NCBI GenBank assembly: GCA_040755755.1
Contig: JBFLZW010000045.1
Location: 30,619-81,521, forward strand
DNA from: a bacterium
GTDB taxonomy: Bacteria > SZUA-182 > DTGQ01
DNA length: 50,903 bases
Reading direction: 5' to 3'
Made by a program: the position numbers and the translations under genes. The notes below the pieces were generated by a model. It was not told where the DNA came from and ran no database searches. It was given only the letters and a program-made list of their open reading frames with translations. This document shows positions 1-50,903 of this stretch, in pieces. The first letter of the stretch is position 1. The number at the start of each line of letters is the position of its first letter.

Positions 1-2
1 TG

Positions 3-431
3 GATACTCTCAATGACAACTTTCAAAACAGGGTGGATACTCTCGATGAGAGCTTTCAAAACAGGGTGGATACTCTCAATGACAACTTTCAAAACAGGGT
101 GGATACTCTCGATGAGAGCTTTCAAAACAGGGTGGATGCTCTCAATGACAACTTTCAAAAAAAGATTGATGCTCTCAATGACAACTTTCAAAACAGGGTG
201 GATACTCTCGATGAGAGCTTTCAAAAAAAGGTGGATGCTCTCAATGACAACTTTCAAAAAAAGATTGATGCTCTCAATGACAACTTTCAAAAAAAGGTGG
301 ATACTCTCAACGAGAGCTTTCAATGCAAGATTGATGGCCTGGCCGCTGATTTCCATCGCTGGACCAGTATCCTGGCGGAGGATTTCCAGCATAAGCTGGA
401 TATTGTGATTGAAGGCCATCAGATATTGAAT
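3..431 (+). repeat. Tandem 33-bp in-frame coding repeats
   Basis: Thirteen consecutive 33-bp units read in frame. Units 1-10 (3-332) are almost identical at DNA level and come in two alternating versions differing at about six bases (AATGACAAC versus GATGAGAGC in the middle). Units 11-13 (333-431) keep the protein period but not the DNA identity. The array continues to the left edge of the window, so the full copy number is unknown. The DNA identity points to recent expansion by slippage or unequal recombination. Confidence 0.9.
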
Positions 432-716
432 GAAAAAATCGATCGCCTGGAAAAAGGCCAGATGGAGCTTTCCGCCAGGGTTGATAAACTGGAATTGATA
501 AGCCTCAGACTGGAACAGCGACAGGCAAAACTGGAACAGCGACAGGCCAGTCTTGAGCAACGGCAGGCTGATCTGGAACAAGAGATCAAGGCGGTAAAAG
601 AAGAATTAGGAAAGAAAATTGATGCGGTAGCTGCTGACCTCGCTGCCCACCGGACCGATACTGAAATACATAAAGCAGGCTATCGGGTATGTGACAACAA
701 GGATTACAGGACCTGA
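3..716 (+). CDS. Coiled-coil protein with 11-residue repeats (5' end outside window)
   Basis: The reading frame is open from the first bases of the window to a TGA at 714-716, so the true start probably lies upstream. The first ten units are almost identical 11-residue repeats of the type DTLNDNFQNRV, alternating with DTLDESFQNRV, then three degenerate units (for example DGLAADFHRWT). An 11-residue period (3-4-4 hydrophobic spacing) is typical of hendecad, slightly right-handed coiled coils. After residue 130 the pattern changes to heptads, including three LEQRQA units, and the protein ends in a charged helix and a short polar tail. No signal peptide or membrane segment is visible in the part present. 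The role is unknown; a structural or tether protein is a guess. A C-terminal domain beyond the coiled coil is absent. Confidence 0.75.
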   Translation, partial: DTLNDNFQNRVDTLDESFQNRVDTLNDNFQNRVDTLDESFQNRVDALNDNFQKKIDALNDNFQNRVDTLDESFQKKVDALNDNFQKKIDALNDNFQKKVDTLNESFQCKIDGLAADFHRWTSILAEDFQHKLDIVIEGHQILNEKIDRLEKGQMELSARVDKLELISLRLEQRQAKLEQRQASLEQRQADLEQEIKAVKEELGKKIDAVAADLAAHRTDTEIHKAGYRVCDNKDYRT

Positions 717-825
717 TAACTGCTTATGCTTGTGATAAGCATAGTTGGTTACAGCGTAAAAACTCAAGAGGCAAACACTCTGGGGTGTCTGCCCCTTTCT
801 CACCTCCCATGAGTTAAAATTCCCG

Positions 826-990
826 CTACTTCTCCCCAAGCTCTTTCTTGAGGGATTCGAGGGTGTTTCTCTTGGCCTGTTCTACAGATTCTTTGGCAGC
901 CTGGGCTGCATTTTCAAAATCTTTGGCAGTGATATTCCTTGAATCTCCCATATTGTCAGATAGTTTACCACACCCGCACGTATAGCACAT
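826..990 (-). CDS. Small cysteine-rich N-terminus protein, 54 aa
   Basis: The ATG at 988-990 has a strong ribosome binding site (GGGAGGTG, about 6 bases upstream), which favours this start over an upstream one that would add 29 residues. The protein begins MCYTCGCGKL, with three Cys in the first seven residues, then a DNMGDSRNIT stretch and an amphipathic charged helix to the C terminus. Small proteins with an N-terminal CxxCxC and an NIT segment occur widely in anaerobic and sulfur bacteria as uncharacterised proteins (from memory). The Cys cluster suggests metal binding or redox activity, but this is inference. It is monocistronic, with about 330 bp of gene-free DNA before the divergent nitroreductase. 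Confidence 0.7.
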   Translation of the reverse strand: MCYTCGCGKLSDNMGDSRNITAKDFENAAQAAKESVEQAKRNTLESLKKELGEK

Positions 991-1317
991 AGTCTTCACC
1001 TCCCTTCCCCAGCCAGTTTTTGGATATAAGCCAGATGCTCCCTTTGGTGTAATCACCCCGCTTTCCAAGTTCATCATTCTATCGGTTTTTTTCTTTAAAA
1101 GAAACGGCCATTTCTCCTCAAAATAGAGAGATCAACCAATGTCTTTGTTTTTTCCGACAAAGAGTAAGAGGCCGGGCGTGAAGACTGCATGGCCCTCTCC
1201 GGTTGTTGCTTTTAACTGAAATTTGGGATAGACTGCTACCGAGCAGGTTATTGCTTCGGCTTGGAGAAAAGTATAACCTGATCCTGAAAAAGTATAACCT
1301 TTAAGGGAGAGAATATA
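991..1317. other. Gene-free stretch between divergent genes
   Basis: About 327 bp between the small Cys protein (minus) and the nitroreductase (plus). It holds the upstream signals of both genes, including the three AGGTTAT/ATAACCT elements listed separately. No further ORF or RNA could be supported. Confidence 0.5.
1245..1300 (+). promoter_or_regulatory. Direct and inverted AGGTTAT/ATAACCT elements upstream of the nitroreductase
   Basis: A direct repeat, GAAAAGTATAACCT at 1266-1279 and GAAAAAGTATAACCT at 1286-1300, has its cores exactly 21 bp apart (two helical turns). An inverted half site, AGGTTAT, lies at 1245-1251. The second copy ends 17 bases before the start codon of the nitroreductase. 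The helical phasing is typical of tandem regulator binding sites. No regulator gene is adjacent. Confidence 0.4.
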
Positions 1318-1878
1318 ATGGAGGATGCAAGATCATATCTGATTGATGAACAACCAGCGCCTGACCTGCTCCCTTACCTGAAAGGGAGAAGATCTATCAG
1401 GAAGTTCAAACCTCAGTCTGTGCCCCGGGAGTTGATTGACAAGATCATGGAAGCGGGCACCTGGGCACCTTCGGCGGGTAATGTCCAGCCGTGGTATCTC
1501 TATCTTATTTTTAACCGTGAGCTAAAACAAAGGCTCGCTCAGGCGGCTTTAGAGCAGCGGTTTGTCGGAAAAGCTCCTCTGGTCATTGTGGTCTGTGCTG
1601 ATAAAAGCCGGGCCCAATCAAGCTATGGGATACGAGGAGAAACCTTATATTGTATCCAGGATACTGCCTCGATGGTCCAGAACATGCTGCTTGAGACATT
1701 CAGCCTCGGACTGGGAGGCTGCTGGGTAGGGGCATTCCGGGAGGAAGATGTAAAGGCGGCTCTGGATATGCCTCACCATCTGCAGCCTGTGGCCATCCTG
1801 CCCATCGGCTACCCTGATGAAAAGCCCGGTCCGCGAACGAGACGAGATTGGCGGGAAACAGTGAAAGTTATCGAATAG
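1318..1878 (+). CDS. Nitroreductase family FMN oxidoreductase
   Basis: A 186-residue protein with nitroreductase-fold hallmarks: RRSIRKF near residue 25 (phosphate contacts to FMN), APSAGNVQPW near residue 50, and GLGGCWVGAF near residue 130, close to the isoalloxazine site. The length fits the short single-domain nitroreductases that work as FMN-binding homodimers using NAD(P)H. The natural substrate cannot be read from the sequence; members reduce nitroaromatics, quinones, flavins or enones. An AGGGAGAG Shine-Dalgarno precedes the ATG. Monocistronic, convergent with the mutY-like gene. It probably acts in the cytoplasm, since no signal peptide is present. Confidence 0.88.
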   Translation: MEDARSYLIDEQPAPDLLPYLKGRRSIRKFKPQSVPRELIDKIMEAGTWAPSAGNVQPWYLYLIFNRELKQRLAQAALEQRFVGKAPLVIVVCADKSRAQSSYGIRGETLYCIQDTASMVQNMLLETFSLGLGGCWVGAFREEDVKAALDMPHHLQPVAILPIGYPDEKPGPRTRRDWRETVKVIE

Positions 1879-1928
1879 GGGTTTTTCGGATAAGGCGAAA
1901 ACGGCGACCAGCATGGTTCATTACTTCA

Positions 1929-2780
1929 TTATCTTATGCTGAACCGGCCGTTCTCCTGGCAAATGAAACCCTCTTGCTGCAACTGGTCCAGGCTTGTTTT
2001 TACCTTCCGGGGATTCATATTCACCTCCTGCATGATCTCACTTTCGGAAAGGTTTGGCCTGGCAAGTAAAATCTTCAGGATTTTTCCCCGCACCTGCCGG
2101 TTGGAGCCCGCAAAAGGTGACTGGAGCTGATAGTGAGCGCTTTTCCTGTTCGGATTCCGGAGTTCTTTTTTCAGCTTAACTCCATAATCCATCAGTGCAT
2201 AATACCATTGCCGGGGATTGGACGGATCCAGGGTTTGCGCGACCAGGGGAAGAATCTCAGCATCTTTGACCTTGTCCCGATGGGTGAAAAAGAAATGGAT
2301 AAATACCCGGCGGATGTTGGTTTCAATAAAAACTGCGGGCTTGTTGAAGGCAAAAGCAGCGATTGCCGAAGCTGTCGGACGGCCGATTCCCGGCAAGGTT
2401 ACCAATAATTCCACATCTGAGGGAAGATTTCCGCCAAACTCTTCCATGACCATCCGGGCGGCTGACTTCAGGGACATTGCCCGGCGGTTATACCCCAAGC
2501 CCTGCCACAGGCTCAGTACCTGGTGAAGAGGCGCGCTGGCAAGTGAGGCGAAATCGGGAAAGGTAGCGATAAACTGTTCATACTTTTGCGCGACTCTCTC
2601 TGTCTGCGTCTGCTGAAGCATGATTTCCGAAACCAGAATGTGGTATGGATCGTGGGTCATCCGCCAGGGGAACGAGCGGGCATGCTCTTGATAATAGCTG
2701 TAAATGACCCTTTGAAACCTGCTGATGCACTCCGGGGTTAAACCGTTTTCGCCCGGCAGGCACTCGGTGGGTAACTTCAT
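1929..2780 (-). CDS. MutY-like HhH-GPD DNA glycosylase lacking the iron-sulfur cluster
   Basis: A 283-residue helix-hairpin-helix/GPD glycosylase. ILVSEIMLQQTQT (residues 48-60) carries the MutY-type catalytic Glu at 52, and LPGIGRPTASAIAAF (129-143) is the HhH and following helix. The conserved Asp of MutY (LDGNVKRV) appears as Glu153 in IETNIRRV. After ALMDYG (195-200), where MutY and EndoIII have a C-x6-C-x2-C-x5-C [4Fe-4S] loop, there is no cysteine. The C-terminal NUDIX-like 8-oxoG recognition domain is also absent, replaced by a short winged-helix-like tail. It probably removes a mispaired base in repair, but adenine specificity is uncertain. GGAGAG precedes the ATG. Last gene of the wbqC-like / rnhA / mutY-like run; the gap to rnhA is 44 bp. 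Confidence 0.82.
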   Translation of the reverse strand: MKLPTECLPGENGLTPECISRFQRVIYSYYQEHARSFPWRMTHDPYHILVSEIMLQQTQTERVAQKYEQFIATFPDFASLASAPLHQVLSLWQGLGYNRRAMSLKSAARMVMEEFGGNLPSDVELLVTLPGIGRPTASAIAAFAFNKPAVFIETNIRRVFIHFFFTHRDKVKDAEILPLVAQTLDPSNPRQWYYALMDYGVKLKKELRNPNRKSAHYQLQSPFAGSNRQVRGKILKILLARPNLSESEIMQEVNMNPRKVKTSLDQLQQEGFICQENGRFSIR

Positions 2781-2824
2781 TTTTCTCTCCGGGTAGGTAT
2801 AGTCAAGAGGCTTTAGGATGGATT

Positions 2825-3313
2825 TTACGTGTCGTTCCGTCCGGCCAGGGCGGCTTGATATCCGCTGTCTTCAGGCAGATTGGCCCGTGCGGCAGCCGTA
2901 GTGGCTAACTCATCGCAGCGCTCATTTTCCGCCTGACCATTATGCCCCCGAATCCAGCGAAATTCCACCGAATGGAGCTGAAGCAGTTTCAACAGCCGCT
3001 CCCAGAGGTCGGCATTCGGCACCCGCTCTTTCTTGTCCCGCACCCAGCCAGTGGCTTTCCAGCGGTAGACCCATCCCTTGGTTATGCTGTCCACCAGATA
3101 CCGGGAATCGCTGGTGAGAATGACCCGGCACTTTTCCTTGAGAGCCTCAAGTCCGGTGATGGCTGCCAGGATTTCCATCCGGTTGTTGGTTGTTCTCCGG
3201 AATCCTCCGGATAGCTCCTTGCGGTGCTCCCCGTAGCGCAGGATAACCCCGTATCCCCCTGGCCCCGGATTGCCGGTGCAGGCCCCGTCAGTATAAATTT
3301 GCACTTCCTTCAT
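2825..3313 (-). CDS. rnhA: Ribonuclease HI
   Basis: A 162-residue RNase HI that cleaves the RNA strand of RNA-DNA hybrids. The catalytic residues are all present: Asp9 (YTDGAC), Glu47 (NNRMEIL), Asp69 (LTSDSRY) and Asp134 (ERCDELA), plus the loop His124 (RGHNG). The basic handle region ([14 protein letters not shown]) is retained, as in E. coli RNase HI. Length is normal with a short C-terminal extension. AAGAAGGG precedes the ATG. It lies between the wbqC-like gene (61 bp upstream) and the mutY-like gene, plausibly co-transcribed. Confidence 0.95.
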
Positions 3314-3374
3314 AACCCTTCTTCCCTCTCCGGCATCACGCCTGATGGCGTGATGATGCCGATGGTGATGATGC

Positions 3375-4103
3375 TCATGGTGACGATGATGATGCCTCCG
3401 GCGGGATCATCCTGAAAGGTGATCCAGCCAGAATATTATAACTGCGGGGGCCACAGGTAAGCAAGAGGTCCCACGCTGAAAGATTATCGATAAATTCACC
3501 CCACAACTGGGGATAGACCGGATGATGAAACCGGAAATACTGAACGCCAATTCCTGCCTTGGCAAAAGCCTCCTCCTGGATAAATTTCCGGGCTTCGTAT
3601 TGGGCGAGGTAGGTAGATGCCTTGAGCCTGTGGCAGATTTCAATCAGCCGCTCGTTCCCGGTGGCCTCCACTGCCAGGGATGAGCTGAGCTGCATTTCAG
3701 TGGGGACTGAGAGGGAAGTCTTCAGATAGTTGATGATCCTCAGGTTAAAATCAGCCAGTCCAGAGATTTTCCGCCGATAGGTCTCTTCCCAAAAAGGCCG
3801 GTGGTCCTCCCAGTAAGGAGCGTGGGCATAAGCTGTGCTCAGGCTGGCCAGGTGTTTCCTCGGCCAATCCTCGTCGTAGCAGATCTGCACCTCATTGATT
3901 TTTTGCAGCCCCTTTCCCTTTCTCCATACCGGAATGGTGAGCCACAAGGTCCCCTGATGAAACTTGAACCGGTTTCTGCTGACCCAGGTGGTGCCCCGGG
4001 GAAACTGCACATCATCCAGAAGGACCAGAAGGTCGCAGTGCAGGGCTTTAAAGAAAAACCCCAGCCAGGGGGAAAAGATTAGTTGATGAGTTGATATGAT
4101 CAT
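3375..4103 (-). CDS. WbqC-like family protein
   Basis: A 242-residue protein beginning [20 protein letters not shown], followed by [18 protein letters not shown]. This N-terminal pattern (HQ-x-x-x-PWLGFF, then a DDVQF and a W-x-NRN-like motif) is that of the WbqC family, often found in O-antigen or sugar-modification loci and without a firmly assigned reaction. The last residues (PEASSSSP) are encoded by a GATGATG-like microsatellite, suggesting the C terminus has drifted by slippage. The GT9 glycosyltransferase a few kb away is the only other envelope-sugar gene here. The Shine-Dalgarno is weak. Confidence 0.72.
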
Positions 4104-4197
4104 GGGGGCTGTCCTTCTGGTGATTGCAGGGAATCAGATATTATTTGCATACTCTAGTGTGAAAAAGTATTATTAAATTTTTCGATAGATATTTACC

Positions 4198-4227
4198 TTG
4201 ACAATCCCAATAGCCTTTAGATATACT
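4198..4227 (+). promoter_or_regulatory. Sigma-70-type promoter of the three-gene cassette
   Basis: TTGACA at 4198-4203 and TATACT at 4222-4227 are separated by 18 bp. The predicted transcript starts near 4234, giving a 5' leader of about 190 bases that includes the inverted repeat ahead of the first gene. Confidence 0.6.
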
Positions 4228-4240
4228 CTAAAATTAGAGT
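4225..4240 (+). promoter_or_regulatory. Operator-like palindrome overlapping the -10 box
   Basis: ACTCTAAAATTAGAGT is a perfect palindrome with 7-bp arms and a 2-bp spacer. It covers the end of the -10 box and the predicted start site, a classical repressor position. A related imperfect element, ACTCTAGTGT, lies at 4151-4160, upstream of the -35 box. Confidence 0.5.
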
Positions 4241-4331
4241 TATAATGGCTATGCAAGACGTCTAATATAAGACTATAATATATCTAACAATGTATTGTAT
4301 ATGCTTGAAAAGAATATTGCAAGTCTTAATT

Positions 4332-4410
4332 AATTATCCTAAATTCAACATCGAGGCTTAAAAAAGTAAGAAATAACAATTATTGAATTTAGGATAATTT
4401 TAGGATAATT
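4332..4410 (+). repeat. Long inverted repeat just before the first cassette gene
   Basis: AATTATCCTAAATTCAA at 4332-4348 is the exact reverse complement of the 17 bases at 4383-4399. A second partial copy of the right arm (TTAGGATAATTAAT, 4400-4413) follows directly and can also pair with the left arm extended leftward, so two alternative stems are possible. The right arms end about 12 bases before the ATG and sit next to the ribosome binding site, so RNA folding or protein binding here could control translation. Confidence 0.6.
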
Positions 4411-4425
4411 AATGAAAGAGAGATC

Positions 4426-5229
4426 ATGAACGAATATAAGGATGATTTGCCAAAATATAGAAATCCTCCTGTGGTAGAAGTTGCTCTTGGTGTATTTTTT
4501 GAAGATATTAAGAGTATGAAGTTACCACATTCTGGAGTTTTTTGGCAGAAAATTCGAAAGGAATTTCCTCGAGTTACTCATGCAGATCCATTAGGTATTT
4601 TAGAGGATGATATAACGAAGCTACCACTGCCACGTGTTTGGTTCATTAATGAGCATGAAACAAATCTCATCCAATATCAAACAAACTGCTTTTTTTTTAA
4701 TTGGAGAAAAATCCCTTTTGCTGAAAAATACCCACGGTATTCTACTGTCAAAAAAGCTTTTGAACGGTATCATAATCTATTTATAGAATTTCTCCATGAA
4801 AATAACATGGGAAAGATCAGTTATAAGCAATGTGAACTTACATATGTAAATCATATTCCCAAAGATAATATTTGGAATTCTCCAGCAGACATTAACCAGA
4901 TTATGCGAGATATAATATGGACAAAAAATGAGAATCGTTTCCTACCTGAACCGAAAAGTATCCAGTGGTTTTCAATATTCTCTTTGCCAGATGATTTTGG
5001 AGAGTTGAAAATATCACTAAAGCATGGAAAGCGAATATCAGATGATTATCCACTTTTTATACTTGAAATTTCGGCTAAGGGATTAGGTGGGGATCGTACT
5101 CCAGAGAGAATATCTGAATGGTTCGATTTAGCACACGAATGGATAGTAAATGCCTTTGCGGACATAACGAGCGATGATATGCAAAAAAAATGTTGGCTTC
5201 GGCAATCAAAAACTAAAAGGAGAAAATAA
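4426..5229 (+). CDS. TIGR04255-like protein, first gene of a three-gene cassette
   Basis: A 267-residue protein starting with KYRNPPVVEVALGVFFED, the N-terminal signature of the sporadically distributed TIGR04255 proteins (N/R-PP-[IL]-VEA-x-[IF]). The rest is an alpha/beta protein with no enzyme motif, signal peptide or membrane segment that I can recognise. The family has no assigned function that I know of; its patchy distribution suggests accessory or defence genes. GAAAGAGAG precedes the ATG. The gene is only 3 bases from the next one, implying one operon. Codon use is much more AT-rich than the flanking wbqC-like and Mur ligase genes, a sign of horizontal acquisition. Confidence 0.7.
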   Translation: MNEYKDDLPKYRNPPVVEVALGVFFEDIKSMKLPHSGVFWQKIRKEFPRVTHADPLGILEDDITKLPLPRVWFINEHETNLIQYQTNCFFFNWRKIPFAEKYPRYSTVKKAFERYHNLFIEFLHENNMGKISYKQCELTYVNHIPKDNIWNSPADINQIMRDIIWTKNENRFLPEPKSIQWFSIFSLPDDFGELKISLKHGKRISDDYPLFILEISAKGLGGDRTPERISEWFDLAHEWIVNAFADITSDDMQKKCWLRQSKTKRRK

Positions 5230-5232
5230 AGC

Positions 5233-5910
5233 ATGGCGACTGCAAGCATTGAAAATGCTGTCCATACGTTTGCTTACCAACCTCCTTTTGAGTGTATCAG
5301 TTCCAGAGAGTATTCATATTTCAATAAAGAATGGACCCGACCCTTAGAGAATTTAAAGTTAAAGTCAAAGTTAAGACACAAAGCACGACGGTCGCAAGAA
5401 GAAGAAACATGGACGAGTACTAATACAGAATACGAAATAGAAGAGAGAAAAGACCCTTTTGAAGTGCTTGATGCTCAATTACCTCCAACAGATAAGGTTA
5501 AAAGAATAATTAAAATTGAATATGCAAGATGCATTAGGGTGCTTCCATACAAAGATCGTATATTGAATCGACTTAAGTGGCTATTAGATGCTACCTTGGA
5601 TGAACCTGAAGCAGAAAATTACCTTAATCCTGACTCTGTGAATTTATTTTTGGAATTCATGAGATCAAAAGAGAGGTTAAAATATCCTGATATCATTTTA
5701 TCTCCATCAGGTAACGTTTCAACGTGTTGGCGGATAGATGCGAATCGAAGCCTTTGTATTGAATTCCTCTGTGGACAATCCATTAGATTTGTTGTTTTCA
5801 TTCCTAATCCCCTTCGAACTTTGCGTATTACTGGAACTATTCCGATTAGCATGTTGTGGGATACTTTGAGACCATATAATGTTGAACAGTGGATTACAAA
5901 TGGTCGATAG
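5233..5910 (+). CDS. Uncharacterised cassette protein 2
   Basis: A 225-residue protein of unknown function, starting at the first ATG after the TIGR04255-like gene (3-bp gap). The N-terminal half is polar, with a basic region around residues 40-60 (KLKSKLRHKARR). The C-terminal third has an alternating beta-like pattern: YPDIILSPSGNVSTCWRID, then SLCIEFLCGQSIRFVVF, then ITGTIPI. Such a P-x-I-x-x-S-x-x-G-x-x-x-x-x-W pattern followed by a short beta unit is, from memory, seen in small accessory proteins encoded beside the type of protein made by the third gene. No catalytic motif or membrane helix was seen. Base composition is AT-rich like its two partners. Confidence 0.65.
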   Translation: MATASIENAVHTFAYQPPFECISSREYSYFNKEWTRPLENLKLKSKLRHKARRSQEEETWTSTNTEYEIEERKDPFEVLDAQLPPTDKVKRIIKIEYARCIRVLPYKDRILNRLKWLLDATLDEPEAENYLNPDSVNLFLEFMRSKERLKYPDIILSPSGNVSTCWRIDANRSLCIEFLCGQSIRFVVFIPNPLRTLRITGTIPISMLWDTLRPYNVEQWITNGR

Positions 5911-6337
5911 TCGTGAGCTATCTCATTCAGAGCATATAGCTCGATATTGTAAGCCAACATCATTAACTGAAGACAAGCTACCTACGTGGTCTTCCTTCTG
6001 CCTTCGGTCAGGTGAATTATCACTCTCAGTAAATTGGTTAGAATTTCTTGATCCTAACAACAGAGACACTGCAATAGAAAAGCTTCGACAAATTTTTACT
6101 AAAAAATTTACTGGAGGAGTCAGTGCCAATGCCAAATTGGCTGTTTTGAATGTAGGTGAAACGATTACTCATGTAAGCAATGAGAACGGTCGTTTGTTAA
6201 AAGTTTTTCAGGAGCCACTAGATAACGATCCTTCCCATTGCGGTATACACAACCTCCCAGCAACAGAAGAAGAAGCAATGCTCATTGGCATGCTCATTGC
6301 CGAAAAGGTATGCGAACTTTATAGTGCTCGAAGCTGA
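5900..6337 (+). CDS. Uncharacterised cassette protein 3
   Basis: A 145-residue protein if the ATG at 5900 is used, overlapping the end of the previous gene by 11 bases; an in-frame ATG at 5879 would add seven residues. The overlap suggests translational coupling. The sequence has HSEHIARYCKPTSL near the N terminus, LSLSVNWLEFLD in the middle and DPSHCGIHNLP near the end. I recall similar small uncharacterised proteins in accessory regions of many bacteria, always with the ARYCKP and SVNWLE blocks, but know of no function. It ends 48 bp before the converging Mur ligase gene, closing the AT-rich segment. Confidence 0.65.
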   Translation: MVDSRELSHSEHIARYCKPTSLTEDKLPTWSSFCLRSGELSLSVNWLEFLDPNNRDTAIEKLRQIFTKKFTGGVSANAKLAVLNVGETITHVSNENGRLLKVFQEPLDNDPSHCGIHNLPATEEEAMLIGMLIAEKVCELYSARS

Positions 6338-6384
6338 GAACCCTGTAACTTAATATCAGGAATAAATCTCTAAACGGATTCATT

Positions 6385-7875
6385 TTATTTCACCTTCTTC
6401 AATAATTTTTCCTCCAGTAACCTCAGCACCTCCCGGCAAAACGAAGTTAGAGTATCATCACGGGCACCCATGACCAGCACCGTATCACCGGGCCTGGTTT
6501 CCTCGACCAGGGGTTTCAGCAGGGATTGCCGGTTTTCGCCGTATCGTGCATCTCTCCCTCTTGCCTGAATGGCCTGGGCAAGGTCCTGCGAGGAAATATC
6601 GCGGGTAGTGGTGCCCCCGGCATAGAAGATTTCGGGCAGAAAGATTACGTCCTGATCCGAGGTCCCCGAAGCCAGTGAGTCAATCAGCTCTTCCCGGAAA
6701 AACCGGGTCGGGCCAAAGCCGTGGGGCTGGAAGAGGACGATCAGCCTTGATTTCAGCAGGCTGGCGGCCTTAAGGGTAGCGGCAATCTTATCGGGATTAT
6801 GGGCAAAATCATCAATCACCCGGATTCCCCGGACCTCGCCGATCAGGTCGAATCTGCGGCTGATCCCCTGAAAATCAGCCAGTCCCGCTGCAATATCGGC
6901 CATTGGCACGCCCAGATAGCTGGCCGCGGCTATGGTGGCCAGGGCATTGGCGATATTGTGGAGCCCAGGCACCCGCAGGCGAAAGGGTTGTCCCTGGCAC
7001 TTGAAGGTACTGCCGAAGGGTTCCAGGTTGATCAGATCGGCCTGATATGCCGCATCGCCCGATGCAGCGGATACGTTCGACGCAGCAGATAGCATGCCGG
7101 TCGGCGCACCCTTCAGGGAGAAGGTAATGGTTCGGTCCTGATCCAGGGTTAATGAGGCGATGTTCGGGCAGTCTCCATTGACCACGATCTTTTCTCTGGT
7201 CTGGCTGGCAAAGGTCTGGAAAAGCTTCTTGAGCTCAGGAATGTCTTTATGGTCTTTGGAGATATTGGTGATAATGGCCAGGGCGGGACAATAATTGACG
7301 ATCGAGCCGTCACTTTCGTCGCTTTCGGCAACGAGCGTATTCGAGGAGCCGGAGCGCATATTGTTTGGCCGCCCTCCACGCGGGAAGTTCTTCATGGCTC
7401 CGCCATTGATGATGGTCGGGTCCCGGCCTGCCTGGGTCAAAACATGGCCGAGCATGCCGGTGACCGTACTTTTGCCGCTCGTTCCGGCAACGGCGATTCC
7501 GTAGCTGTTGTTCAGCAGCTCTGCCAGGATCTCAGCCCGCTTCCGGACAGGGATGTTGAGCTGCCGCGCCCTGGCTACATCCGGGATGCTCTCTTCCACG
7601 GCTGTTGATACCACCACGGCCTCAAGATCCTGGTTCACTCCGCTGCCATCCTGGGGAAAAAGCTGAATGCCGCCTGATGAGTGAATGCCGCCTGATGAGA
7701 ATGGTGAGAATGGTGAGAATGATGAGAGCGATGAAAGCCAATCGAACAGGGGTAAATTCACTCCAAGATCGTAGCTGCGGTCCGAGCCGCTGACTTTGTT
7801 TCCCCTGCCGATCAAAACCTGCGCCAGGGCACTCATACCGCTTCCTCCCACCCCGACAAAGTGATACGAAGACAT
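6385..7875 (-). CDS. murC: Mur ligase family protein, MurC/Mpl-like
   Basis: A 496-residue Mur ligase. The N-terminal Rossmann motif is GVGGSGMSALAQ, the ATP-binding loop AGTSGKSTVTG spans residues 130-140, and there are later HNIANALA and DDFAHNPDKI motifs. MurC adds L-Ala to UDP-MurNAc; Mpl recycles murein tripeptide. The loop reads GTSGKST instead of the GTHGKT usual in MurC, and the gene is not in a dcw cluster, so a MurC-like paralogue is possible. Residues 48-71 are a low-complexity insertion of Ser, Phe, Pro and Gly encoded by short DNA repeats at about 7660-7735. GGAGG lies 10 bases before the ATG. Confidence 0.75.
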   Translation of the reverse strand: MSSYHFVGVGGSGMSALAQVLIGRGNKVSGSDRSYDLGVNLPLFDWLSSLSSFSPFSPFSSGGIHSSGGIQLFPQDGSGVNQDLEAVVVSTAVEESIPDVARARQLNIPVRKRAEILAELLNNSYGIAVAGTSGKSTVTGMLGHVLTQAGRDPTIINGGAMKNFPRGGRPNNMRSGSSNTLVAESDESDGSIVNYCPALAIITNISKDHKDIPELKKLFQTFASQTREKIVVNGDCPNIASLTLDQDRTITFSLKGAPTGMLSAASNVSAASGDAAYQADLINLEPFGSTFKCQGQPFRLRVPGLHNIANALATIAAASYLGVPMADIAAGLADFQGISRRFDLIGEVRGIRVIDDFAHNPDKIAATLKAASLLKSRLIVLFQPHGFGPTRFFREELIDSLASGTSDQDVIFLPEIFYAGGTTTRDISSQDLAQAIQARGRDARYGENRQSLLKPLVEETRPGDTVLVMGARDDTLTSFCREVLRLLEEKLLKKVK

Positions 7876-7960
7876 AGATTACATCCTCCATTCCTGCTAA
7901 CCGGTCCTGTTGGTCCTGCGATTGGAATCGCGTTTTTCAAGCAGTAATATTAACCGAGTA

Positions 7961-8050
7961 CACGTGGCGATAAATCCATGGCCAGTCAGGCTCGACCAAG
8001 AGATCGCGTGCGGTATTTGGTGGGGCAAAAAAGCAGCCCCACCCTACATG
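7961..8050 (-). repeat. Dispersed repeat copy A, with hairpin
   Basis: About 90 bp that recur, inverted and with a few substitutions, at 37488-37578. Read on the minus strand the element begins with GTAGGGTGGGGC, TGCTTTTTT, GCCCCACC, forming an 8-bp stem, then a conserved tail through AAATACCGCACGCGATCT. It overlaps the last bases of the GT9 gene and lies ahead of the Mur ligase promoter region. The hairpin could stop transcription or stabilise a 3' end, but the element is non-coding and behaves as a mobile or REP/MITE-like repeat. Confidence 0.8.
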
Positions 8051-9009
8051 TTCTCGCTCCCTTTCTCATGGGGGATAGCCATCCTCCACTCCCTCGTTTT
8101 CCTTTGGGGGGCGAAGGAGAATTGGGCCAGTGTATCCTGTATTGCACGAAAAGCCAGGTCCTCAGTCTGTGCCCGCAAGTTTACGGCATGAGGGCCGATA
8201 ACGCCCCACATATCGGGATCAGTGACTTTATACAGGGCTATGGTTGGTGTGCCCAGAACTGCGGCCAGGTGGCTTGCTCCTGAGTCATTTCCGATATAAA
8301 GCGATGCACCGGCCTGCAACCGGCCCAATTCCTCCACATCATGCGGCCGCTCGACCCTCTCTCCGGACAGATACCGTGCCATATCCTCACCTTCTGCCGG
8401 TCCCAGAATAAATCGCACTTCGGGAAAACCCTGCTGCCGCAATTCATCAGCCAGGTCACGGTAAAATCGCGGAAGATAGTTCTTGGCCGGGCTGCCGCTG
8501 CCCGGATGAATCAGAGCATACTCACCCCTCCTGATATTCAAGGGAAGGCAAAAAGAGCATTGAATCTCATTAACGAAAAGCCTGCTCTCATCAGAAGGAA
8601 ACGAGGTGGAGACCTCGACAGGAAAATATTCCCGGACAGCCAGACAATGATAGACAGCCACATGCACCCGTTTTTGAGGGAAGGGGGGAATGAGGGCCAC
8701 GGGAAGGCGTGCGGATTTTCTCAGCAGGTCACGCACTGCCTGCCCCTCGGCAAGCCAGAGCACAGCCCCTATTGGCGAGCCGAGCACGGCGGGGATGCTG
8801 CGGCCATCAAAAAGACCGCTCATGCCGGATGATTCGGCATGGCAGCAGGTGTCAAGGAGGCCCAGTCCGATAGCCAACCGCATATATTCAGTGCGGCCAA
8901 GGCCGACAAATTGCACATCCGGCAAACTCTGTCTGAGGGCATAAAGTGCAGGCCAGGTTAGAATAAAATCACCAAGTGCCCCGCGATGACAAATCAGAAA
9001 CCGATCCAT
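8044..9009 (-). CDS. Glycosyltransferase family 9 (heptosyltransferase-like)
   Basis: A 321-residue GT9 protein. The N-terminal motif CHRGALGDFILTWPAL is the usual G-ALGD signature, ALIHPGSGSPAKNYLP is the central HPGS block, and YIGNDSGASHLAAVLGTPTIAL is the nucleotide-sugar binding segment. GT9 enzymes transfer heptose or related sugars from ADP-heptose to lipopolysaccharide core on the cytoplasmic face of the inner membrane. The sugar donor here cannot be assigned. No ribosome binding site is obvious. The 3' end runs into dispersed repeat copy A, which may have supplied the final codons. Confidence 0.88.
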   Translation of the reverse strand: MDRFLICHRGALGDFILTWPALYALRQSLPDVQFVGLGRTEYMRLAIGLGLLDTCCHAESSGMSGLFDGRSIPAVLGSPIGAVLWLAEGQAVRDLLRKSARLPVALIPPFPQKRVHVAVYHCLAVREYFPVEVSTSFPSDESRLFVNEIQCSFCLPLNIRRGEYALIHPGSGSPAKNYLPRFYRDLADELRQQGFPEVRFILGPAEGEDMARYLSGERVERPHDVEELGRLQAGASLYIGNDSGASHLAAVLGTPTIALYKVTDPDMWGVIGPHAVNLRAQTEDLAFRAIQDTLAQFSFAPQRKTREWRMAIPHEKGSENM

Positions 9010-9109
9010 AAGCCAATACTGTGTCTTTTCGTCAGAAGAAAGGAGTCGGTGACGAATAGAGAACCATCGATACTTCTGAATTCTGACTCCTGAATTTTCC
9101 CATACTTAC

Positions 9110-9141
9110 TATAGCAGAAAGAGAGTATAGCAGAAAGAGAG
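9110..9141. repeat. 16-bp perfect tandem duplication
   Basis: TATAGCAGAAAGAGAG occurs twice in direct contact (9110-9125 and 9126-9141), followed by a third start (TATGAAG). Non-coding. It lies upstream of the trpB promoter and has no obvious role. Confidence 0.8.
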
Positions 9142-9216
9142 TATGAAGTATAGTCCGATTCCTGACGATAAATCAACTACAGAGGCTATCATACCGGAAA
9201 TAGTTAAAAATCGTAC

Positions 9217-9246
9217 TTGACAAATTTCTTTAAATATTTTTATAGT
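9217..9246 (+). promoter_or_regulatory. Promoter of trpBA
   Basis: TTGACA at 9217-9222 and TATAGT at 9241-9246 with an 18-bp spacer. The start site would be near 9253, giving a leader of about 100 bases before the trpB ATG. No Trp-rich leader peptide or classical attenuator was seen. Confidence 0.7.
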
Positions 9247-9353
9247 ATGAGGGGTATAAAGCACGTGAATCAACGCTCTGTGCTTAAAACCCGAAAATGC
9301 ATTACCGTATGCATTAATGTACTCGTGATGTAATACAGGCAAAAGGATATCTC

Positions 9354-10589
9354 ATGACCACGAAACGTGGGTATTACGGTTGTTTCGGCGGGGCTTTCAT
9401 GCCGGAAATTCTGATAGCGACGCTGTCTCAACTGGAGAAGGATTTTTATGCGGCCAAAAGCGATCCCGGCTTCTGGTCTGAATATACCTCCCTGATGTCA
9501 TCGTATTCCTGCCGCCCTACGCCTCTGACTCTGGCTGAAAATCTGACGCGCTACTTCGGAGGGGCCAGGATCTATATCAAGCGGGAAGACCTGAACCATA
9601 CGGGAGCGCATAAAGCCAATAATGTCATGGGGCAGGGTCTTTTGGTCAAACGGATGGGGAAAAAGCGGGTCATTGCCGAGACCGGTGCCGGTCAGCATGG
9701 AGTGGCCACCGCCACCATGGCCGCCCGGTTCGGGCTGGACTGCACGGTGTATATGGGAGAAGTCGATGTCGAGCGGCAGCGGCCTAATGTCTTCTGGATG
9801 GAGCAGTTGGGAGCAACGGTGGTGTCGGTGAAGGACGGCTCCCGCACCCTGAAGGATGCCATGAACGAAGCCATGCGGGACTGGAGCGCCAGTATGGAGA
9901 CGACCCACTATGTACTGGGCACGGTCTGCGGTCCCCATCCCTTTCCGGAGATGGTCGCCTATTTTCAATCCATTATTGGCCAGGAAGTAAAGCAGCAGAT
10001 GCTCCAGCGGGAAGGACGGCTGCCGGACCGGATATACGCCTGTGTCGGCGGGGGGTCCAATGCAGTTGGCATATTTACTGCATTTCTTGAAGACAGGCAG
10101 GTGGAACTGCATGGTGTCGAAGCCGGGGGGAAGGGATTGGCAAGCGGACATCATGCCAGCCGCCTCGCTTCCACGGACGCGCGCGTGGGAATTGCTCAGG
10201 GGTATAAGACTTTCTTTTTACAGGATGAGGAAGGACAGATGAAGGAAACTTATTCCGTAGCTGCCGGACTGGATTATATAGGAGTGTCCCCGATATTGGC
10301 CAACTTGCGAGAAACCGGCCGGATCCAGTTCCACGCAGCTACGGATAATGAAGTAATTGAAGCGGTGAGACTGACGATGAAAAAAGAGGGTATCATTCCT
10401 GCCCTTGAATCTGCGCATGCCTTTGCCTACGCTTATCGTGAGGCCCCAACCTTGAGTAAAGATACAATTCTGGTCATCAATCAGTCCGGGCGGGGGGATA
10501 AAGACATTTTCACCATAGCCGATGCTCTGGGGGATGCCAAGTGGAAGGAGTTTATCATCAAAAAGGCCAGGGGGTATGAATCTCACTGA
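9354..10589 (+). CDS. trpB: Tryptophan synthase beta chain
   Basis: A 411-residue PLP enzyme that condenses indole with L-serine to give tryptophan. The PLP lysine is Lys87 in NHTGAHKANN and the catalytic Glu109 is in AETGAGQHGVATA, the same numbers as in the Salmonella enzyme. The phosphate-binding loop GGGSNAVG and the C-terminal SGRGDKD are present. Differences from the usual type are SCRPTPL for GRPTPL and AGLDYIGVSPI for AGLDYPGVGPE in the communication-loop region, so this is a divergent TrpB1. AAAAGGA precedes the ATG. The trpA ATG overlaps its end, so the pair is translationally coupled. No other trp gene is present in the window. Confidence 0.92.
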   Translation: MTTKRGYYGCFGGAFMPEILIATLSQLEKDFYAAKSDPGFWSEYTSLMSSYSCRPTPLTLAENLTRYFGGARIYIKREDLNHTGAHKANNVMGQGLLVKRMGKKRVIAETGAGQHGVATATMAARFGLDCTVYMGEVDVERQRPNVFWMEQLGATVVSVKDGSRTLKDAMNEAMRDWSASMETTHYVLGTVCGPHPFPEMVAYFQSIIGQEVKQQMLQREGRLPDRIYACVGGGSNAVGIFTAFLEDRQVELHGVEAGGKGLASGHHASRLASTDARVGIAQGYKTFFLQDEEGQMKETYSVAAGLDYIGVSPILANLRETGRIQFHAATDNEVIEAVRLTMKKEGIIPALESAHAFAYAYREAPTLSKDTILVINQSGRGDKDIFTIADALGDAKWKEFIIKKARGYESH

Positions 10590-11340
10590 ATATATTCGGG
10601 AAAAAAGAAAAACCAAAGACATTCTGTGCATGGCCCATCTGGTGTGCGGGTATCCGGATTTTGCAGCCAATAAGGAAGTCATCCGGATCATGGTCGAGAT
10701 GGGTGTCGATCTGATCGAGCTTCAGATACCCTTCAGCGAGCCCACCGCTGACGGCCCTATGATTTTAAAAGCAAATCAGCTTTCCCTCCAGCGGGGAACC
10801 CGGGTCAGGGATTGTCTTTCCCTGATGAGGGAGGTATCAAGCCAATATCCCATTCCCTTTCTCTTTATGACTTACTATAACATACTTTTCAGCCGCGGTG
10901 TGGATGCCTTTGTTCAGGAAACGCGACAAGCCGGGGGAGTGGGGTTCATTATTCCGGATATTCCGCCTGAAGAGGGCGAAGAATATTTCAATGCCTGTCA
11001 TAATAATTATATCTCCCCTATTCTGCTTATGACTCCCACCACCAGTCCGCAGCGGCTGAGTCTGATCGCCGAAGCTGGTGATGGGTTTTTCTATTGCGTA
11101 GCCCGCAAAGGAGTGACCGGGGCACAAACTCATCTGTCACAGGAGACCGATGAGTTCATCCGTCGCTGCCGGAAGGTGACGGATTTACCTCTGGCCATGG
11201 GCCTTGGCATCTCCCGGCGGGAAGATCTCGACTACCTGCGCGGCAAGGTGGACATTGCTGTCATCGGCAGCGCTATTCTTCGTACCTTTGAACAAGGAGG
11301 ATACCAGGCGTTACAGAGTTTCTTGGAAAAATTATCCTAA
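10576..11340 (+). CDS. trpA: Tryptophan synthase alpha chain
   Basis: A 254-residue TIM-barrel subunit that splits indole-3-glycerol phosphate into indole and glyceraldehyde phosphate. The catalytic acids are kept: Glu48 in LIELQIPFSEP and Asp59 in TADGP. The segment YCVARKGVTGAQ and the phosphate site VIGSAIL are also present. I chose the ATG at 10576 because it follows a GGGGG Shine-Dalgarno and matches the family N terminus; an ATG at 10522 would add 18 residues lying inside trpB. It overlaps trpB by 14 bases. The variant motif IPFSEPTADGP (usually VPFSDPLADGP) fits a divergent subtype. Confidence 0.92.
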   Translation: MNLTEYIREKRKTKDILCMAHLVCGYPDFAANKEVIRIMVEMGVDLIELQIPFSEPTADGPMILKANQLSLQRGTRVRDCLSLMREVSSQYPIPFLFMTYYNILFSRGVDAFVQETRQAGGVGFIIPDIPPEEGEEYFNACHNNYISPILLMTPTTSPQRLSLIAEAGDGFFYCVARKGVTGAQTHLSQETDEFIRRCRKVTDLPLAMGLGISRREDLDYLRGKVDIAVIGSAILRTFEQGGYQALQSFLEKLS

Positions 11341-11537
11341 AGGAGTCTTGGAAGCAGGGAGGAAAGAGTATCCCTTTCCGGCTTTCAGATTCGCTCGTGC
11401 AGACCGACGATGAGGACCTCTTAGGGGCAGGGAATCTCTACCCTGGATTTCATGTCTCATCCAGGAGCCGCCGTCTTCTGGCTGGGAGTCGATACTTTGG
11501 AGATGTTTTGGATAATCCCATAAAGAGAGTTTGGAGA

Positions 11538-12011
11538 ATGATCAGAAACGAAAGAAACAATTTTGTGACTGCGATAGAAAAGTTGATCATGAAAGAGGAA
11601 GTAAGGAAGGACCTCCAGTCCTCCAGTCAACGAATCCTGGCTGAACTGCCTTCAGGATTGCTTTGGGAGTGGGATGACCGGTTTGATATACCCCTTTTGG
11701 TCTTTCCCAGAGATATGGAGGAAGAAATCGGTGCAGTAATTCATCGCAACTTTCCTAATCAGTGGGACCTCAATTCCATCAAAACGGCACCGCCGGTCAT
11801 TCGAAAATTATTGGATAAATCCTTTGGTATCCGAGTCGGGCAAAGGGTGTTTGCCACGGATACCAATCAAGAAGCGTTTCTTTTCGCCTTATATTGGCCA
11901 TGGGAAGACGGGGCTACAATCTCCCTGCGAATCAGCGTGACTGGAAAAGGAATCATAGGGGCCGACCAGGAAATGGTTGGAGAATATCTTCGCCAGTGGT
12001 TTCGGCTGTAG
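11538..12011 (+). CDS. Hypothetical protein, 157 aa
   Basis: A protein of unknown function. I chose the ATG at 11538, preceded by TTTGGAG, because the extra 47 codons from an upstream start look non-coding and have no binding site. It begins MIRNERNNFVTAIEKLIMKEEV, then has SGLLWEWDDRFDIPLLVFPRD in the middle and a beta-rich C-terminal half (AFLFALYWPWEDGATISLRI). It is soluble, with no signal peptide, membrane helix or recognised motif. It lies about 200 bp downstream of trpA and may share its transcript; a functional link to tryptophan is not supported. Confidence 0.55.
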   Translation: MIRNERNNFVTAIEKLIMKEEVRKDLQSSSQRILAELPSGLLWEWDDRFDIPLLVFPRDMEEEIGAVIHRNFPNQWDLNSIKTAPPVIRKLLDKSFGIRVGQRVFATDTNQEAFLFALYWPWEDGATISLRISVTGKGIIGADQEMVGEYLRQWFRL

Positions 12012-12085
12012 TGATTTGGTTTCAGTTGTAATAGGTTGCCCTTAGACGGTTTCGACTTTCGACGATCTGTGAATTGAATACGTGA

Positions 12086-12123
12086 GGATATCCTGCCCCG
12101 GGAAAAAGAGGGACAGGATATCC
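12086..12123. terminator. Stem-loop between convergent genes
   Basis: GGATATCCTG (12086-12095) pairs with CAGGATATCC (12114-12123), and the stem is extended by CCC/GGG with one mismatch. It lies between the hypothetical gene (plus) and the NtrC-type regulator (minus). There is no long T-run on either side, so it may act as a bidirectional or Rho-assisted end. Confidence 0.5.
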
Positions 12124-12163
12124 TTTGCAATGCATCACCCAAGCCTGTCCGTGTGAGTCTTCT

Positions 12164-13600
12164 TTACTCCCCGCTTCCTGAGATCCCGTATCGTTCCATC
12201 TTGTTTCGCAGGGTATTGCGGTTGATGCCGAGGAGGGATGCGGCCTGGACTTTATTGCCGGAGGTTTTGCGGATAGCCCGGTCGATCATTTCCTTTTCCA
12301 GGAGGGATATGGCATCGATGTCGGGCCTGTCTTTCACGGTGGTGGTAATCAGATCGAATACCTGGTCCAGCAGGGGGTCAAGACTCTGGGTCAGGTCTGC
12401 CCTGACCGGGAAATCGCTCTCTCTGGCTGACCTGATCTGGTCGGGAAGGTCCTCGATCAGGATCTCGTTTCCCTTGCAGATTACGATGGCCCTTTTCAGG
12501 ACATTTTCCAGCTCTCTGACATTTCCCGGCCAGTGGTAGGCCAGCAGCAATTCCATGCACTCGGGCCTGATGCCGACGATATCCTTGTGCAGCTCTTTGG
12601 TGAAGCGGGAGAGAAAATAGTGAGCCAGAAGGGGGACATCCCCTTTTCTCTCCCGCAGGGGAGGAAGGTACAGGGTGAGAACATTCAGCCGGTAGTAGAG
12701 GTCCTCCCGGAACCACCCTTCCCGGACACCCTTTTCGATATGCTTATTCGTGGCCGCGATCAGCCGGACATCCACGGTGATGTTTTCGGAGCTGCCCAGC
12801 CGCTGGATTTCTCCTTCCTGAATTACCCGCAGGATCTTGGCCTGGATATGGATCGGCATATCACCGATTTCGTCAAGGAAGATCGTCCCCCGGTGGGCCT
12901 GCTCAAACCGGCCGATCCTTTTATATTCCGCGCCGGTGAAAGCGCCCCGTTCATGACCGAACAGCTCGCTTTCGAGGAGGTTTTCCGGGATAGCGGCACA
13001 GTTGATGGAGATAAAGGGGTAGTTACTCCGGCGGCCATGATGGTAAATGGCCCTGGCTACCAGTTCCTTCCCTGTGCCGCTCTCTCCGATCAGTAAAACA
13101 TTGACGTCCCGTCCGGCGATCTGGCCGATTGTTTTATAGACATCCTGCATCCGGGCGGAGTCTCCGATAATGCTTTCTCCAGCCCAGTTCTTGTCATTGA
13201 AGGGCGGACAGGAAACCGGGCTCTTGGCGGACCTGGCCACTTCAAGGGCTTTTTGGATGGTTTCCCACATCCTGGCCATGTCAAAGGGCTTTTGAATATA
13301 ATCATAGGCCCCCAGTTTCATCGCCCGGATAGCCCGCTCGGTGGTGCCGTGGGCCGTGACCATGATGGCCAGAAACTTCGGGTTCTTCTGTTTGATCGCT
13401 TCCAAAAGGTCCAGGCCCGACAGTCCGGGCATGACAATGTCAATCAGGGTCAGGTCAGGTGACAGCCCCTGTTCCAGAAGGTCTAAAGCCTCCCGGCCAT
13501 TGCGGGCTGTCACGGCCTCGAATCCTTTCTCCTCGAATATTCGTTTCAGGGAATACCGGATTCCCCGGTCATCATCCACAATGAGTATGGTCTCAGGCAT
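12164..13600 (-). CDS. NtrC-family sigma-54 response regulator
   Basis: A 478-residue three-domain regulator. The receiver (1-120) has Asp54 as phosphorylation site (LIDIVMPG) and Lys104. The AAA+ domain (about 140-375) has Walker A GESGTGKE (172-179), the sigma-54 contact loop GAFTGA (219-224) and Walker B IFLDEI (240-245). The C-terminal Fis-type helix-turn-helix (about 430-475) contains NKVQAASLLGINRNTLRNKM. It should activate RpoN-dependent promoters when phosphorylated. It starts 36 bp after the Amt-histidine kinase gene, so the two very likely form a two-component pair. AAGGA precedes the ATG. Targets are unknown, but the ammonium-sensing partner suggests nitrogen control. Confidence 0.93.
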   Translation of the reverse strand: MPETILIVDDDRGIRYSLKRIFEEKGFEAVTARNGREALDLLEQGLSPDLTLIDIVMPGLSGLDLLEAIKQKNPKFLAIMVTAHGTTERAIRAMKLGAYDYIQKPFDMARMWETIQKALEVARSAKSPVSCPPFNDKNWAGESIIGDSARMQDVYKTIGQIAGRDVNVLLIGESGTGKELVARAIYHHGRRSNYPFISINCAAIPENLLESELFGHERGAFTGAEYKRIGRFEQAHRGTIFLDEIGDMPIHIQAKILRVIQEGEIQRLGSSENITVDVRLIAATNKHIEKGVREGWFREDLYYRLNVLTLYLPPLRERKGDVPLLAHYFLSRFTKELHKDIVGIRPECMELLLAYHWPGNVRELENVLKRAIVICKGNEILIEDLPDQIRSARESDFPVRADLTQSLDPLLDQVFDLITTTVKDRPDIDAISLLEKEMIDRAIRKTSGNKVQAASLLGINRNTLRNKMERYGISGSGE

Positions 13601-13636
13601 GGTAGTGTTTCCTTCAATACGTTATTGTTTCCTCAA

Positions 13637-16342
13637 TCAAACAGTCGAAGCTGCATCAGCCGGGTGAGGACCCATCAGGCAGTATGAAGCCAGGGGCAGG
13701 ATAACGGAAAAGGTAGCCCCTTTTCCTTCGGCGCTCTCGACTTCTATCTTCCCCTGGTGATCTTCGATGATCCTTTTGGTAATGGACAGGCCAAGCCCGA
13801 TTCCTTCCTCTTTGGTAGTGAAAAATGGCTCGAAGAGTTTCGCCCGGATAGACTCCGGGATCCCCTGCCCATCGTCCTGGAACGAAATCCGCACCTGGCT
13901 CTCTTCAAAGGCAGTGGAAACTTTGAGTCTGCCTCCACCCGGCATGGCCTGCATGGCATTGAGAATCAAATTCAGAAAAATCTGGCGCATCTGCTCCCGG
14001 TCAGCCAGAGTGCAGGGCAGGGGCACAAGGTTCTGGTCCACCTCCACCTCCTGTTCCATAAGCTCATGGGAGAGCAGAAGGAGTGTATCGGCAATAAGCC
14101 GGTTGAGATCGACCCGTTCCATTTTCGGTTTGCTTGGCCGGGCAAAATCGAGAAACTGCTTGATAATCTGGTTAATCCGCTCGATTTCATTTTCAATGAC
14201 CTCAATATCATCTCTGCGGATATCTTCCGGTGAAAGCCGCTCCATCAGGGAATGGATCAGAATCCTGATACTGGTCAGGGGATTCCTGATTTCATGGGCC
14301 ACGCCTGCCGAAAGCTGGCCCAGGGCGGAAAGCCGGCTCGATTGAATCAGCTGCTCCTGGGTTTTTTTGAGGTCCTCGGTCGCTTTTCTGACCCTCTCCT
14401 CCAATTCCTCATTGAACAGCCGCAGTTCCTGATAGAGCTTGGCATTCTCGATAGCCAGGCCCGCCTGATTGGCAAAAGTGATCAAAGAGTCAACCTTCTC
14501 CTTGGTGATCATCTTGTCGCTCAGGATATAATCAGCAGTAATGGCTCCCATCACCCGGTCCCGCCCCTGGAGGGGAACAGCCACAAAGGACCGCAGGTTA
14601 AACAGCGTCTTAAGCTCACGGTTTACTCTGGGATCATTCCGGGCATCCTGGATGATGTAGGCTTTTCTTTCCGAAACTACCTTGGCCAGAACGCTTCCCT
14701 TGCTATCCAGAGGCAGGGCTATGGTTTTGATTTTCTCCTGCTCAATGCCTACCGCCATCCTGCATTCAAGGATATTCTCTTTCTCGTTGATCAGGTACAG
14801 GCGCACCCGGTCAAAACCGATGCTGTGCGTGACCCCTTGCAGGATGAGATGCAAAATCTCCTCCAGGTTCAGGCTGTGCATGGACTGACTGATTTCGTGA
14901 AGGATGGACAGTTCCCTCACTCTTTTTAATTCGGTAAAAATAAGGTCCTGCTTCTTGTGAAATTCATCGCACAGAGGATACGAACATATCCGGTACGCAC
15001 TGTAATCCAGCCCCCTGGTTTCCTCTTCAGCCGGGACCCGAAGTCCGATGGTTTTATCGACGATCAAAAACATTGCCAGGGACACCCCAAATCCCCAGGC
15101 AAAAACTGCCGCCGCTCCAACGGCCTGAACAGCGAGAAGTTTCCATCCTCCGCCGAAGAAAAGGCCGTTTAAGGGTATGCCCAGGCTGTTCATGCTGAAT
15201 TGCGCCCTGGCAAAAAGACCGACAGCCAGGGTACCCCACAGGCCGTTGATCCCGTGAATGGACAGAGCGCTGACCGGATCATCCAGCCGGATCTTTTCAA
15301 AAAACTCAACCGACAGGCCAAGAATCAGGCCTCCGACAGCACCGACCAGAAGCGAGATGCCAGGGCTGACCAGGGCCGCGGTAGCCGAACTGGTGACAAG
15401 ACCTGCCAGAATCCCGTTCAACGTCAGGCTTATATCCGGTTTTCCCGTAAACAGCCAGGTTGCGGACATGATGGAAGCCACCCCCCCCATAGCCGCAAGC
15501 AGGGTATTCCCGCTGATCAGGCCGATAGCCGCCGGATTATGTGCCGAAAGGATACCGCCGCCCGTAAGCCCGAACCAGCCGAGCCACATGATGAATGTTC
15601 CAAGGGCAACCAGGGGAAGATTATGCCCTGGCAGGGGAACGGGGGCTCTGTCGTGATCGTATCTGCCGATCCGGGGGCCAAGAACGATGACTCCGGCCAG
15701 GGAGACCCACCCTGCCAGGGAATGAACGAGCGTGGCCCCGGCAAAATCGGTCATGCCCAGCCGGGAAAGCCACCCGCCACCCCGCATCCAATGCCCGGCC
15801 ACCGGATAAATGAGGCCGCCGATCATCAGACTGTAGAGTATCGAGCCGATAAATTTCGTCCGCTCCGCCAGGGCCCCGGAGGCAATGGTAGCGGCTGTTC
15901 CGGCAAGGACAACCTGAAAGATCAGACCGGCAAACAGCCGATTGTCGATTCCATCCCCGCCGGTCTGCATACTGCGAAGAAAAAAACCGGATGCTCCGAA
16001 CAGGCCAAAGCGGGTCTTTCCAAACATCAGGCCATAGCCGATCAGCAGAAACACCATCGATCCGATGCTCAAGGTGGATATATTCTTCATCACCACATGG
16101 CCGGCATTCTTGGCTTGGACGGAACCAGCCTCAACAAGCATGAGGCCGGCCTGCATGAGGAAAATGAGAAAAGCCGTCAGCAGAGCCCAGATCGTGTCCA
16201 GGACCTGGCCGTCAGGGAAGGCCCCTCTGCCCTGCTGCATCGCCCCGGCAGAAAGCGGTGTTAGGAGGAGCACAAGAAAAAACAGGGCTCCTATACTCCG
16301 CTTTGTGCCATGATTCGTATGGTTCTGAAAAGACAGCATCAT
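13637..16342 (-). CDS. Ammonium transporter-histidine kinase fusion (Amt-GAF-HK sensor)
   Basis: 901 residues if the ATG at 16342 is used (GGAGGA just upstream; the next ATG is adjacent). A signal-peptide-like segment covers residues 15-35. An Amt/Mep/Rh domain follows (about 45-435), with QAGLMLVEAGSVQAKN, the recruitment-site Asp199, and both pore histidines, His207 (TLVHSLAG) and His363 (ALSIHGINGLWG). A short linker leads to a GAF domain (about 475-635), a coiled coil, and a HisKA/HATPase kinase with phospho-His683 (VAHEIRNP), N-box Asn795 and G-box GIGLGLS. It probably senses extracellular ammonium and phosphorylates the NtrC-family protein encoded directly downstream. Retained pore residues mean transport may still occur. 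Similar fusions are known from anammox bacteria. Confidence 0.93.
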   Translation of the reverse strand: MMLSFQNHTNHGTKRSIGALFFLVLLLTPLSAGAMQQGRGAFPDGQVLDTIWALLTAFLIFLMQAGLMLVEAGSVQAKNAGHVVMKNISTLSIGSMVFLLIGYGLMFGKTRFGLFGASGFFLRSMQTGGDGIDNRLFAGLIFQVVLAGTAATIASGALAERTKFIGSILYSLMIGGLIYPVAGHWMRGGGWLSRLGMTDFAGATLVHSLAGWVSLAGVIVLGPRIGRYDHDRAPVPLPGHNLPLVALGTFIMWLGWFGLTGGGILSAHNPAAIGLISGNTLLAAMGGVASIMSATWLFTGKPDISLTLNGILAGLVTSSATAALVSPGISLLVGAVGGLILGLSVEFFEKIRLDDPVSALSIHGINGLWGTLAVGLFARAQFSMNSLGIPLNGLFFGGGWKLLAVQAVGAAAVFAWGFGVSLAMFLIVDKTIGLRVPAEEETRGLDYSAYRICSYPLCDEFHKKQDLIFTELKRVRELSILHEISQSMHSLNLEEILHLILQGVTHSIGFDRVRLYLINEKENILECRMAVGIEQEKIKTIALPLDSKGSVLAKVVSERKAYIIQDARNDPRVNRELKTLFNLRSFVAVPLQGRDRVMGAITADYILSDKMITKEKVDSLITFANQAGLAIENAKLYQELRLFNEELEERVRKATEDLKKTQEQLIQSSRLSALGQLSAGVAHEIRNPLTSIRILIHSLMERLSPEDIRRDDIEVIENEIERINQIIKQFLDFARPSKPKMERVDLNRLIADTLLLLSHELMEQEVEVDQNLVPLPCTLADREQMRQIFLNLILNAMQAMPGGGRLKVSTAFEESQVRISFQDDGQGIPESIRAKLFEPFFTTKEEGIGLGLSITKRIIEDHQGKIEVESAEGKGATFSVILPLASYCLMGPHPADAASTV

Positions 16343-16667
16343 TCCTCCATTATAGCCTGTCTTCCTCGAAAATCTCAAGTGAAAGATGAACTTCTCAGAT
16401 GTCCCCCATCTTGCTGAGGAGCATCCCATATACTCCTCCCCCCTAAGGTTCAATGCTATTAAGAGGTAGCGGAGTTCATGCCCGGAGTTCAGGGCAGCAC
16501 TTTTCCCCCTCGCCCCTGAAGGGGAGAGGCTGGGTGGGGAATAATGGTTATTACCAACTTTTCTCTCGAGAAAAGGTAAATGGGGAGCATCTGGGGAAAT
16601 GGCTGCAAAAATGACAACCTGGCAGTGACACTCAGGCGAACACGGCAGCTCCGCCCCCGCAAGATTC
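16343..16667. other. Gene-free stretch between ymdB and the Amt-kinase gene
   Basis: 325 bp. Positions about 16500-16545 hold a pyrimidine-rich CCCCTGAAGGGGAGAGGCTGGGTGGGG element that resembles, inverted, the repeats near 35613 and 37371. TTGAGA (16378-16373) and TATAAT (16354-16349) on the minus strand, 18 bp apart, look like a promoter, but it would start the Amt-kinase transcript almost at the ATG. No gene is supported. Confidence 0.45.
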
Positions 16668-17444
16668 TCACATGCTGATTTGCAGCCTTTGGATATTTCT
16701 GGCCAGGCCGGTATTCGACTCGACATCAATCACCACGCCATTCAGCCGCAGGTCAGTTTTGGCAACCTGAAACTTATACGGCATCTGGGTCAGGAACTTT
16801 TGGATGGCGATATCTTTTTCAACTCCGATCACCGAGTCAAAGGGGCCGGTCATGCCCGCATCGGTTATATAAGCGGTACCTTTGGGAAGGATCGTGGCAT
16901 CGGCAGTCTGGACATGGGTGTGGGTGCCGATTACCGCGCTGACTTCCCCGTCCAGGTACCAGCCCATAGCCTGTTTTTCCGAGGTGGCCTCAGCGTGAAA
17001 ATCCACAATGATAGTAGTGCACTCCCGCTGTAACTCTGAAGTTTTGGACACGGCTGTCCGGAAAGGGCAATCCAGAGGAGCCATGTAAACCCGTCCGGAA
17101 AGGTTCAGTACCCCGACCTTCTCTCCATCCCCGGTTGTATAGACTTCGGCAGAGTGCCCCGGTGCTTTCGGATAATTGGCAGGCCGAAGCAGCCGCCTTT
17201 CGGTGGAAATAAAATCGAGGATATCCTTTTTATCCCAGATATGGTTCCCTGAGGTAAGAACATCGATTTTTTCCTCCAGGAGCTGCTGCGCGATCTGAGG
17301 GGTTATCCCCAGGCCGCCGGCTGCATTCTCACCATTGGCAATGCAAAAGTCGATCTTATAATCCCGTATTATTTCAGGGAGTAACCTGCGGACTACTGTC
17401 CGTCCACCCTGTCCGATAATATCACCGATAAAGAGTATTTTCAT
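16668..17444 (-). CDS. ymdB: YmdB-type metallophosphoesterase
   Basis: A 258-residue calcineurin-like phosphoesterase of the YmdB (TIGR00282) family, reported to hydrolyse 2',3'-cAMP and to influence developmental switching in Bacillus. Metal-site motifs are GDIIGQGG (residues 7-14), ANGENAAGG, SGNHIWD and GTHTHVQTAD. The length is normal and the protein is cytoplasmic. It lies directly downstream of rny, a very common neighbour, though a terminator-like hairpin sits in the 99-bp gap. Confidence 0.93.
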   Translation of the reverse strand: MKILFIGDIIGQGGRTVVRRLLPEIIRDYKIDFCIANGENAAGGLGITPQIAQQLLEEKIDVLTSGNHIWDKKDILDFISTERRLLRPANYPKAPGHSAEVYTTGDGEKVGVLNLSGRVYMAPLDCPFRTAVSKTSELQRECTTIIVDFHAEATSEKQAMGWYLDGEVSAVIGTHTHVQTADATILPKGTAYITDAGMTGPFDSVIGVEKDIAIQKFLTQMPYKFQVAKTDLRLNGVVIDVESNTGLARNIQRLQISM

Positions 17445-17489
17445 AGAGGCAGCGACCCGTTCCTGGTTGAATGATTTTGGGGGAAGAAA

Positions 17490-17530
17490 ATAAAAAAATG
17501 GGAGCAGGAAAACGTGCTCCTCCTGCTCCC
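17490..17530 (-). terminator. Rho-independent terminator after rny
   Basis: GGGAGCAGGA (minus strand, 17530-17521) pairs with TCCTGCTCCC (17509-17500), a perfect 10-bp stem with an 11-base loop, followed by a run of seven T (17498-17492). It would end the rny transcript, or attenuate transcription entering ymdB. Confidence 0.85.
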
Positions 17531-17543
17531 ACAGATGAGCGTG

Positions 17544-19121
17544 TTATTTAGCGTATTCTACAGCCCGGGACTCCCTGATCAAAGTGACTTTGATCTGGCC
17601 TGGATATTCCAGTTCCTCTTCAATTTTTTTGGCAATATCCTTGGCCAGGGTTCCCAGATGGTTATCGGAAATCTTTTCCGGTTCGATAATAACCCGTATC
17701 TCCCTTCCTGCCTGAATGGCATAGGCGCTCTCGACCCCTTTGAATGAGGTGCCGATTTTTTCCAGGTTCCCCAGTCGTTTGATATAGGTTTCCAGGCTCT
17801 CTTTGCGCGCCCCGGGACGAGCCGCAGACAGGGTATCAGCCGCCTGAATCAAAACGGCGATTACCCCTTTTGGCTCTTCATCCTCATGGTGGGAGGCAAT
17901 GGCATTAATGACCTCGGGAGGCTCATTAAACTTTTTGGCCAATTCCGCACCGATCTTGGGATGAGAACCTTCCACCTCGTGGTCCACGGCTTTGCCGATA
18001 TCGTGCAGCAAACCAGCCCTCTTGGCTAAGGGTACATCCACTCCCAGCTCTGCGGCCATAATGCCTGCCAGGTAGGCAACCTCCTTGGAATGCTGCAAGA
18101 CATTCTGGCCATAGCTGGTCCGGTAGCGCAAGCGCCCGATCAGCTTTACCTCTTCCGGGTGCAGGTTATGGACACCCAACTCGAAGGTTGTCTTTTCTCC
18201 CTCTTCCCGGATGGAGTTTTCAATCTCTTTCTGACACTTGCCAACTACTTCTTCGATTCGGGCCGGGTGTATCCGGCCATCGACGATCAGCTTTTCCAGG
18301 GCATTTTTGGCCACCTGCCGCCTGATGGGATCATAGCCGGAAATAATCACGGCTTCCGGAGTATCATCAATGATCAGGTCCACTCCGGTAGCCATCTCAA
18401 GGGCCCGGATATTGCGCCCTTCACGGCCGATAATCCGTCCTTTCATCTCGTTGTTGGGCAAATCGACCATAGACACCGTAGCTTCCACCACCTCATCGGC
18501 TGCATACCGCTGAATGGCCAGACTGATAATCTCCTTGGACCGCTTATTTGCCGTCTCCTTGGCCTCTTCTTCGATCTTCTTGATGAACCGCATGGCTTCA
18601 TGCCGGGCCTCGTTTTCCATCTTGGCGATAAGCATGCTCTTGGCTTCTTCAGAGCTCATGTTGGAGATTTTTTCCAAAATGCTCTTTTGTTCCTGAATGA
18701 TCGTCTCATATTCACTGACTTTCTGACTGAGCTCCTTCTCTTTCCCGGCCACGGCCTTGGATCTGGTGTTCAACTCCTGCTCTTTTTTATCCAGCAGTTC
18801 AACTTTTCGGTCAAGGTTTTCCTCCTTTTGGGAAAGCCGCTTTTCAAGTTTCTGTAATTCTGCCTTTTTCTCTTTGGTTTCCCGCTCAAATTCCGCCTTT
18901 GATTGGTATAACCGGTCCTTAGCTTCTAAAATTGCTTCTCGCTTTTTGTTATTTGCCTCTTTTTCAGCCTCAGCAATAATTTTCTTGGCCATGGCCTCAG
19001 CGTTCACCAGTTTGCTTTCAGAAAATTTTTTGCGGATAACATATCCAGCCAAGAGGCAGACAGCGGCGATTGCAATCATCAAAATAACAGAGATCATTCC
19101 TCCACCACTAATCTTACTCAC
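17544..19121 (-). CDS. rny: Ribonuclease Y
   Basis: A 525-residue membrane-anchored endoribonuclease that initiates mRNA decay. One N-terminal membrane segment (about residues 9-26, [18 protein letters not shown]) is followed by a long coiled coil (to about 200), a KH domain ([15 protein letters not shown]) and an HD domain with [12 protein letters not shown], then a C-terminal domain ending in [15 protein letters not shown]. The frame allows a GTG start at 19121 or an ATG at 19097; both have purine-rich sequence very close. It sits in the usual place before ymdB and after fthC. The terminator downstream suggests independent dosage. Confidence 0.95.
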
Positions 19122-19151
19122 CCCCTTTTAACTTATGAAAGCTCTCATATC

Positions 19152-19763
19152 CTATAGAGAGCCAAAAAACCTTACCTTTTCTTCCGTGATTACCATATTC
19201 ATGAGAATATCGTGAGGCGCACAAGGGAGTTCCTTTTGCATCTGCAATTCAAAGGCAAGGCCGATCAACTTTTGGTGCTGCTCCACACTGCCGAACAAAC
19301 GGTCGAAATATCCTCCTCCATAACCTAATCTTACTCCTCTGTCATCAAAAGCGACTCCCGGTAAAATGAAGAGATCAACCTGCTCGGCCTGTACTGGCCG
19401 CAGGTGTTGAGGCTCCATAATACCATAAGTAGAGGGAACCAGTTCATCAAAGCTTTCGATCTCTGATAGTATCAGCCGGTGATGACCCACATCCACCACC
19501 GGGACAATTACCTTTTTGTTTACCTTCAGGGAGTAGATAATCATTTCCCTGGTCATAACTTCACTGGTGAAAGAAACGTAGATCATTATTGACAGAGCCC
19601 TGGAGAAATCAGGGGTTTGGATAAGCTGCCCCATGATGAGCTGACTCTTCTCCTCCCGCTCCGATGGGGGGATTTTGTTTCTTTGAGCAAGTAATCTCTT
19701 GCGGATGATCTCTTTTTCCCTATCCATAGGTAAATAGAATGGGTTCCCTGAACGATGATTCAT
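19152..19763 (-). CDS. fthC: 5-formyltetrahydrofolate cyclo-ligase
   Basis: A 203-residue ATP-dependent enzyme converting 5-formyl-THF to 5,10-methenyl-THF. The signature LPGVAFDDRGVRLGYGGGYF near the C terminus carries the ATP/Mg and folate binding residues, and the N-terminal basic helix (KEIIRKRLLAQRNKI) is family-like. The alternative ATG at 19727 (MDREKE) matches the usual N terminus better than 19763; neither has a clear Shine-Dalgarno. Position between zapA and rny mirrors the zapA-ssrS-fthC (ygfA) order of other proteobacteria, which supports the RNA proposed upstream. Confidence 0.92.
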   Translation of the reverse strand: MNHRSGNPFYLPMDREKEIIRKRLLAQRNKIPPSEREEKSQLIMGQLIQTPDFSRALSIMIYVSFTSEVMTREMIIYSLKVNKKVIVPVVDVGHHRLILSEIESFDELVPSTYGIMEPQHLRPVQAEQVDLFILPGVAFDDRGVRLGYGGGYFDRLFGSVEQHQKLIGLAFELQMQKELPCAPHDILMNMVITEEKVRFFGSL

Positions 19764-19881
19764 AAGACTGAAAAATATGGCTTTTGGCCACTGGTCACTG
19801 AAACTGATTTTCTCAAACAGACTGCTGAGTTGTGGTCATCAGCAATAGAATACCCGGGGAAGGAATAATAATACCGCAGCG

Positions 19882-20076
19882 AGGTCTTGTGAGGTATGGG
19901 ATATTTATATTGGCTGTCAATCAGTCCCCCCGCTCCTACCGTGTAGATTGAGAGTTTGAACCTGGGTTACCAGGTGGGTGCCCTCTTGAGTGTTTCAAGT
20001 ATCCCTTTTATATGAAGGGCCTGCTTTCCACGCTCAAAGTCGGACTCCCGTTTTTTTTACTGTTGGCTCAAAACCT
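19882..20076 (-). ncRNA. ssrS: Candidate structured RNA, possibly 6S RNA
   Basis: GGTTTTG (20075-20069) and CAAGACC (19889-19883) can form a closing stem about 195 bases apart, the size of 6S RNA. AGTCC (20046-20042) and GGACT (19927-19923) pair inside it. Internal hairpins include CTTGA-AACAC-TCAAG and ACCTGG-TAAC-CCAGGT. The site between zapA and fthC is the classical position of ssrS, whose RNA mimics an open promoter and binds the sigma-70 RNA polymerase. A promoter precedes it. I could not confirm the 6S central bubble or conserved sequence, so identity rests mainly on position and size. Confidence 0.4.
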
Positions 20077-20114
20077 TCAAATCCATCACCTGTATAGCAG
20101 GGGTTCCAAAACAT

Positions 20115-20143
20115 ACTATATCATTTTCAAGATATGTTTTCAA
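20115..20143 (-). promoter_or_regulatory. Promoter upstream of the candidate RNA
   Basis: On the minus strand, TTGAAA at 20143-20138 and TATAGT at 20120-20115 are 17 bp apart. The start would be near 20108, some 30 bases before the closing stem of the RNA candidate. Confidence 0.5.
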
Positions 20144-20286
20144 GATAAGAAAAAAATCCTACCGAGTAAAAATATCTATGTATTTTAGTAGAGGAGCATA
20201 AAGGCATTTCCAGTGCCCTTAATTGACTGATCTCAAATATTATTCTACCCATACAAGACCACACCCATCATTACAGCCTTGGCGAT

Positions 20287-20592
20287 TTAGTATTCATTTG
20301 CAGATAATAAAGATTCATCCAGCAGTTTAAGGATGTTAGTGCTTTCTTCCTCCATCAAATTTTGGGTTTCTTCAAGCTGCCTTCTTACCTTGAATAATTC
20401 TTCAGTTATATTTAAACAGGCTAAAACAGCAACGCTCAAAAGTGGCATGTTCTTAGCTTTATGCCTGATTCCTTCGATCTTGGCATTGATAAATTCGGCC
20501 AGTCTGCGCACTTCATGAGGTGAAATATCACTTTTAATGGTGTATTCCTCCCCCAGAATCTCGATGGTCGTTTTCTGACTGAGCTCTGGCAT
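20287..20592 (-). CDS. zapA: Cell division protein ZapA
   Basis: A 101-residue ZapA-family protein that bundles FtsZ filaments at the division site. It has the typical globular N terminus TIEILGEEYTIKSDISPHEVR, the conserved segment LAEFINAKIEGIR, and the long C-terminal coiled coil (about residues 50-95). The length is normal. It starts 22 bp after the coiled-coil ZapB-like gene downstream of pheT, so it is probably part of the pheST operon. Confidence 0.9.
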   Translation of the reverse strand: MPELSQKTTIEILGEEYTIKSDISPHEVRRLAEFINAKIEGIRHKAKNMPLLSVAVLACLNITEELFKVRRQLEETQNLMEEESTNILKLLDESLLSANEY

Positions 20593-20614
20593 GGCTGATT
20601 ACCTGCTGTATTTC

Positions 20615-20884
20615 TTAAAAACCTTTCAACTCTTCAATCATCTGGTCGATCGTTTTTTGCAGGGCTTCCCGATCCAGGTGAAACTGCTTGTTCTCACGTT
20701 CGAGAGATGAAATGATCTGGAGCTTTTTTTGGGTTTCCTGCAGCTCGACTTCCTTCTGCTTTATGATCAGCTCATATTCGGTTATTTTTCCCTTTAACCA
20801 CAGGTTCTCTTCCTGCAACCTTCTGACTGATTCTGAAATCTTCCGGATTCGAAGCTTTATCTGAGCGATCTTATCAGCAGGCAT
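20615..20884 (-). CDS. Small coiled-coil protein, ZapB-like
   Basis: An 89-residue protein that is almost entirely coiled coil (heptads from about residue 10 to 85, with LQEENLWLKGKI in the middle). Its size and its place directly before zapA suggest a ZapB-like division factor. No motif beyond the coiled coil supports this, so the function is inferred from position. It begins 14 bp after pheT. Confidence 0.7.
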   Translation of the reverse strand: MPADKIAQIKLRIRKISESVRRLQEENLWLKGKITEYELIIKQKEVELQETQKKLQIISSLERENKQFHLDREALQKTIDQMIEELKGF

Positions 20885-20898
20885 ACAATAGGATAATG

Positions 20899-23295
20899 TT
20901 ACCCCCGCAGAGAAGCACTGAATTTTTGACTGAGACGATCGATAATCTTTTCATGAACAGCATTGACCTCCTGATCGGTCAGGGTTCTGGTCAGTGATTG
21001 ATAGGTCAATGATAATCCAAGACTCTTTTTCCCAGCCGGAATCTGCTCTCCCTGATACAGGTCAAAAAGCTGAATTCCCTGTAAAATGTCGATCCGCATC
21101 TGTCGGATGCTGTGTTCGACCTCCTGATAGGGCACATCCTCGGAGATAATCAGAGCCATATCCCGCGAAATCGAGGGATACCTCGGAATGGGCTTTGCCA
21201 TGACCTGTCCCGATGGCCTCAGAAGATCTACCTGAGCTTCGATGGCAAATACTTCTTTGCCGATGTCGAAACGCTCCAGAATGTCCCCGCTGATTTTGCC
21301 AAGCGATCCGGCCACCAGCGATCCGACCATCAGGCAGGCTGACAGAGGAGAACCGAGCCAGGGAGTCTGCCTGGGCGAAATGGTGTAATTTTCAACTTTC
21401 AGCCCGGCCAGCAGGGCTTCGACCAGCCCTTTCAGATCAAAGAATGTCAGGGAATCGGATTTTCCCTTCCACGATCGGGGCTCCCGTGTTCCCTGCATAA
21501 CCAGAGCCAGCATCATTTTTTCCTCCGGCGAGGATCCATCGTTGCCAGGGAAAAAACATCGGCCTAATTCAAACAACCGGATATTATCCATCTGCCGGTT
21601 CAGGTTGTAAGCCACATTTTCGAGCAGGCCGGGTATGAGGGATGTCCTCATGGCATTATAGCCCTCGATCAGCGGGTTTCGAAGATTGATTCTCCCTCCG
21701 GATGAGGGGCATAAAGCCGGAAAGTGATCGAGAATCTGGCTGGAGATAAAGCTGAAATTAATCGACTCGCAAAATCCCAGCCCTGTGAGAATGTTTCTGA
21801 TTCTGGCCCCGGTATCTTCAAATTGTACTTTCTGATCAGAAGGAATAGCGCCGCATGGCAGGCTCACCGGGATATTCTCATAGCCATAAATCCTGGCTAT
21901 TTCCTCGATCAGGTCAATTTCCCGCTCAATGTCCCAGCGGAATGGAGGAACCAGAACTTGCAGGGTATGCTCATCTTTCTGAGAGATTGAAAAATCAAGG
22001 CTGTGCAGAATCCGAAAGACTTTCTCCGGAGGAACGTCAATTCCCAGAATCTTTCTGACCGCCGGGAGCCGAAGGACGATAGTTCGGGGACTAAAGACCC
22101 GTGGGTAAATGTCCACAACTCCTCTGGCCGCAGATCCTCCTGCCACAGCGAGAATCAATTGCGTTGCCCGGTTCAGGGCACAAACCACCCCGTCAGGATC
22201 GATTCCCCGCTCGAAGCGGTGCGAAGCCTCGCTGTGAAGTCCGAATTGACTCGCTGTCCGGCGGATCTGCACCGGATTGAAGAAAGCACTTTCCAGAAGG
22301 ATAGTTTTCGTCTGGCCGGAAACTTCGGTATTGGCCCCACCCATTACTCCGGCCAGAGCAATGGGCCGGTTGGCATCGGCAATCACCAGGTTTTGGGGAG
22401 TCAACTGCCGCTCGACAGTATCAAGGGTGACGATTCTCTCTCCTTCCCGAGCCCGGCGGATGATGACCTGCTTTCCTTCGATCAGGTCGTAATCAAAGGC
22501 ATGCAGCGGCTGTCCCCATTCCATCATTACCAGATTGGTGATATCCACCACATTGTTGATGGAGCGAAGGCCGAAGGATTGTACCTGCTCGGCGAGCCAC
22601 CGGGGAGAGGGGCCAATGGTGACGTCCGAAATTATCCGGGCCGTATAGCGTGGACACAGGTCTGGATCCCTGATTTCGATCGACACGAGGTCCTGAACCG
22701 GTCCTTCCTGTTCGGGAAAATCGATTTTACTTTCTTTGGGTTTCACTCCGGTCAGGGCAGCGATTTCCCGGACGATTCCCCGAACCGACAGGCAGTCACC
22801 GCGATTGGGGGTCAATTCAATCTCGAGAATCGTATCGTCAAGCCCCAGGTAGGAGACAACTTCCTCACCGATTGGCGCATCAGCGGGCAGGATCATCAAC
22901 CCTGCCGATTCCTCGCTGAGACCAAGCTCTTTTTCAGAGCACATCATGCCCTCTGAAACCACTCCCCGCAGTTTCGATCTTTTGATAACCAGTCCTGCGG
23001 GCAACCGGCAATTGGGGAGGGCCACAGGAACCTTATCACCCGCCTTCATATTGTGTGCGCCGCAGACAATAGTCGAAATCCCGGCTCCGATATTAACCTG
23101 GCAGACCGTCAGCCGGTCCGCCTGGGGATGCGGATCGATGGTGAGAATCTGGCCAATGACACAACAGGAAAGCCCCGATCCTTTTTTCTCAAGAGAACCC
23201 ACTTCCAGACCAGCCATCGTGAGCTTTTCAGCAAGCTCTTCGGGATTGAGGGGACAGTCGATATAGCGCTGAATGAGTTTATAACTGATTTTCAT
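20899..23295 (-). CDS. pheT: Phenylalanyl-tRNA synthetase beta subunit
   Basis: A 798-residue bacterial PheT of normal length. It has the N-terminal tRNA-binding domain (about 40-150), the B3/B4 editing region (LHAFDYDLI and AGVMGG), B5 and a C-terminal anticodon-binding FDX domain (RYPSISRDMALI). With PheS it forms the alpha2-beta2 enzyme that charges tRNA-Phe and edits Tyr-tRNA-Phe. A small palindromic repeat lies in the 98-bp gap to pheS. Confidence 0.97.
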   Translation of the reverse strand: MKISYKLIQRYIDCPLNPEELAEKLTMAGLEVGSLEKKGSGLSCCVIGQILTIDPHPQADRLTVCQVNIGAGISTIVCGAHNMKAGDKVPVALPNCRLPAGLVIKRSKLRGVVSEGMMCSEKELGLSEESAGLMILPADAPIGEEVVSYLGLDDTILEIELTPNRGDCLSVRGIVREIAALTGVKPKESKIDFPEQEGPVQDLVSIEIRDPDLCPRYTARIISDVTIGPSPRWLAEQVQSFGLRSINNVVDITNLVMMEWGQPLHAFDYDLIEGKQVIIRRAREGERIVTLDTVERQLTPQNLVIADANRPIALAGVMGGANTEVSGQTKTILLESAFFNPVQIRRTASQFGLHSEASHRFERGIDPDGVVCALNRATQLILAVAGGSAARGVVDIYPRVFSPRTIVLRLPAVRKILGIDVPPEKVFRILHSLDFSISQKDEHTLQVLVPPFRWDIEREIDLIEEIARIYGYENIPVSLPCGAIPSDQKVQFEDTGARIRNILTGLGFCESINFSFISSQILDHFPALCPSSGGRINLRNPLIEGYNAMRTSLIPGLLENVAYNLNRQMDNIRLFELGRCFFPGNDGSSPEEKMMLALVMQGTREPRSWKGKSDSLTFFDLKGLVEALLAGLKVENYTISPRQTPWLGSPLSACLMVGSLVAGSLGKISGDILERFDIGKEVFAIEAQVDLLRPSGQVMAKPIPRYPSISRDMALIISEDVPYQEVEHSIRQMRIDILQGIQLFDLYQGEQIPAGKKSLGLSLTYQSLTRTLTDQEVNAVHEKIIDRLSQKFSASLRG

Positions 23296-23318
23296 GATTT
23301 CCCGGTCGTTTTATTTTG

Positions 23319-23381
23319 AACCACGAAACACCCAAGGACATAACCCTTCTTTTTCTCTGTGCCTTAAGTGTCTCTGTGGTT
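23319..23381. repeat. Small palindromic repeat between pheS and pheT
   Basis: AACCAC (23319-23324) and GTGGTT (23376-23381) bound a 63-bp imperfect palindrome, with further pairing of AACACCCAAGG against CCTTAAGTGT. It resembles the common CCACGAA...TTCGTGG dispersed elements of many bacteria and is non-coding. It may fold in the pheS-pheT mRNA. Confidence 0.6.
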
Positions 23382-23393
23382 TCTTTTGCCTTT

Positions 23394-24404
23394 CTAAAAT
23401 TGCGTCAAAAAACGCAAGTCGTTTTCGTAGAACAGGCGGATGTCATTGATTCCATACTTCAGCATGGTGATTCTTTCCACTCCCATCCCGAAAGCAAAAC
23501 CCATGTAGGTTTCCGGATCGTAACCAACCGCCTTGAAAACCTCCGGATCGACCATGCCTGCCCCCAGGATTTCGAGCCATCCTGAATTGGAGCAAACCCG
23601 GCATCCTTTTCCCCGGCACATGACGCAACTGATATCGATCTCGGCACTTGGCTCGGTGAAGGGGAAAAAACTTGTCCGGAACCGCAGTTTTGTCTGAGGA
23701 TCGAACATCTGATGGACAAAAGCGGTAAGAATCCCTTTCAGGTCGCTGAACGAAGAGGATGTATCTACCAAAAGCCCTTCGATCTGATGAAACATGGGGC
23801 TATGGGTTACATCCGCATCTCTTCGGTAGACCTTGCCGGGAGCAATAATGCGGATCGGCGGTCTGGTCTTCTCCATGATACGGACCTGAACCGGAGAGGT
23901 GTGAGTCCGTAAGAGAACGTCATCAGAGATATAAAATGAATCATGCATATCCCTGGCAGGATGTTCCTTGGGAAAGTTCAAAGCGCCGAAGTTATAATAA
24001 TCGCTCTCGATTTCAGGGCCTTCTGCAATACCAAATCCAAGGCGGGTAAATATAGTGCAGGCTTCTTCCATGATCTGGGTTATGGGGTGCTTGTGGCCGA
24101 CAAAGAAGGGAATCGCCGGCAGGGTCAGATCGATCAGCTCTTCCTCCCGCCCGGCAGCCTTTTGCTTCAATTGGGCAAGTTTTTCCTGCCATATTCCTTC
24201 AAGCAGTCCCTTGGCCTCATTGGTCAGTTTCCCGATTGCAGGTTTTTCATCTGCCGGTAAGGAACCGATCTGCTTGATTATCCGAGAAAGAAGCCCGTTG
24301 CGTCCCAGATATTTTACCCGCACATCCTCCAGTGAGGCGAGGTCTTGGACCGCCAGAATCTCGTTTTTTGCATCGGTTTGTATTTTTTTCAGTTGTTCAA
24401 TCAT
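23394..24404 (-). CDS. pheS: Phenylalanyl-tRNA synthetase alpha subunit
   Basis: A 336-residue class II catalytic subunit. The N-terminal coiled coil (about 1-85) docks tRNA; motif 2 lies in GKVYRRDADVTHSPMFHQIE, and motif 3 in GFAFGMGVERITML near residue 310. A CVMCRGKGCRVC segment near residue 255 is a small Cys-rich insertion seen in many bacterial PheS proteins. Activates phenylalanine and transfers it to tRNA-Phe. Downstream of rplT in the classical order. Confidence 0.97.
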   Translation of the reverse strand: MIEQLKKIQTDAKNEILAVQDLASLEDVRVKYLGRNGLLSRIIKQIGSLPADEKPAIGKLTNEAKGLLEGIWQEKLAQLKQKAAGREEELIDLTLPAIPFFVGHKHPITQIMEEACTIFTRLGFGIAEGPEIESDYYNFGALNFPKEHPARDMHDSFYISDDVLLRTHTSPVQVRIMEKTRPPIRIIAPGKVYRRDADVTHSPMFHQIEGLLVDTSSSFSDLKGILTAFVHQMFDPQTKLRFRTSFFPFTEPSAEIDISCVMCRGKGCRVCSNSGWLEILGAGMVDPEVFKAVGYDPETYMGFAFGMGVERITMLKYGINDIRLFYENDLRFLTQF

Positions 24405-24419
24405 GAATGTGTTCGGCTT

Positions 24420-24773
24420 TTACAGGGCTTCTTTAGCTACCCTGGCAAGCTCCGAAAAGGCGGATGGATCGCTGACCGCCAGATCTGCCAGAACCTTGCG
24501 GTTCAACCCCACGCCTGCCTTGGTGAGGCCATCCATCATCCGGCTGTAGGAAAGCCCATACAGCCTGCTGGCCGCATTGATTCTGACAATCCATAATTTT
24601 CGAAATTCTCTTTTCCGGGCCTTCCGGTCTCGAAAAGCATAAGCCAGTGCCTTGTTTACCGCCTCATTGGCGGTCCGGAACAGTTTGCTCTTTGCGCCCC
24701 GGTAGCCCTTGGCCATTTTCAGGATTTTATTGTGCCGTCGCCTGGCAACGACACCTCTCTTAACCCTTGGCAT
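24420..24773 (-). CDS. rplT: Ribosomal protein L20
   Basis: A 117-residue L20 with the basic N terminus ([17 protein letters not shown]) that threads into 23S rRNA and a helical C terminus ([18 protein letters not shown]). Needed for early assembly of the large subunit and, in several bacteria, for feedback control of the infC-rpmI-rplT operon. Directly follows rpmI. Confidence 0.98.
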
Positions 24774-24849
24774 TCGAATAGTCTCCTTCTCTTTCAGGGA
24801 TTATGCTGATGTTTTGATGGTAAGTCTTTAGAAAGGAATCCCCAGGTTG

Positions 24850-25047
24850 CTACTTGAAGGGAATCATCCTTTTGACCGCTCTGATATCAGAGGCAGACAG
24901 GTAACTGGCTTCCCTCAATTTTCGTTTCCGTTTCCTTGATTTTTTTGTCAATATATGACGGGCATGTGATTTTTTGGCCCGGATCTTGCCACCTGCGGTA
25001 ACCGTAAACCGTTTGGCCGCCGCTCTATTCGTTTTGATCTTTGGCAT
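24850..25047 (-). CDS. rpmI: Ribosomal protein L35
   Basis: A 65-residue L35 with the family N terminus PKIKTNRAAAKRF and the basic block KKSHARHILTKKSRKRKRKL. Its start overlaps the 3' end of infC by 23 bases, so translation is probably coupled. Confidence 0.97.
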   Translation of the reverse strand: MPKIKTNRAAAKRFTVTAGGKIRAKKSHARHILTKKSRKRKRKLREASYLSASDIRAVKRMIPFK

Positions 25048-25603
25048 CTGCTAAACCTTCCTTTTTCGGTTTTTCCTTCCTCTGACTATGATTCTTGGCT
25101 ACCAGAAGCAAGGTCATGTTCCGACCCTCCTTTTTCGGTGCCTGCTCAATCGCCCCTTCCTCTTCAACCTCTTTGGCCATCCGGTTGAGAAGCTCTTCTC
25201 CAATCTCAAAATGCGTCATTTCCCGTCCGCGAAAAACAACAGTGATCTTTACTTTGTTACCGCCCAGGAGAAACTTTCTGACATGCTCCTTCTTGAACTG
25301 GAAATCGTGCTCTTCGGTTTTGGGCCGTAATTTAATCTCCTTGATATGGATGACCTTTTGATGCTTTTTGGATTCCTGGGCCCTCTTATGCTGCTGGTAT
25401 TTGTACTTGCCATAGTCCATGATCTTGCAGACGGGAGGGGCGGCTGTCGGAGCTACTTCCACCAGATCCAGCCCGCGTCCTTCGGCCATTTCCATGGCCT
25501 TATCCAGAGACAGGATTCCGAGTTGCTCACCGCTTTCACTGATCAACCGAACCTCTTTGGCCCGAATCCTTCTGTTTACCATTACTTTGGTATCTTTTTC
25601 TAT
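25025..25603 (-). CDS. infC: Translation initiation factor IF-3, non-AUG start
   Basis: IF-3 binds the 30S subunit and checks start-codon pairing. The family N terminus (VNRRIRAKEVRLI) and the conserved RPKTEEHDF region are present. The first ATG in frame is at 25582, but it lacks a Shine-Dalgarno at the normal distance. A strong GGAGG (25617-25613) sits 9 bases before an ATA at 25603-25601, and an in-frame TAG two codons upstream rules out longer forms. I therefore place the start at the ATA. Rare start codons are a known autoregulatory feature of infC, usually AUU. The protein has 192 residues. It overlaps rpmI. Confidence 0.9.
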   Translation of the reverse strand: MEKDTKVMVNRRIRAKEVRLISESGEQLGILSLDKAMEMAEGRGLDLVEVAPTAAPPVCKIMDYGKYKYQQHKRAQESKKHQKVIHIKEIKLRPKTEEHDFQFKKEHVRKFLLGGNKVKITVVFRGREMTHFEIGEELLNRMAKEVEEEGAIEQAPKKEGRNMTLLLVAKNHSQRKEKPKKEGLADAKDQNE

Positions 25604-25620
25604 ATCCTATCACCTCCGCG

Positions 25621-27534
25621 TTATCGCTGTTTTTCCTGAATCTCTTTCTGTAACTGTTGAATAAAATCCTGAAGGTCTAACGCCCCCATCTGCTGGCCGC
25701 CTCTTCGCCGGACATTGATTTTCCCTTCAGCTCTTTCCTGCTCGCCGATGATAACCATGTACGGGATCTTCTGCATCTGGGCTTCCCGAATCTTGAAGCC
25801 GATTTTTTCGTTCCGTAAATCGGTCTCAACCCGGATATCCCGTTTCAGGAGCTCCTGTTGTATATTTTCGGCGTATTCATTCTGCCGTTCGGTAATGGTC
25901 ATGATTTTTACCTGAACAGGTGACAGCCATAACGGAAAAGCACCGGCAAAATGCTCGATCAAAACGCCGATGAACCTTTCCAGGGACCCCAGAATGACCC
26001 GGTGCAGCATAACCGGCCGCTGTTTCTGCCCCTGAGCATCGATATAGGTAAGATCGAACCGCTCAGGCAGGGTAAAATCACATTGAATGGTTGCACACTG
26101 CCATGTCCTGCCCAGCTCGTCTTTCAGCTTGACATCGATCTTGGGTCCATAAAAGGCGCCATCCCCTTCGTTGATCTGATACTCGATGCCCTTGTTCTGC
26201 ATGGCCATCTCAAGCGCCCGGGTGGCCCGTTCCCAGTCTTCATCGGTGCCGATGGACTCCTGCGGCCTGGTACTGAGTTCCAGAGAATACTCAAAGCCGA
26301 AAATGCCCATGACCTCGATGACAAAGTTCAGAACGTTCTGAATCTCTTCATTCACCTGCTCAGGCATGCACAGAATATGAGCGTCATCCTGAGTGAATCC
26401 CCGGACCCGGAGAAGTCCGTGCAGCACGCCCGATTTCTCATGGCGATAAACCGTGCCCAATTCGAAGTAACGGATGGGAAGATCCCGATAGCTTCGGATC
26501 TGGGAGCGGTAAATCAGCATATGGGCCAGGCAATTCATCGGCTTGATTCCATACGCCTGGTTATCTATCTCGGTAAAATACATATTTTGCCGGTAGTGGT
26601 CATAATGCCCGGAGTTTTTCCATAAATCGAGCTTTAACAGCTGAGGACCATAAACAATGTTATATCCCCGCTTTATATGCTCTTTTTTCTCGAATTCCTC
26701 CAGGATGCTCCGCAGCATTCCGCCGTGCGGATGATAGATCACCAGCCCTGCACCCGCTTCCTCATGAATGCTGAAAAGGTCAAGCTCCTTGCCCAGCTTG
26801 CGGTGATCCCGCTTTTTAGCTTCCTCAAGACGATCAAGGTAAGCCTTCAACTCCTTGGCTGTATCGAAGGCAGTTCCATAGATCCGCTGCAGCATCTTGT
26901 TTTTCTCGTCGCCCCGCCAGTAGGCACCCGCTATGCTCAGCAGCTTGAAAGCCTTGATCTTCCCCGTAGCCGGAACATGAGGACCCCGGCATAAATCGAT
27001 AAAATCCCCCTGTTGATACAGACTGACACTCTGATCGGGGATATCCTCGATCAATTCGATCTTATACGGCTCGTTCCTGCTTCGGAATAACTCGATGGCC
27101 GAAAGCTTCGGCACCTCCTTTCGCTCGAAAGAAAGATCACGGTCCACAATCTCCTGCATGCGCTGTTCGATTTTTGCAAGGTCTTCCGGCCCCAGAGGTG
27201 TATCCAGGTCAAAATCATAGTAGAAACCCTCCTCAATGGCCGGACCGATGGCCAGCCGGGCATTGGGAAACAGCTCCTTCACCGCCTGGGCCATGACATG
27301 CGAGGTGCTGTGACGGAGGATTTCCTTCCCGTCAACAGAATCTAAGGTAATGACCTCAAGCCTGGCATCCGAGGAAAGGAGAAACCCTAGATCCACCGCC
27401 TGCCCGTCGATTTTTCCAGCAATGACCTGGCGGGGTGAAAAACCATCCACGGATTTCAGGAATTCCCGGATCGACGTGCCTTCCGGCACCTGCCGCATCT
27501 GGCCGTCATGCAATCTAATAGTGATTGTTTTCAT
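25621..27534 (-). CDS. thrS: Threonyl-tRNA synthetase
   Basis: A 637-residue bacterial ThrRS. It has an N-terminal TGS domain (about 1-60), an editing domain with [15 protein letters not shown] (the HxxxH zinc-like editing motif), class II core with motif 2 ([20 protein letters not shown]) and motif 3 ([15 protein letters not shown]), and a C-terminal anticodon-binding domain. Charges tRNA-Thr. It is the first gene of the thrS-infC-rpmI-rplT-pheST run. No T-box leader is visible; a strong stem-loop and a tRNA gene lie upstream. Confidence 0.97.
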
Positions 27535-27614
27535 AAGCTCTTAGGGATTTTACGTAGAGAGAAAAATATCAACCATGAAGCTACTTCAGCAAGGCTTCTT
27601 CAGTTTTTACTACC

Positions 27615-27639
27615 GGGACGGCCACTCTCTGGCCGTCCC
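27615..27639 (-). terminator. Strong stem-loop between tRNA-Val and thrS
   Basis: GGGACGGCCA and TGGCCGTCCC form a perfect 10-bp GC-rich stem with a 5-base loop. It directly follows the tRNA on the minus strand. No T-run follows, so it may be a processing or Rho-dependent end, or a leader structure of thrS. Confidence 0.6.
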
Positions 27640-27654
27640 TCATCATTCTGCCAG

Positions 27655-27726
27655 TAGGCACGGGCGGTCTCGAACCGCCGGCCTCTACCGCGTCAAGGTA
27701 GCGCTCTCCCCCTGAGCTACGTGCCT
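27655..27726 (-). tRNA. tRNA-Val(GAC)
   Basis: A cloverleaf is complete: acceptor AGGCACG/CGTGCCT, D stem GCTC/GAGC, anticodon stem CTACC/GGTAG with loop TTGACGC (anticodon GAC), and T arm GGCGG-TTCGAGA-CCGCC. Discriminator A; the CCA end is not encoded. Reads GUC (and GUU) valine codons. A consensus-like promoter lies just upstream. Confidence 0.95.
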
Positions 27727-27736
27727 GCATTTACTC

Positions 27737-27765
27737 ATTCTATAGAATATCTCGATCTATGTCAA
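27737..27765 (-). promoter_or_regulatory. Promoter of tRNA-Val
   Basis: On the minus strand, TTGACA at 27765-27760 and TAGAAT at 27742-27737 have a 17-bp spacer. The start would be within a few bases of the mature tRNA 5' end. Confidence 0.7.
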
Positions 27766-27846
27766 TAACATTTTTTGTATCATCTCTCGATAAAAGGTAA
27801 CTACTGAGGCATAAAGACACAAAGGGACAAAGACACAGAGATAAAT

Positions 27847-27876
27847 TTGGCTTTAATTATCACTTTTTGATATAAT
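27847..27876 (+). promoter_or_regulatory. Possible promoter of the secreted protein gene at 28001
   Basis: TTGGCT at 27847-27852 and TATAAT at 27871-27876 with 18 bp between. The -10 is perfect and the -35 weak. A leader of about 115 bases would follow, ending in an AAGGAG ribosome binding site. Upstream, 27810-27840 carries an AAAGACACAAAGGGAC fragment of a common dispersed repeat. Confidence 0.45.
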
Positions 27877-28000
27877 ATTACTAGACTGAACTTCATACGA
27901 TATTTCAACTTTCTGATCCGATTATCACCTGACATTCTTTTCCTTACCACAGGCATTTTATTTTAAAGAACAGGCATTATCAAGAAAGGAGCGTTGAATT

Positions 28001-28567
28001 ATGAGTACAGGCAATACAAAATTATATGCAGCAGTCTTGTGTTTTCTGGTTTCGCTTTCGGTTTGCTCACTCGGCCATGCGGGAACAATTTACTGGGGGC
28101 TTCCGAGCATCTACTCTTCCTGGGGGCCGGGTAATTTCATTGCCGGGAGCATCGGCAATATGACCGCCCGCGCTCAGGGGGCCTATGCCTTCACCGATTA
28201 TGCCAGCGCCTGGGGGCTGAGCAACTGTGCAACCGGCGGGCTTCTCGGTGCCGGAGCCATGAACCCGTGGACACAGATGTACTCGATGTCACCGATGTTC
28301 GGCTATAATTCACCGGTATTCACCAACCCCTGGCTGACTTCCTCTACCTTCTCCCCTTATTATTCAATAAGTTATCCTTACACCTTTGCCTCCCCTGCTT
28401 ACTCCCTGCTCACCTCTGGCTATTCTTATCCATCTACCTATAGCTATCCGGCTTTCGAATTTGCCCAATGGCCGACCCTGAGCTCTCCCCTGCCAGCCAC
28501 CTCGACGACTGCAACCACGACGGCAACCACTACTGCCACTACTGCCACTACTACCACAGCCCCCTAG
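28001..28567 (+). CDS. Secreted low-complexity protein of unknown function
   Basis: A 188-residue protein with a clear signal peptide (LYAAVLCFLVSLSVCSLGHAG, cleavage near residue 28). The mature part is rich in Tyr, Ser, Pro, Trp, Gly and Ala with no recognised domain, and the last 25 residues are a Thr/Ala tract (TTATTTATTATTTTAP) encoded by ACC/ACT/GCC slippage-prone repeats. AAGGAG lies 9 bases before the ATG. It is expected in the periplasm, outer membrane or outside the cell. It converges on the gene at 28603. The Thr-rich tail could be a glycosylated or disordered stalk, but this is speculation. Confidence 0.7.
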   Translation: MSTGNTKLYAAVLCFLVSLSVCSLGHAGTIYWGLPSIYSSWGPGNFIAGSIGNMTARAQGAYAFTDYASAWGLSNCATGGLLGAGAMNPWTQMYSMSPMFGYNSPVFTNPWLTSSTFSPYYSISYPYTFASPAYSLLTSGYSYPSTYSYPAFEFAQWPTLSSPLPATSTTATTTATTTATTATTTTAP

Positions 28568-28602
28568 AGCCGAAAAGCGGATTTTGACCAGCAAACAAAG
28601 CG

Positions 28603-29346
28603 TCACCGACCCAAAACATCGTTGATGATAGTGACCGTATACCGAAGTGTTTCGTTAACGGCTTTCTGCATTTCCGCAATGCGGATCCGCTGATTATATT
28701 CGAAGTAGTCGCGGATACAGAACCAGGGGACATAGGGATCGAGAATCGTATATTTTATGCTGGAATCTCCCCCGGTTCGATCATCGAGCTGATACCAGTA
28801 AGGGGGCCACTCGTTTCCGGAGAACTGGTTTTCATCGGACAGGTGCTCATGGACCTCTATGACTAATTTTATCCGACCGGGAAACCGGGTGATGAACCTG
28901 CGTATCTCCCTGCTCGAAGCAGGGGAATTATCGCCGGTAAGAATATCATTGTTGGTAATCTCCAGAAAGAGTACCCGCCCCCCGGGATCAGCAACATGCT
29001 TTTCAAATTCAGCCTTAAAAATCTGGCCCCAGGGTTTTTCCAGGTAATGGTACCCTACCACAATCAGTGCGTACCCCGGACCTGCAGCCTCAATTCTTCC
29101 CTCATACGGAGTAAGGCGGTTTCCTCCGACCTGATAAGTACAGGAAGTCAGGCCGAGGAATCGCTCCCGCTCTTTCAATATCCTTCTGGTAGCCTGGATC
29201 GGAAGAGATCTTTCCGGCGACTTGGAGGAAAGAAAACTCCGATAGGCCAGCCTTGAGCTGTCCATGCCCTGGCCAAAAGAAGCCGGTGCAGTTAAGAAAC
29301 TCAGGGCAAGGGTAATAGTTATTATGTACAGCAGTATCTTCGACAT
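28603..29346 (-). CDS. Secreted protein, unknown, weak metallocarboxypeptidase-like motifs
   Basis: A 247-residue protein with an N-terminal signal peptide (LLYIITITLALSFLTAPASFG). GYHYLEKPWG in the middle contains an HxxE arrangement, and VIEVHEHLSD a second His about 70 residues later; this spacing is similar to the zinc ligands of M14 or AstE/AspA-like enzymes, but no other family block was recognised. It is expected in the periplasm or at the outer membrane. It ends 35 bp from the convergent secreted protein gene. I treat the enzyme suggestion as a weak hypothesis. Confidence 0.6.
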   Translation of the reverse strand: MSKILLYIITITLALSFLTAPASFGQGMDSSRLAYRSFLSSKSPERSLPIQATRRILKERERFLGLTSCTYQVGGNRLTPYEGRIEAAGPGYALIVVGYHYLEKPWGQIFKAEFEKHVADPGGRVLFLEITNNDILTGDNSPASSREIRRFITRFPGRIKLVIEVHEHLSDENQFSGNEWPPYWYQLDDRTGGDSSIKYTILDPYVPWFCIRDYFEYNQRIRIAEMQKAVNETLRYTVTIINDVLGR

Positions 29347-29802
29347 GGTATTGATAACCTGGAACCAATGAATAGTTGAAAAACCGCTTGCGAGAAATGC
29401 CTGGCCAGCCAGCGGGCGCAGGATAGATTACTCAAGGCATATTGCGGGTATTTTTATGCAATAGCCATGCCAAAACAGGAAGAATCGGACACAGTGGCTG
29501 ATCAGACAGTTTTTTCAAGGCCCAGCCGAGGGATAACGATGAATTGAATGCACGGAAGGCCGGCTCTTTTTCTCGAAATGTGTTCAAAAAAGAGAAGCCA
29601 TGCTCAGTATCTGAACAATCTCTCAGACTGAAAGCAGACGGATAGCGGTCAGGGCCTGTTCAGAGGCTGGTATGGATATTGCCTCCTGACCACAGGGAAG
29701 AAGCATTATTTCACTTTCCAAACCTGATTCAAATTGTTTATAATTTATGATATTCAAAACTGAATATTTTTTACCTTATCACCGTAAGCAGGGAGATTAT
29801 AT
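29347..29802. other. Gene-free stretch upstream of the beta-helix protein gene
   Basis: 456 bp between divergent genes. A TATAAT at 29739-29744 lies about 60 bases before the beta-helix gene but with only a weak -35. No ORF with coding character, RNA or repeat is supported. Confidence 0.4.
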
Positions 29803-32800
29803 ATGGGCAGGAAAAGAGAGCTCGCTGTCAGTGTTTTAGTCTGTCTTGTATTGCTCGGCCCGGGTTTTGCCGGGCAAATGCCTTGTGCCTTTGGCCGCGA
29901 TTTGCGCATTCCTCGGGACTATCCCCGCATCCAGGAGGCAATTGATGCATCTTCTCCGGGAGACCGGATTATGGTAGCTGAGGGAAACTACCCGGAGCAG
30001 GTCCGGCTGAAAGCGGGAATTACTCTGGAAGGGGGCTGGAACAAGCAGTTTACCCAGAGGGACTGGAAAAAATACCCGACCGTCATCGATGTCAAGGGGA
30101 AGAATGGATGGGCGATCTTTGCCGCCAGCGATACGGTTTTAGATGGCTTTATCGTTCAGAACGCGACCCAGGTGAAGACGGAAAAAGAGGAGTACGGCAG
30201 CGGCATTTACTGCCTTTCAGCGCAGCAGGTAATCATCCGGAACAATACCTTTCGGCAGAATGAGCCCAGCGGGATATATGCGGGCGACAGCCAGGTAACC
30301 ATCATCGGAAACCACATTCTGAACAATGTCAAGGCCGGGATACATCTGGAGAAAGGATCGACCCTGGTCGTTCAATCAAATATTATCGAGGGCAATAAGG
30401 AGGCGGGGATTTCCTCATTAAGTAAGGTCCCTAACCGGATCGAGGTCTTCGGGAACCGGGTTTTCCGCAATGGCCGGGGCGGCATCGACTGCCAGAATGC
30501 TACCGGGAAAGTTTACAACAATATTGTTTATGAAAATAAGGAGGCTGGTATCCGGGGCTGCATCTCTCCCCTGGAGGTGATCAACAACACGGTTGTCAGG
30601 AATGGGCAGGCCGGAGTATCCATGGATGACCAGAGCAGGGAGATTACCATAAAAAATAATATCTTAGTTTTCAACGCCGAGTCAGGGATCTCATCCGCTC
30701 AGCGAGGCTACAGCCATAACCTTTTATTTGCCAATACGGGAGAGGAATACTGCGACCCCAACCTTCTGCCCTGCATCCGCAGTCAGCATGCAGGATATGA
30801 GGATGAAGAGAGTTACCGGAAGATCGGACAGATCATCGCCAATCCCCGGTTCGTGGATCCCAACAGCCACGATTATCACCTTTTGCCCGGCTCCCCGGCC
30901 ATCGACGCGGGAGACAGCAACCCCATCTATGCGGACAAAAATTTCCCCCCCTCCCTGGGTTCCGAGCGAAACGATATGGGTGCCTATGGCGGGCCTTACA
31001 CCGTCGCAGAGGAGCGGAACAAAACGAATCGCGCCCCCCTGCCCAAGGCTGAAATCTCCTCCCCGCTCTTTGCCGGAGATACCGTCCGGCTGGATGCATC
31101 CGCAAGTCAGGACCCTGACGGTGATATGCTGAAATATGAGTGGGCTCTGCTCTCGGCACCTTCGGGGAGCACGGCCAAAATTTTCCGGTCCGACAGGCCG
31201 AAAACCACCTTTCAGGCGGACCGTGCGGGGGAATACCGGATCAGCCTGAAGCTCGTGGATCGATGGGGAGCCAGCGGAGAAACCACCCTGGTGGCCAAAG
31301 TCCAGAAGAACCATCCTCCCACCGCCTATGCGGGTGAGGATCTTGAATCGGTCAGTATGGGAGATACGATCAAACTGTCCGGTGATGTCAGCAGTGATGA
31401 CGATGGGGACCCCCTTACCTACCGGTGGCAGTTTGCGGCCCGGCCCCAGAAGAGCCAGGCCCGGCTTTCCGATCCATCATCCGCCTCCCCCTCGTTTACG
31501 GTTGATCAGCCCGGCTGCTACCTCCTGCAGCTTATGGTAAACGATGGCCAGACAGACAGCCAGCCGGATGAAATCGTGATCAACACCGTCTATGCGTCGC
31601 CCGACAAGATCCGGCACGTACCGGCCCAGTACCCCACCATCCAGAGTGCCGTCGATGCAGCTCAACCGGGAGATACTGTCCTGGTCCAGGCTGGAACTTA
31701 CCGGGAAAATGTCTATATCGACAAACTGCTCAACCTGAAAGGTGTCAACTGGCCGGTGATCGATGGAGGGGGTAAGCCGGGAAATGTGGACACGGTAAAA
31801 ATTGACTCTCTGGGTGAGCAGGCCGGACGGATCGAAGGGTTTGTAATCACCGGCGGAGGCTCAGGCCCGCTGGCACATGGACTGAGCTCCTGGGACTCTT
31901 CCCCCACGATCTGCAATAATCAGTTTACCGGAAATCTCAATAACGGCATCGGGCTGCACGGCCGCAGGCTGCTGTCCGAAAAGGCGCAAGTCTATGGCAA
32001 TATCGTCTATGGGAACAAAGGGGGCATCGGTAATGGACGGGGCGGCTGCGCCCATATTCACCACAACTATGTGTTCCGTAATTCGGTCTTCGGCATCGGC
32101 TGCCGGGGATTCTCCGCTCCCCGGATCGAGCATAACCACATCTTCGAAAACGATATCGGCGTCGGTATGCGAGAGGTTTCCTCACCCCAAATTGTCGGAA
32201 ACTTAATTTATCATAACAAGCGCGGCATAACCTTAAGCCCGGTATCTACAGTCAAGGCTTCCAAAGGAGAGGATATCCTGATCTATAATAACCTGATCTT
32301 CCAGAATCGGGAGATCGGTCTGTCGGTTACTTCATTTAATCTCTCCCGGGTGATGATAATCAACAATACGATCGATTCCAATGGCCGGGAAAAACCGAGC
32401 CGCCGGGCAGGCGGCATTATCCTGGGGTGGCCCTGGCCAGCCACATTTGAAGCTGTAATCCAAAATAACGTCATCACCAATAACACGGGAGCAGGCATAC
32501 TGAATTACCCTGGCCCGCAAGACCTGCGTGGAACAGGTGATGCGGTCCAGGCAGCCCAGGGAGAAACGAAAGAACCTGCACGGCTGGGAGGAGCAAAGGT
32601 CGCCCTTGCCCGCAATAACCTGTGGAACAATACCGAGAATTACTCCGGATGCCTGACCGGAGATGGAGATATCTCGCAGGACCCCATCTTTGCAGCCCAG
32701 GGCAGGCAGCCTTGGGAGCAATATTTCCTCAGCCAGACCGATGCCGGACAGTCGCAGAACAGCCCCTGTGTGAACGCAGGCCTTGCCAGCACTACCGCGG

Positions 32801-32946
32801 CCCCGTACCTGGCCGGACACACTACCCGCGTTGATTTACAGCCGGATACCGCCGGTCCGGACCTTGGCTTTCACTACTTTCCCGCTGATTGCGGCCAGGA
32901 CCTGCCCTCTCTGGTCAGGGAAAAACTTGAGGGGCAGGCCAAATGA
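29803..32946 (+). CDS. Secreted double beta-helix protein with PKD-like domains
   Basis: A 1047-residue exported protein with a signal peptide (LAVSVLVCLVLLGPGFAG). Two right-handed parallel beta-helix regions, about 35-400 and 605-1030, each begin with the same capping motif (DYPRIQEAIDASSPGDRIMV and QYPTIQSAVDAAQPGDTVLV) and carry many IxxN, NNT and GI repeats typical of NosD/pectate-lyase-like coils. Two PKD-like modules lie between (about 405-600), with DASASQDPDGDMLKYEW and SGDVSSDDDGDPLTYRW. The second half looks like a duplication of the first. Such proteins bind or cleave polysaccharides; no catalytic site is certain. Confidence 0.88.
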   Translation: MGRKRELAVSVLVCLVLLGPGFAGQMPCAFGRDLRIPRDYPRIQEAIDASSPGDRIMVAEGNYPEQVRLKAGITLEGGWNKQFTQRDWKKYPTVIDVKGKNGWAIFAASDTVLDGFIVQNATQVKTEKEEYGSGIYCLSAQQVIIRNNTFRQNEPSGIYAGDSQVTIIGNHILNNVKAGIHLEKGSTLVVQSNIIEGNKEAGISSLSKVPNRIEVFGNRVFRNGRGGIDCQNATGKVYNNIVYENKEAGIRGCISPLEVINNTVVRNGQAGVSMDDQSREITIKNNILVFNAESGISSAQRGYSHNLLFANTGEEYCDPNLLPCIRSQHAGYEDEESYRKIGQIIANPRFVDPNSHDYHLLPGSPAIDAGDSNPIYADKNFPPSLGSERNDMGAYGGPYTVAEERNKTNRAPLPKAEISSPLFAGDTVRLDASASQDPDGDMLKYEWALLSAPSGSTAKIFRSDRPKTTFQADRAGEYRISLKLVDRWGASGETTLVAKVQKNHPPTAYAGEDLESVSMGDTIKLSGDVSSDDDGDPLTYRWQFAARPQKSQARLSDPSSASPSFTVDQPGCYLLQLMVNDGQTDSQPDEIVINTVYASPDKIRHVPAQYPTIQSAVDAAQPGDTVLVQAGTYRENVYIDKLLNLKGVNWPVIDGGGKPGNVDTVKIDSLGEQAGRIEGFVITGGGSGPLAHGLSSWDSSPTICNNQFTGNLNNGIGLHGRRLLSEKAQVYGNIVYGNKGGIGNGRGGCAHIHHNYVFRNSVFGIGCRGFSAPRIEHNHIFENDIGVGMREVSSPQIVGNLIYHNKRGITLSPVSTVKASKGEDILIYNNLIFQNREIGLSVTSFNLSRVMIINNTIDSNGREKPSRRAGGIILGWPWPATFEAVIQNNVITNNTGAGILNYPGPQDLRGTGDAVQAAQGETKEPARLGGAKVALARNNLWNNTENYSGCLTGDGDISQDPIFAAQGRQPWEQYFLSQTDAGQSQNSPCVNAGLASTTAAPYLAGHTTRVDLQPDTAGPDLGFHYFPADCGQDLPSLVREKLEGQAK

Positions 32947-33433
32947 TTGTGCCACAAGGTTGCCGTGGATTTACTACCTTGGAAGTATCAACCATTTCCA
33001 TTGACATTTTTAATTGGAATCTCTCTACCGGACACTTTTGAGGTAACAACCGCGAATGAACGCGAACTGAACAACGAGGACTCGATAATGAAGGCAAATC
33101 AAAAGAATTTATCAGCGTCTATTCGTGTGCATTCGCGGTTGATTACAGGAATTGAAAAAAAAGTGTCCGGTAGCGAATATAAAAATTAATAAAACTAAAT
33201 GCCAATCTAACCATTTAATCTTCTTCCGGCTTCCAACTCTTGATTCCTGGCTCTTCTTGCACCAAAGTTTGAACAAAATTTCTATTGTACGGGCAGTAAG
33301 GGCCTACAAGTGCAGGGATTCAGTTTCGGGAGGAATTCCCGGTGGTCGTTTTCTGCCTGTTGAGCCGATCTAGGAATAGTCAGGAAGAGAAACTAAACCT
33401 TTCTCAGTCTAATTCAGTCTAATGTGGTAAAGC
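32947..33433. other. Gene-free stretch holding a MITE-like palindrome
   Basis: 487 bp between the beta-helix gene and the P-type-ATPase-like gene. The palindromic element at 33026-33172 is described separately. The rest (33173-33433) holds no supported gene or RNA. Confidence 0.5.
33026..33172. repeat. MITE-like element with nested inverted repeats
   Basis: TACCGGACACTTTT (33026-33039) and AAAAGTGTCCGGTA (33159-33172) are perfect 14-bp terminal inverted repeats. Inside, AACCGCGAATG (33049-33059) and CATTCGCGGTT (33130-33140) form a perfect 11-bp pair. The element is 147 bp, carries no ORF, and resembles the widespread CCGCGAATGAACGCGAA palindromes. No target-site duplication was recognised. 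Confidence 0.7.
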
Positions 33434-34492
33434 ATGACGACTTCAAATCCACATGATATCCCTCATATTCAGTGTTCCCCGGACTCTTCTTCACAAGCGA
33501 TGACCTCCAGGGATCAGATACTCGTGCAGCACAAGGGCGGGCATCGGGAAAGCAGCCGGCAAGAAAAGATAAGCTTTTCCCCTTTCATGGCCGGAGCTTG
33601 TATCCTTGCCCTGTCATGTGGTGATTTTCTGGCTGCCCTCGAAATTGTGGGTATTCTCGGATTCAGCATGCTCCTTGAAAGCCATGCGTCCCGGAAGCTT
33701 TGGAAAGCCCGGCAGGAAGCCCTCAAGGGGAATGCCGCAAATATGCTTATCATGGTTGAACGAGGAGCAAAGGGCGGGAGTGAAATTTCCGCCAGTCAGG
33801 CCAATCTTACACCGGAGGTTAATGCACCCGTGAGCATGTTCTCGTTTACCCGGTATCCGCCCATAAGACGAGCCGATGAACTGAGGCAACAACTGGTGGG
33901 GCTGGGTACTCTGGCCATAGCGGGAACCTTTCTGACTTCGCAGGATTCCTCCAGGGCTTTTTCGGTCGCGCTGGCAGTTGCCTGCCCCTACGCCACAGTC
34001 CTTGCATCCTCGGCTGCATTTACCTGTGCTCAGGCTGGTGCAGCCCGCAGCGGCATTCTTATCGAGAGCGGCCTTGCTCTTGAGAGATTTGGGGAGGCTG
34101 ACAGCCTGTGCTTTGTCCAGACTCCCGTTTCGGGCTCGCATCAGGTGAGTGAAGAGGTTCTGCGCTGCCTCCGGAAGGAGGGGGTGCAGATGATTGCAAA
34201 AGCGCAGTGGCCCCAGGAGGCCATCGAGCTGGCTGACATAACCCTGGTGGATGCCAGCTTCGAACAACTGCTGTTCATCCGGCAACTGAGCCATAAGACT
34301 CTCTGTATCATGGAGCAGAATCATTGGCTGGCAGTTGCTGCCAATATTGCCGAGCTTGCCCTTGAATTTGGAGATTGCCTCACTCCCCTGACGGGCAATC
34401 TCCTGCACCTTGCGCGGGGTCTTGGAATTATGCTCAATTCCATCCGGTTGCTGAAGTGGAAGCCCGCCCGCCAGACTCAAGGAGCGAGATGA
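33434..34492 (+). CDS. Shrunken P-type ATPase-like protein without phosphorylation site
   Basis: A 352-residue open frame resembling the membrane parts of heavy-metal P1B ATPases. LAVACPYATVLASS (residues 181-193) matches the TM6 CPC segment with CPY. It is followed by ARSGILIESGLALERFGEADSL, like the usual ARRGILIKGGEALE. The catalytic DKTGT is replaced by CFVQTPVSG (226-234), so the phosphorylated Asp is gone, and most of the actuator and nucleotide domains are missing. EAIELADITLVD and LARGLGIMLNSIRLLKW near the end match the P-domain tail and last helices. No stop or frameshift is seen. It may be a decaying gene or a repurposed metal-binding or accessory membrane protein. Confidence 0.72.
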   Translation: MTTSNPHDIPHIQCSPDSSSQAMTSRDQILVQHKGGHRESSRQEKISFSPFMAGACILALSCGDFLAALEIVGILGFSMLLESHASRKLWKARQEALKGNAANMLIMVERGAKGGSEISASQANLTPEVNAPVSMFSFTRYPPIRRADELRQQLVGLGTLAIAGTFLTSQDSSRAFSVALAVACPYATVLASSAAFTCAQAGAARSGILIESGLALERFGEADSLCFVQTPVSGSHQVSEEVLRCLRKEGVQMIAKAQWPQEAIELADITLVDASFEQLLFIRQLSHKTLCIMEQNHWLAVAANIAELALEFGDCLTPLTGNLLHLARGLGIMLNSIRLLKWKPARQTQGAR

Positions 34493-34536
34493 ATCACTTC
34501 GCTCTTATGGGAAAGACGACACGGCAGTGTTGTATT

Positions 34537-34611
34537 TCTCCCGCAGAGACGCTGAGACGCAGAGGGTATCATTTTCGGTTATTCTCTGCGCCTTTGCGTC
34601 TCTGCGGGAGA
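34537..34611. repeat. Palindromic repeat with 16-bp arms
   Basis: TCTCCCGCAGAGACGC (34537-34552) and GCGTCTCTGCGGGAGA (34596-34611) are perfect arms of a 75-bp non-coding palindrome, with further near-pairing inside (GACGCAGAG against CTCTGCGCC). It follows the P-type-ATPase-like gene and could end its transcript. A separate family from the element at 33026. Confidence 0.75.
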
Positions 34612-34672
34612 TCATTCTTCCATCCTTGAATACGGGCCATCGGATGTGTGCCACGTATCCCATATGAGCGAA

Positions 34673-35605
34673 TCACTTTTGATAATCATAATGAATTCGG
34701 GGATCGATGAGAGTATACGACAGGTCCGTGAGGAGATTTACCAGGACATAGCTCATGGCTACGACCAGAACACACCCCTGGATCAGGGGATAGTCCCTGG
34801 TGTAAATGGCCTGAATGGTCAGCCTGCCGAGCCCTGGCCAGGCAAAAATCATTTCGGTGATGATCGATCCGGTCAGCAGGGCACCGATTTGCAGCCCGAC
34901 AATAGTGATGACCGGAATAAGGGCATTTTTCAGGGCATGCTTCAGAATAACCTTCCAGTATGGCAGCCCCTTGGCCCTGGCGGTAACAATGTAATCCTCC
35001 TCCAAAACGTCCAGCATACTGGAGCGGACCATCCGGGTCAGGATAGCGGACATGGATGTGCCAAGGGTAATGGCCGGAAGGACAAGGTGCCATATTCCGT
35101 CCCTGCCGGAGATCGGCAGCCAGCCAAGTTTCAGAGAGAAGAGAATGATCAGGAGAGGGCCGAGCCAGAAGTTTGGCATGGAAACCCCGATCAATGAGAA
35201 CAGTAAGGCTGCATGGTCGAAAAGGGAATAGTGCTTCAGAGCACAGATAATTCCGAGGGGAAGGGAAATCAGCAGGGCGGTCAGGATAGCTGCCAGCATC
35301 AGCTCCAGGGTCGCCGGATACTTTTTCATGATCAGAGACAAGACCGGCTGCTGTGAGTGCAGTGACCTGCCAAGGTCTCCTTTCCCCACCCTTGTGAGAA
35401 AATCGAAGTATTGCCGGATGATCGGTTTATCCAGGCCAAGCTCATGGCGCAGCAGTTGTTTATCCACGGCCTGGGCATTTTCTCCCAGCATGATATCTAC
35501 CGGATCTCCGGGAATACAGTGAATGAGAAAGAAAACCAGCGTAACTACCCCAAGAATGCTGGGAAACAGCCAGAGAATCCTCTTTGCCAGATAGTTGAGA
35601 AGCAT
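34673..35605 (-). CDS. ABC-transporter permease, DppB family
   Basis: A 310-residue inner-membrane permease of the peptide/nickel (DppB/OppB) class. It has the typical N terminus RILWLFPSILGVVTLVFFLI, the periplasmic GDPVDIMLG segment, GDLGRS, and the EAA loop YIVTARAKGLPYWKVILKHALKNALIP, which contacts the ATPase. Six membrane segments are readable. Partner genes (DppA binding protein, DppC, DppD/F) are absent from the window, so it is an orphan and its substrate is unknown. It diverges from the hyp operon, with its 5' end facing it. Confidence 0.9.
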   Translation of the reverse strand: MLLNYLAKRILWLFPSILGVVTLVFFLIHCIPGDPVDIMLGENAQAVDKQLLRHELGLDKPIIRQYFDFLTRVGKGDLGRSLHSQQPVLSLIMKKYPATLELMLAAILTALLISLPLGIICALKHYSLFDHAALLFSLIGVSMPNFWLGPLLIILFSLKLGWLPISGRDGIWHLVLPAITLGTSMSAILTRMVRSSMLDVLEEDYIVTARAKGLPYWKVILKHALKNALIPVITIVGLQIGALLTGSIITEMIFAWPGLGRLTIQAIYTRDYPLIQGCVLVVAMSYVLVNLLTDLSYTLIDPRIHYDYQK

Positions 35606-35612
35606 GGACCTT

Positions 35613-35650
35613 CACCCCCACCCAACATCCCCCCTCAAGGGGGAGGAGTT
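35613..35650. repeat. Dispersed CCCCCACCCA...GGGGGAGGAG repeat
   Basis: A short element with CTCAAGGGGG and its partial complement, which recurs at 37371-37438 (two pieces) and, inverted, near 16500-16545. Non-coding. It lies upstream of both the permease and hypC. Confidence 0.6.
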
Positions 35651-35697
35651 TATTGGATGCTTCAATGCAACGCGGGGAACATCTGTGAAATTATAGC

Positions 35698-35725
35698 TTG
35701 ACTTGAAAAGATATCCTATTATAAT
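35698..35725 (+). promoter_or_regulatory. Promoter of hypCD
   Basis: TTGACT at 35698-35703 and TATAAT at 35720-35725 with a 16-bp spacer. The leader would be about 70 bases and ends in AAGGAG before the hypC ATG. Confidence 0.6.
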
Positions 35726-35801
35726 CTAAGGAGAAATGCAAGCAAAAGTGCAGGTTGAAACTCGATTCCCCCAAAACCCCGGAAACAAGGAGTAAGATAC
35801 C

Positions 35802-36032
35802 ATGTGTATCGCCGTTCCCTGTCAGATTGTAGCGATTCACGATTCGACGGCCATTGTCGAAATTGGCGGCATTCGCAAAGAGGCATGGCTGGACCTGTTG
35901 AGTGAAGCGCAGGTCGGAGATTATGTTATTATTCATGCCGGATACGCTATCCAGAAACTGGATGCCGAGGATGCCGAGGAAACCCTCCGCCTTCTGAGAG
36001 AATTGGCCAACGCTGAGGAAAATGACCAATGA
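35802..36032 (+). CDS. hypC: Hydrogenase maturation chaperone HypC
   Basis: A 76-residue HypC. It starts MCIAVPCQIV with the essential Cys2 that carries the iron centre intermediate and contacts HypD and the large-subunit precursor. The beta-barrel core is STAIVEIGGIRKEAWLDLL, then VGDYVIIHAGYAIQKLD. It overlaps hypD by 4 bases (ATGA). No hydrogenase structural genes are nearby. Confidence 0.95.
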   Translation: MCIAVPCQIVAIHDSTAIVEIGGIRKEAWLDLLSEAQVGDYVIIHAGYAIQKLDAEDAEETLRLLRELANAEENDQ

Positions 36033-37120
36033 AATATCTTGACGAATTTCGTGATTCTGTCATTGCCGGGCAGCTCATTGAAAAAATCAGGCACCTGAGT
36101 GCCGGTGTCAATCGGAAGCTGCGGTTTATGGAGGTCTGCGGCAGCCATACCGTTGCCATTTATAAAGCTGGAATCAGGGGCTTTTTCCCTGATATTGATC
36201 TTATTTCCGGTCCCGGCTGTCCGGTCTGCGTCACCAGTACCCGGGATATCGACCGGGCTGTCAAGCTGGCCGGGATGCCGGATACCATTGTGACCACCTT
36301 TGGTGACATGATCCGGGTTCCGGGCTCGATCTCCAGCCTGCAGAAAAAGATATCCCAGGGGGCTGACGTCAGGATTGTCTATTCCCCCCTCGATGCCCTG
36401 CGGGTCGCCCGCGAGAACCCTGCCAAAAGGGTGGTTTTTCTGGCCGTTGGCTTTGAAACGACCGCACCGGCCATTGCAGCCACGGTTTTACAGGCAGCGA
36501 GGGAGAATTGCGGGAATTTTTCCGTGCTCTCATATCATAAGGTGATCCCTCCGGCCATGAAAGCGCTTCTGGCAGGGGAGGAAGTGCTGATCGACGGCTT
36601 CATCTGCCCCGGTCATGTGAGCGCCATTATCGGCTCGAAGCCCTACGAATTTATCTCCACGGAGTATCATCTGCCGGCGGTGATAACCGGATTTGAACCC
36701 GTGGATATCCTCCAGGCCCTCTACCTGATGATGGTGCAGATCAGGGAAAACCGTCCGGCGGTGGAGGTCCCGTATTCACGGGTCGTAAAGCCGGAAGGAA
36801 ACCCTCTGGCGGTCCGGAAGCTCCAGGAGGTCTTTCAGCCCGCCGATGCACAGTGGCGCGGCCTGGGAGTGATTCCGGAGAGCGGGTTAGTGCTCCGGGA
36901 GCAATTTGTCCGCTACGACGCCATGCGGCAGTTTGACCTTTCGGTCGAAGAGAAACCCGACCCTCCCGGCTGCGAATGCGGTCTTATTCTCAAGGGATTG
37001 AAGAAACCCGCAGACTGCCCCCTGTTTGGCCGTGCCTGCCACCCCCGGCATCCCGTGGGTCCCTGCATGGTTTCGACCGAAGGCAGTTGCGCCGCAGCGT
37101 ATAAGTATGGGAGAAGTTAA
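36029..37120 (+). CDS. hypD: Hydrogenase maturation factor HypD
   Basis: A 363-residue [4Fe-4S] protein that, with HypC, collects the Fe(CN)2CO unit of [NiFe] hydrogenase. Key motifs are FMEVCGSHTVAI near residue 40, SGPGCPVCVTS near 70, the segment FICPGHVSAI, and the C-terminal Cys cluster (PPGCECGLIL, PADCPLFGRACHPRHPVGPC). Its start overlaps hypC by 4 bases. hypE is separated from it by about 800 bp of repeats and a small gene, rather than following directly. Confidence 0.96.
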   Translation: MKYLDEFRDSVIAGQLIEKIRHLSAGVNRKLRFMEVCGSHTVAIYKAGIRGFFPDIDLISGPGCPVCVTSTRDIDRAVKLAGMPDTIVTTFGDMIRVPGSISSLQKKISQGADVRIVYSPLDALRVARENPAKRVVFLAVGFETTAPAIAATVLQAARENCGNFSVLSYHKVIPPAMKALLAGEEVLIDGFICPGHVSAIIGSKPYEFISTEYHLPAVITGFEPVDILQALYLMMVQIRENRPAVEVPYSRVVKPEGNPLAVRKLQEVFQPADAQWRGLGVIPESGLVLREQFVRYDAMRQFDLSVEEKPDPPGCECGLILKGLKKPADCPLFGRACHPRHPVGPCMVSTEGSCAAAYKYGRS

Positions 37121-37239
37121 ACTATGCAATGTTGCTGCTATACTATAAACGGCTTGGAACTGAACTTTTCCAGAGGAGTCAGGAGTCAGAATTCAGAAGA
37201 AGGTATGGGCCATCTTAAATAAGGAGTTCTTTTACCTTC

Positions 37240-37288
37240 TCCTGACTGCTGACTCCTGACTGCTGACTGCTGACTGCTGACTGCTGAG
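37240..37288. repeat. Short tandem 7-bp TGCTGAC repeats
   Basis: Seven or so copies of TGCTGAC or TCCTGAC in direct contact, non-coding. It resembles simple slippage rather than a CRISPR, because there are no spacers. Confidence 0.75.
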
Positions 37289-37487
37289 CAAAAAGTTCAA
37301 TATTCACCCGTTCGCAGTATAGTATTACAACGAGACTTTTCTGTGGTGATAGAGGAATGGTCATAATACATCACCCCCACCCAGCCTCCCCCCTCAAAGG
37401 GGAGGAACATGGAGGCTCCCTCCCAAAGGGGAGGAGTTTAGAAGGCGACTCCCTTCCTCCTATGTGAGGGAAAAGGAAAAAGACCAC

Positions 37488-37578
37488 ATGTAGGTAGGGT
37501 GGGGCTGCTTTTTTACCCCACCAAATACCGCACGCGATCTGTTGGTCGAGCCTAACTGGCCGCAGATTTAGCGCGACG
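37488..37578 (+). repeat. Dispersed repeat copy B, with hairpin
   Basis: About 90 bp matching the reverse complement of 7961-8050 with several substitutions and a 4-base GGTA duplication near the start. It contains the same GGTGGGGC-TGCTTTTTT-ACCCCACC hairpin and the conserved AAATACCGCACGCGATCT tail. Confidence 0.8.
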
Positions 37579-37619
37579 TATAATAAGCTATAAACTGGTG
37601 GATATATGTGGGTATAATA

Positions 37620-37883
37620 ATGATTGATGTAAAGACGGCTGCAAACAAGGCTTACGAATATTTTCGTGATCTGTATGCTGATAAGGACTTTAGTGCGGTT
37701 CTCCTTGAAGAGGTCGAATTAACTGACGACCAGAATTTTTGGCTTATCACCCTGAGTTACTTGATGCCAGCTATGGATCCGCCTCAGTTGTTCGGTACCG
37801 CACCAAAACGTGCCTATAAGATATTTACCATAGACGCCAATACTGGCAAAGTTAAGTCCATGAAAATACGGACTATTAAATAA
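37620..37883 (+). CDS. Conserved-looking small protein, 87 aa, unknown
   Basis: I chose the ATG at 37620; a GTG at 37608 would add four residues. Neither has a good Shine-Dalgarno. The protein has DVKTAANKAYEYFRDLY, LLEEVELTDDQNFWLITLSY and, at the C terminus, KRAYKIFTIDANTGKVKSMK. From memory this looks like a widespread family of small uncharacterised proteins with LEEVE and W-x-ITL blocks. It is soluble, with no signal peptide. It sits between hypD and hypE, 37 bp before hypE, so it is probably co-transcribed with hypE; a role in hydrogenase maturation is not shown. Confidence 0.6.
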   Translation: MIDVKTAANKAYEYFRDLYADKDFSAVLLEEVELTDDQNFWLITLSYLMPAMDPPQLFGTAPKRAYKIFTIDANTGKVKSMKIRTIK

Positions 37884-37920
37884 CAATGAACTGGTTCTCT
37901 TGATCAGTCAAGGAATATGT

Positions 37921-38937
37921 ATGGACGAAAAAAGAATCCTGCTATCTCATGGAAGCGGCGGCCTTATGAGCCGCGAGCTTATCGAGCGATACCTGGTCAA
38001 TCGGTTTGAAAATCCGATGTTGAGCCTCATGAATGATCAGGCTGTTTTCCCCTCACCCTCCACCCGCCTGGCCTTTACCACTGATTCCTATGTCATCGAT
38101 CCGATTTTTTTCCCCGGCGGGGATATCGGCAGGCTGGCGGTGTGCGGAACGGTAAATGATCTGGCCATGTCAGGGGCTGTACCCCTTTATCTCAGTTGCT
38201 CCCTGATCATCGAGGAGGGGTTTTTGTTTTCCGATCTGGAGCGAATTCTCTGCTCCATGAAAGAGGCCTGCGAGGAGGCGAAAGTACAGGTTGTCACCGG
38301 CGATACCAAGGTGGTGAACCGGGGCGGCATGGATAAGATTTTCATCAATACTTCCGGCGTGGGGGCCCTTGCCGACGGGCTTCACATCTGCGGTCACAGG
38401 GCGCAGACAGGGGACAAGGTGCTGGTGAGCGGCTTTTTGGGAGACCATGAAATCGCCGTTCTTTCGCGGCGAAAGAATCTGGAATTCATTACCCATGTGC
38501 TGAGTGACTCAAGCCCGCTGAATCTGGTGGTCGGGCCACTTGTCCAGCAGGGGCTGGGTCAGTACCTGCATGCCATGAGAGATCCCACCAGGGGCGGGCT
38601 GGCCACGGTCCTGAATGAAATCGCCGATCAGTCGCAGGTTGGCATTCTGATCGAGGAAGACCTTGTCCCTGTCCGGGATGAAGTCAGGGGAGCCTGTGAA
38701 ATCATGGGCTTTGATCCCTTGTACCTGGCCAATGAGGGCAAACTGGTGGCTTTTGTGGACAGGGAAAAAGCCGGCGAAGTCCTCTCGGCAATGAGAAAAA
38801 CCCGCTATGGCCGGGATGCCCGAATCATCGGAGAAGTCATGGCTGAGCCCAAAGGGGTGGTAACCCTGCGCACATCCATTGGCGGAACCAGAATCCTGGA
38901 TATGCTGGCCACGGAGCAGCTTCCCCGGATCTGTTAG
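37921..38937 (+). CDS. hypE: Hydrogenase maturation enzyme HypE
   Basis: A 338-residue AIR-synthase-like ATPase. The start at 37921 (MDEKRILLSHGSGG) matches the family. TDSYVIDPIFFPGGDIG and RDPTRGGLATVLNEIA are conserved blocks. The C terminus ends PRIC, the Cys that is carbamoylated by HypF and dehydrated to thiocyanate as the source of CN ligands. hypF, hypA and hypB are absent from the window. Confidence 0.96.
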   Translation: MDEKRILLSHGSGGLMSRELIERYLVNRFENPMLSLMNDQAVFPSPSTRLAFTTDSYVIDPIFFPGGDIGRLAVCGTVNDLAMSGAVPLYLSCSLIIEEGFLFSDLERILCSMKEACEEAKVQVVTGDTKVVNRGGMDKIFINTSGVGALADGLHICGHRAQTGDKVLVSGFLGDHEIAVLSRRKNLEFITHVLSDSSPLNLVVGPLVQQGLGQYLHAMRDPTRGGLATVLNEIADQSQVGILIEEDLVPVRDEVRGACEIMGFDPLYLANEGKLVAFVDREKAGEVLSAMRKTRYGRDARIIGEVMAEPKGVVTLRTSIGGTRILDMLATEQLPRIC

Positions 38938-38981
38938 CATGTTCCGAAGGGCTGGATAGCAAAGCAAAGAGGTAGGATAAT

Positions 38982-40316
38982 TTGAAAGCATACATAAAGA
39001 CATTCGGCTGCCAGATGAACGAGCATGATTCCGAAAGGATGCGCGGGCTGCTGCTCAAGATGGGATATACGATGGCCTCTGACGAGGAGGAGGCTGACTT
39101 TATTCTGATCAATACCTGTAGCATCCGGGAAAAGGCGGAGCAGAAAGCCTTCAGTCACCTGGGGCGGCTGAAATTGATCAAATCCCGGAGGCCCGACCTG
39201 CGGATCGGCATCTGCGGCTGCATTGCCCAGCGGGAAGGCAGTCGCATCATCCGCCGGGCTCCTCACGTAGACCTGATATTCGGTACGAAAAATATCCACC
39301 GGCTCCCTCAACTGATTGAGAAAATGCTGGCCACGCGGTTCCGGGTGGTTGAAATTTCCGATGACCGTGAGCGCTGGCAGCAATTTGGCTGCGAGATCGA
39401 GCGGGACAATCGGGTCAGTGCCTGGGTCACTATTATGCAGGGGTGCAATAACTATTGCACCTATTGCGTTGTGCCCTATGTGCGGGGAGGCGAATGGAGC
39501 AGGCCTGCGGAAGATATCCTGGCCGAGATCACCGGGCTGGCTGCCCGTGGTTATAAAGAGGTGACTTTGCTCGGCCATAACGTCAACTCCTACGGCTGGA
39601 GGGGAGCGGGGCAGGAATTTGATTTCCCCAGGCTCATCCGGGCTATTGACAGGATACCGGGAATTGAAAGGATCCGCTTTACCACTTCTCATCCCAAGGA
39701 CTTTTCCGAACGGCTGATAGAGGCCCTGGCGGATTGTCCGAAAGTTTGTGAGCATATTCATTTGCCTTTCCAATCCGGGTCGGATAAAATTTTAAAGAGC
39801 ATGAATCGAAAATATACGGTGGCCGAATATCTGGATAAAGTGAACCTGCTGCGGGCCAGAATCCCCAAGGCTGGCATTACCAGCGATGTTATTGTGGGTT
39901 TCCCTGGAGAGGAGGAGGAGGATTTTCAGCAGACTTTGCACTTGATCGAGTCGGTTCAGTTTGAAGGGCTTTTCACTTTTCTCTATTCCAGGCGGCCTCA
40001 GACTGCTGCTGGAAATTTTCCCCGGCAAATACCGAATAATATAAAGCAAAAGCGGTTTGAAATCCTGCTGGAAATCCAAAACCGGATCAGCTCCGAACGG
40101 AATGAAAGTCTTGTGGGGACGCAGCAGGAGGTACTGGTTGAAGAGGGGATCACCGCACGGGACTCACAATCGGGGGAAGAAGGTCTCCTGCGCGGCAGGA
40201 CCCGGATGAATAAGATCGTAGAGTTTACCGGCCGCCGCGATCAGATCGGGACGCTCCGGAAGATTGCAATCACCAGGGCGAACAGATTTAACCTGGAAGG
40301 GGTAATTGTTCCATAA
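38982..40316 (+). CDS. miaB: tRNA-2-methylthio-N6-isopentenyladenosine synthase MiaB
   Basis: A 444-residue radical-SAM methylthiotransferase that adds the methylthio group to isopentenyladenosine-37. The start is a TTG with AGAGGTAGG upstream. The N-terminal UPF0004 domain carries three cluster Cys (FGCQMNEHDS, INTCSIREKA, GICGCIAQ). The radical-SAM motif CNNYCTYC lies near residue 155, and a C-terminal TRAM domain ends at VIVP. Full length. It follows hypE by 44 bp. Confidence 0.95.
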   Translation: MKAYIKTFGCQMNEHDSERMRGLLLKMGYTMASDEEEADFILINTCSIREKAEQKAFSHLGRLKLIKSRRPDLRIGICGCIAQREGSRIIRRAPHVDLIFGTKNIHRLPQLIEKMLATRFRVVEISDDRERWQQFGCEIERDNRVSAWVTIMQGCNNYCTYCVVPYVRGGEWSRPAEDILAEITGLAARGYKEVTLLGHNVNSYGWRGAGQEFDFPRLIRAIDRIPGIERIRFTTSHPKDFSERLIEALADCPKVCEHIHLPFQSGSDKILKSMNRKYTVAEYLDKVNLLRARIPKAGITSDVIVGFPGEEEEDFQQTLHLIESVQFEGLFTFLYSRRPQTAAGNFPRQIPNNIKQKRFEILLEIQNRISSERNESLVGTQQEVLVEEGITARDSQSGEEGLLRGRTRMNKIVEFTGRRDQIGTLRKIAITRANRFNLEGVIVP

Positions 40317-40445
40317 AGAGCTTGATTTATCGTTACCCGGAGTGATAACATATAATTATTATCAACTAGAAAAAAAGGAAAGTTGAGATAGGGAATTACG
40401 GGGTATTATATTTTATTAAGTATATGAGAAGAGGAGGTCGATGGA

Positions 40446-40940
40446 ATGCTGCTTGTGGAGATGAAAGTTCGTGGAATAACCCTGGATCCAGTGACCAACA
40501 TGCCGATCATTATCTTACGGGATCTTGAAAATAAGAAATCCTTGCCAATTTGGATTGGGATTTTTGAAGCCAATGCTATAGCCTCGGAAATGGAAAAGTT
40601 ATCTCCTCCCCGTCCCATGACCCATGACCTGCTGAAAAATCTGATTGACGGGTTGAAGTCAAAAGTTAAACGAGTCATCGTGACGGACTTGAGGAACAAT
40701 ACTTTTTTTGCTACTATTGAGCTGGAAAGAAATGGCACGGGTGTAGCCATTGATTCCCGTCCGAGTGATGCCATTGCTCTCGCCCTGCGTGCCAATGCAC
40801 CGATTCTTGTTTCGGAAGAGGTCATCAAAAAGGCAAAGACTATCGATATGACCCAGGAAAAAGATATTGAAGACAAAGAAAAACTGAAAGAATGGCTCGA
40901 TAAGTTGAAACCGGAGGATTTTGGCAATTATGAGATGTAA
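40446..40940 (+). CDS. Bifunctional nuclease family protein (DUF151)
   Basis: A 164-residue DUF151/BFN protein. Conserved blocks are LVEMKVRGITLDPVTNMPIIIL, LPIWIGIFEANAIASEME, RPMTHDLLKNLI and the C-terminal SRPSDAIALALRANAPI. Plant members have DNase and RNase activity; the bacterial role is unclear. The frame has an extension ending in a charged helix. GGAGG lies 9 bases before the ATG. It may be the first gene of a run with the VanZ-like and HAD genes. Confidence 0.92.
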   Translation: MLLVEMKVRGITLDPVTNMPIIILRDLENKKSLPIWIGIFEANAIASEMEKLSPPRPMTHDLLKNLIDGLKSKVKRVIVTDLRNNTFFATIELERNGTGVAIDSRPSDAIALALRANAPILVSEEVIKKAKTIDMTQEKDIEDKEKLKEWLDKLKPEDFGNYEM

Positions 40941-40978
40941 CCGAGTATGGCAAGTATGAGCTGTAAGGGTCATACCTG

Positions 40979-41428
40979 TTGAAAGGCGAAGCTGACTACG
41001 CTGGCAAAAAAAAGGGGTCGTTTTGGGTTTACTGGTTTCCGGTTGCAGTTTATATGTCTCTGATTTTCTTCCTGTCATCCCAATCGAGGCTCCCTATACC
41101 CGCCCCTCGTATACCCTATGGAGACAAGTTATGTCACTGCCTGGAATTTGCTGTTTTGGGTTATCTTCTGATGCGTGCCCTGATTCATGGAGGTTACTCC
41201 CGGATTCCCCAAAATGCATCCCTGCTGCTGGCTATCGTGATTGCCGTTTTATTTGGATTGACCGATGAGATTCACCAGGTTTTTGTCCCCCTCAGACAGT
41301 CAGATATGTTTGATCTCCTGGCAGACGGCCTTGGGGCCACCCTTGGCGCCTGGGGAGCTCTTTTGATAAACTGGTTCATCATTCGCAGACAAGAAAACAT
41401 GCGCAGACAAGGAAAGGATCACCAGTGA
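40979..41428 (+). CDS. VanZ-like membrane protein
   Basis: A 149-residue VanZ-family protein with about four membrane segments. Family motifs are IPYGDKLCHCLEFAVLG and GLTDEIHQVFVPLRQSD followed by LLADGLGA. Start is a TTG with AAGGG upstream. The role of VanZ-type proteins is poorly defined; some raise glycopeptide tolerance, others sit in cell-envelope loci. Its stop overlaps the HAD gene by 4 bases. Confidence 0.88.
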   Translation: MKGEADYAGKKKGSFWVYWFPVAVYMSLIFFLSSQSRLPIPAPRIPYGDKLCHCLEFAVLGYLLMRALIHGGYSRIPQNASLLLAIVIAVLFGLTDEIHQVFVPLRQSDMFDLLADGLGATLGAWGALLINWFIIRRQENMRRQGKDHQ

Positions 41429-42147
41429 CTCTGAAAGCGATATTTTTTGATATTGATGACACCTTTTATTCAACTTCCGAATTTGCCAAGATGGCTCGCC
41501 TGAATAGCGTTTATGCCATGATTGAAACAGGCCTCAAGATGAGCATCAGCGAGTGCATTGAGGAGCTGCGTGAGGTGATCGAGGAATTCGGTTCAAATTT
41601 TGGCCATCATTATGACCGGCTTCTCCTGCGGATCCCGAAAGAAAAATATGGTGATGTGAATCCGGCTATTATCGTGGCCGCGGGGGTGGTTGCTTACCAT
41701 GAAACGAAATATAAAAATTTAAAACCCTACGAAGATGTTTCCGAGGTGCTGCGGATTCTCTCCACAACCGACCTGGTGCTGGGAGTTATTACGGCCGGTT
41801 TAATGCATAAGCAGGCAGAAAAACTCGTACGGCTGAAGATTTTAAAATACCTGACGCCGAATGCGATCTTTATCACCGATCAGATCGGGATCGGGAAGCC
41901 CAATATAAAACTTTACAAGAATGCCCACAAGAGCCTGGGATTAAAAGCTGAGGAGTGTATGTATGTCGGCGATAATCCGATTACGGACATCGACCCTCCC
42001 AAGAACCTGGGCATGATTACCGTTTTAAACCGGCGCAGCGGCAAGTATCTCGAAGTAAAAGGAAAAACAGAACCCGATTATCTCATTCATGACATGTGGG
42101 AACTGCTTGATCTGCTGAAGAAGGATTTTGATATCAGGGTGGAATAA
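41425..42147 (+). CDS. HAD-superfamily hydrolase
   Basis: A 240-residue subfamily-IA HAD phosphatase. Motif I is FFDIDDTFY (nucleophile Asp), motif II GVITAG, motif III IGKPNIK, and motif IV GDNPITDI. A four-helix cap lies between motifs I and II. The substrate is unknown; the form is close to archaeal and bacterial proteins labelled TIGR02253-like. GTG start, overlapping the VanZ-like stop by 4 bases (GTGA), so it is translationally coupled. Confidence 0.9.
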   Translation: MTLKAIFFDIDDTFYSTSEFAKMARLNSVYAMIETGLKMSISECIEELREVIEEFGSNFGHHYDRLLLRIPKEKYGDVNPAIIVAAGVVAYHETKYKNLKPYEDVSEVLRILSTTDLVLGVITAGLMHKQAEKLVRLKILKYLTPNAIFITDQIGIGKPNIKLYKNAHKSLGLKAEECMYVGDNPITDIDPPKNLGMITVLNRRSGKYLEVKGKTEPDYLIHDMWELLDLLKKDFDIRVE

Positions 42148-42192
42148 GAGAAGGGGAATCGGCCACAGAAGCCCCCGTTCCCCGTTCCAAAT

Positions 42193-42262
42193 CTATCTTG
42201 CCGGCACAAGACCCATGATACCGACCCCGACCACAATCAGGTAAATGGCGATAATATTGGGT
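42193..42262 (-). pseudogene. Remnant of a small membrane protein
   Basis: On the minus strand, NIIAIYLIVVGVGIMGLVPA reads without interruption to a TAG at 42195-42193, but a TAA lies two codons upstream and no start is present. The hydrophobic block resembles the end of a DUF3096-type small membrane protein. Probably a decayed gene. Confidence 0.3.
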
Positions 42263-42280
42263 TATGGAAACTCTTCCTCT

Positions 42281-42772
42281 TTATTTCTCCTGAAACCGGG
42301 AGATTGCCTGGTCGCAGGACTTTTGTAAGTCATCCACAGCCGTATCGAGCCCGGCCTTGAAATTTTCCCAGGAATCCTCGCCTGCCGCTTTCAGTTCATC
42401 CAATTTCTTTTGCGCTTCTTCCCGTTTTACTGCCAATTCAGCAATGAGCTGATCCATTTCAGCTTTAGTATCTTGGGCCGCGTTTGCAGCCTTGTTTTTT
42501 AACTCAGCCATCTTATTATCATATTCAGTTAATCTTGCTTCCATCGCCGTCTCATACTCCTGCTTTTTCTGAGCCAGGGTGGATTCGATTTTCTCTCCAA
42601 TTGTATTGGCATCCTGTTCGATTACTCCTACCGGCCTGTTGCCTTCAGATGGCATATTGCCTTCCTGCTGTTCGATCGTCTCATTCTTCTTGGTACAAGC
42701 GGTAGCGGTCAAGAGGCCGATACACAAAACCAAAGAGAAAAGTATCATGGTAAAAGATTTATATTTCCTCAT
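42281..42772 (-). CDS. Coiled-coil lipoprotein
   Basis: A 163-residue protein with an N-terminal signal and lipobox (LLTATAC, Cys26). The mature part is almost entirely charged coiled coil (about residues 55-160), with repeats such as KREEAQKKLDELKAAGEDS. Probably a periplasmic lipoprotein anchored by lipid, of the type that bridges or stiffens envelope layers; target unknown. AAGGAGAG precedes the ATG. Monocistronic. Confidence 0.85.
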   Translation of the reverse strand: MRKYKSFTMILFSLVLCIGLLTATACTKKNETIEQQEGNMPSEGNRPVGVIEQDANTIGEKIESTLAQKKQEYETAMEARLTEYDNKMAELKNKAANAAQDTKAEMDQLIAELAVKREEAQKKLDELKAAGEDSWENFKAGLDTAVDDLQKSCDQAISRFQEK

Positions 42773-43006
42773 ACATCTCTCCTTATGAATTTAGCCATAT
42801 TATTTTCCGGTTATTTCCTCATGTTCTATGATTTTTAATCTTGATTCCTGAATTCTGACTCGCCTGAATTCCTCATTATATTACTCAAGATCGTATTCTT
42901 AGTCGATATCCAGCTACCCGGCCTGATTTTTTTAGGGAGAGAAGGTTGGGGTGAGGCTCTTTGCTGACGGGGTAATCCCTACGGTAATACCATTGACCAA
43001 CTCCTA

Positions 43007-44611
43007 TCAAACGCGATGGAGACGCACAGTGCTGGCTGATTCTTCCTGATATTGGAACCCGGGGGCGGCGGTGACACTGGCCAGGAACCAGAAGAGCAGG
43101 AGATATGGACAGTTTCCCCCCTCCCAGGCGGAAAAGACAAGATTTGTGGATAACCAGAACGACAGGGTCGGATTGATAAATTTCCGGTAACTGCGAAGAT
43201 AGGTATACAGCCCGATGCTTTCTCTGGCCAGGTCGCCGGCCTCCCAGGGCAGGGCAGAAAGAAGGGCTATTGGCAAAGAGCAGCGGGAATCGAAGGGGAA
43301 TGCGGGGGAAAATTCATTGAGGAAGGAAAGAACAACCTTCTGAAACGGGTGCTCGCTGACAGGAAAGAAAGCGGGATCGACCAGCGATTCCTCCCGGCTG
43401 GCCAAAGCCTGGTTGAATGCTTCAGCTACTTTCGTGAACCGGTCTACGCACCCCTGCGGGTTTTGCCCCTGCAGGGAAAGAAGCACAGATGCCAGTCTGC
43501 GGTCTCTCTCTGCCAGGAGGTAATTTTTTTCCTTCAGGATTTTATTGATTGGCCAGAGGTGATGCCGGCGGGATTCATCACCCAAAACCAGCATGAGCAG
43601 GGAATCCCAGGAAGGGTCGGCTTTCGGTGGACAATTCGAATTTTTTTTCAACCGTGCTATTACCTGAACGCGGGACCGTATCTGTTCATCCGGGCAGTTC
43701 TCCAGGGTCAGGGCTAAAGCCAGGGCAAGGGTCTCATATCTTTTTTCCAGTCCCAGGTTTTGCAGCAGATCAGCGATCCTTAACATTCTGACTACAGCTT
43801 CCTCTGTGGGCTGGTTAAATTTGATAATCATAGCCAGCCAGAGGGAAAACTGGTCCCGTACCAGGGCAGCCTGGCTTTCATCAATCCATTCCCAGGCAAA
43901 ACTCCAGCCAATGATGGACTCAAGCTTTTGCTTTTCCAGAAAAAATATGTTGGCTGCCTCCGCCGGATCATCATAAGGGGGATGATAGGGAAAAAGAGTC
44001 ACGGCAACCAGCCACAGATAGGGTAAGCTCTCGGCAGGCTGGCCTATGGAGAGCGAATAGAAAAAATCCACGACCCTGTTCAGTCTGTCCAGTAATTCCT
44101 CATGCGGGGGGAAGAGGGGCAGGACAATTTCCAGAACCCGGATCACCCGGAGAAATGGGCTGGCGGGGGAACCGGAATGAGGGAAATCAGGGTATGGGAA
44201 GCCGGGACAGGGGGCGGAAGGGTAAATAACATATTCTATTCTGACTGGCTGATGGCATCCGGAGCACTGAAAATCCAGGTGGAAAGCTTCCTTATGAAGA
44301 ATTCCCTTCTCTTTTTTTGAATTCCCCTTTTGGGGACTGAGCTTTTCAGGCTTCTCCGCCGGGGAATCTTCTTTCTCCGGCTGGGCTGTTCGGTCAAAGA
44401 GCAGCCGGTAGAATGATCCTTCCGCACAATATGACGAGGCAGAGGAGGCCAGACAATTTTTGGTAAAATCGGTAAGGGCTAATGGAGTTTCCTGTTTACA
44501 GACCGGGCAGGTGTAAATGGAAGATCTGCTGCATTCCCGGTGCGAATTCTCAATCTGATCGAATTCTGTTCGGCTTAACCTTTGTTCCGGTTGTTGGGAT
44601 AAAATTTCCAT
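43007..44611 (-). CDS. Zinc-ribbon protein of unknown function
   Basis: A 534-residue protein using the ATG at 44611, which follows AAGAAAGG; a TTG at 44638 would add nine residues. Two Cys pairs lie in the N-terminal part (YTCPVCKQE and FQCSGCHQPV), a split zinc-ribbon arrangement separated by a polar Lys/Glu/Pro segment. The rest (about 160-530) is a long helical domain with repeated L-rich helices, possibly TPR-like, but no repeat motif is clear. A final hydrophobic segment precedes the C terminus. Function unknown. Confidence 0.65.
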   Translation of the reverse strand: MEILSQQPEQRLSRTEFDQIENSHRECSRSSIYTCPVCKQETPLALTDFTKNCLASSASSYCAEGSFYRLLFDRTAQPEKEDSPAEKPEKLSPQKGNSKKEKGILHKEAFHLDFQCSGCHQPVRIEYVIYPSAPCPGFPYPDFPHSGSPASPFLRVIRVLEIVLPLFPPHEELLDRLNRVVDFFYSLSIGQPAESLPYLWLVAVTLFPYHPPYDDPAEAANIFFLEKQKLESIIGWSFAWEWIDESQAALVRDQFSLWLAMIIKFNQPTEEAVVRMLRIADLLQNLGLEKRYETLALALALTLENCPDEQIRSRVQVIARLKKNSNCPPKADPSWDSLLMLVLGDESRRHHLWPINKILKEKNYLLAERDRRLASVLLSLQGQNPQGCVDRFTKVAEAFNQALASREESLVDPAFFPVSEHPFQKVVLSFLNEFSPAFPFDSRCSLPIALLSALPWEAGDLARESIGLYTYLRSYRKFINPTLSFWLSTNLVFSAWEGGNCPYLLLFWFLASVTAAPGFQYQEESASTVRLHRV

Positions 44612-44665
44612 ACCTTTCTTGTCGGTATGGAAGGGCAATAAATTCTGAAATTATTTTATTTGTTC

Positions 44666-45217
44666 TCAAATCACAACCATTGCCTGGGCAATCTCCCCGG
44701 CCTTTTGCCTGCCGAAAAGCTGCTCAACCAGTTTCAAAGCAAATTCAAGGGCGGTTCCCGGCCCTCGGCTGGTAATACACGTGCCATCCACGACAACCCT
44801 TGACTCCACTGCGCTGGTGTCTTTCAGGTATTGGACAAAGTCAGGGTGACAGGTCGCCCGCCGCTGATCCAGGAGGCCATGATGCTGCAAAACGACTGCC
44901 GGAGCGGCACAAATGGCTGCATACAGCTCACCCCGCTGCTGCTGCCGATGTAAAATCACGGCCAATTCATTCGAGTCCCGAAGATGCTCCGCTCCCGGCA
45001 TCCCGCCCGGCAGGACAACAAGATCATACGTTTCATCCAGGCAGTCTGCGATGAGCTTGTCCGCTACCAGCTTCACTCCCCGTGAGGCAGTGATCTGCGG
45101 CCCGTCAACCGAGGCCACGGTCACCAGAGCGCCCGCCCGCCTCAAAACATCGATGATGCTTACTGCCTCCAGTTCTTCAGTGCCGTCGGCAACCGGCACC
45201 AATACCTTTTTCGACAT
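44666..45217 (-). CDS. DJ-1/PfpI family protein (YajL-like)
   Basis: A 183-residue DJ-1-fold protein. The N-terminal GTEELEAV carries the conserved Glu, and YAAICAAPAVVL the nucleophile Cys at the elbow (YajL/DJ-1 Cys106 position). LVVLPGGMPGAEHLR is the usual loop. Family members act as chaperones, glyoxalase/deglycase-type enzymes or oxidative stress sensors; which applies is unknown. GGGGAGAG precedes the ATG. Confidence 0.9.
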   Translation of the reverse strand: MSKKVLVPVADGTEELEAVSIIDVLRRAGALVTVASVDGPQITASRGVKLVADKLIADCLDETYDLVVLPGGMPGAEHLRDSNELAVILHRQQQRGELYAAICAAPAVVLQHHGLLDQRRATCHPDFVQYLKDTSAVESRVVVDGTCITSRGPGTALEFALKLVEQLFGRQKAGEIAQAMVVI

Positions 45218-45346
45218 ATCCGTCTCTCCCCTTAATCACGTATTTATTACTGCCTCTCAGTATTTCCACCCTCCGGGTGCTCTCACTCCCGTTCGGTGTT
45301 TTTTACCCTCCAGATTGAGGAAGGCGCTTGAATGATTACCTGCTGC

Positions 45347-46021
45347 TCATTCAAACTGGCGGGTAAACTCGCTAAAAAGTCTTCGAAGCTCATCCACTTC
45401 TGCGCGAAGGTCTGCGACCTGCTGCTCAAGTTCGGCGATCCGTTCATTTTCGGCGCGGACCTCAAGGGTTGCTCTTTGAGGGGGAGGGAGGCCCTGGCCG
45501 CATTCCCCCTGCTCTCCTTTGACCTCACCGCACAGCAGATGAGCATAGCGGCTTTCCCTGCATCCCGCCTGCCGGGGAAGCTTCACCACGAATGGCCCGC
45601 CTTCGTGCTCCGCAAGCTGCTGCAAAGTTTCCTCCACCTCGGAAAGATCCCCGAACTCGTGAAGCCGGGCAGTGCGTCCCCGTATTTCACCTGGGGTCTG
45701 CGGCCCCCGCAACAGAAGAACACAGAGCACCGCCACCTGCGGGGGAGAAAATTCAAACCGGCTGCCGATCCCGTGGGCATATTTTGGCACCCGCCCCTCG
45801 GCCGTATTCCTCTGCCAGACAAGATGCTTCTGCTGCAAACCTTCAATGGCCCGGACAACGCTTTTTTCTTCGAGGTTCATGACCGGCTCTCGATTTGATT
45901 TCTGATTGCAGGCACTGATAAGGGCATTCAGCGTGAGCGGATAATATTCCGGAGTGCTCATTTCCTTTTCAATCAATGCGCCGAGCACCCGGGCTTCAAC
46001 CGAAGTCAGGACAATATCCAT
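45347..46021 (-). CDS. YceH-family protein (DUF480)
   Basis: A 224-residue DUF480 protein with two winged-helix domains. The family N terminus is VLTSVEARVLGALIEKEMST, followed by YYPLTLNALISACNQKSNREP and a second block RGPQTPGEIRGRTARLH. The last 35 residues form a coiled coil absent from shorter homologues. I chose the ATG at 46021 because GAGGAGAG precedes it and it matches the family. The fold suggests DNA binding, but no target is known. Confidence 0.9.
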   Translation of the reverse strand: MDIVLTSVEARVLGALIEKEMSTPEYYPLTLNALISACNQKSNREPVMNLEEKSVVRAIEGLQQKHLVWQRNTAEGRVPKYAHGIGSRFEFSPPQVAVLCVLLLRGPQTPGEIRGRTARLHEFGDLSEVEETLQQLAEHEGGPFVVKLPRQAGCRESRYAHLLCGEVKGEQGECGQGLPPPQRATLEVRAENERIAELEQQVADLRAEVDELRRLFSEFTRQFE

Positions 46022-46261
46022 GAATCTCTCCTCGAATTGCTTATTGAATTTCTTCTCAAAGATCTCTCTGCCAGGACAAGACATCTCCTTGAGCAATCGA
46101 ACATATTCTACTGAATCCTGGCTTCCGTTGCAAGATGAAGATATGAGCTGCCGATTCAGCGTAATAATCCTGCCAGGCCACCGTCTAGCAAGAGAATTAC
46201 GAAGATACCGATTACATCAATTGGTCCATCCCTCTCAAATTTTATGAGGTGAGAAAAGCAA

Positions 46262-46447
46262 GTGAAAAAGACAAGCATGGAAAGTAAATTGTACTCCGTT
46301 TTGGAAGCACTGGATATCCGGCCTAAAAACCCTGCCGGAGAAAAGGCTGCCCCTGATGGAGGAAATAGTCAGCATACTGCCAAGCAAAAAAAGTGCGATC
46401 ACCAGTGTGTTGACTGTTTTTTACTCTTCTGTGAGGAGCCTGCTTAG
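46262..46447 (+). CDS. Small Cys-motif protein, 61 aa
   Basis: A GTG start with GAGGTGAG 8 bases upstream. The frame ends in KKCDHQCVDCFLLFCEEPA, with a Cx3Cx2Cx5C arrangement near the C terminus that could bind a metal. The N-terminal half is polar and unstructured. Unknown function; short length makes it uncertain as a gene. It is followed 50 bp later by a 21-codon frame and the phosphoesterase. Confidence 0.5.
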   Translation: MKKTSMESKLYSVLEALDIRPKNPAGEKAAPDGGNSQHTAKQKKCDHQCVDCFLLFCEEPA

Positions 46448-46497
46448 ATGACCGTACAGATTACCGGCAAGATTACCATAAATCAGGAGGGATAAAG

Positions 46498-46563
46498 ATG
46501 GCCGGGGTATCAGTCATGAGAGAGATTATCCGGGATATCAGTCAGAAGAGAGACTATTTATGA
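46498..46563 (+). CDS. 21-codon leader frame coupled to the phosphoesterase
   Basis: ATG at 46498 with a strong GGAGG 7 bases upstream opens a 21-residue frame (MAGVSVMREIIRDISQKRDY, then L). Its TGA overlaps the ATG of the next gene (ATGA), so reinitiation there is likely. The frame covers two imperfect copies of a 27-bp DNA repeat, GGTATCAGTCATGAGAGAGA and GATATCAGTCAGAAGAGAGA. It may be a leader peptide or only a coupling device. Confidence 0.45.
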   Translation: MAGVSVMREIIRDISQKRDYL

Positions 46564-47237
46564 GAATTGTGGCTTTTGGCGATATTCATGAACGTACTGC
46601 CAATATCGGCAAAATTGAGGGTATCGATGGAGCTTCTCTGGTAATTATTACCGGAGACTTGACCAACCGCGGGGGGATTGACCAGGCCAGGGGAGTTATC
46701 GAGCAGGTAAGGCGCTATAATTCCAGGATCTATGCCCAGGCAGGCAACATGGACCGGAAAGAGGTGGAAAGTTACCTCGTCGAGCAGGGAATAAGCCTTC
46801 ACGGCCGGGGGTACATGGTTGCAGAGGATATCGGCATATTCGGCGTGGGAGGATCGAGCCCGACTCCCTTCAATACCCCGAATGAGCTTGATGAGGAAGA
46901 GATATTGTCCATTATTCTTCAGGGGTACCGGGAGGTCGAAGATGTCATCCTGAAAATCCTGGTCTCCCATGCACCTCCGCGAAACACGGCGGTTGACAGG
47001 GTTTCCGGCGGCCAGCACGCGGGAAGCAGTGCGGTAAGGGAATTCATCGAAAAGTATCAGCCGCAGGTATGCCTCACCGGGCATATCCATGAGGCCAGGG
47101 CGCAGGACCGCATCGGACGGACAAAGATTGTCAACCCCGGGATGCTGGGCAACGGAGGGTATGTGGAGGTGCACCGGGAAGGAGCATCCCTGAACGTGGC
47201 TCTGAAGCAGATACCGGGAATTTCAACTTCCCGGTGA
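46560..47237 (+). CDS. Calcineurin-like metallophosphoesterase
   Basis: A 225-residue soluble phosphoesterase. Motifs are GDIHERT, ITGDLTNRGG, AGNMDRKE (usual GNHD/E has Met here), SHAPPRNT and GHIHEARA, in the order of the two-metal site. Similar short enzymes are common in archaea and bacteria; the substrate is unknown. Its start lies in the TGA of the 21-codon frame (ATGA). Its last 107 bases overlap the 3' end of the convergent 5'-nucleotidase frame. Confidence 0.88.
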   Translation: MRIVAFGDIHERTANIGKIEGIDGASLVIITGDLTNRGGIDQARGVIEQVRRYNSRIYAQAGNMDRKEVESYLVEQGISLHGRGYMVAEDIGIFGVGGSSPTPFNTPNELDEEEILSIILQGYREVEDVILKILVSHAPPRNTAVDRVSGGQHAGSSAVREFIEKYQPQVCLTGHIHEARAQDRIGRTKIVNPGMLGNGGYVEVHREGASLNVALKQIPGISTSR

Positions 47238-48954
47238 GCTTCGATGGGGGCTGAACTTTCCCCTGGCGAACTTTCCCCCTGATAATCCTGATCCGCCTCC
47301 CTGTCCTTGGCCTGATCCTGCCGCCAAGATGCCTGATGTATTCAATCAGGACATCTCGCTGGAATACCGAAGTATCATACCTGTCAATGGCCTTGCGCAG
47401 CACCCTGTAGCCATCCCCGCCAGCAGCCAGATATGAATTGGTCGCCACCTTGTATATTTTGCCTGAATCGATCGGTTTTCCGTTGAGGAGGGCACGTTCC
47501 ATCGTGCCAGCCGGATGATTGACGATCAGATTTACTCCCTCGGATACCTGCGGGAATCCGCCCCGTCCGATTTCGGTGGCCATATGGCTCAACAGGGAGT
47601 GCACATCGCGACCCCGCAGGGTTACAACAACCACCGAATTATCAAAGGGGAGTATTTCATGGATCGTCCCTCTGACAATCCGGCCTGCAGGAAGGGCAGC
47701 CCGGATGCCTCCCCCGTTCTGAATGGCAAAATCAGCCCCCAGCTTTTTGGTATACCACAGCATGGAATCGGCAACCAGGTCCCCCAGGGCGGTTTCCTCA
47801 TCTATCCCGGTCCGGTTGAGAAACACCCCTTCAGCCTGGCCGATGATTTCTGACAGGAGTGAGCCCAGTTGTTTAACGTAGGGCTGCAGTAATGACAGAA
47901 GCTCTTTGTCCTCTTCCACCCCCTTATTGGTGACCAGAGAAGCGGCAGTTGCATCGGGCACTTTTCCGGCTGCTTTGAAACCCGCTTTTTTGGCAACTAC
48001 CGGTATGGCCTCAAATCGGTAATCTATAACCTTCCGGTCACGAATCCACAGGTCAATCCTGCCCAGGACAAGCCCCCACTGCCAGGCCTGAACGATAAGA
48101 GTGTTATGGTTTGAGGGAAAATTTTTTACCACAATCGGCTCATCCAGCCTGGTATGAGAATGGCCATCGACAATAAGGTCGATGCCGCTCACCTGCGAGG
48201 CCAGCCGTTTTGAGCCCCTCTGAAAAGACTCATGGATGCCAAGGTGAGCCAGGACAATAACGATATCAGTCTGTTTCCTCAGCTCCGGGACCAGTTTTCT
48301 GGCAACCTGAACCTCGTCCTCAAAGATCAGGTCCTTGATATGTTCCGGATTGCAGATGAATTTGGCCTCCCTGGTGGTCAGACCGAGAACAGCCACCCGA
48401 AAGCCCGCAAATTCCTTGATAAGATAAGGTTGGGCGAGGTATCCGCCATTCCTGGTCTTGATGTTGGCGGAGAGAAAGGGGAAATGGGCCTGTTTCATCT
48501 GCTCCTGCAAGACAGTGGCAGGATTGTCAAACTCATGGTTTCCCAGCACCAGGGCGTCGTAGCCGATGAAGTTGTACCCTTGCAGGTCAGGTCTGGCCTT
48601 GAAAAAGTTTGACTCGGCCCTGCCGGTGTTGAAATCGCCCGCGTCCAGGAGCAGGACGTTTTTGTTCTCTTTCCTGATCCGTCTGACCAGGGTAGCCCGT
48701 GCCGGAAGGCCCCCGACATCAGGGTCAGGATAATGATAGAATTTAACCGGATGCCCATGAGTATCGTTGGTATGGAGAACCACCAGATGATGGACGGGAG
48801 ATCGGGGGTTTGGGGTGAGGGGTTGGCGCTGTTGAGTGGAAGGAATCTTCCGGGCAGGATTGCTGGAGACAGGGATGAGGATGGCAGGCAGCGCCAGTAT
48901 CAGGAAAAAGGCAAGCTTGCGGATTTGCTGCCTCCCGGCTGATTCTGCCTTCAC
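47131..48954 (-). CDS. Periplasmic 5'-nucleotidase/UDP-sugar hydrolase-like (UshA family)
   Basis: A 607-residue exported enzyme with a GTG start and an N-terminal signal (LAFFLILALPAILIPVSS). The metallophosphatase domain has LHTNDTHGH, DAGDFN, GNHEFD, AHLGIHES and DGHSHTRLD; the C-terminal nucleotide-binding domain has NGGGIRAALPAG and LPFDNSVVVV. It should dephosphorylate nucleotides in the periplasm. About 60 residues after the usual end (RTGRRIRII) are extra, basic then Pro-rich, and overlap the convergent phosphoesterase by 107 bases. This tail may be read-through into antisense sequence after loss of an earlier stop. Confidence 0.88.
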   Translation of the reverse strand: MKAESAGRQQIRKLAFFLILALPAILIPVSSNPARKIPSTQQRQPLTPNPRSPVHHLVVLHTNDTHGHPVKFYHYPDPDVGGLPARATLVRRIRKENKNVLLLDAGDFNTGRAESNFFKARPDLQGYNFIGYDALVLGNHEFDNPATVLQEQMKQAHFPFLSANIKTRNGGYLAQPYLIKEFAGFRVAVLGLTTREAKFICNPEHIKDLIFEDEVQVARKLVPELRKQTDIVIVLAHLGIHESFQRGSKRLASQVSGIDLIVDGHSHTRLDEPIVVKNFPSNHNTLIVQAWQWGLVLGRIDLWIRDRKVIDYRFEAIPVVAKKAGFKAAGKVPDATAASLVTNKGVEEDKELLSLLQPYVKQLGSLLSEIIGQAEGVFLNRTGIDEETALGDLVADSMLWYTKKLGADFAIQNGGGIRAALPAGRIVRGTIHEILPFDNSVVVVTLRGRDVHSLLSHMATEIGRGGFPQVSEGVNLIVNHPAGTMERALLNGKPIDSGKIYKVATNSYLAAGGDGYRVLRKAIDRYDTSVFQRDVLIEYIRHLGGRIRPRTGRRIRIIRGKVRQGKVQPPSKLTGKLKFPVSASEPRSGMLLPGAPPHTLRCPASRG

Positions 48955-49168
48955 TGCCTGTCCTTCATAATGGCTGTCTATCTCCTTTTTCCCAGTTGGC
49001 TAGACTATAAAACCCAGGCATCATTCAAGCCAGGACGCAACCTCCGTTGAATACCTGCAGCCCGGATATTACGAAGATTCGTGAGGTAAGTCTTCAATTC
49101 ATCCATTGATTATTTCTCTTTATAATTCAGCCCGATTGCCTTGCCACTCATCAACTTCAGACTGTGCC

Positions 49169-49363
49169 TTATGCCTGGCCTACCAAATCAACCTGAGCAA
49201 AACTTTTAATCACCCGAAAATGGCTATCACGGGAAAATATCATGACCTTATTCTGGTGGGCCAGAGTTGCCAGGTAGCAATCCGCCAATCCGATCGTGAT
49301 CCCTTGCCCTCTCAGGTGATTGGCCAGGAGACCGGCTTTTTCCCAGGTATAGCTTTCATTAAC
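49169..49363 (-). pseudogene. C-terminal half of a split VapC-type PIN toxin
   Basis: On the minus strand the frame reads VNESYTWEKAGLLANHLRGQ, then GITIGLADCYLATLAHQNKV, then FSRDSHFRVIKSF to a stop at 49171-49169, matching the C-terminal half of VapC toxins. It contains two catalytic acids (LAD and SRD). A stop (TAA) lies directly upstream of Val, and no start is present. The missing N-terminal half is found 206 bp upstream at 49570-49809. Confidence 0.75.
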
Positions 49364-49569
49364 TTATTTAATAGAATCCAATAGTTTTAAATAGAAATCA
49401 ATTTGTTTGACAAATTAAAACAATATGATTAAAATTATATAGCTCTTTGAAATCAAAAGTATGAGGTTTCGGTAAATAGGTTACTGAGTAAAACTTTTGC
49501 CGATAAAGAATATATTTTCCAAGTAAAATGTACCGTGTACATAATTGGGAAAATGAATCACAGATTCAA
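49364..49569. mobile_element. AT-rich 206-bp insertion inside vapC
   Basis: DNA separating the two halves of the PIN gene. It is very AT-rich and has no ORF. The ends (TTATTTAATAGAATCC and, inverted, TACTTAAATATCC) show weak terminal inverted similarity, and no clear target duplication was found. It may be a small MITE or the scar of a larger element. Boundaries are approximate to within about 25 bp, because the toxin frame runs a few codons into it. Confidence 0.45.
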
Positions 49570-49809
49570 TCAAAATAGGATATTTAAGTACAAAATTGTG
49601 ATTGTATCAGGGATATCCAGAATAATCTCAATCTCTTTTGAGCCTCTTGCACCCTGAAGCAGTTCAGCTATAACCAGACGGCAGGTCCCAATCCGTCCCT
49701 CTTCCATGAGATTATCGACCTGGGAAAGGGAGGGATCTTTCTTCCTGAAATAATCAATCCAAACAGACGTGTCTACCAGCACAAGGTTACCCAAGGCGGT
49801 GATCTCCAT
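49570..49809 (-). pseudogene. vapC: N-terminal half of a split VapC-type PIN toxin
   Basis: The frame starts at an ATG at 49809 (or GTG at 49782), overlaps vapB by 23 bases, and encodes MEITALGNLVLVDTSVWIDY, with the first PIN Asp, and VIAELLQGARGSKEIEIILD, with the conserved Glu. It ends prematurely at 49570 after DIPDTITIL plus a few unrelated residues. The other half, with the remaining two acids, lies at 49169-49363. The toxin ribonuclease should therefore be inactive. Confidence 0.8.
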
Positions 49810-50005
49810 GCCGGATTTCATCTGCATCCTGGGTGAATTCAAGGTGACCAGCCATTTGCCGTATTCTTTCCTTTTTGCGGCTTTTGATCTCATCCTGAAT
49901 GGCCAGGATGACTGCCTGAGTCTTGTTTTTTGCCCCGGTTGCCTTGACCAGCTCATCAATAAGGTCACGGGGAACCGTCAAGGTTGTCCGCTTCATCGGC
50001 TTCAT
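49787..50005 (-). CDS. vapB: VapB-type antitoxin
   Basis: A 72-residue antitoxin. MKRTTLTVPRDLIDELVKATG followed by KNKTQAVILAIQDEIKSRKK is the DNA-binding N-terminal part of the VapB/RHH type; the C-terminal part (MAGHLEFTQDADEIRHGDH) would bind the toxin. AAAGGA lies 8 bases before the ATG. It is intact although its toxin gene is split. It overlaps vapC by 23 bases, as usual for such pairs. Confidence 0.85.
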   Translation of the reverse strand: MKPMKRTTLTVPRDLIDELVKATGAKNKTQAVILAIQDEIKSRKKERIRQMAGHLEFTQDADEIRHGDHRLG

Positions 50006-50387
50006 CGATAAATCCTTTCATCCAAGGATGTAGGTTTCCTTACCATAACCATAGAATTGAGATCAAATTATATGCTGCCATCGTCAATAGATCAAGCTTA
50101 TTTTATCATGTTCTCCGGATTATTGTTCGGCCTGCTTATGACACGATTTGATCTTCAGTTTTGCTGTCAATTTTTTGCACTTTTCTTTGACATTATTCCC
50201 CTCGCCTGTTTATAATATAAAAGGTTAAAAAAAGACGATAAGTAAAAAATTTATTTATCATCTAATAAGTAAAAAATATATAATAAATAATATATAGAAA
50301 GAATGCAGTAAAGAGAAGGTGACAGCTCAATCTGCTATTTCCTCAAGCAAAAATTTTCTGCACCCATAATTTCAACACTTGAGTCGT
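50006..50387. other. AT-rich gene-free stretch with a strong promoter
   Basis: 382 bp between divergent vapB and the membrane protein gene. It contains a near-consensus promoter (50187-50216) and a leader of about 165 bases with GATAAGTAAA/TTTATTTATC self-complementarity at about 50236-50260. No ORF or RNA gene is supported. Confidence 0.5.
50187..50216 (+). promoter_or_regulatory. Near-consensus sigma-70 promoter
   Basis: TTGACA at 50187-50192 and TATAAT at 50211-50216, both perfect, with an 18-bp spacer. The best-matching promoter in the window. It would drive the membrane-protein genes at 50388 and 50820 with a leader of about 165 bases. Confidence 0.75.
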
Positions 50388-50771
50388 ATGAAATTTCAAG
50401 CTCCCCCTGATCATTGGCAAGAATTTATCTTATGTCTGGCTTTCCATATGATACTGCCATTATCTCCTCTTGGGCTTGAGCTATTATTTACCCAGAAATT
50501 AAGCAATACATCATTGACGATATGTGCTTCAATATACTCTGTATCTATTGGGTCTTCTTCGCGTAACAGGCTTTTGTTTGGTCTCGCTATTTTTAGCGGC
50601 ATGATATTCGCCTCGATGTTTGGAGTAGCGATTAAAAATAATCAAGTACCTTTTTGCAAGCTTCTTTGTCTATTAGATATTTTCAGTATATTTTTATTTC
50701 ATGGCATAGAAAGGTATTATCGCCATGTAGTAAACGAAAAACCCTATTGGGAGTGGATACCAAAATCATAG
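50388..50771 (+). CDS. Small membrane protein of unknown function, 127 aa
   Basis: A protein with about three membrane segments (around ILCLAFHMILPLSPLGLELL, LLFGLAIFSGMIFASMFGVA and LLCLLDIFSIFLFH). I chose the ATG at 50388; a TTG at 50379 would add three residues, and no clear Shine-Dalgarno is seen for either. Base composition is AT-rich, as in the first cassette. No family recognised. Followed after 48 bp by another membrane-like gene, probably in the same operon. Confidence 0.6.
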   Translation: MKFQAPPDHWQEFILCLAFHMILPLSPLGLELLFTQKLSNTSLTICASIYSVSIGSSSRNRLLFGLAIFSGMIFASMFGVAIKNNQVPFCKLLCLLDIFSIFLFHGIERYYRHVVNEKPYWEWIPKS

Positions 50772-50819
50772 GCAACCGAATAATACCATGCTACTGAAAT
50801 GCTTTACAGGAGAGCTGAT

Positions 50820-50903
50820 ATGGAATGGTTATTTACAATTTTGCCGATTCTCGGTGTAGCATCAAGCGTAAGTGCTGTTATAATAAGCCTTCAGGAGACT
50901 AAG
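50820..50903 (+). CDS. Start of a membrane-like gene, cut by window end
   Basis: The ATG at 50820 is preceded by AGGAG, 8 bases upstream. The 28 codons visible encode MEWLFTILPILGVASSVSAV followed by IISLQETK, an N-terminal membrane helix. The rest is outside the window, so nothing more can be said. Confidence 0.6.
   Translation, partial: MEWLFTILPILGVASSVSAVIISLQETK

What the first reader, a model, noticed from the sequence alone, without database searches (positions are those of the whole stretch)
4104..6384. AT-rich three-gene cassette with its own control region (candidate undescribed system)
A TIGR04255-like gene (4426-5229), an unknown gene (5233-5910) and a third unknown gene (5900-6337) are spaced 3 bp and overlapping, all AT-rich, and set between GC-richer housekeeping genes on the opposite strand. 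None has a recognised function. Compact structure, foreign composition and private promoter are what one expects of an acquired defence, stress or toxin-type module. The function is not inferable from motifs.
Basis: partly seen in the sequence, partly recalled or inferred. Interest (0 to 1): 0.8.

Follow-up and report, generated by a model that had tools for sequence, protein, structure and literature searches.

The report
Mobile three-gene cassette, toxin-like, undescribed
Three adjacent genes of unknown function turn out to be a compact cassette that recurs as a unit in distantly related bacteria, on a plasmid and on viral contigs; it probably works as a phage-triggered or addiction-type toxin module, but no function has been shown.

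Summary
Three genes (4426-5229, 5233-5910, 5900-6337) form one AT-rich operon (35.5% GC against 50% for the window), inserted between wbqC and a Mur ligase. A relative has those two genes 277 bp apart with no cassette, and carries the cassette elsewhere.

Gene 1 is TIGR04255, an uncharacterised family; its predicted fold is TBP-like and duplicated. Genes 2 and 3 match no family in Pfam, NCBIfam, PADLOC or PHROGs. The gene 3 model is confident but matches no solved fold.

The same three genes in the same order recur in Desulfobacterota, Acidobacteriota, Planctomycetota, Pseudomonadota, Actinomycetota, one plasmid and three viral contigs, usually more AT-rich than their flanks. Genes 2 and 3 are an inseparable pair. 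The pair also occurs without TIGR04255, inside type I restriction-modification operons or with gene 2 fused to helical repeats. TIGR04255 also heads other operons ending in PemK or HEPN genes. Gene 3 is the only gene found broken (4 of 35), and has conserved Arg, Ser and His.

Best reading: gene 3 is the effector, gene 2 its neutraliser, TIGR04255 an exchangeable sensor or chaperone. This resembles toxin-antitoxin-chaperone defence but uses unrelated proteins. The roles are inferred. Defence genes are not enriched nearby.

The parts
4198..4227 (+). best promoter-like site, TTGACA-18-TATACT
   Evidence: 11 of 12 consensus matches; number of such sites in the region not above chance
4332..4399 (.). 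perfect 17-bp inverted repeat AATTATCCTAAATTCAA / TTGAATTTAGGATAATT; the right arm is followed by a second copy of TTTAGGATAAT (4399-4409): possible operator or hairpin in the leader
   Evidence: 0 of 1000 dinucleotide shuffles; not found in the two nearest relatives
4426..5229 (+). gene 1: TIGR04255 family protein, 267 aa, predicted duplicated TBP-like fold; proposed exchangeable sensor or chaperone
   Evidence: NCBIfam 58.4 bits, cut-off 30; AlphaFold2 pLDDT 85.6; Foldseek best matches TBP, probability 0.98-1.00 but TM only 0.26-0.40
5233..5910 (+). gene 2: 225 aa, variable N-terminal part, conserved C-terminal domain P-x-I-x-x-x-P-x-G-x-[IV]-x-x-x-W; proposed neutraliser/adaptor of gene 3
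   Evidence: no Pfam, NCBIfam, PADLOC or PHROG match; family alignment; always paired with gene 3
5900..6337 (+). gene 3: 145 aa, conserved Arg15, Ser43, His113; proposed effector (toxin-like) enzyme
   Evidence: AlphaFold2 pLDDT 86.2; no PDB fold match with E below 0.17; conservation in 50 rows R 92%, S 88%, H 86%; the only gene of the trio seen broken (4 of 35)

Best explanation
The cassette is a horizontally mobile, three-component conflict module. Gene 3 is the effector, a small probable enzyme with an Arg-Ser-His triad that harms or arrests the cell when free. Gene 2 is its cognate partner, which binds and restrains gene 3 through its conserved C-terminal domain. Gene 1 (TIGR04255, duplicated TBP-like fold) binds the variable N-terminal part of gene 2, keeps the gene 2-gene 3 complex silent, and releases it when phage or stress removes or occupies TIGR04255, as the dedicated chaperone does in toxin-antitoxin-chaperone defence. 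Shown here: operon, mobility, conserved trio, inseparable gene 2-gene 3 pair, exchangeability of TIGR04255. Inferred: toxicity, neutralisation, sensing, defence.
For: Trio conserved in five phyla in fixed order. Among TIGR04255 loci searched, 24 have both gene 2 and gene 3 directly downstream, none has only one, and 209 kb of control DNA gave no hit. Distances of gene 2 and gene 3 correlate best (r 0.68), gene 1 less (0.44-0.49), all Mantel 0/5000. The gene 2 domain plus gene 3 pair also occurs without TIGR04255: alone, fused to helical repeats, or fused to a 250-aa N-domain between HsdM and HsdS of a type I R-M operon. TIGR04255 also heads operons whose last gene is PemK or HEPN. Only gene 3 is found broken: 4 of 35 against 0 of 70 for genes 1 and 2, Fisher about 0.011 (arithmetic mine). 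Full cassette on three viral contigs, one of them between a capsid-like gene and a prohead-protease-like gene, and on a plasmid next to a relaxase. GC below flanks in 18 of 19 loci. Empty site in a relative.
Against: No toxicity, binding or phage data. No known toxin or antitoxin domain in genes 2 or 3. PADLOC neighbourhood not enriched. TIGR04255 is not SecB-like: Foldseek gives TBP, not SecB. The best PDB match of gene 3 is meaningless, so the enzyme claim rests on conserved residues only. The four breaks in gene 3 are in metagenome-derived or draft genomes and one is at a run of C, so some may be sequencing errors. The leader repeat is not seen in the two nearest relatives.
Confidence: 0.5

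Rival explanations
1. Phage-derived lysogenic-conversion cassette that alters host physiology or excludes other phages by a non-toxic route (for example TIGR04255 as a nucleic-acid or receptor binder), with genes 2 and 3 as accessory binding proteins rather than an inhibitor and a toxin.
For: Cassette sits as an accessory insert among structural or late genes of viral contigs; gene 1 resembles TBP in fold.
Against: Gene 2-gene 3 pair also sits in R-M operons and stands alone, and TIGR04255 also heads operons ending in PemK or HEPN, which is the pattern of toxin-type modules.
Confidence: 0.2
2. Accessory of restriction-modification: the gene 2-gene 3 pair modulates or guards R-M enzymes (control or back-up killing), and TIGR04255 cassettes are stand-alone derivatives.
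For: Three loci have the pair between HsdM and HsdS of type I R-M operons; a C5 DNA methyltransferase-like gene lies about 2 kb from the cassette in the nearest relative.
Against: Most cassettes, the window's included, have no R-M gene nearby; the three R-M loci come from the one phylum in which gene 3 was searched widely.
Confidence: 0.12
3. Stress-response or regulatory operon in which gene 1 is a DNA-binding autoregulator acting on the leader inverted repeat, and genes 2 and 3 are its co-regulators.
For: TBP-like fold; perfect 17-bp inverted repeat plus tandem copy in the leader.
Against: Repeat not found upstream of the two nearest relatives; no DNA-binding family recognised in any of the three proteins.
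Confidence: 0.13
4. Chance neighbours, no system.
For: None of the three has a recognised function.
Against: Same trio, order and strand in five phyla; 24 to 0 co-occurrence; co-varying distances.
Confidence: 0.01

Closest known systems
Toxin-antitoxin-chaperone (TAC) defence: CmdTAC and MqsRAC (PMC9519451)
   Same: Three short overlapping or adjacent genes; fast-evolving middle gene with a poorly conserved extension; candidate toxin at one end and dedicated partner at the other.
   Different: The partner is not SecB-like (fold search gives TBP), no ADP-ribosyltransferase or MqsR-type toxin found, gene order reversed (partner first, effector last).
TIGR04255 (NCBIfam, 'sporadically distributed' subfamily)
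   Same: Gene 1 is a member (58 bits, cut-off 30).
   Different: The family has no described function; no paper in the library mentions it. Here it is placed in at least four operon kinds.
Toxin-type operons headed by TIGR04255 in other genomes (PemK; HEPN)
   Same: TIGR04255 first, small gene second, candidate effector last.
   Different: Effectors unrelated to gene 3.
TATA-box binding protein fold
   Same: Two repeats of beta-alpha-beta(3-4)-alpha; Foldseek probability 0.98-1.00.
   Different: TM only 0.26-0.40 and 9-10% identity; common descent not shown.

Membership tests
TIGR04255 family | whole-protein score above the curated cut-off over the full model | tested here: met
   58.4 bits against 30, model 1-249 of 252
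Toxin-antitoxin-chaperone (TAC) system | SecB-like chaperone | tested here: not met
   gene 1 model: no SecB among the 50 PDB matches listed; TBP-like instead; no SecB family hit
Toxin-antitoxin-chaperone (TAC) system | antitoxin with an aggregation-prone extension bound by the chaperone | not testable with these tools
   gene 2 has a poorly conserved N-terminal extension; binding untested
Type II toxin-antitoxin system | toxin of a known family | tested here: not met
   gene 3: no Pfam, NCBIfam, PADLOC or PHROG match and no PDB fold
Type II toxin-antitoxin system | toxicity alone, rescue by partner | not testable with these tools
   needs expression experiment
Known anti-phage defence system (PADLOC-DB 2.0.0) | match to a PADLOC model | tested here: not met
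   nothing for genes 1 and 2; gene 3 only E 0.048 to a cyclase fragment
Known anti-phage defence system (PADLOC-DB 2.0.0) | location in defence islands | tested here: not met
   8 models matched among 140 neighbours against 6 among 137 controls; defence genes do lie near TIGR04255 in L017 and L018 and near the gene 2-gene 3 pair in L163-L165
Tripartite TIGR04255-gene2-gene3 cassette (this family) | fixed order, same strand, gene 2 and gene 3 both present | tested here: met
   24 loci with both, none with one only; window included in 35-locus check

The most novel reading that the evidence does not exclude
A previously undescribed class of bacterial immunity: a new-fold effector enzyme (Arg-Ser-His) with an obligate neutraliser, coupled to exchangeable front-end modules (TIGR04255, helical repeats, an R-M-linked N-domain) that decide what triggers it, spread by prophages and plasmids.
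Probability: 0.33. Interest if true: 0.82.

Novelty: new variant of a known kind. Interest (0 to 1): 0.62.

Why it matters
TIGR04255 occurs in 7-9% of sampled Pseudomonadota and Actinomycetota species and no paper in the library mentions it. If the reading is right, it is a shared front module of several toxin-type operons. Gene 2 and gene 3 would be a new effector-neutraliser pair with no family entry and an unmatched fold, linked to both prophages and restriction-modification. That gives directly testable predictions: which gene is toxic, which residues matter, and who binds whom.

Tried and rejected
Family libraries Pfam, NCBIfam, PADLOC and PHROGs for genes 2 and 3, and Pfam or NCBIfam for their relatives: nothing. 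PDB by sequence, genes 1 and 3: nothing. PDB by fold for gene 3: nothing below E 0.17; BFVD one unnamed viral protein, E 6e-4. SecB-like chaperone idea for gene 1: fold search gave TBP. Defence-island enrichment: not found. Leader inverted repeat as a conserved operator: not found in the two nearest relatives. tRNA as integration site: none in 1-15000. Single-protein genome scan: no relative found, so a three-sequence alignment was used. Phage records: no match. Papers naming TIGR04255: none. ADP-ribosyltransferase/RES reading of the R-S-H residues: considered from memory, no fold support.

Full report
What is there. They are 3 bp apart and overlapping by 11 bp, all on the plus strand, between wbqC (3375-4103) and a Mur ligase (6385-7875) on the minus strand. 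The stretch 4104-6337 has 35.5% GC and is the most AT-rich of its size in the window (mean 50.6%, sd 3.7). The leader holds a good promoter-like site and a perfect 17-bp inverted repeat with a tandem 11-bp copy that shuffles do not produce. No such repeat was found upstream of the two nearest relatives, so I give it little weight.

Acquired. In genome G001 (another genus of the same family) the Mur ligase, wbqC and RNase H genes follow each other with 277 bp between the first two and no cassette. G001 carries its own copy of the cassette on another contig, 68% identical in gene 1. So the site is occupied in one lineage and empty in the other.

Gene 1 is TIGR04255, a family defined by NCBI without function. 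AlphaFold2 on 11 aligned relatives gave pLDDT 85.6. The chain is two repeats of beta-alpha-beta(3-4)-alpha; Foldseek ranks TATA-binding proteins high (probability 0.98-1.00), but with TM of 0.26-0.40, so this is a resemblance of fold and not evidence of the same function. Genes 2 and 3 match nothing in four libraries, and their relatives match nothing in Pfam or NCBIfam. Gene 3 folds confidently (pLDDT 86.2) but has no PDB match with E below 0.17; one unnamed viral protein matches with E 6e-4.

The trio is a unit. A genome scan with a three-sequence alignment of gene 1 found ten loci: Desulfobacteraceae, Planctomycetota, Acidobacteria, Alphaproteobacteria, Pseudonocardia, mycobacteria and others. 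Most have gene 2 and gene 3 relatives right behind. I then took TIGR04255 loci from 399 Pseudomonadota and 297 Actinomycetota genomes and from the genomes of the first scan, and searched them with profiles of genes 2 and 3. 24 loci have both, on the same strand and directly downstream; none has only one; 209 kb of control DNA has no hit. Many of these loci helped build the profiles; L031, L066, L133-L136 and L138 did not seed them. Distance matrices of the three proteins correlate, gene 2 with gene 3 most (0.68), gene 1 less (0.44-0.49), Mantel 0/5000 each.

The core is genes 2+3. A gene 3 profile over the same 399 genomes gave 12 strong hits, all at TIGR04255 loci, and weaker ones, eight of them away from those loci. 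In these eight, the gene 3 relative is preceded by a gene 2 domain. It stands alone (L154, L155), is fused to helical repeats (L166), or is fused to a 250-aa N-domain lying between HsdM and HsdS of a type I restriction-modification operon (L153/L163, L158/L164, L161/L165). In L157 the gene 2 domain runs off the contig and was read by eye. Two of the eight loci lie next to a nucleotidyltransferase-HepT pair or a HepT-like gene. So TIGR04255 is one of several front ends for the same pair.

TIGR04255 is itself a shared module. Besides this trio it heads operons ending in a PemK toxin gene (L011, L045), a HEPN gene (L028; the Thermus plasmid L018 shows a similar reading frame by eye), and a helix-turn-helix-like gene followed by an unknown gene. 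This is what suggests that the last gene of each operon is the effector.

Mobile. The full trio is on a mycobacterial plasmid beside a mobF relaxase and on three viral contigs: L110 amid tail and late genes, L111 between a prohead-protease-like gene and a capsid-like gene, and L109 with a terminase-like gene and a recombinase-like gene (those neighbour names are read from the sequences by eye). GC of the cassette is lower than its flanks in 18 of 19 loci.

Gene 3 looks like the costly part. Over 35 loci, gene 3 is split by a stop or frameshift in four (L019, L008, L009, L054); genes 1 and 2 in none (Fisher about 0.011 by my arithmetic). These are drafts and one break is at a run of C, so this is supporting evidence only. 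In 50 aligned rows Arg15 (92%), Ser43 (88%) and His113 (86%) stand out, and all three are visible in the distant R-M-linked relatives. That is why I propose an enzyme.

Mechanism proposed. Effector (gene 3), neutraliser (gene 2), exchangeable sensor or chaperone (gene 1). The nearest known logic is toxin-antitoxin-chaperone defence, where loss of a dedicated chaperone frees the toxin (CmdTAC, PMC9519451). It is not a member: the SecB-like component was tested for and is absent.

Limits. No function was measured. PADLOC models hit neighbours of 14 cassettes about as rarely as control regions, and the window's own neighbours are housekeeping genes (names read by eye). The paper library holds no mention of TIGR04255, but preprints are not in it, so priority cannot be judged fully.

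Noticed in passing
G000:C69 about 39140-40560 (L006:7142-8563): The genome's second TIGR04255 cassette (175-aa, apparently shortened TIGR04255 + 117-aa + 175-aa genes) lies inside the trp operon, between trpD-like and trpC-like genes (read by eye); different partners from the window's cassette.
   Followed up: partly
L011:1486-2948; L045:1500-2858: TIGR04255 followed by a small gene and a PemK/MazF toxin gene, in two different phyla (Pfam).
   Followed up: partly
L028:2387-3956; L018:5995-7700: TIGR04255 followed by a small gene and a HEPN gene (L028 by Pfam; on the Thermus plasmid by eye only).
   Followed up: partly
L043, L044, L046, L047, L051, L053, L055, L059, L068: Another TIGR04255 operon kind: a second gene, helix-turn-helix-like in some and with a hydrophobic N-terminal stretch in others, then a protein with an N-T-C-D or S-C-N-L-like motif; those tested are nameless in Pfam.
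   Followed up: no
L163-L165: Type I R-M operons with a 380-aa fusion (unknown N-domain + gene 2 domain) and a gene 3 relative between HsdM and HsdS; L163 also has an FRG-domain gene between HsdS and HsdR.
   Followed up: partly
window 33-713: Protein made of tandem repeats of about 12 residues (DALNDNFQKKVD).
   Followed up: no
window 7650-7780 (minus strand): Low-complexity Ser/Phe/Gly-rich insert (LSSLSSFSPFSPFSSGGIHSSGG) in the N-terminal part of the Mur ligase.
   Followed up: no
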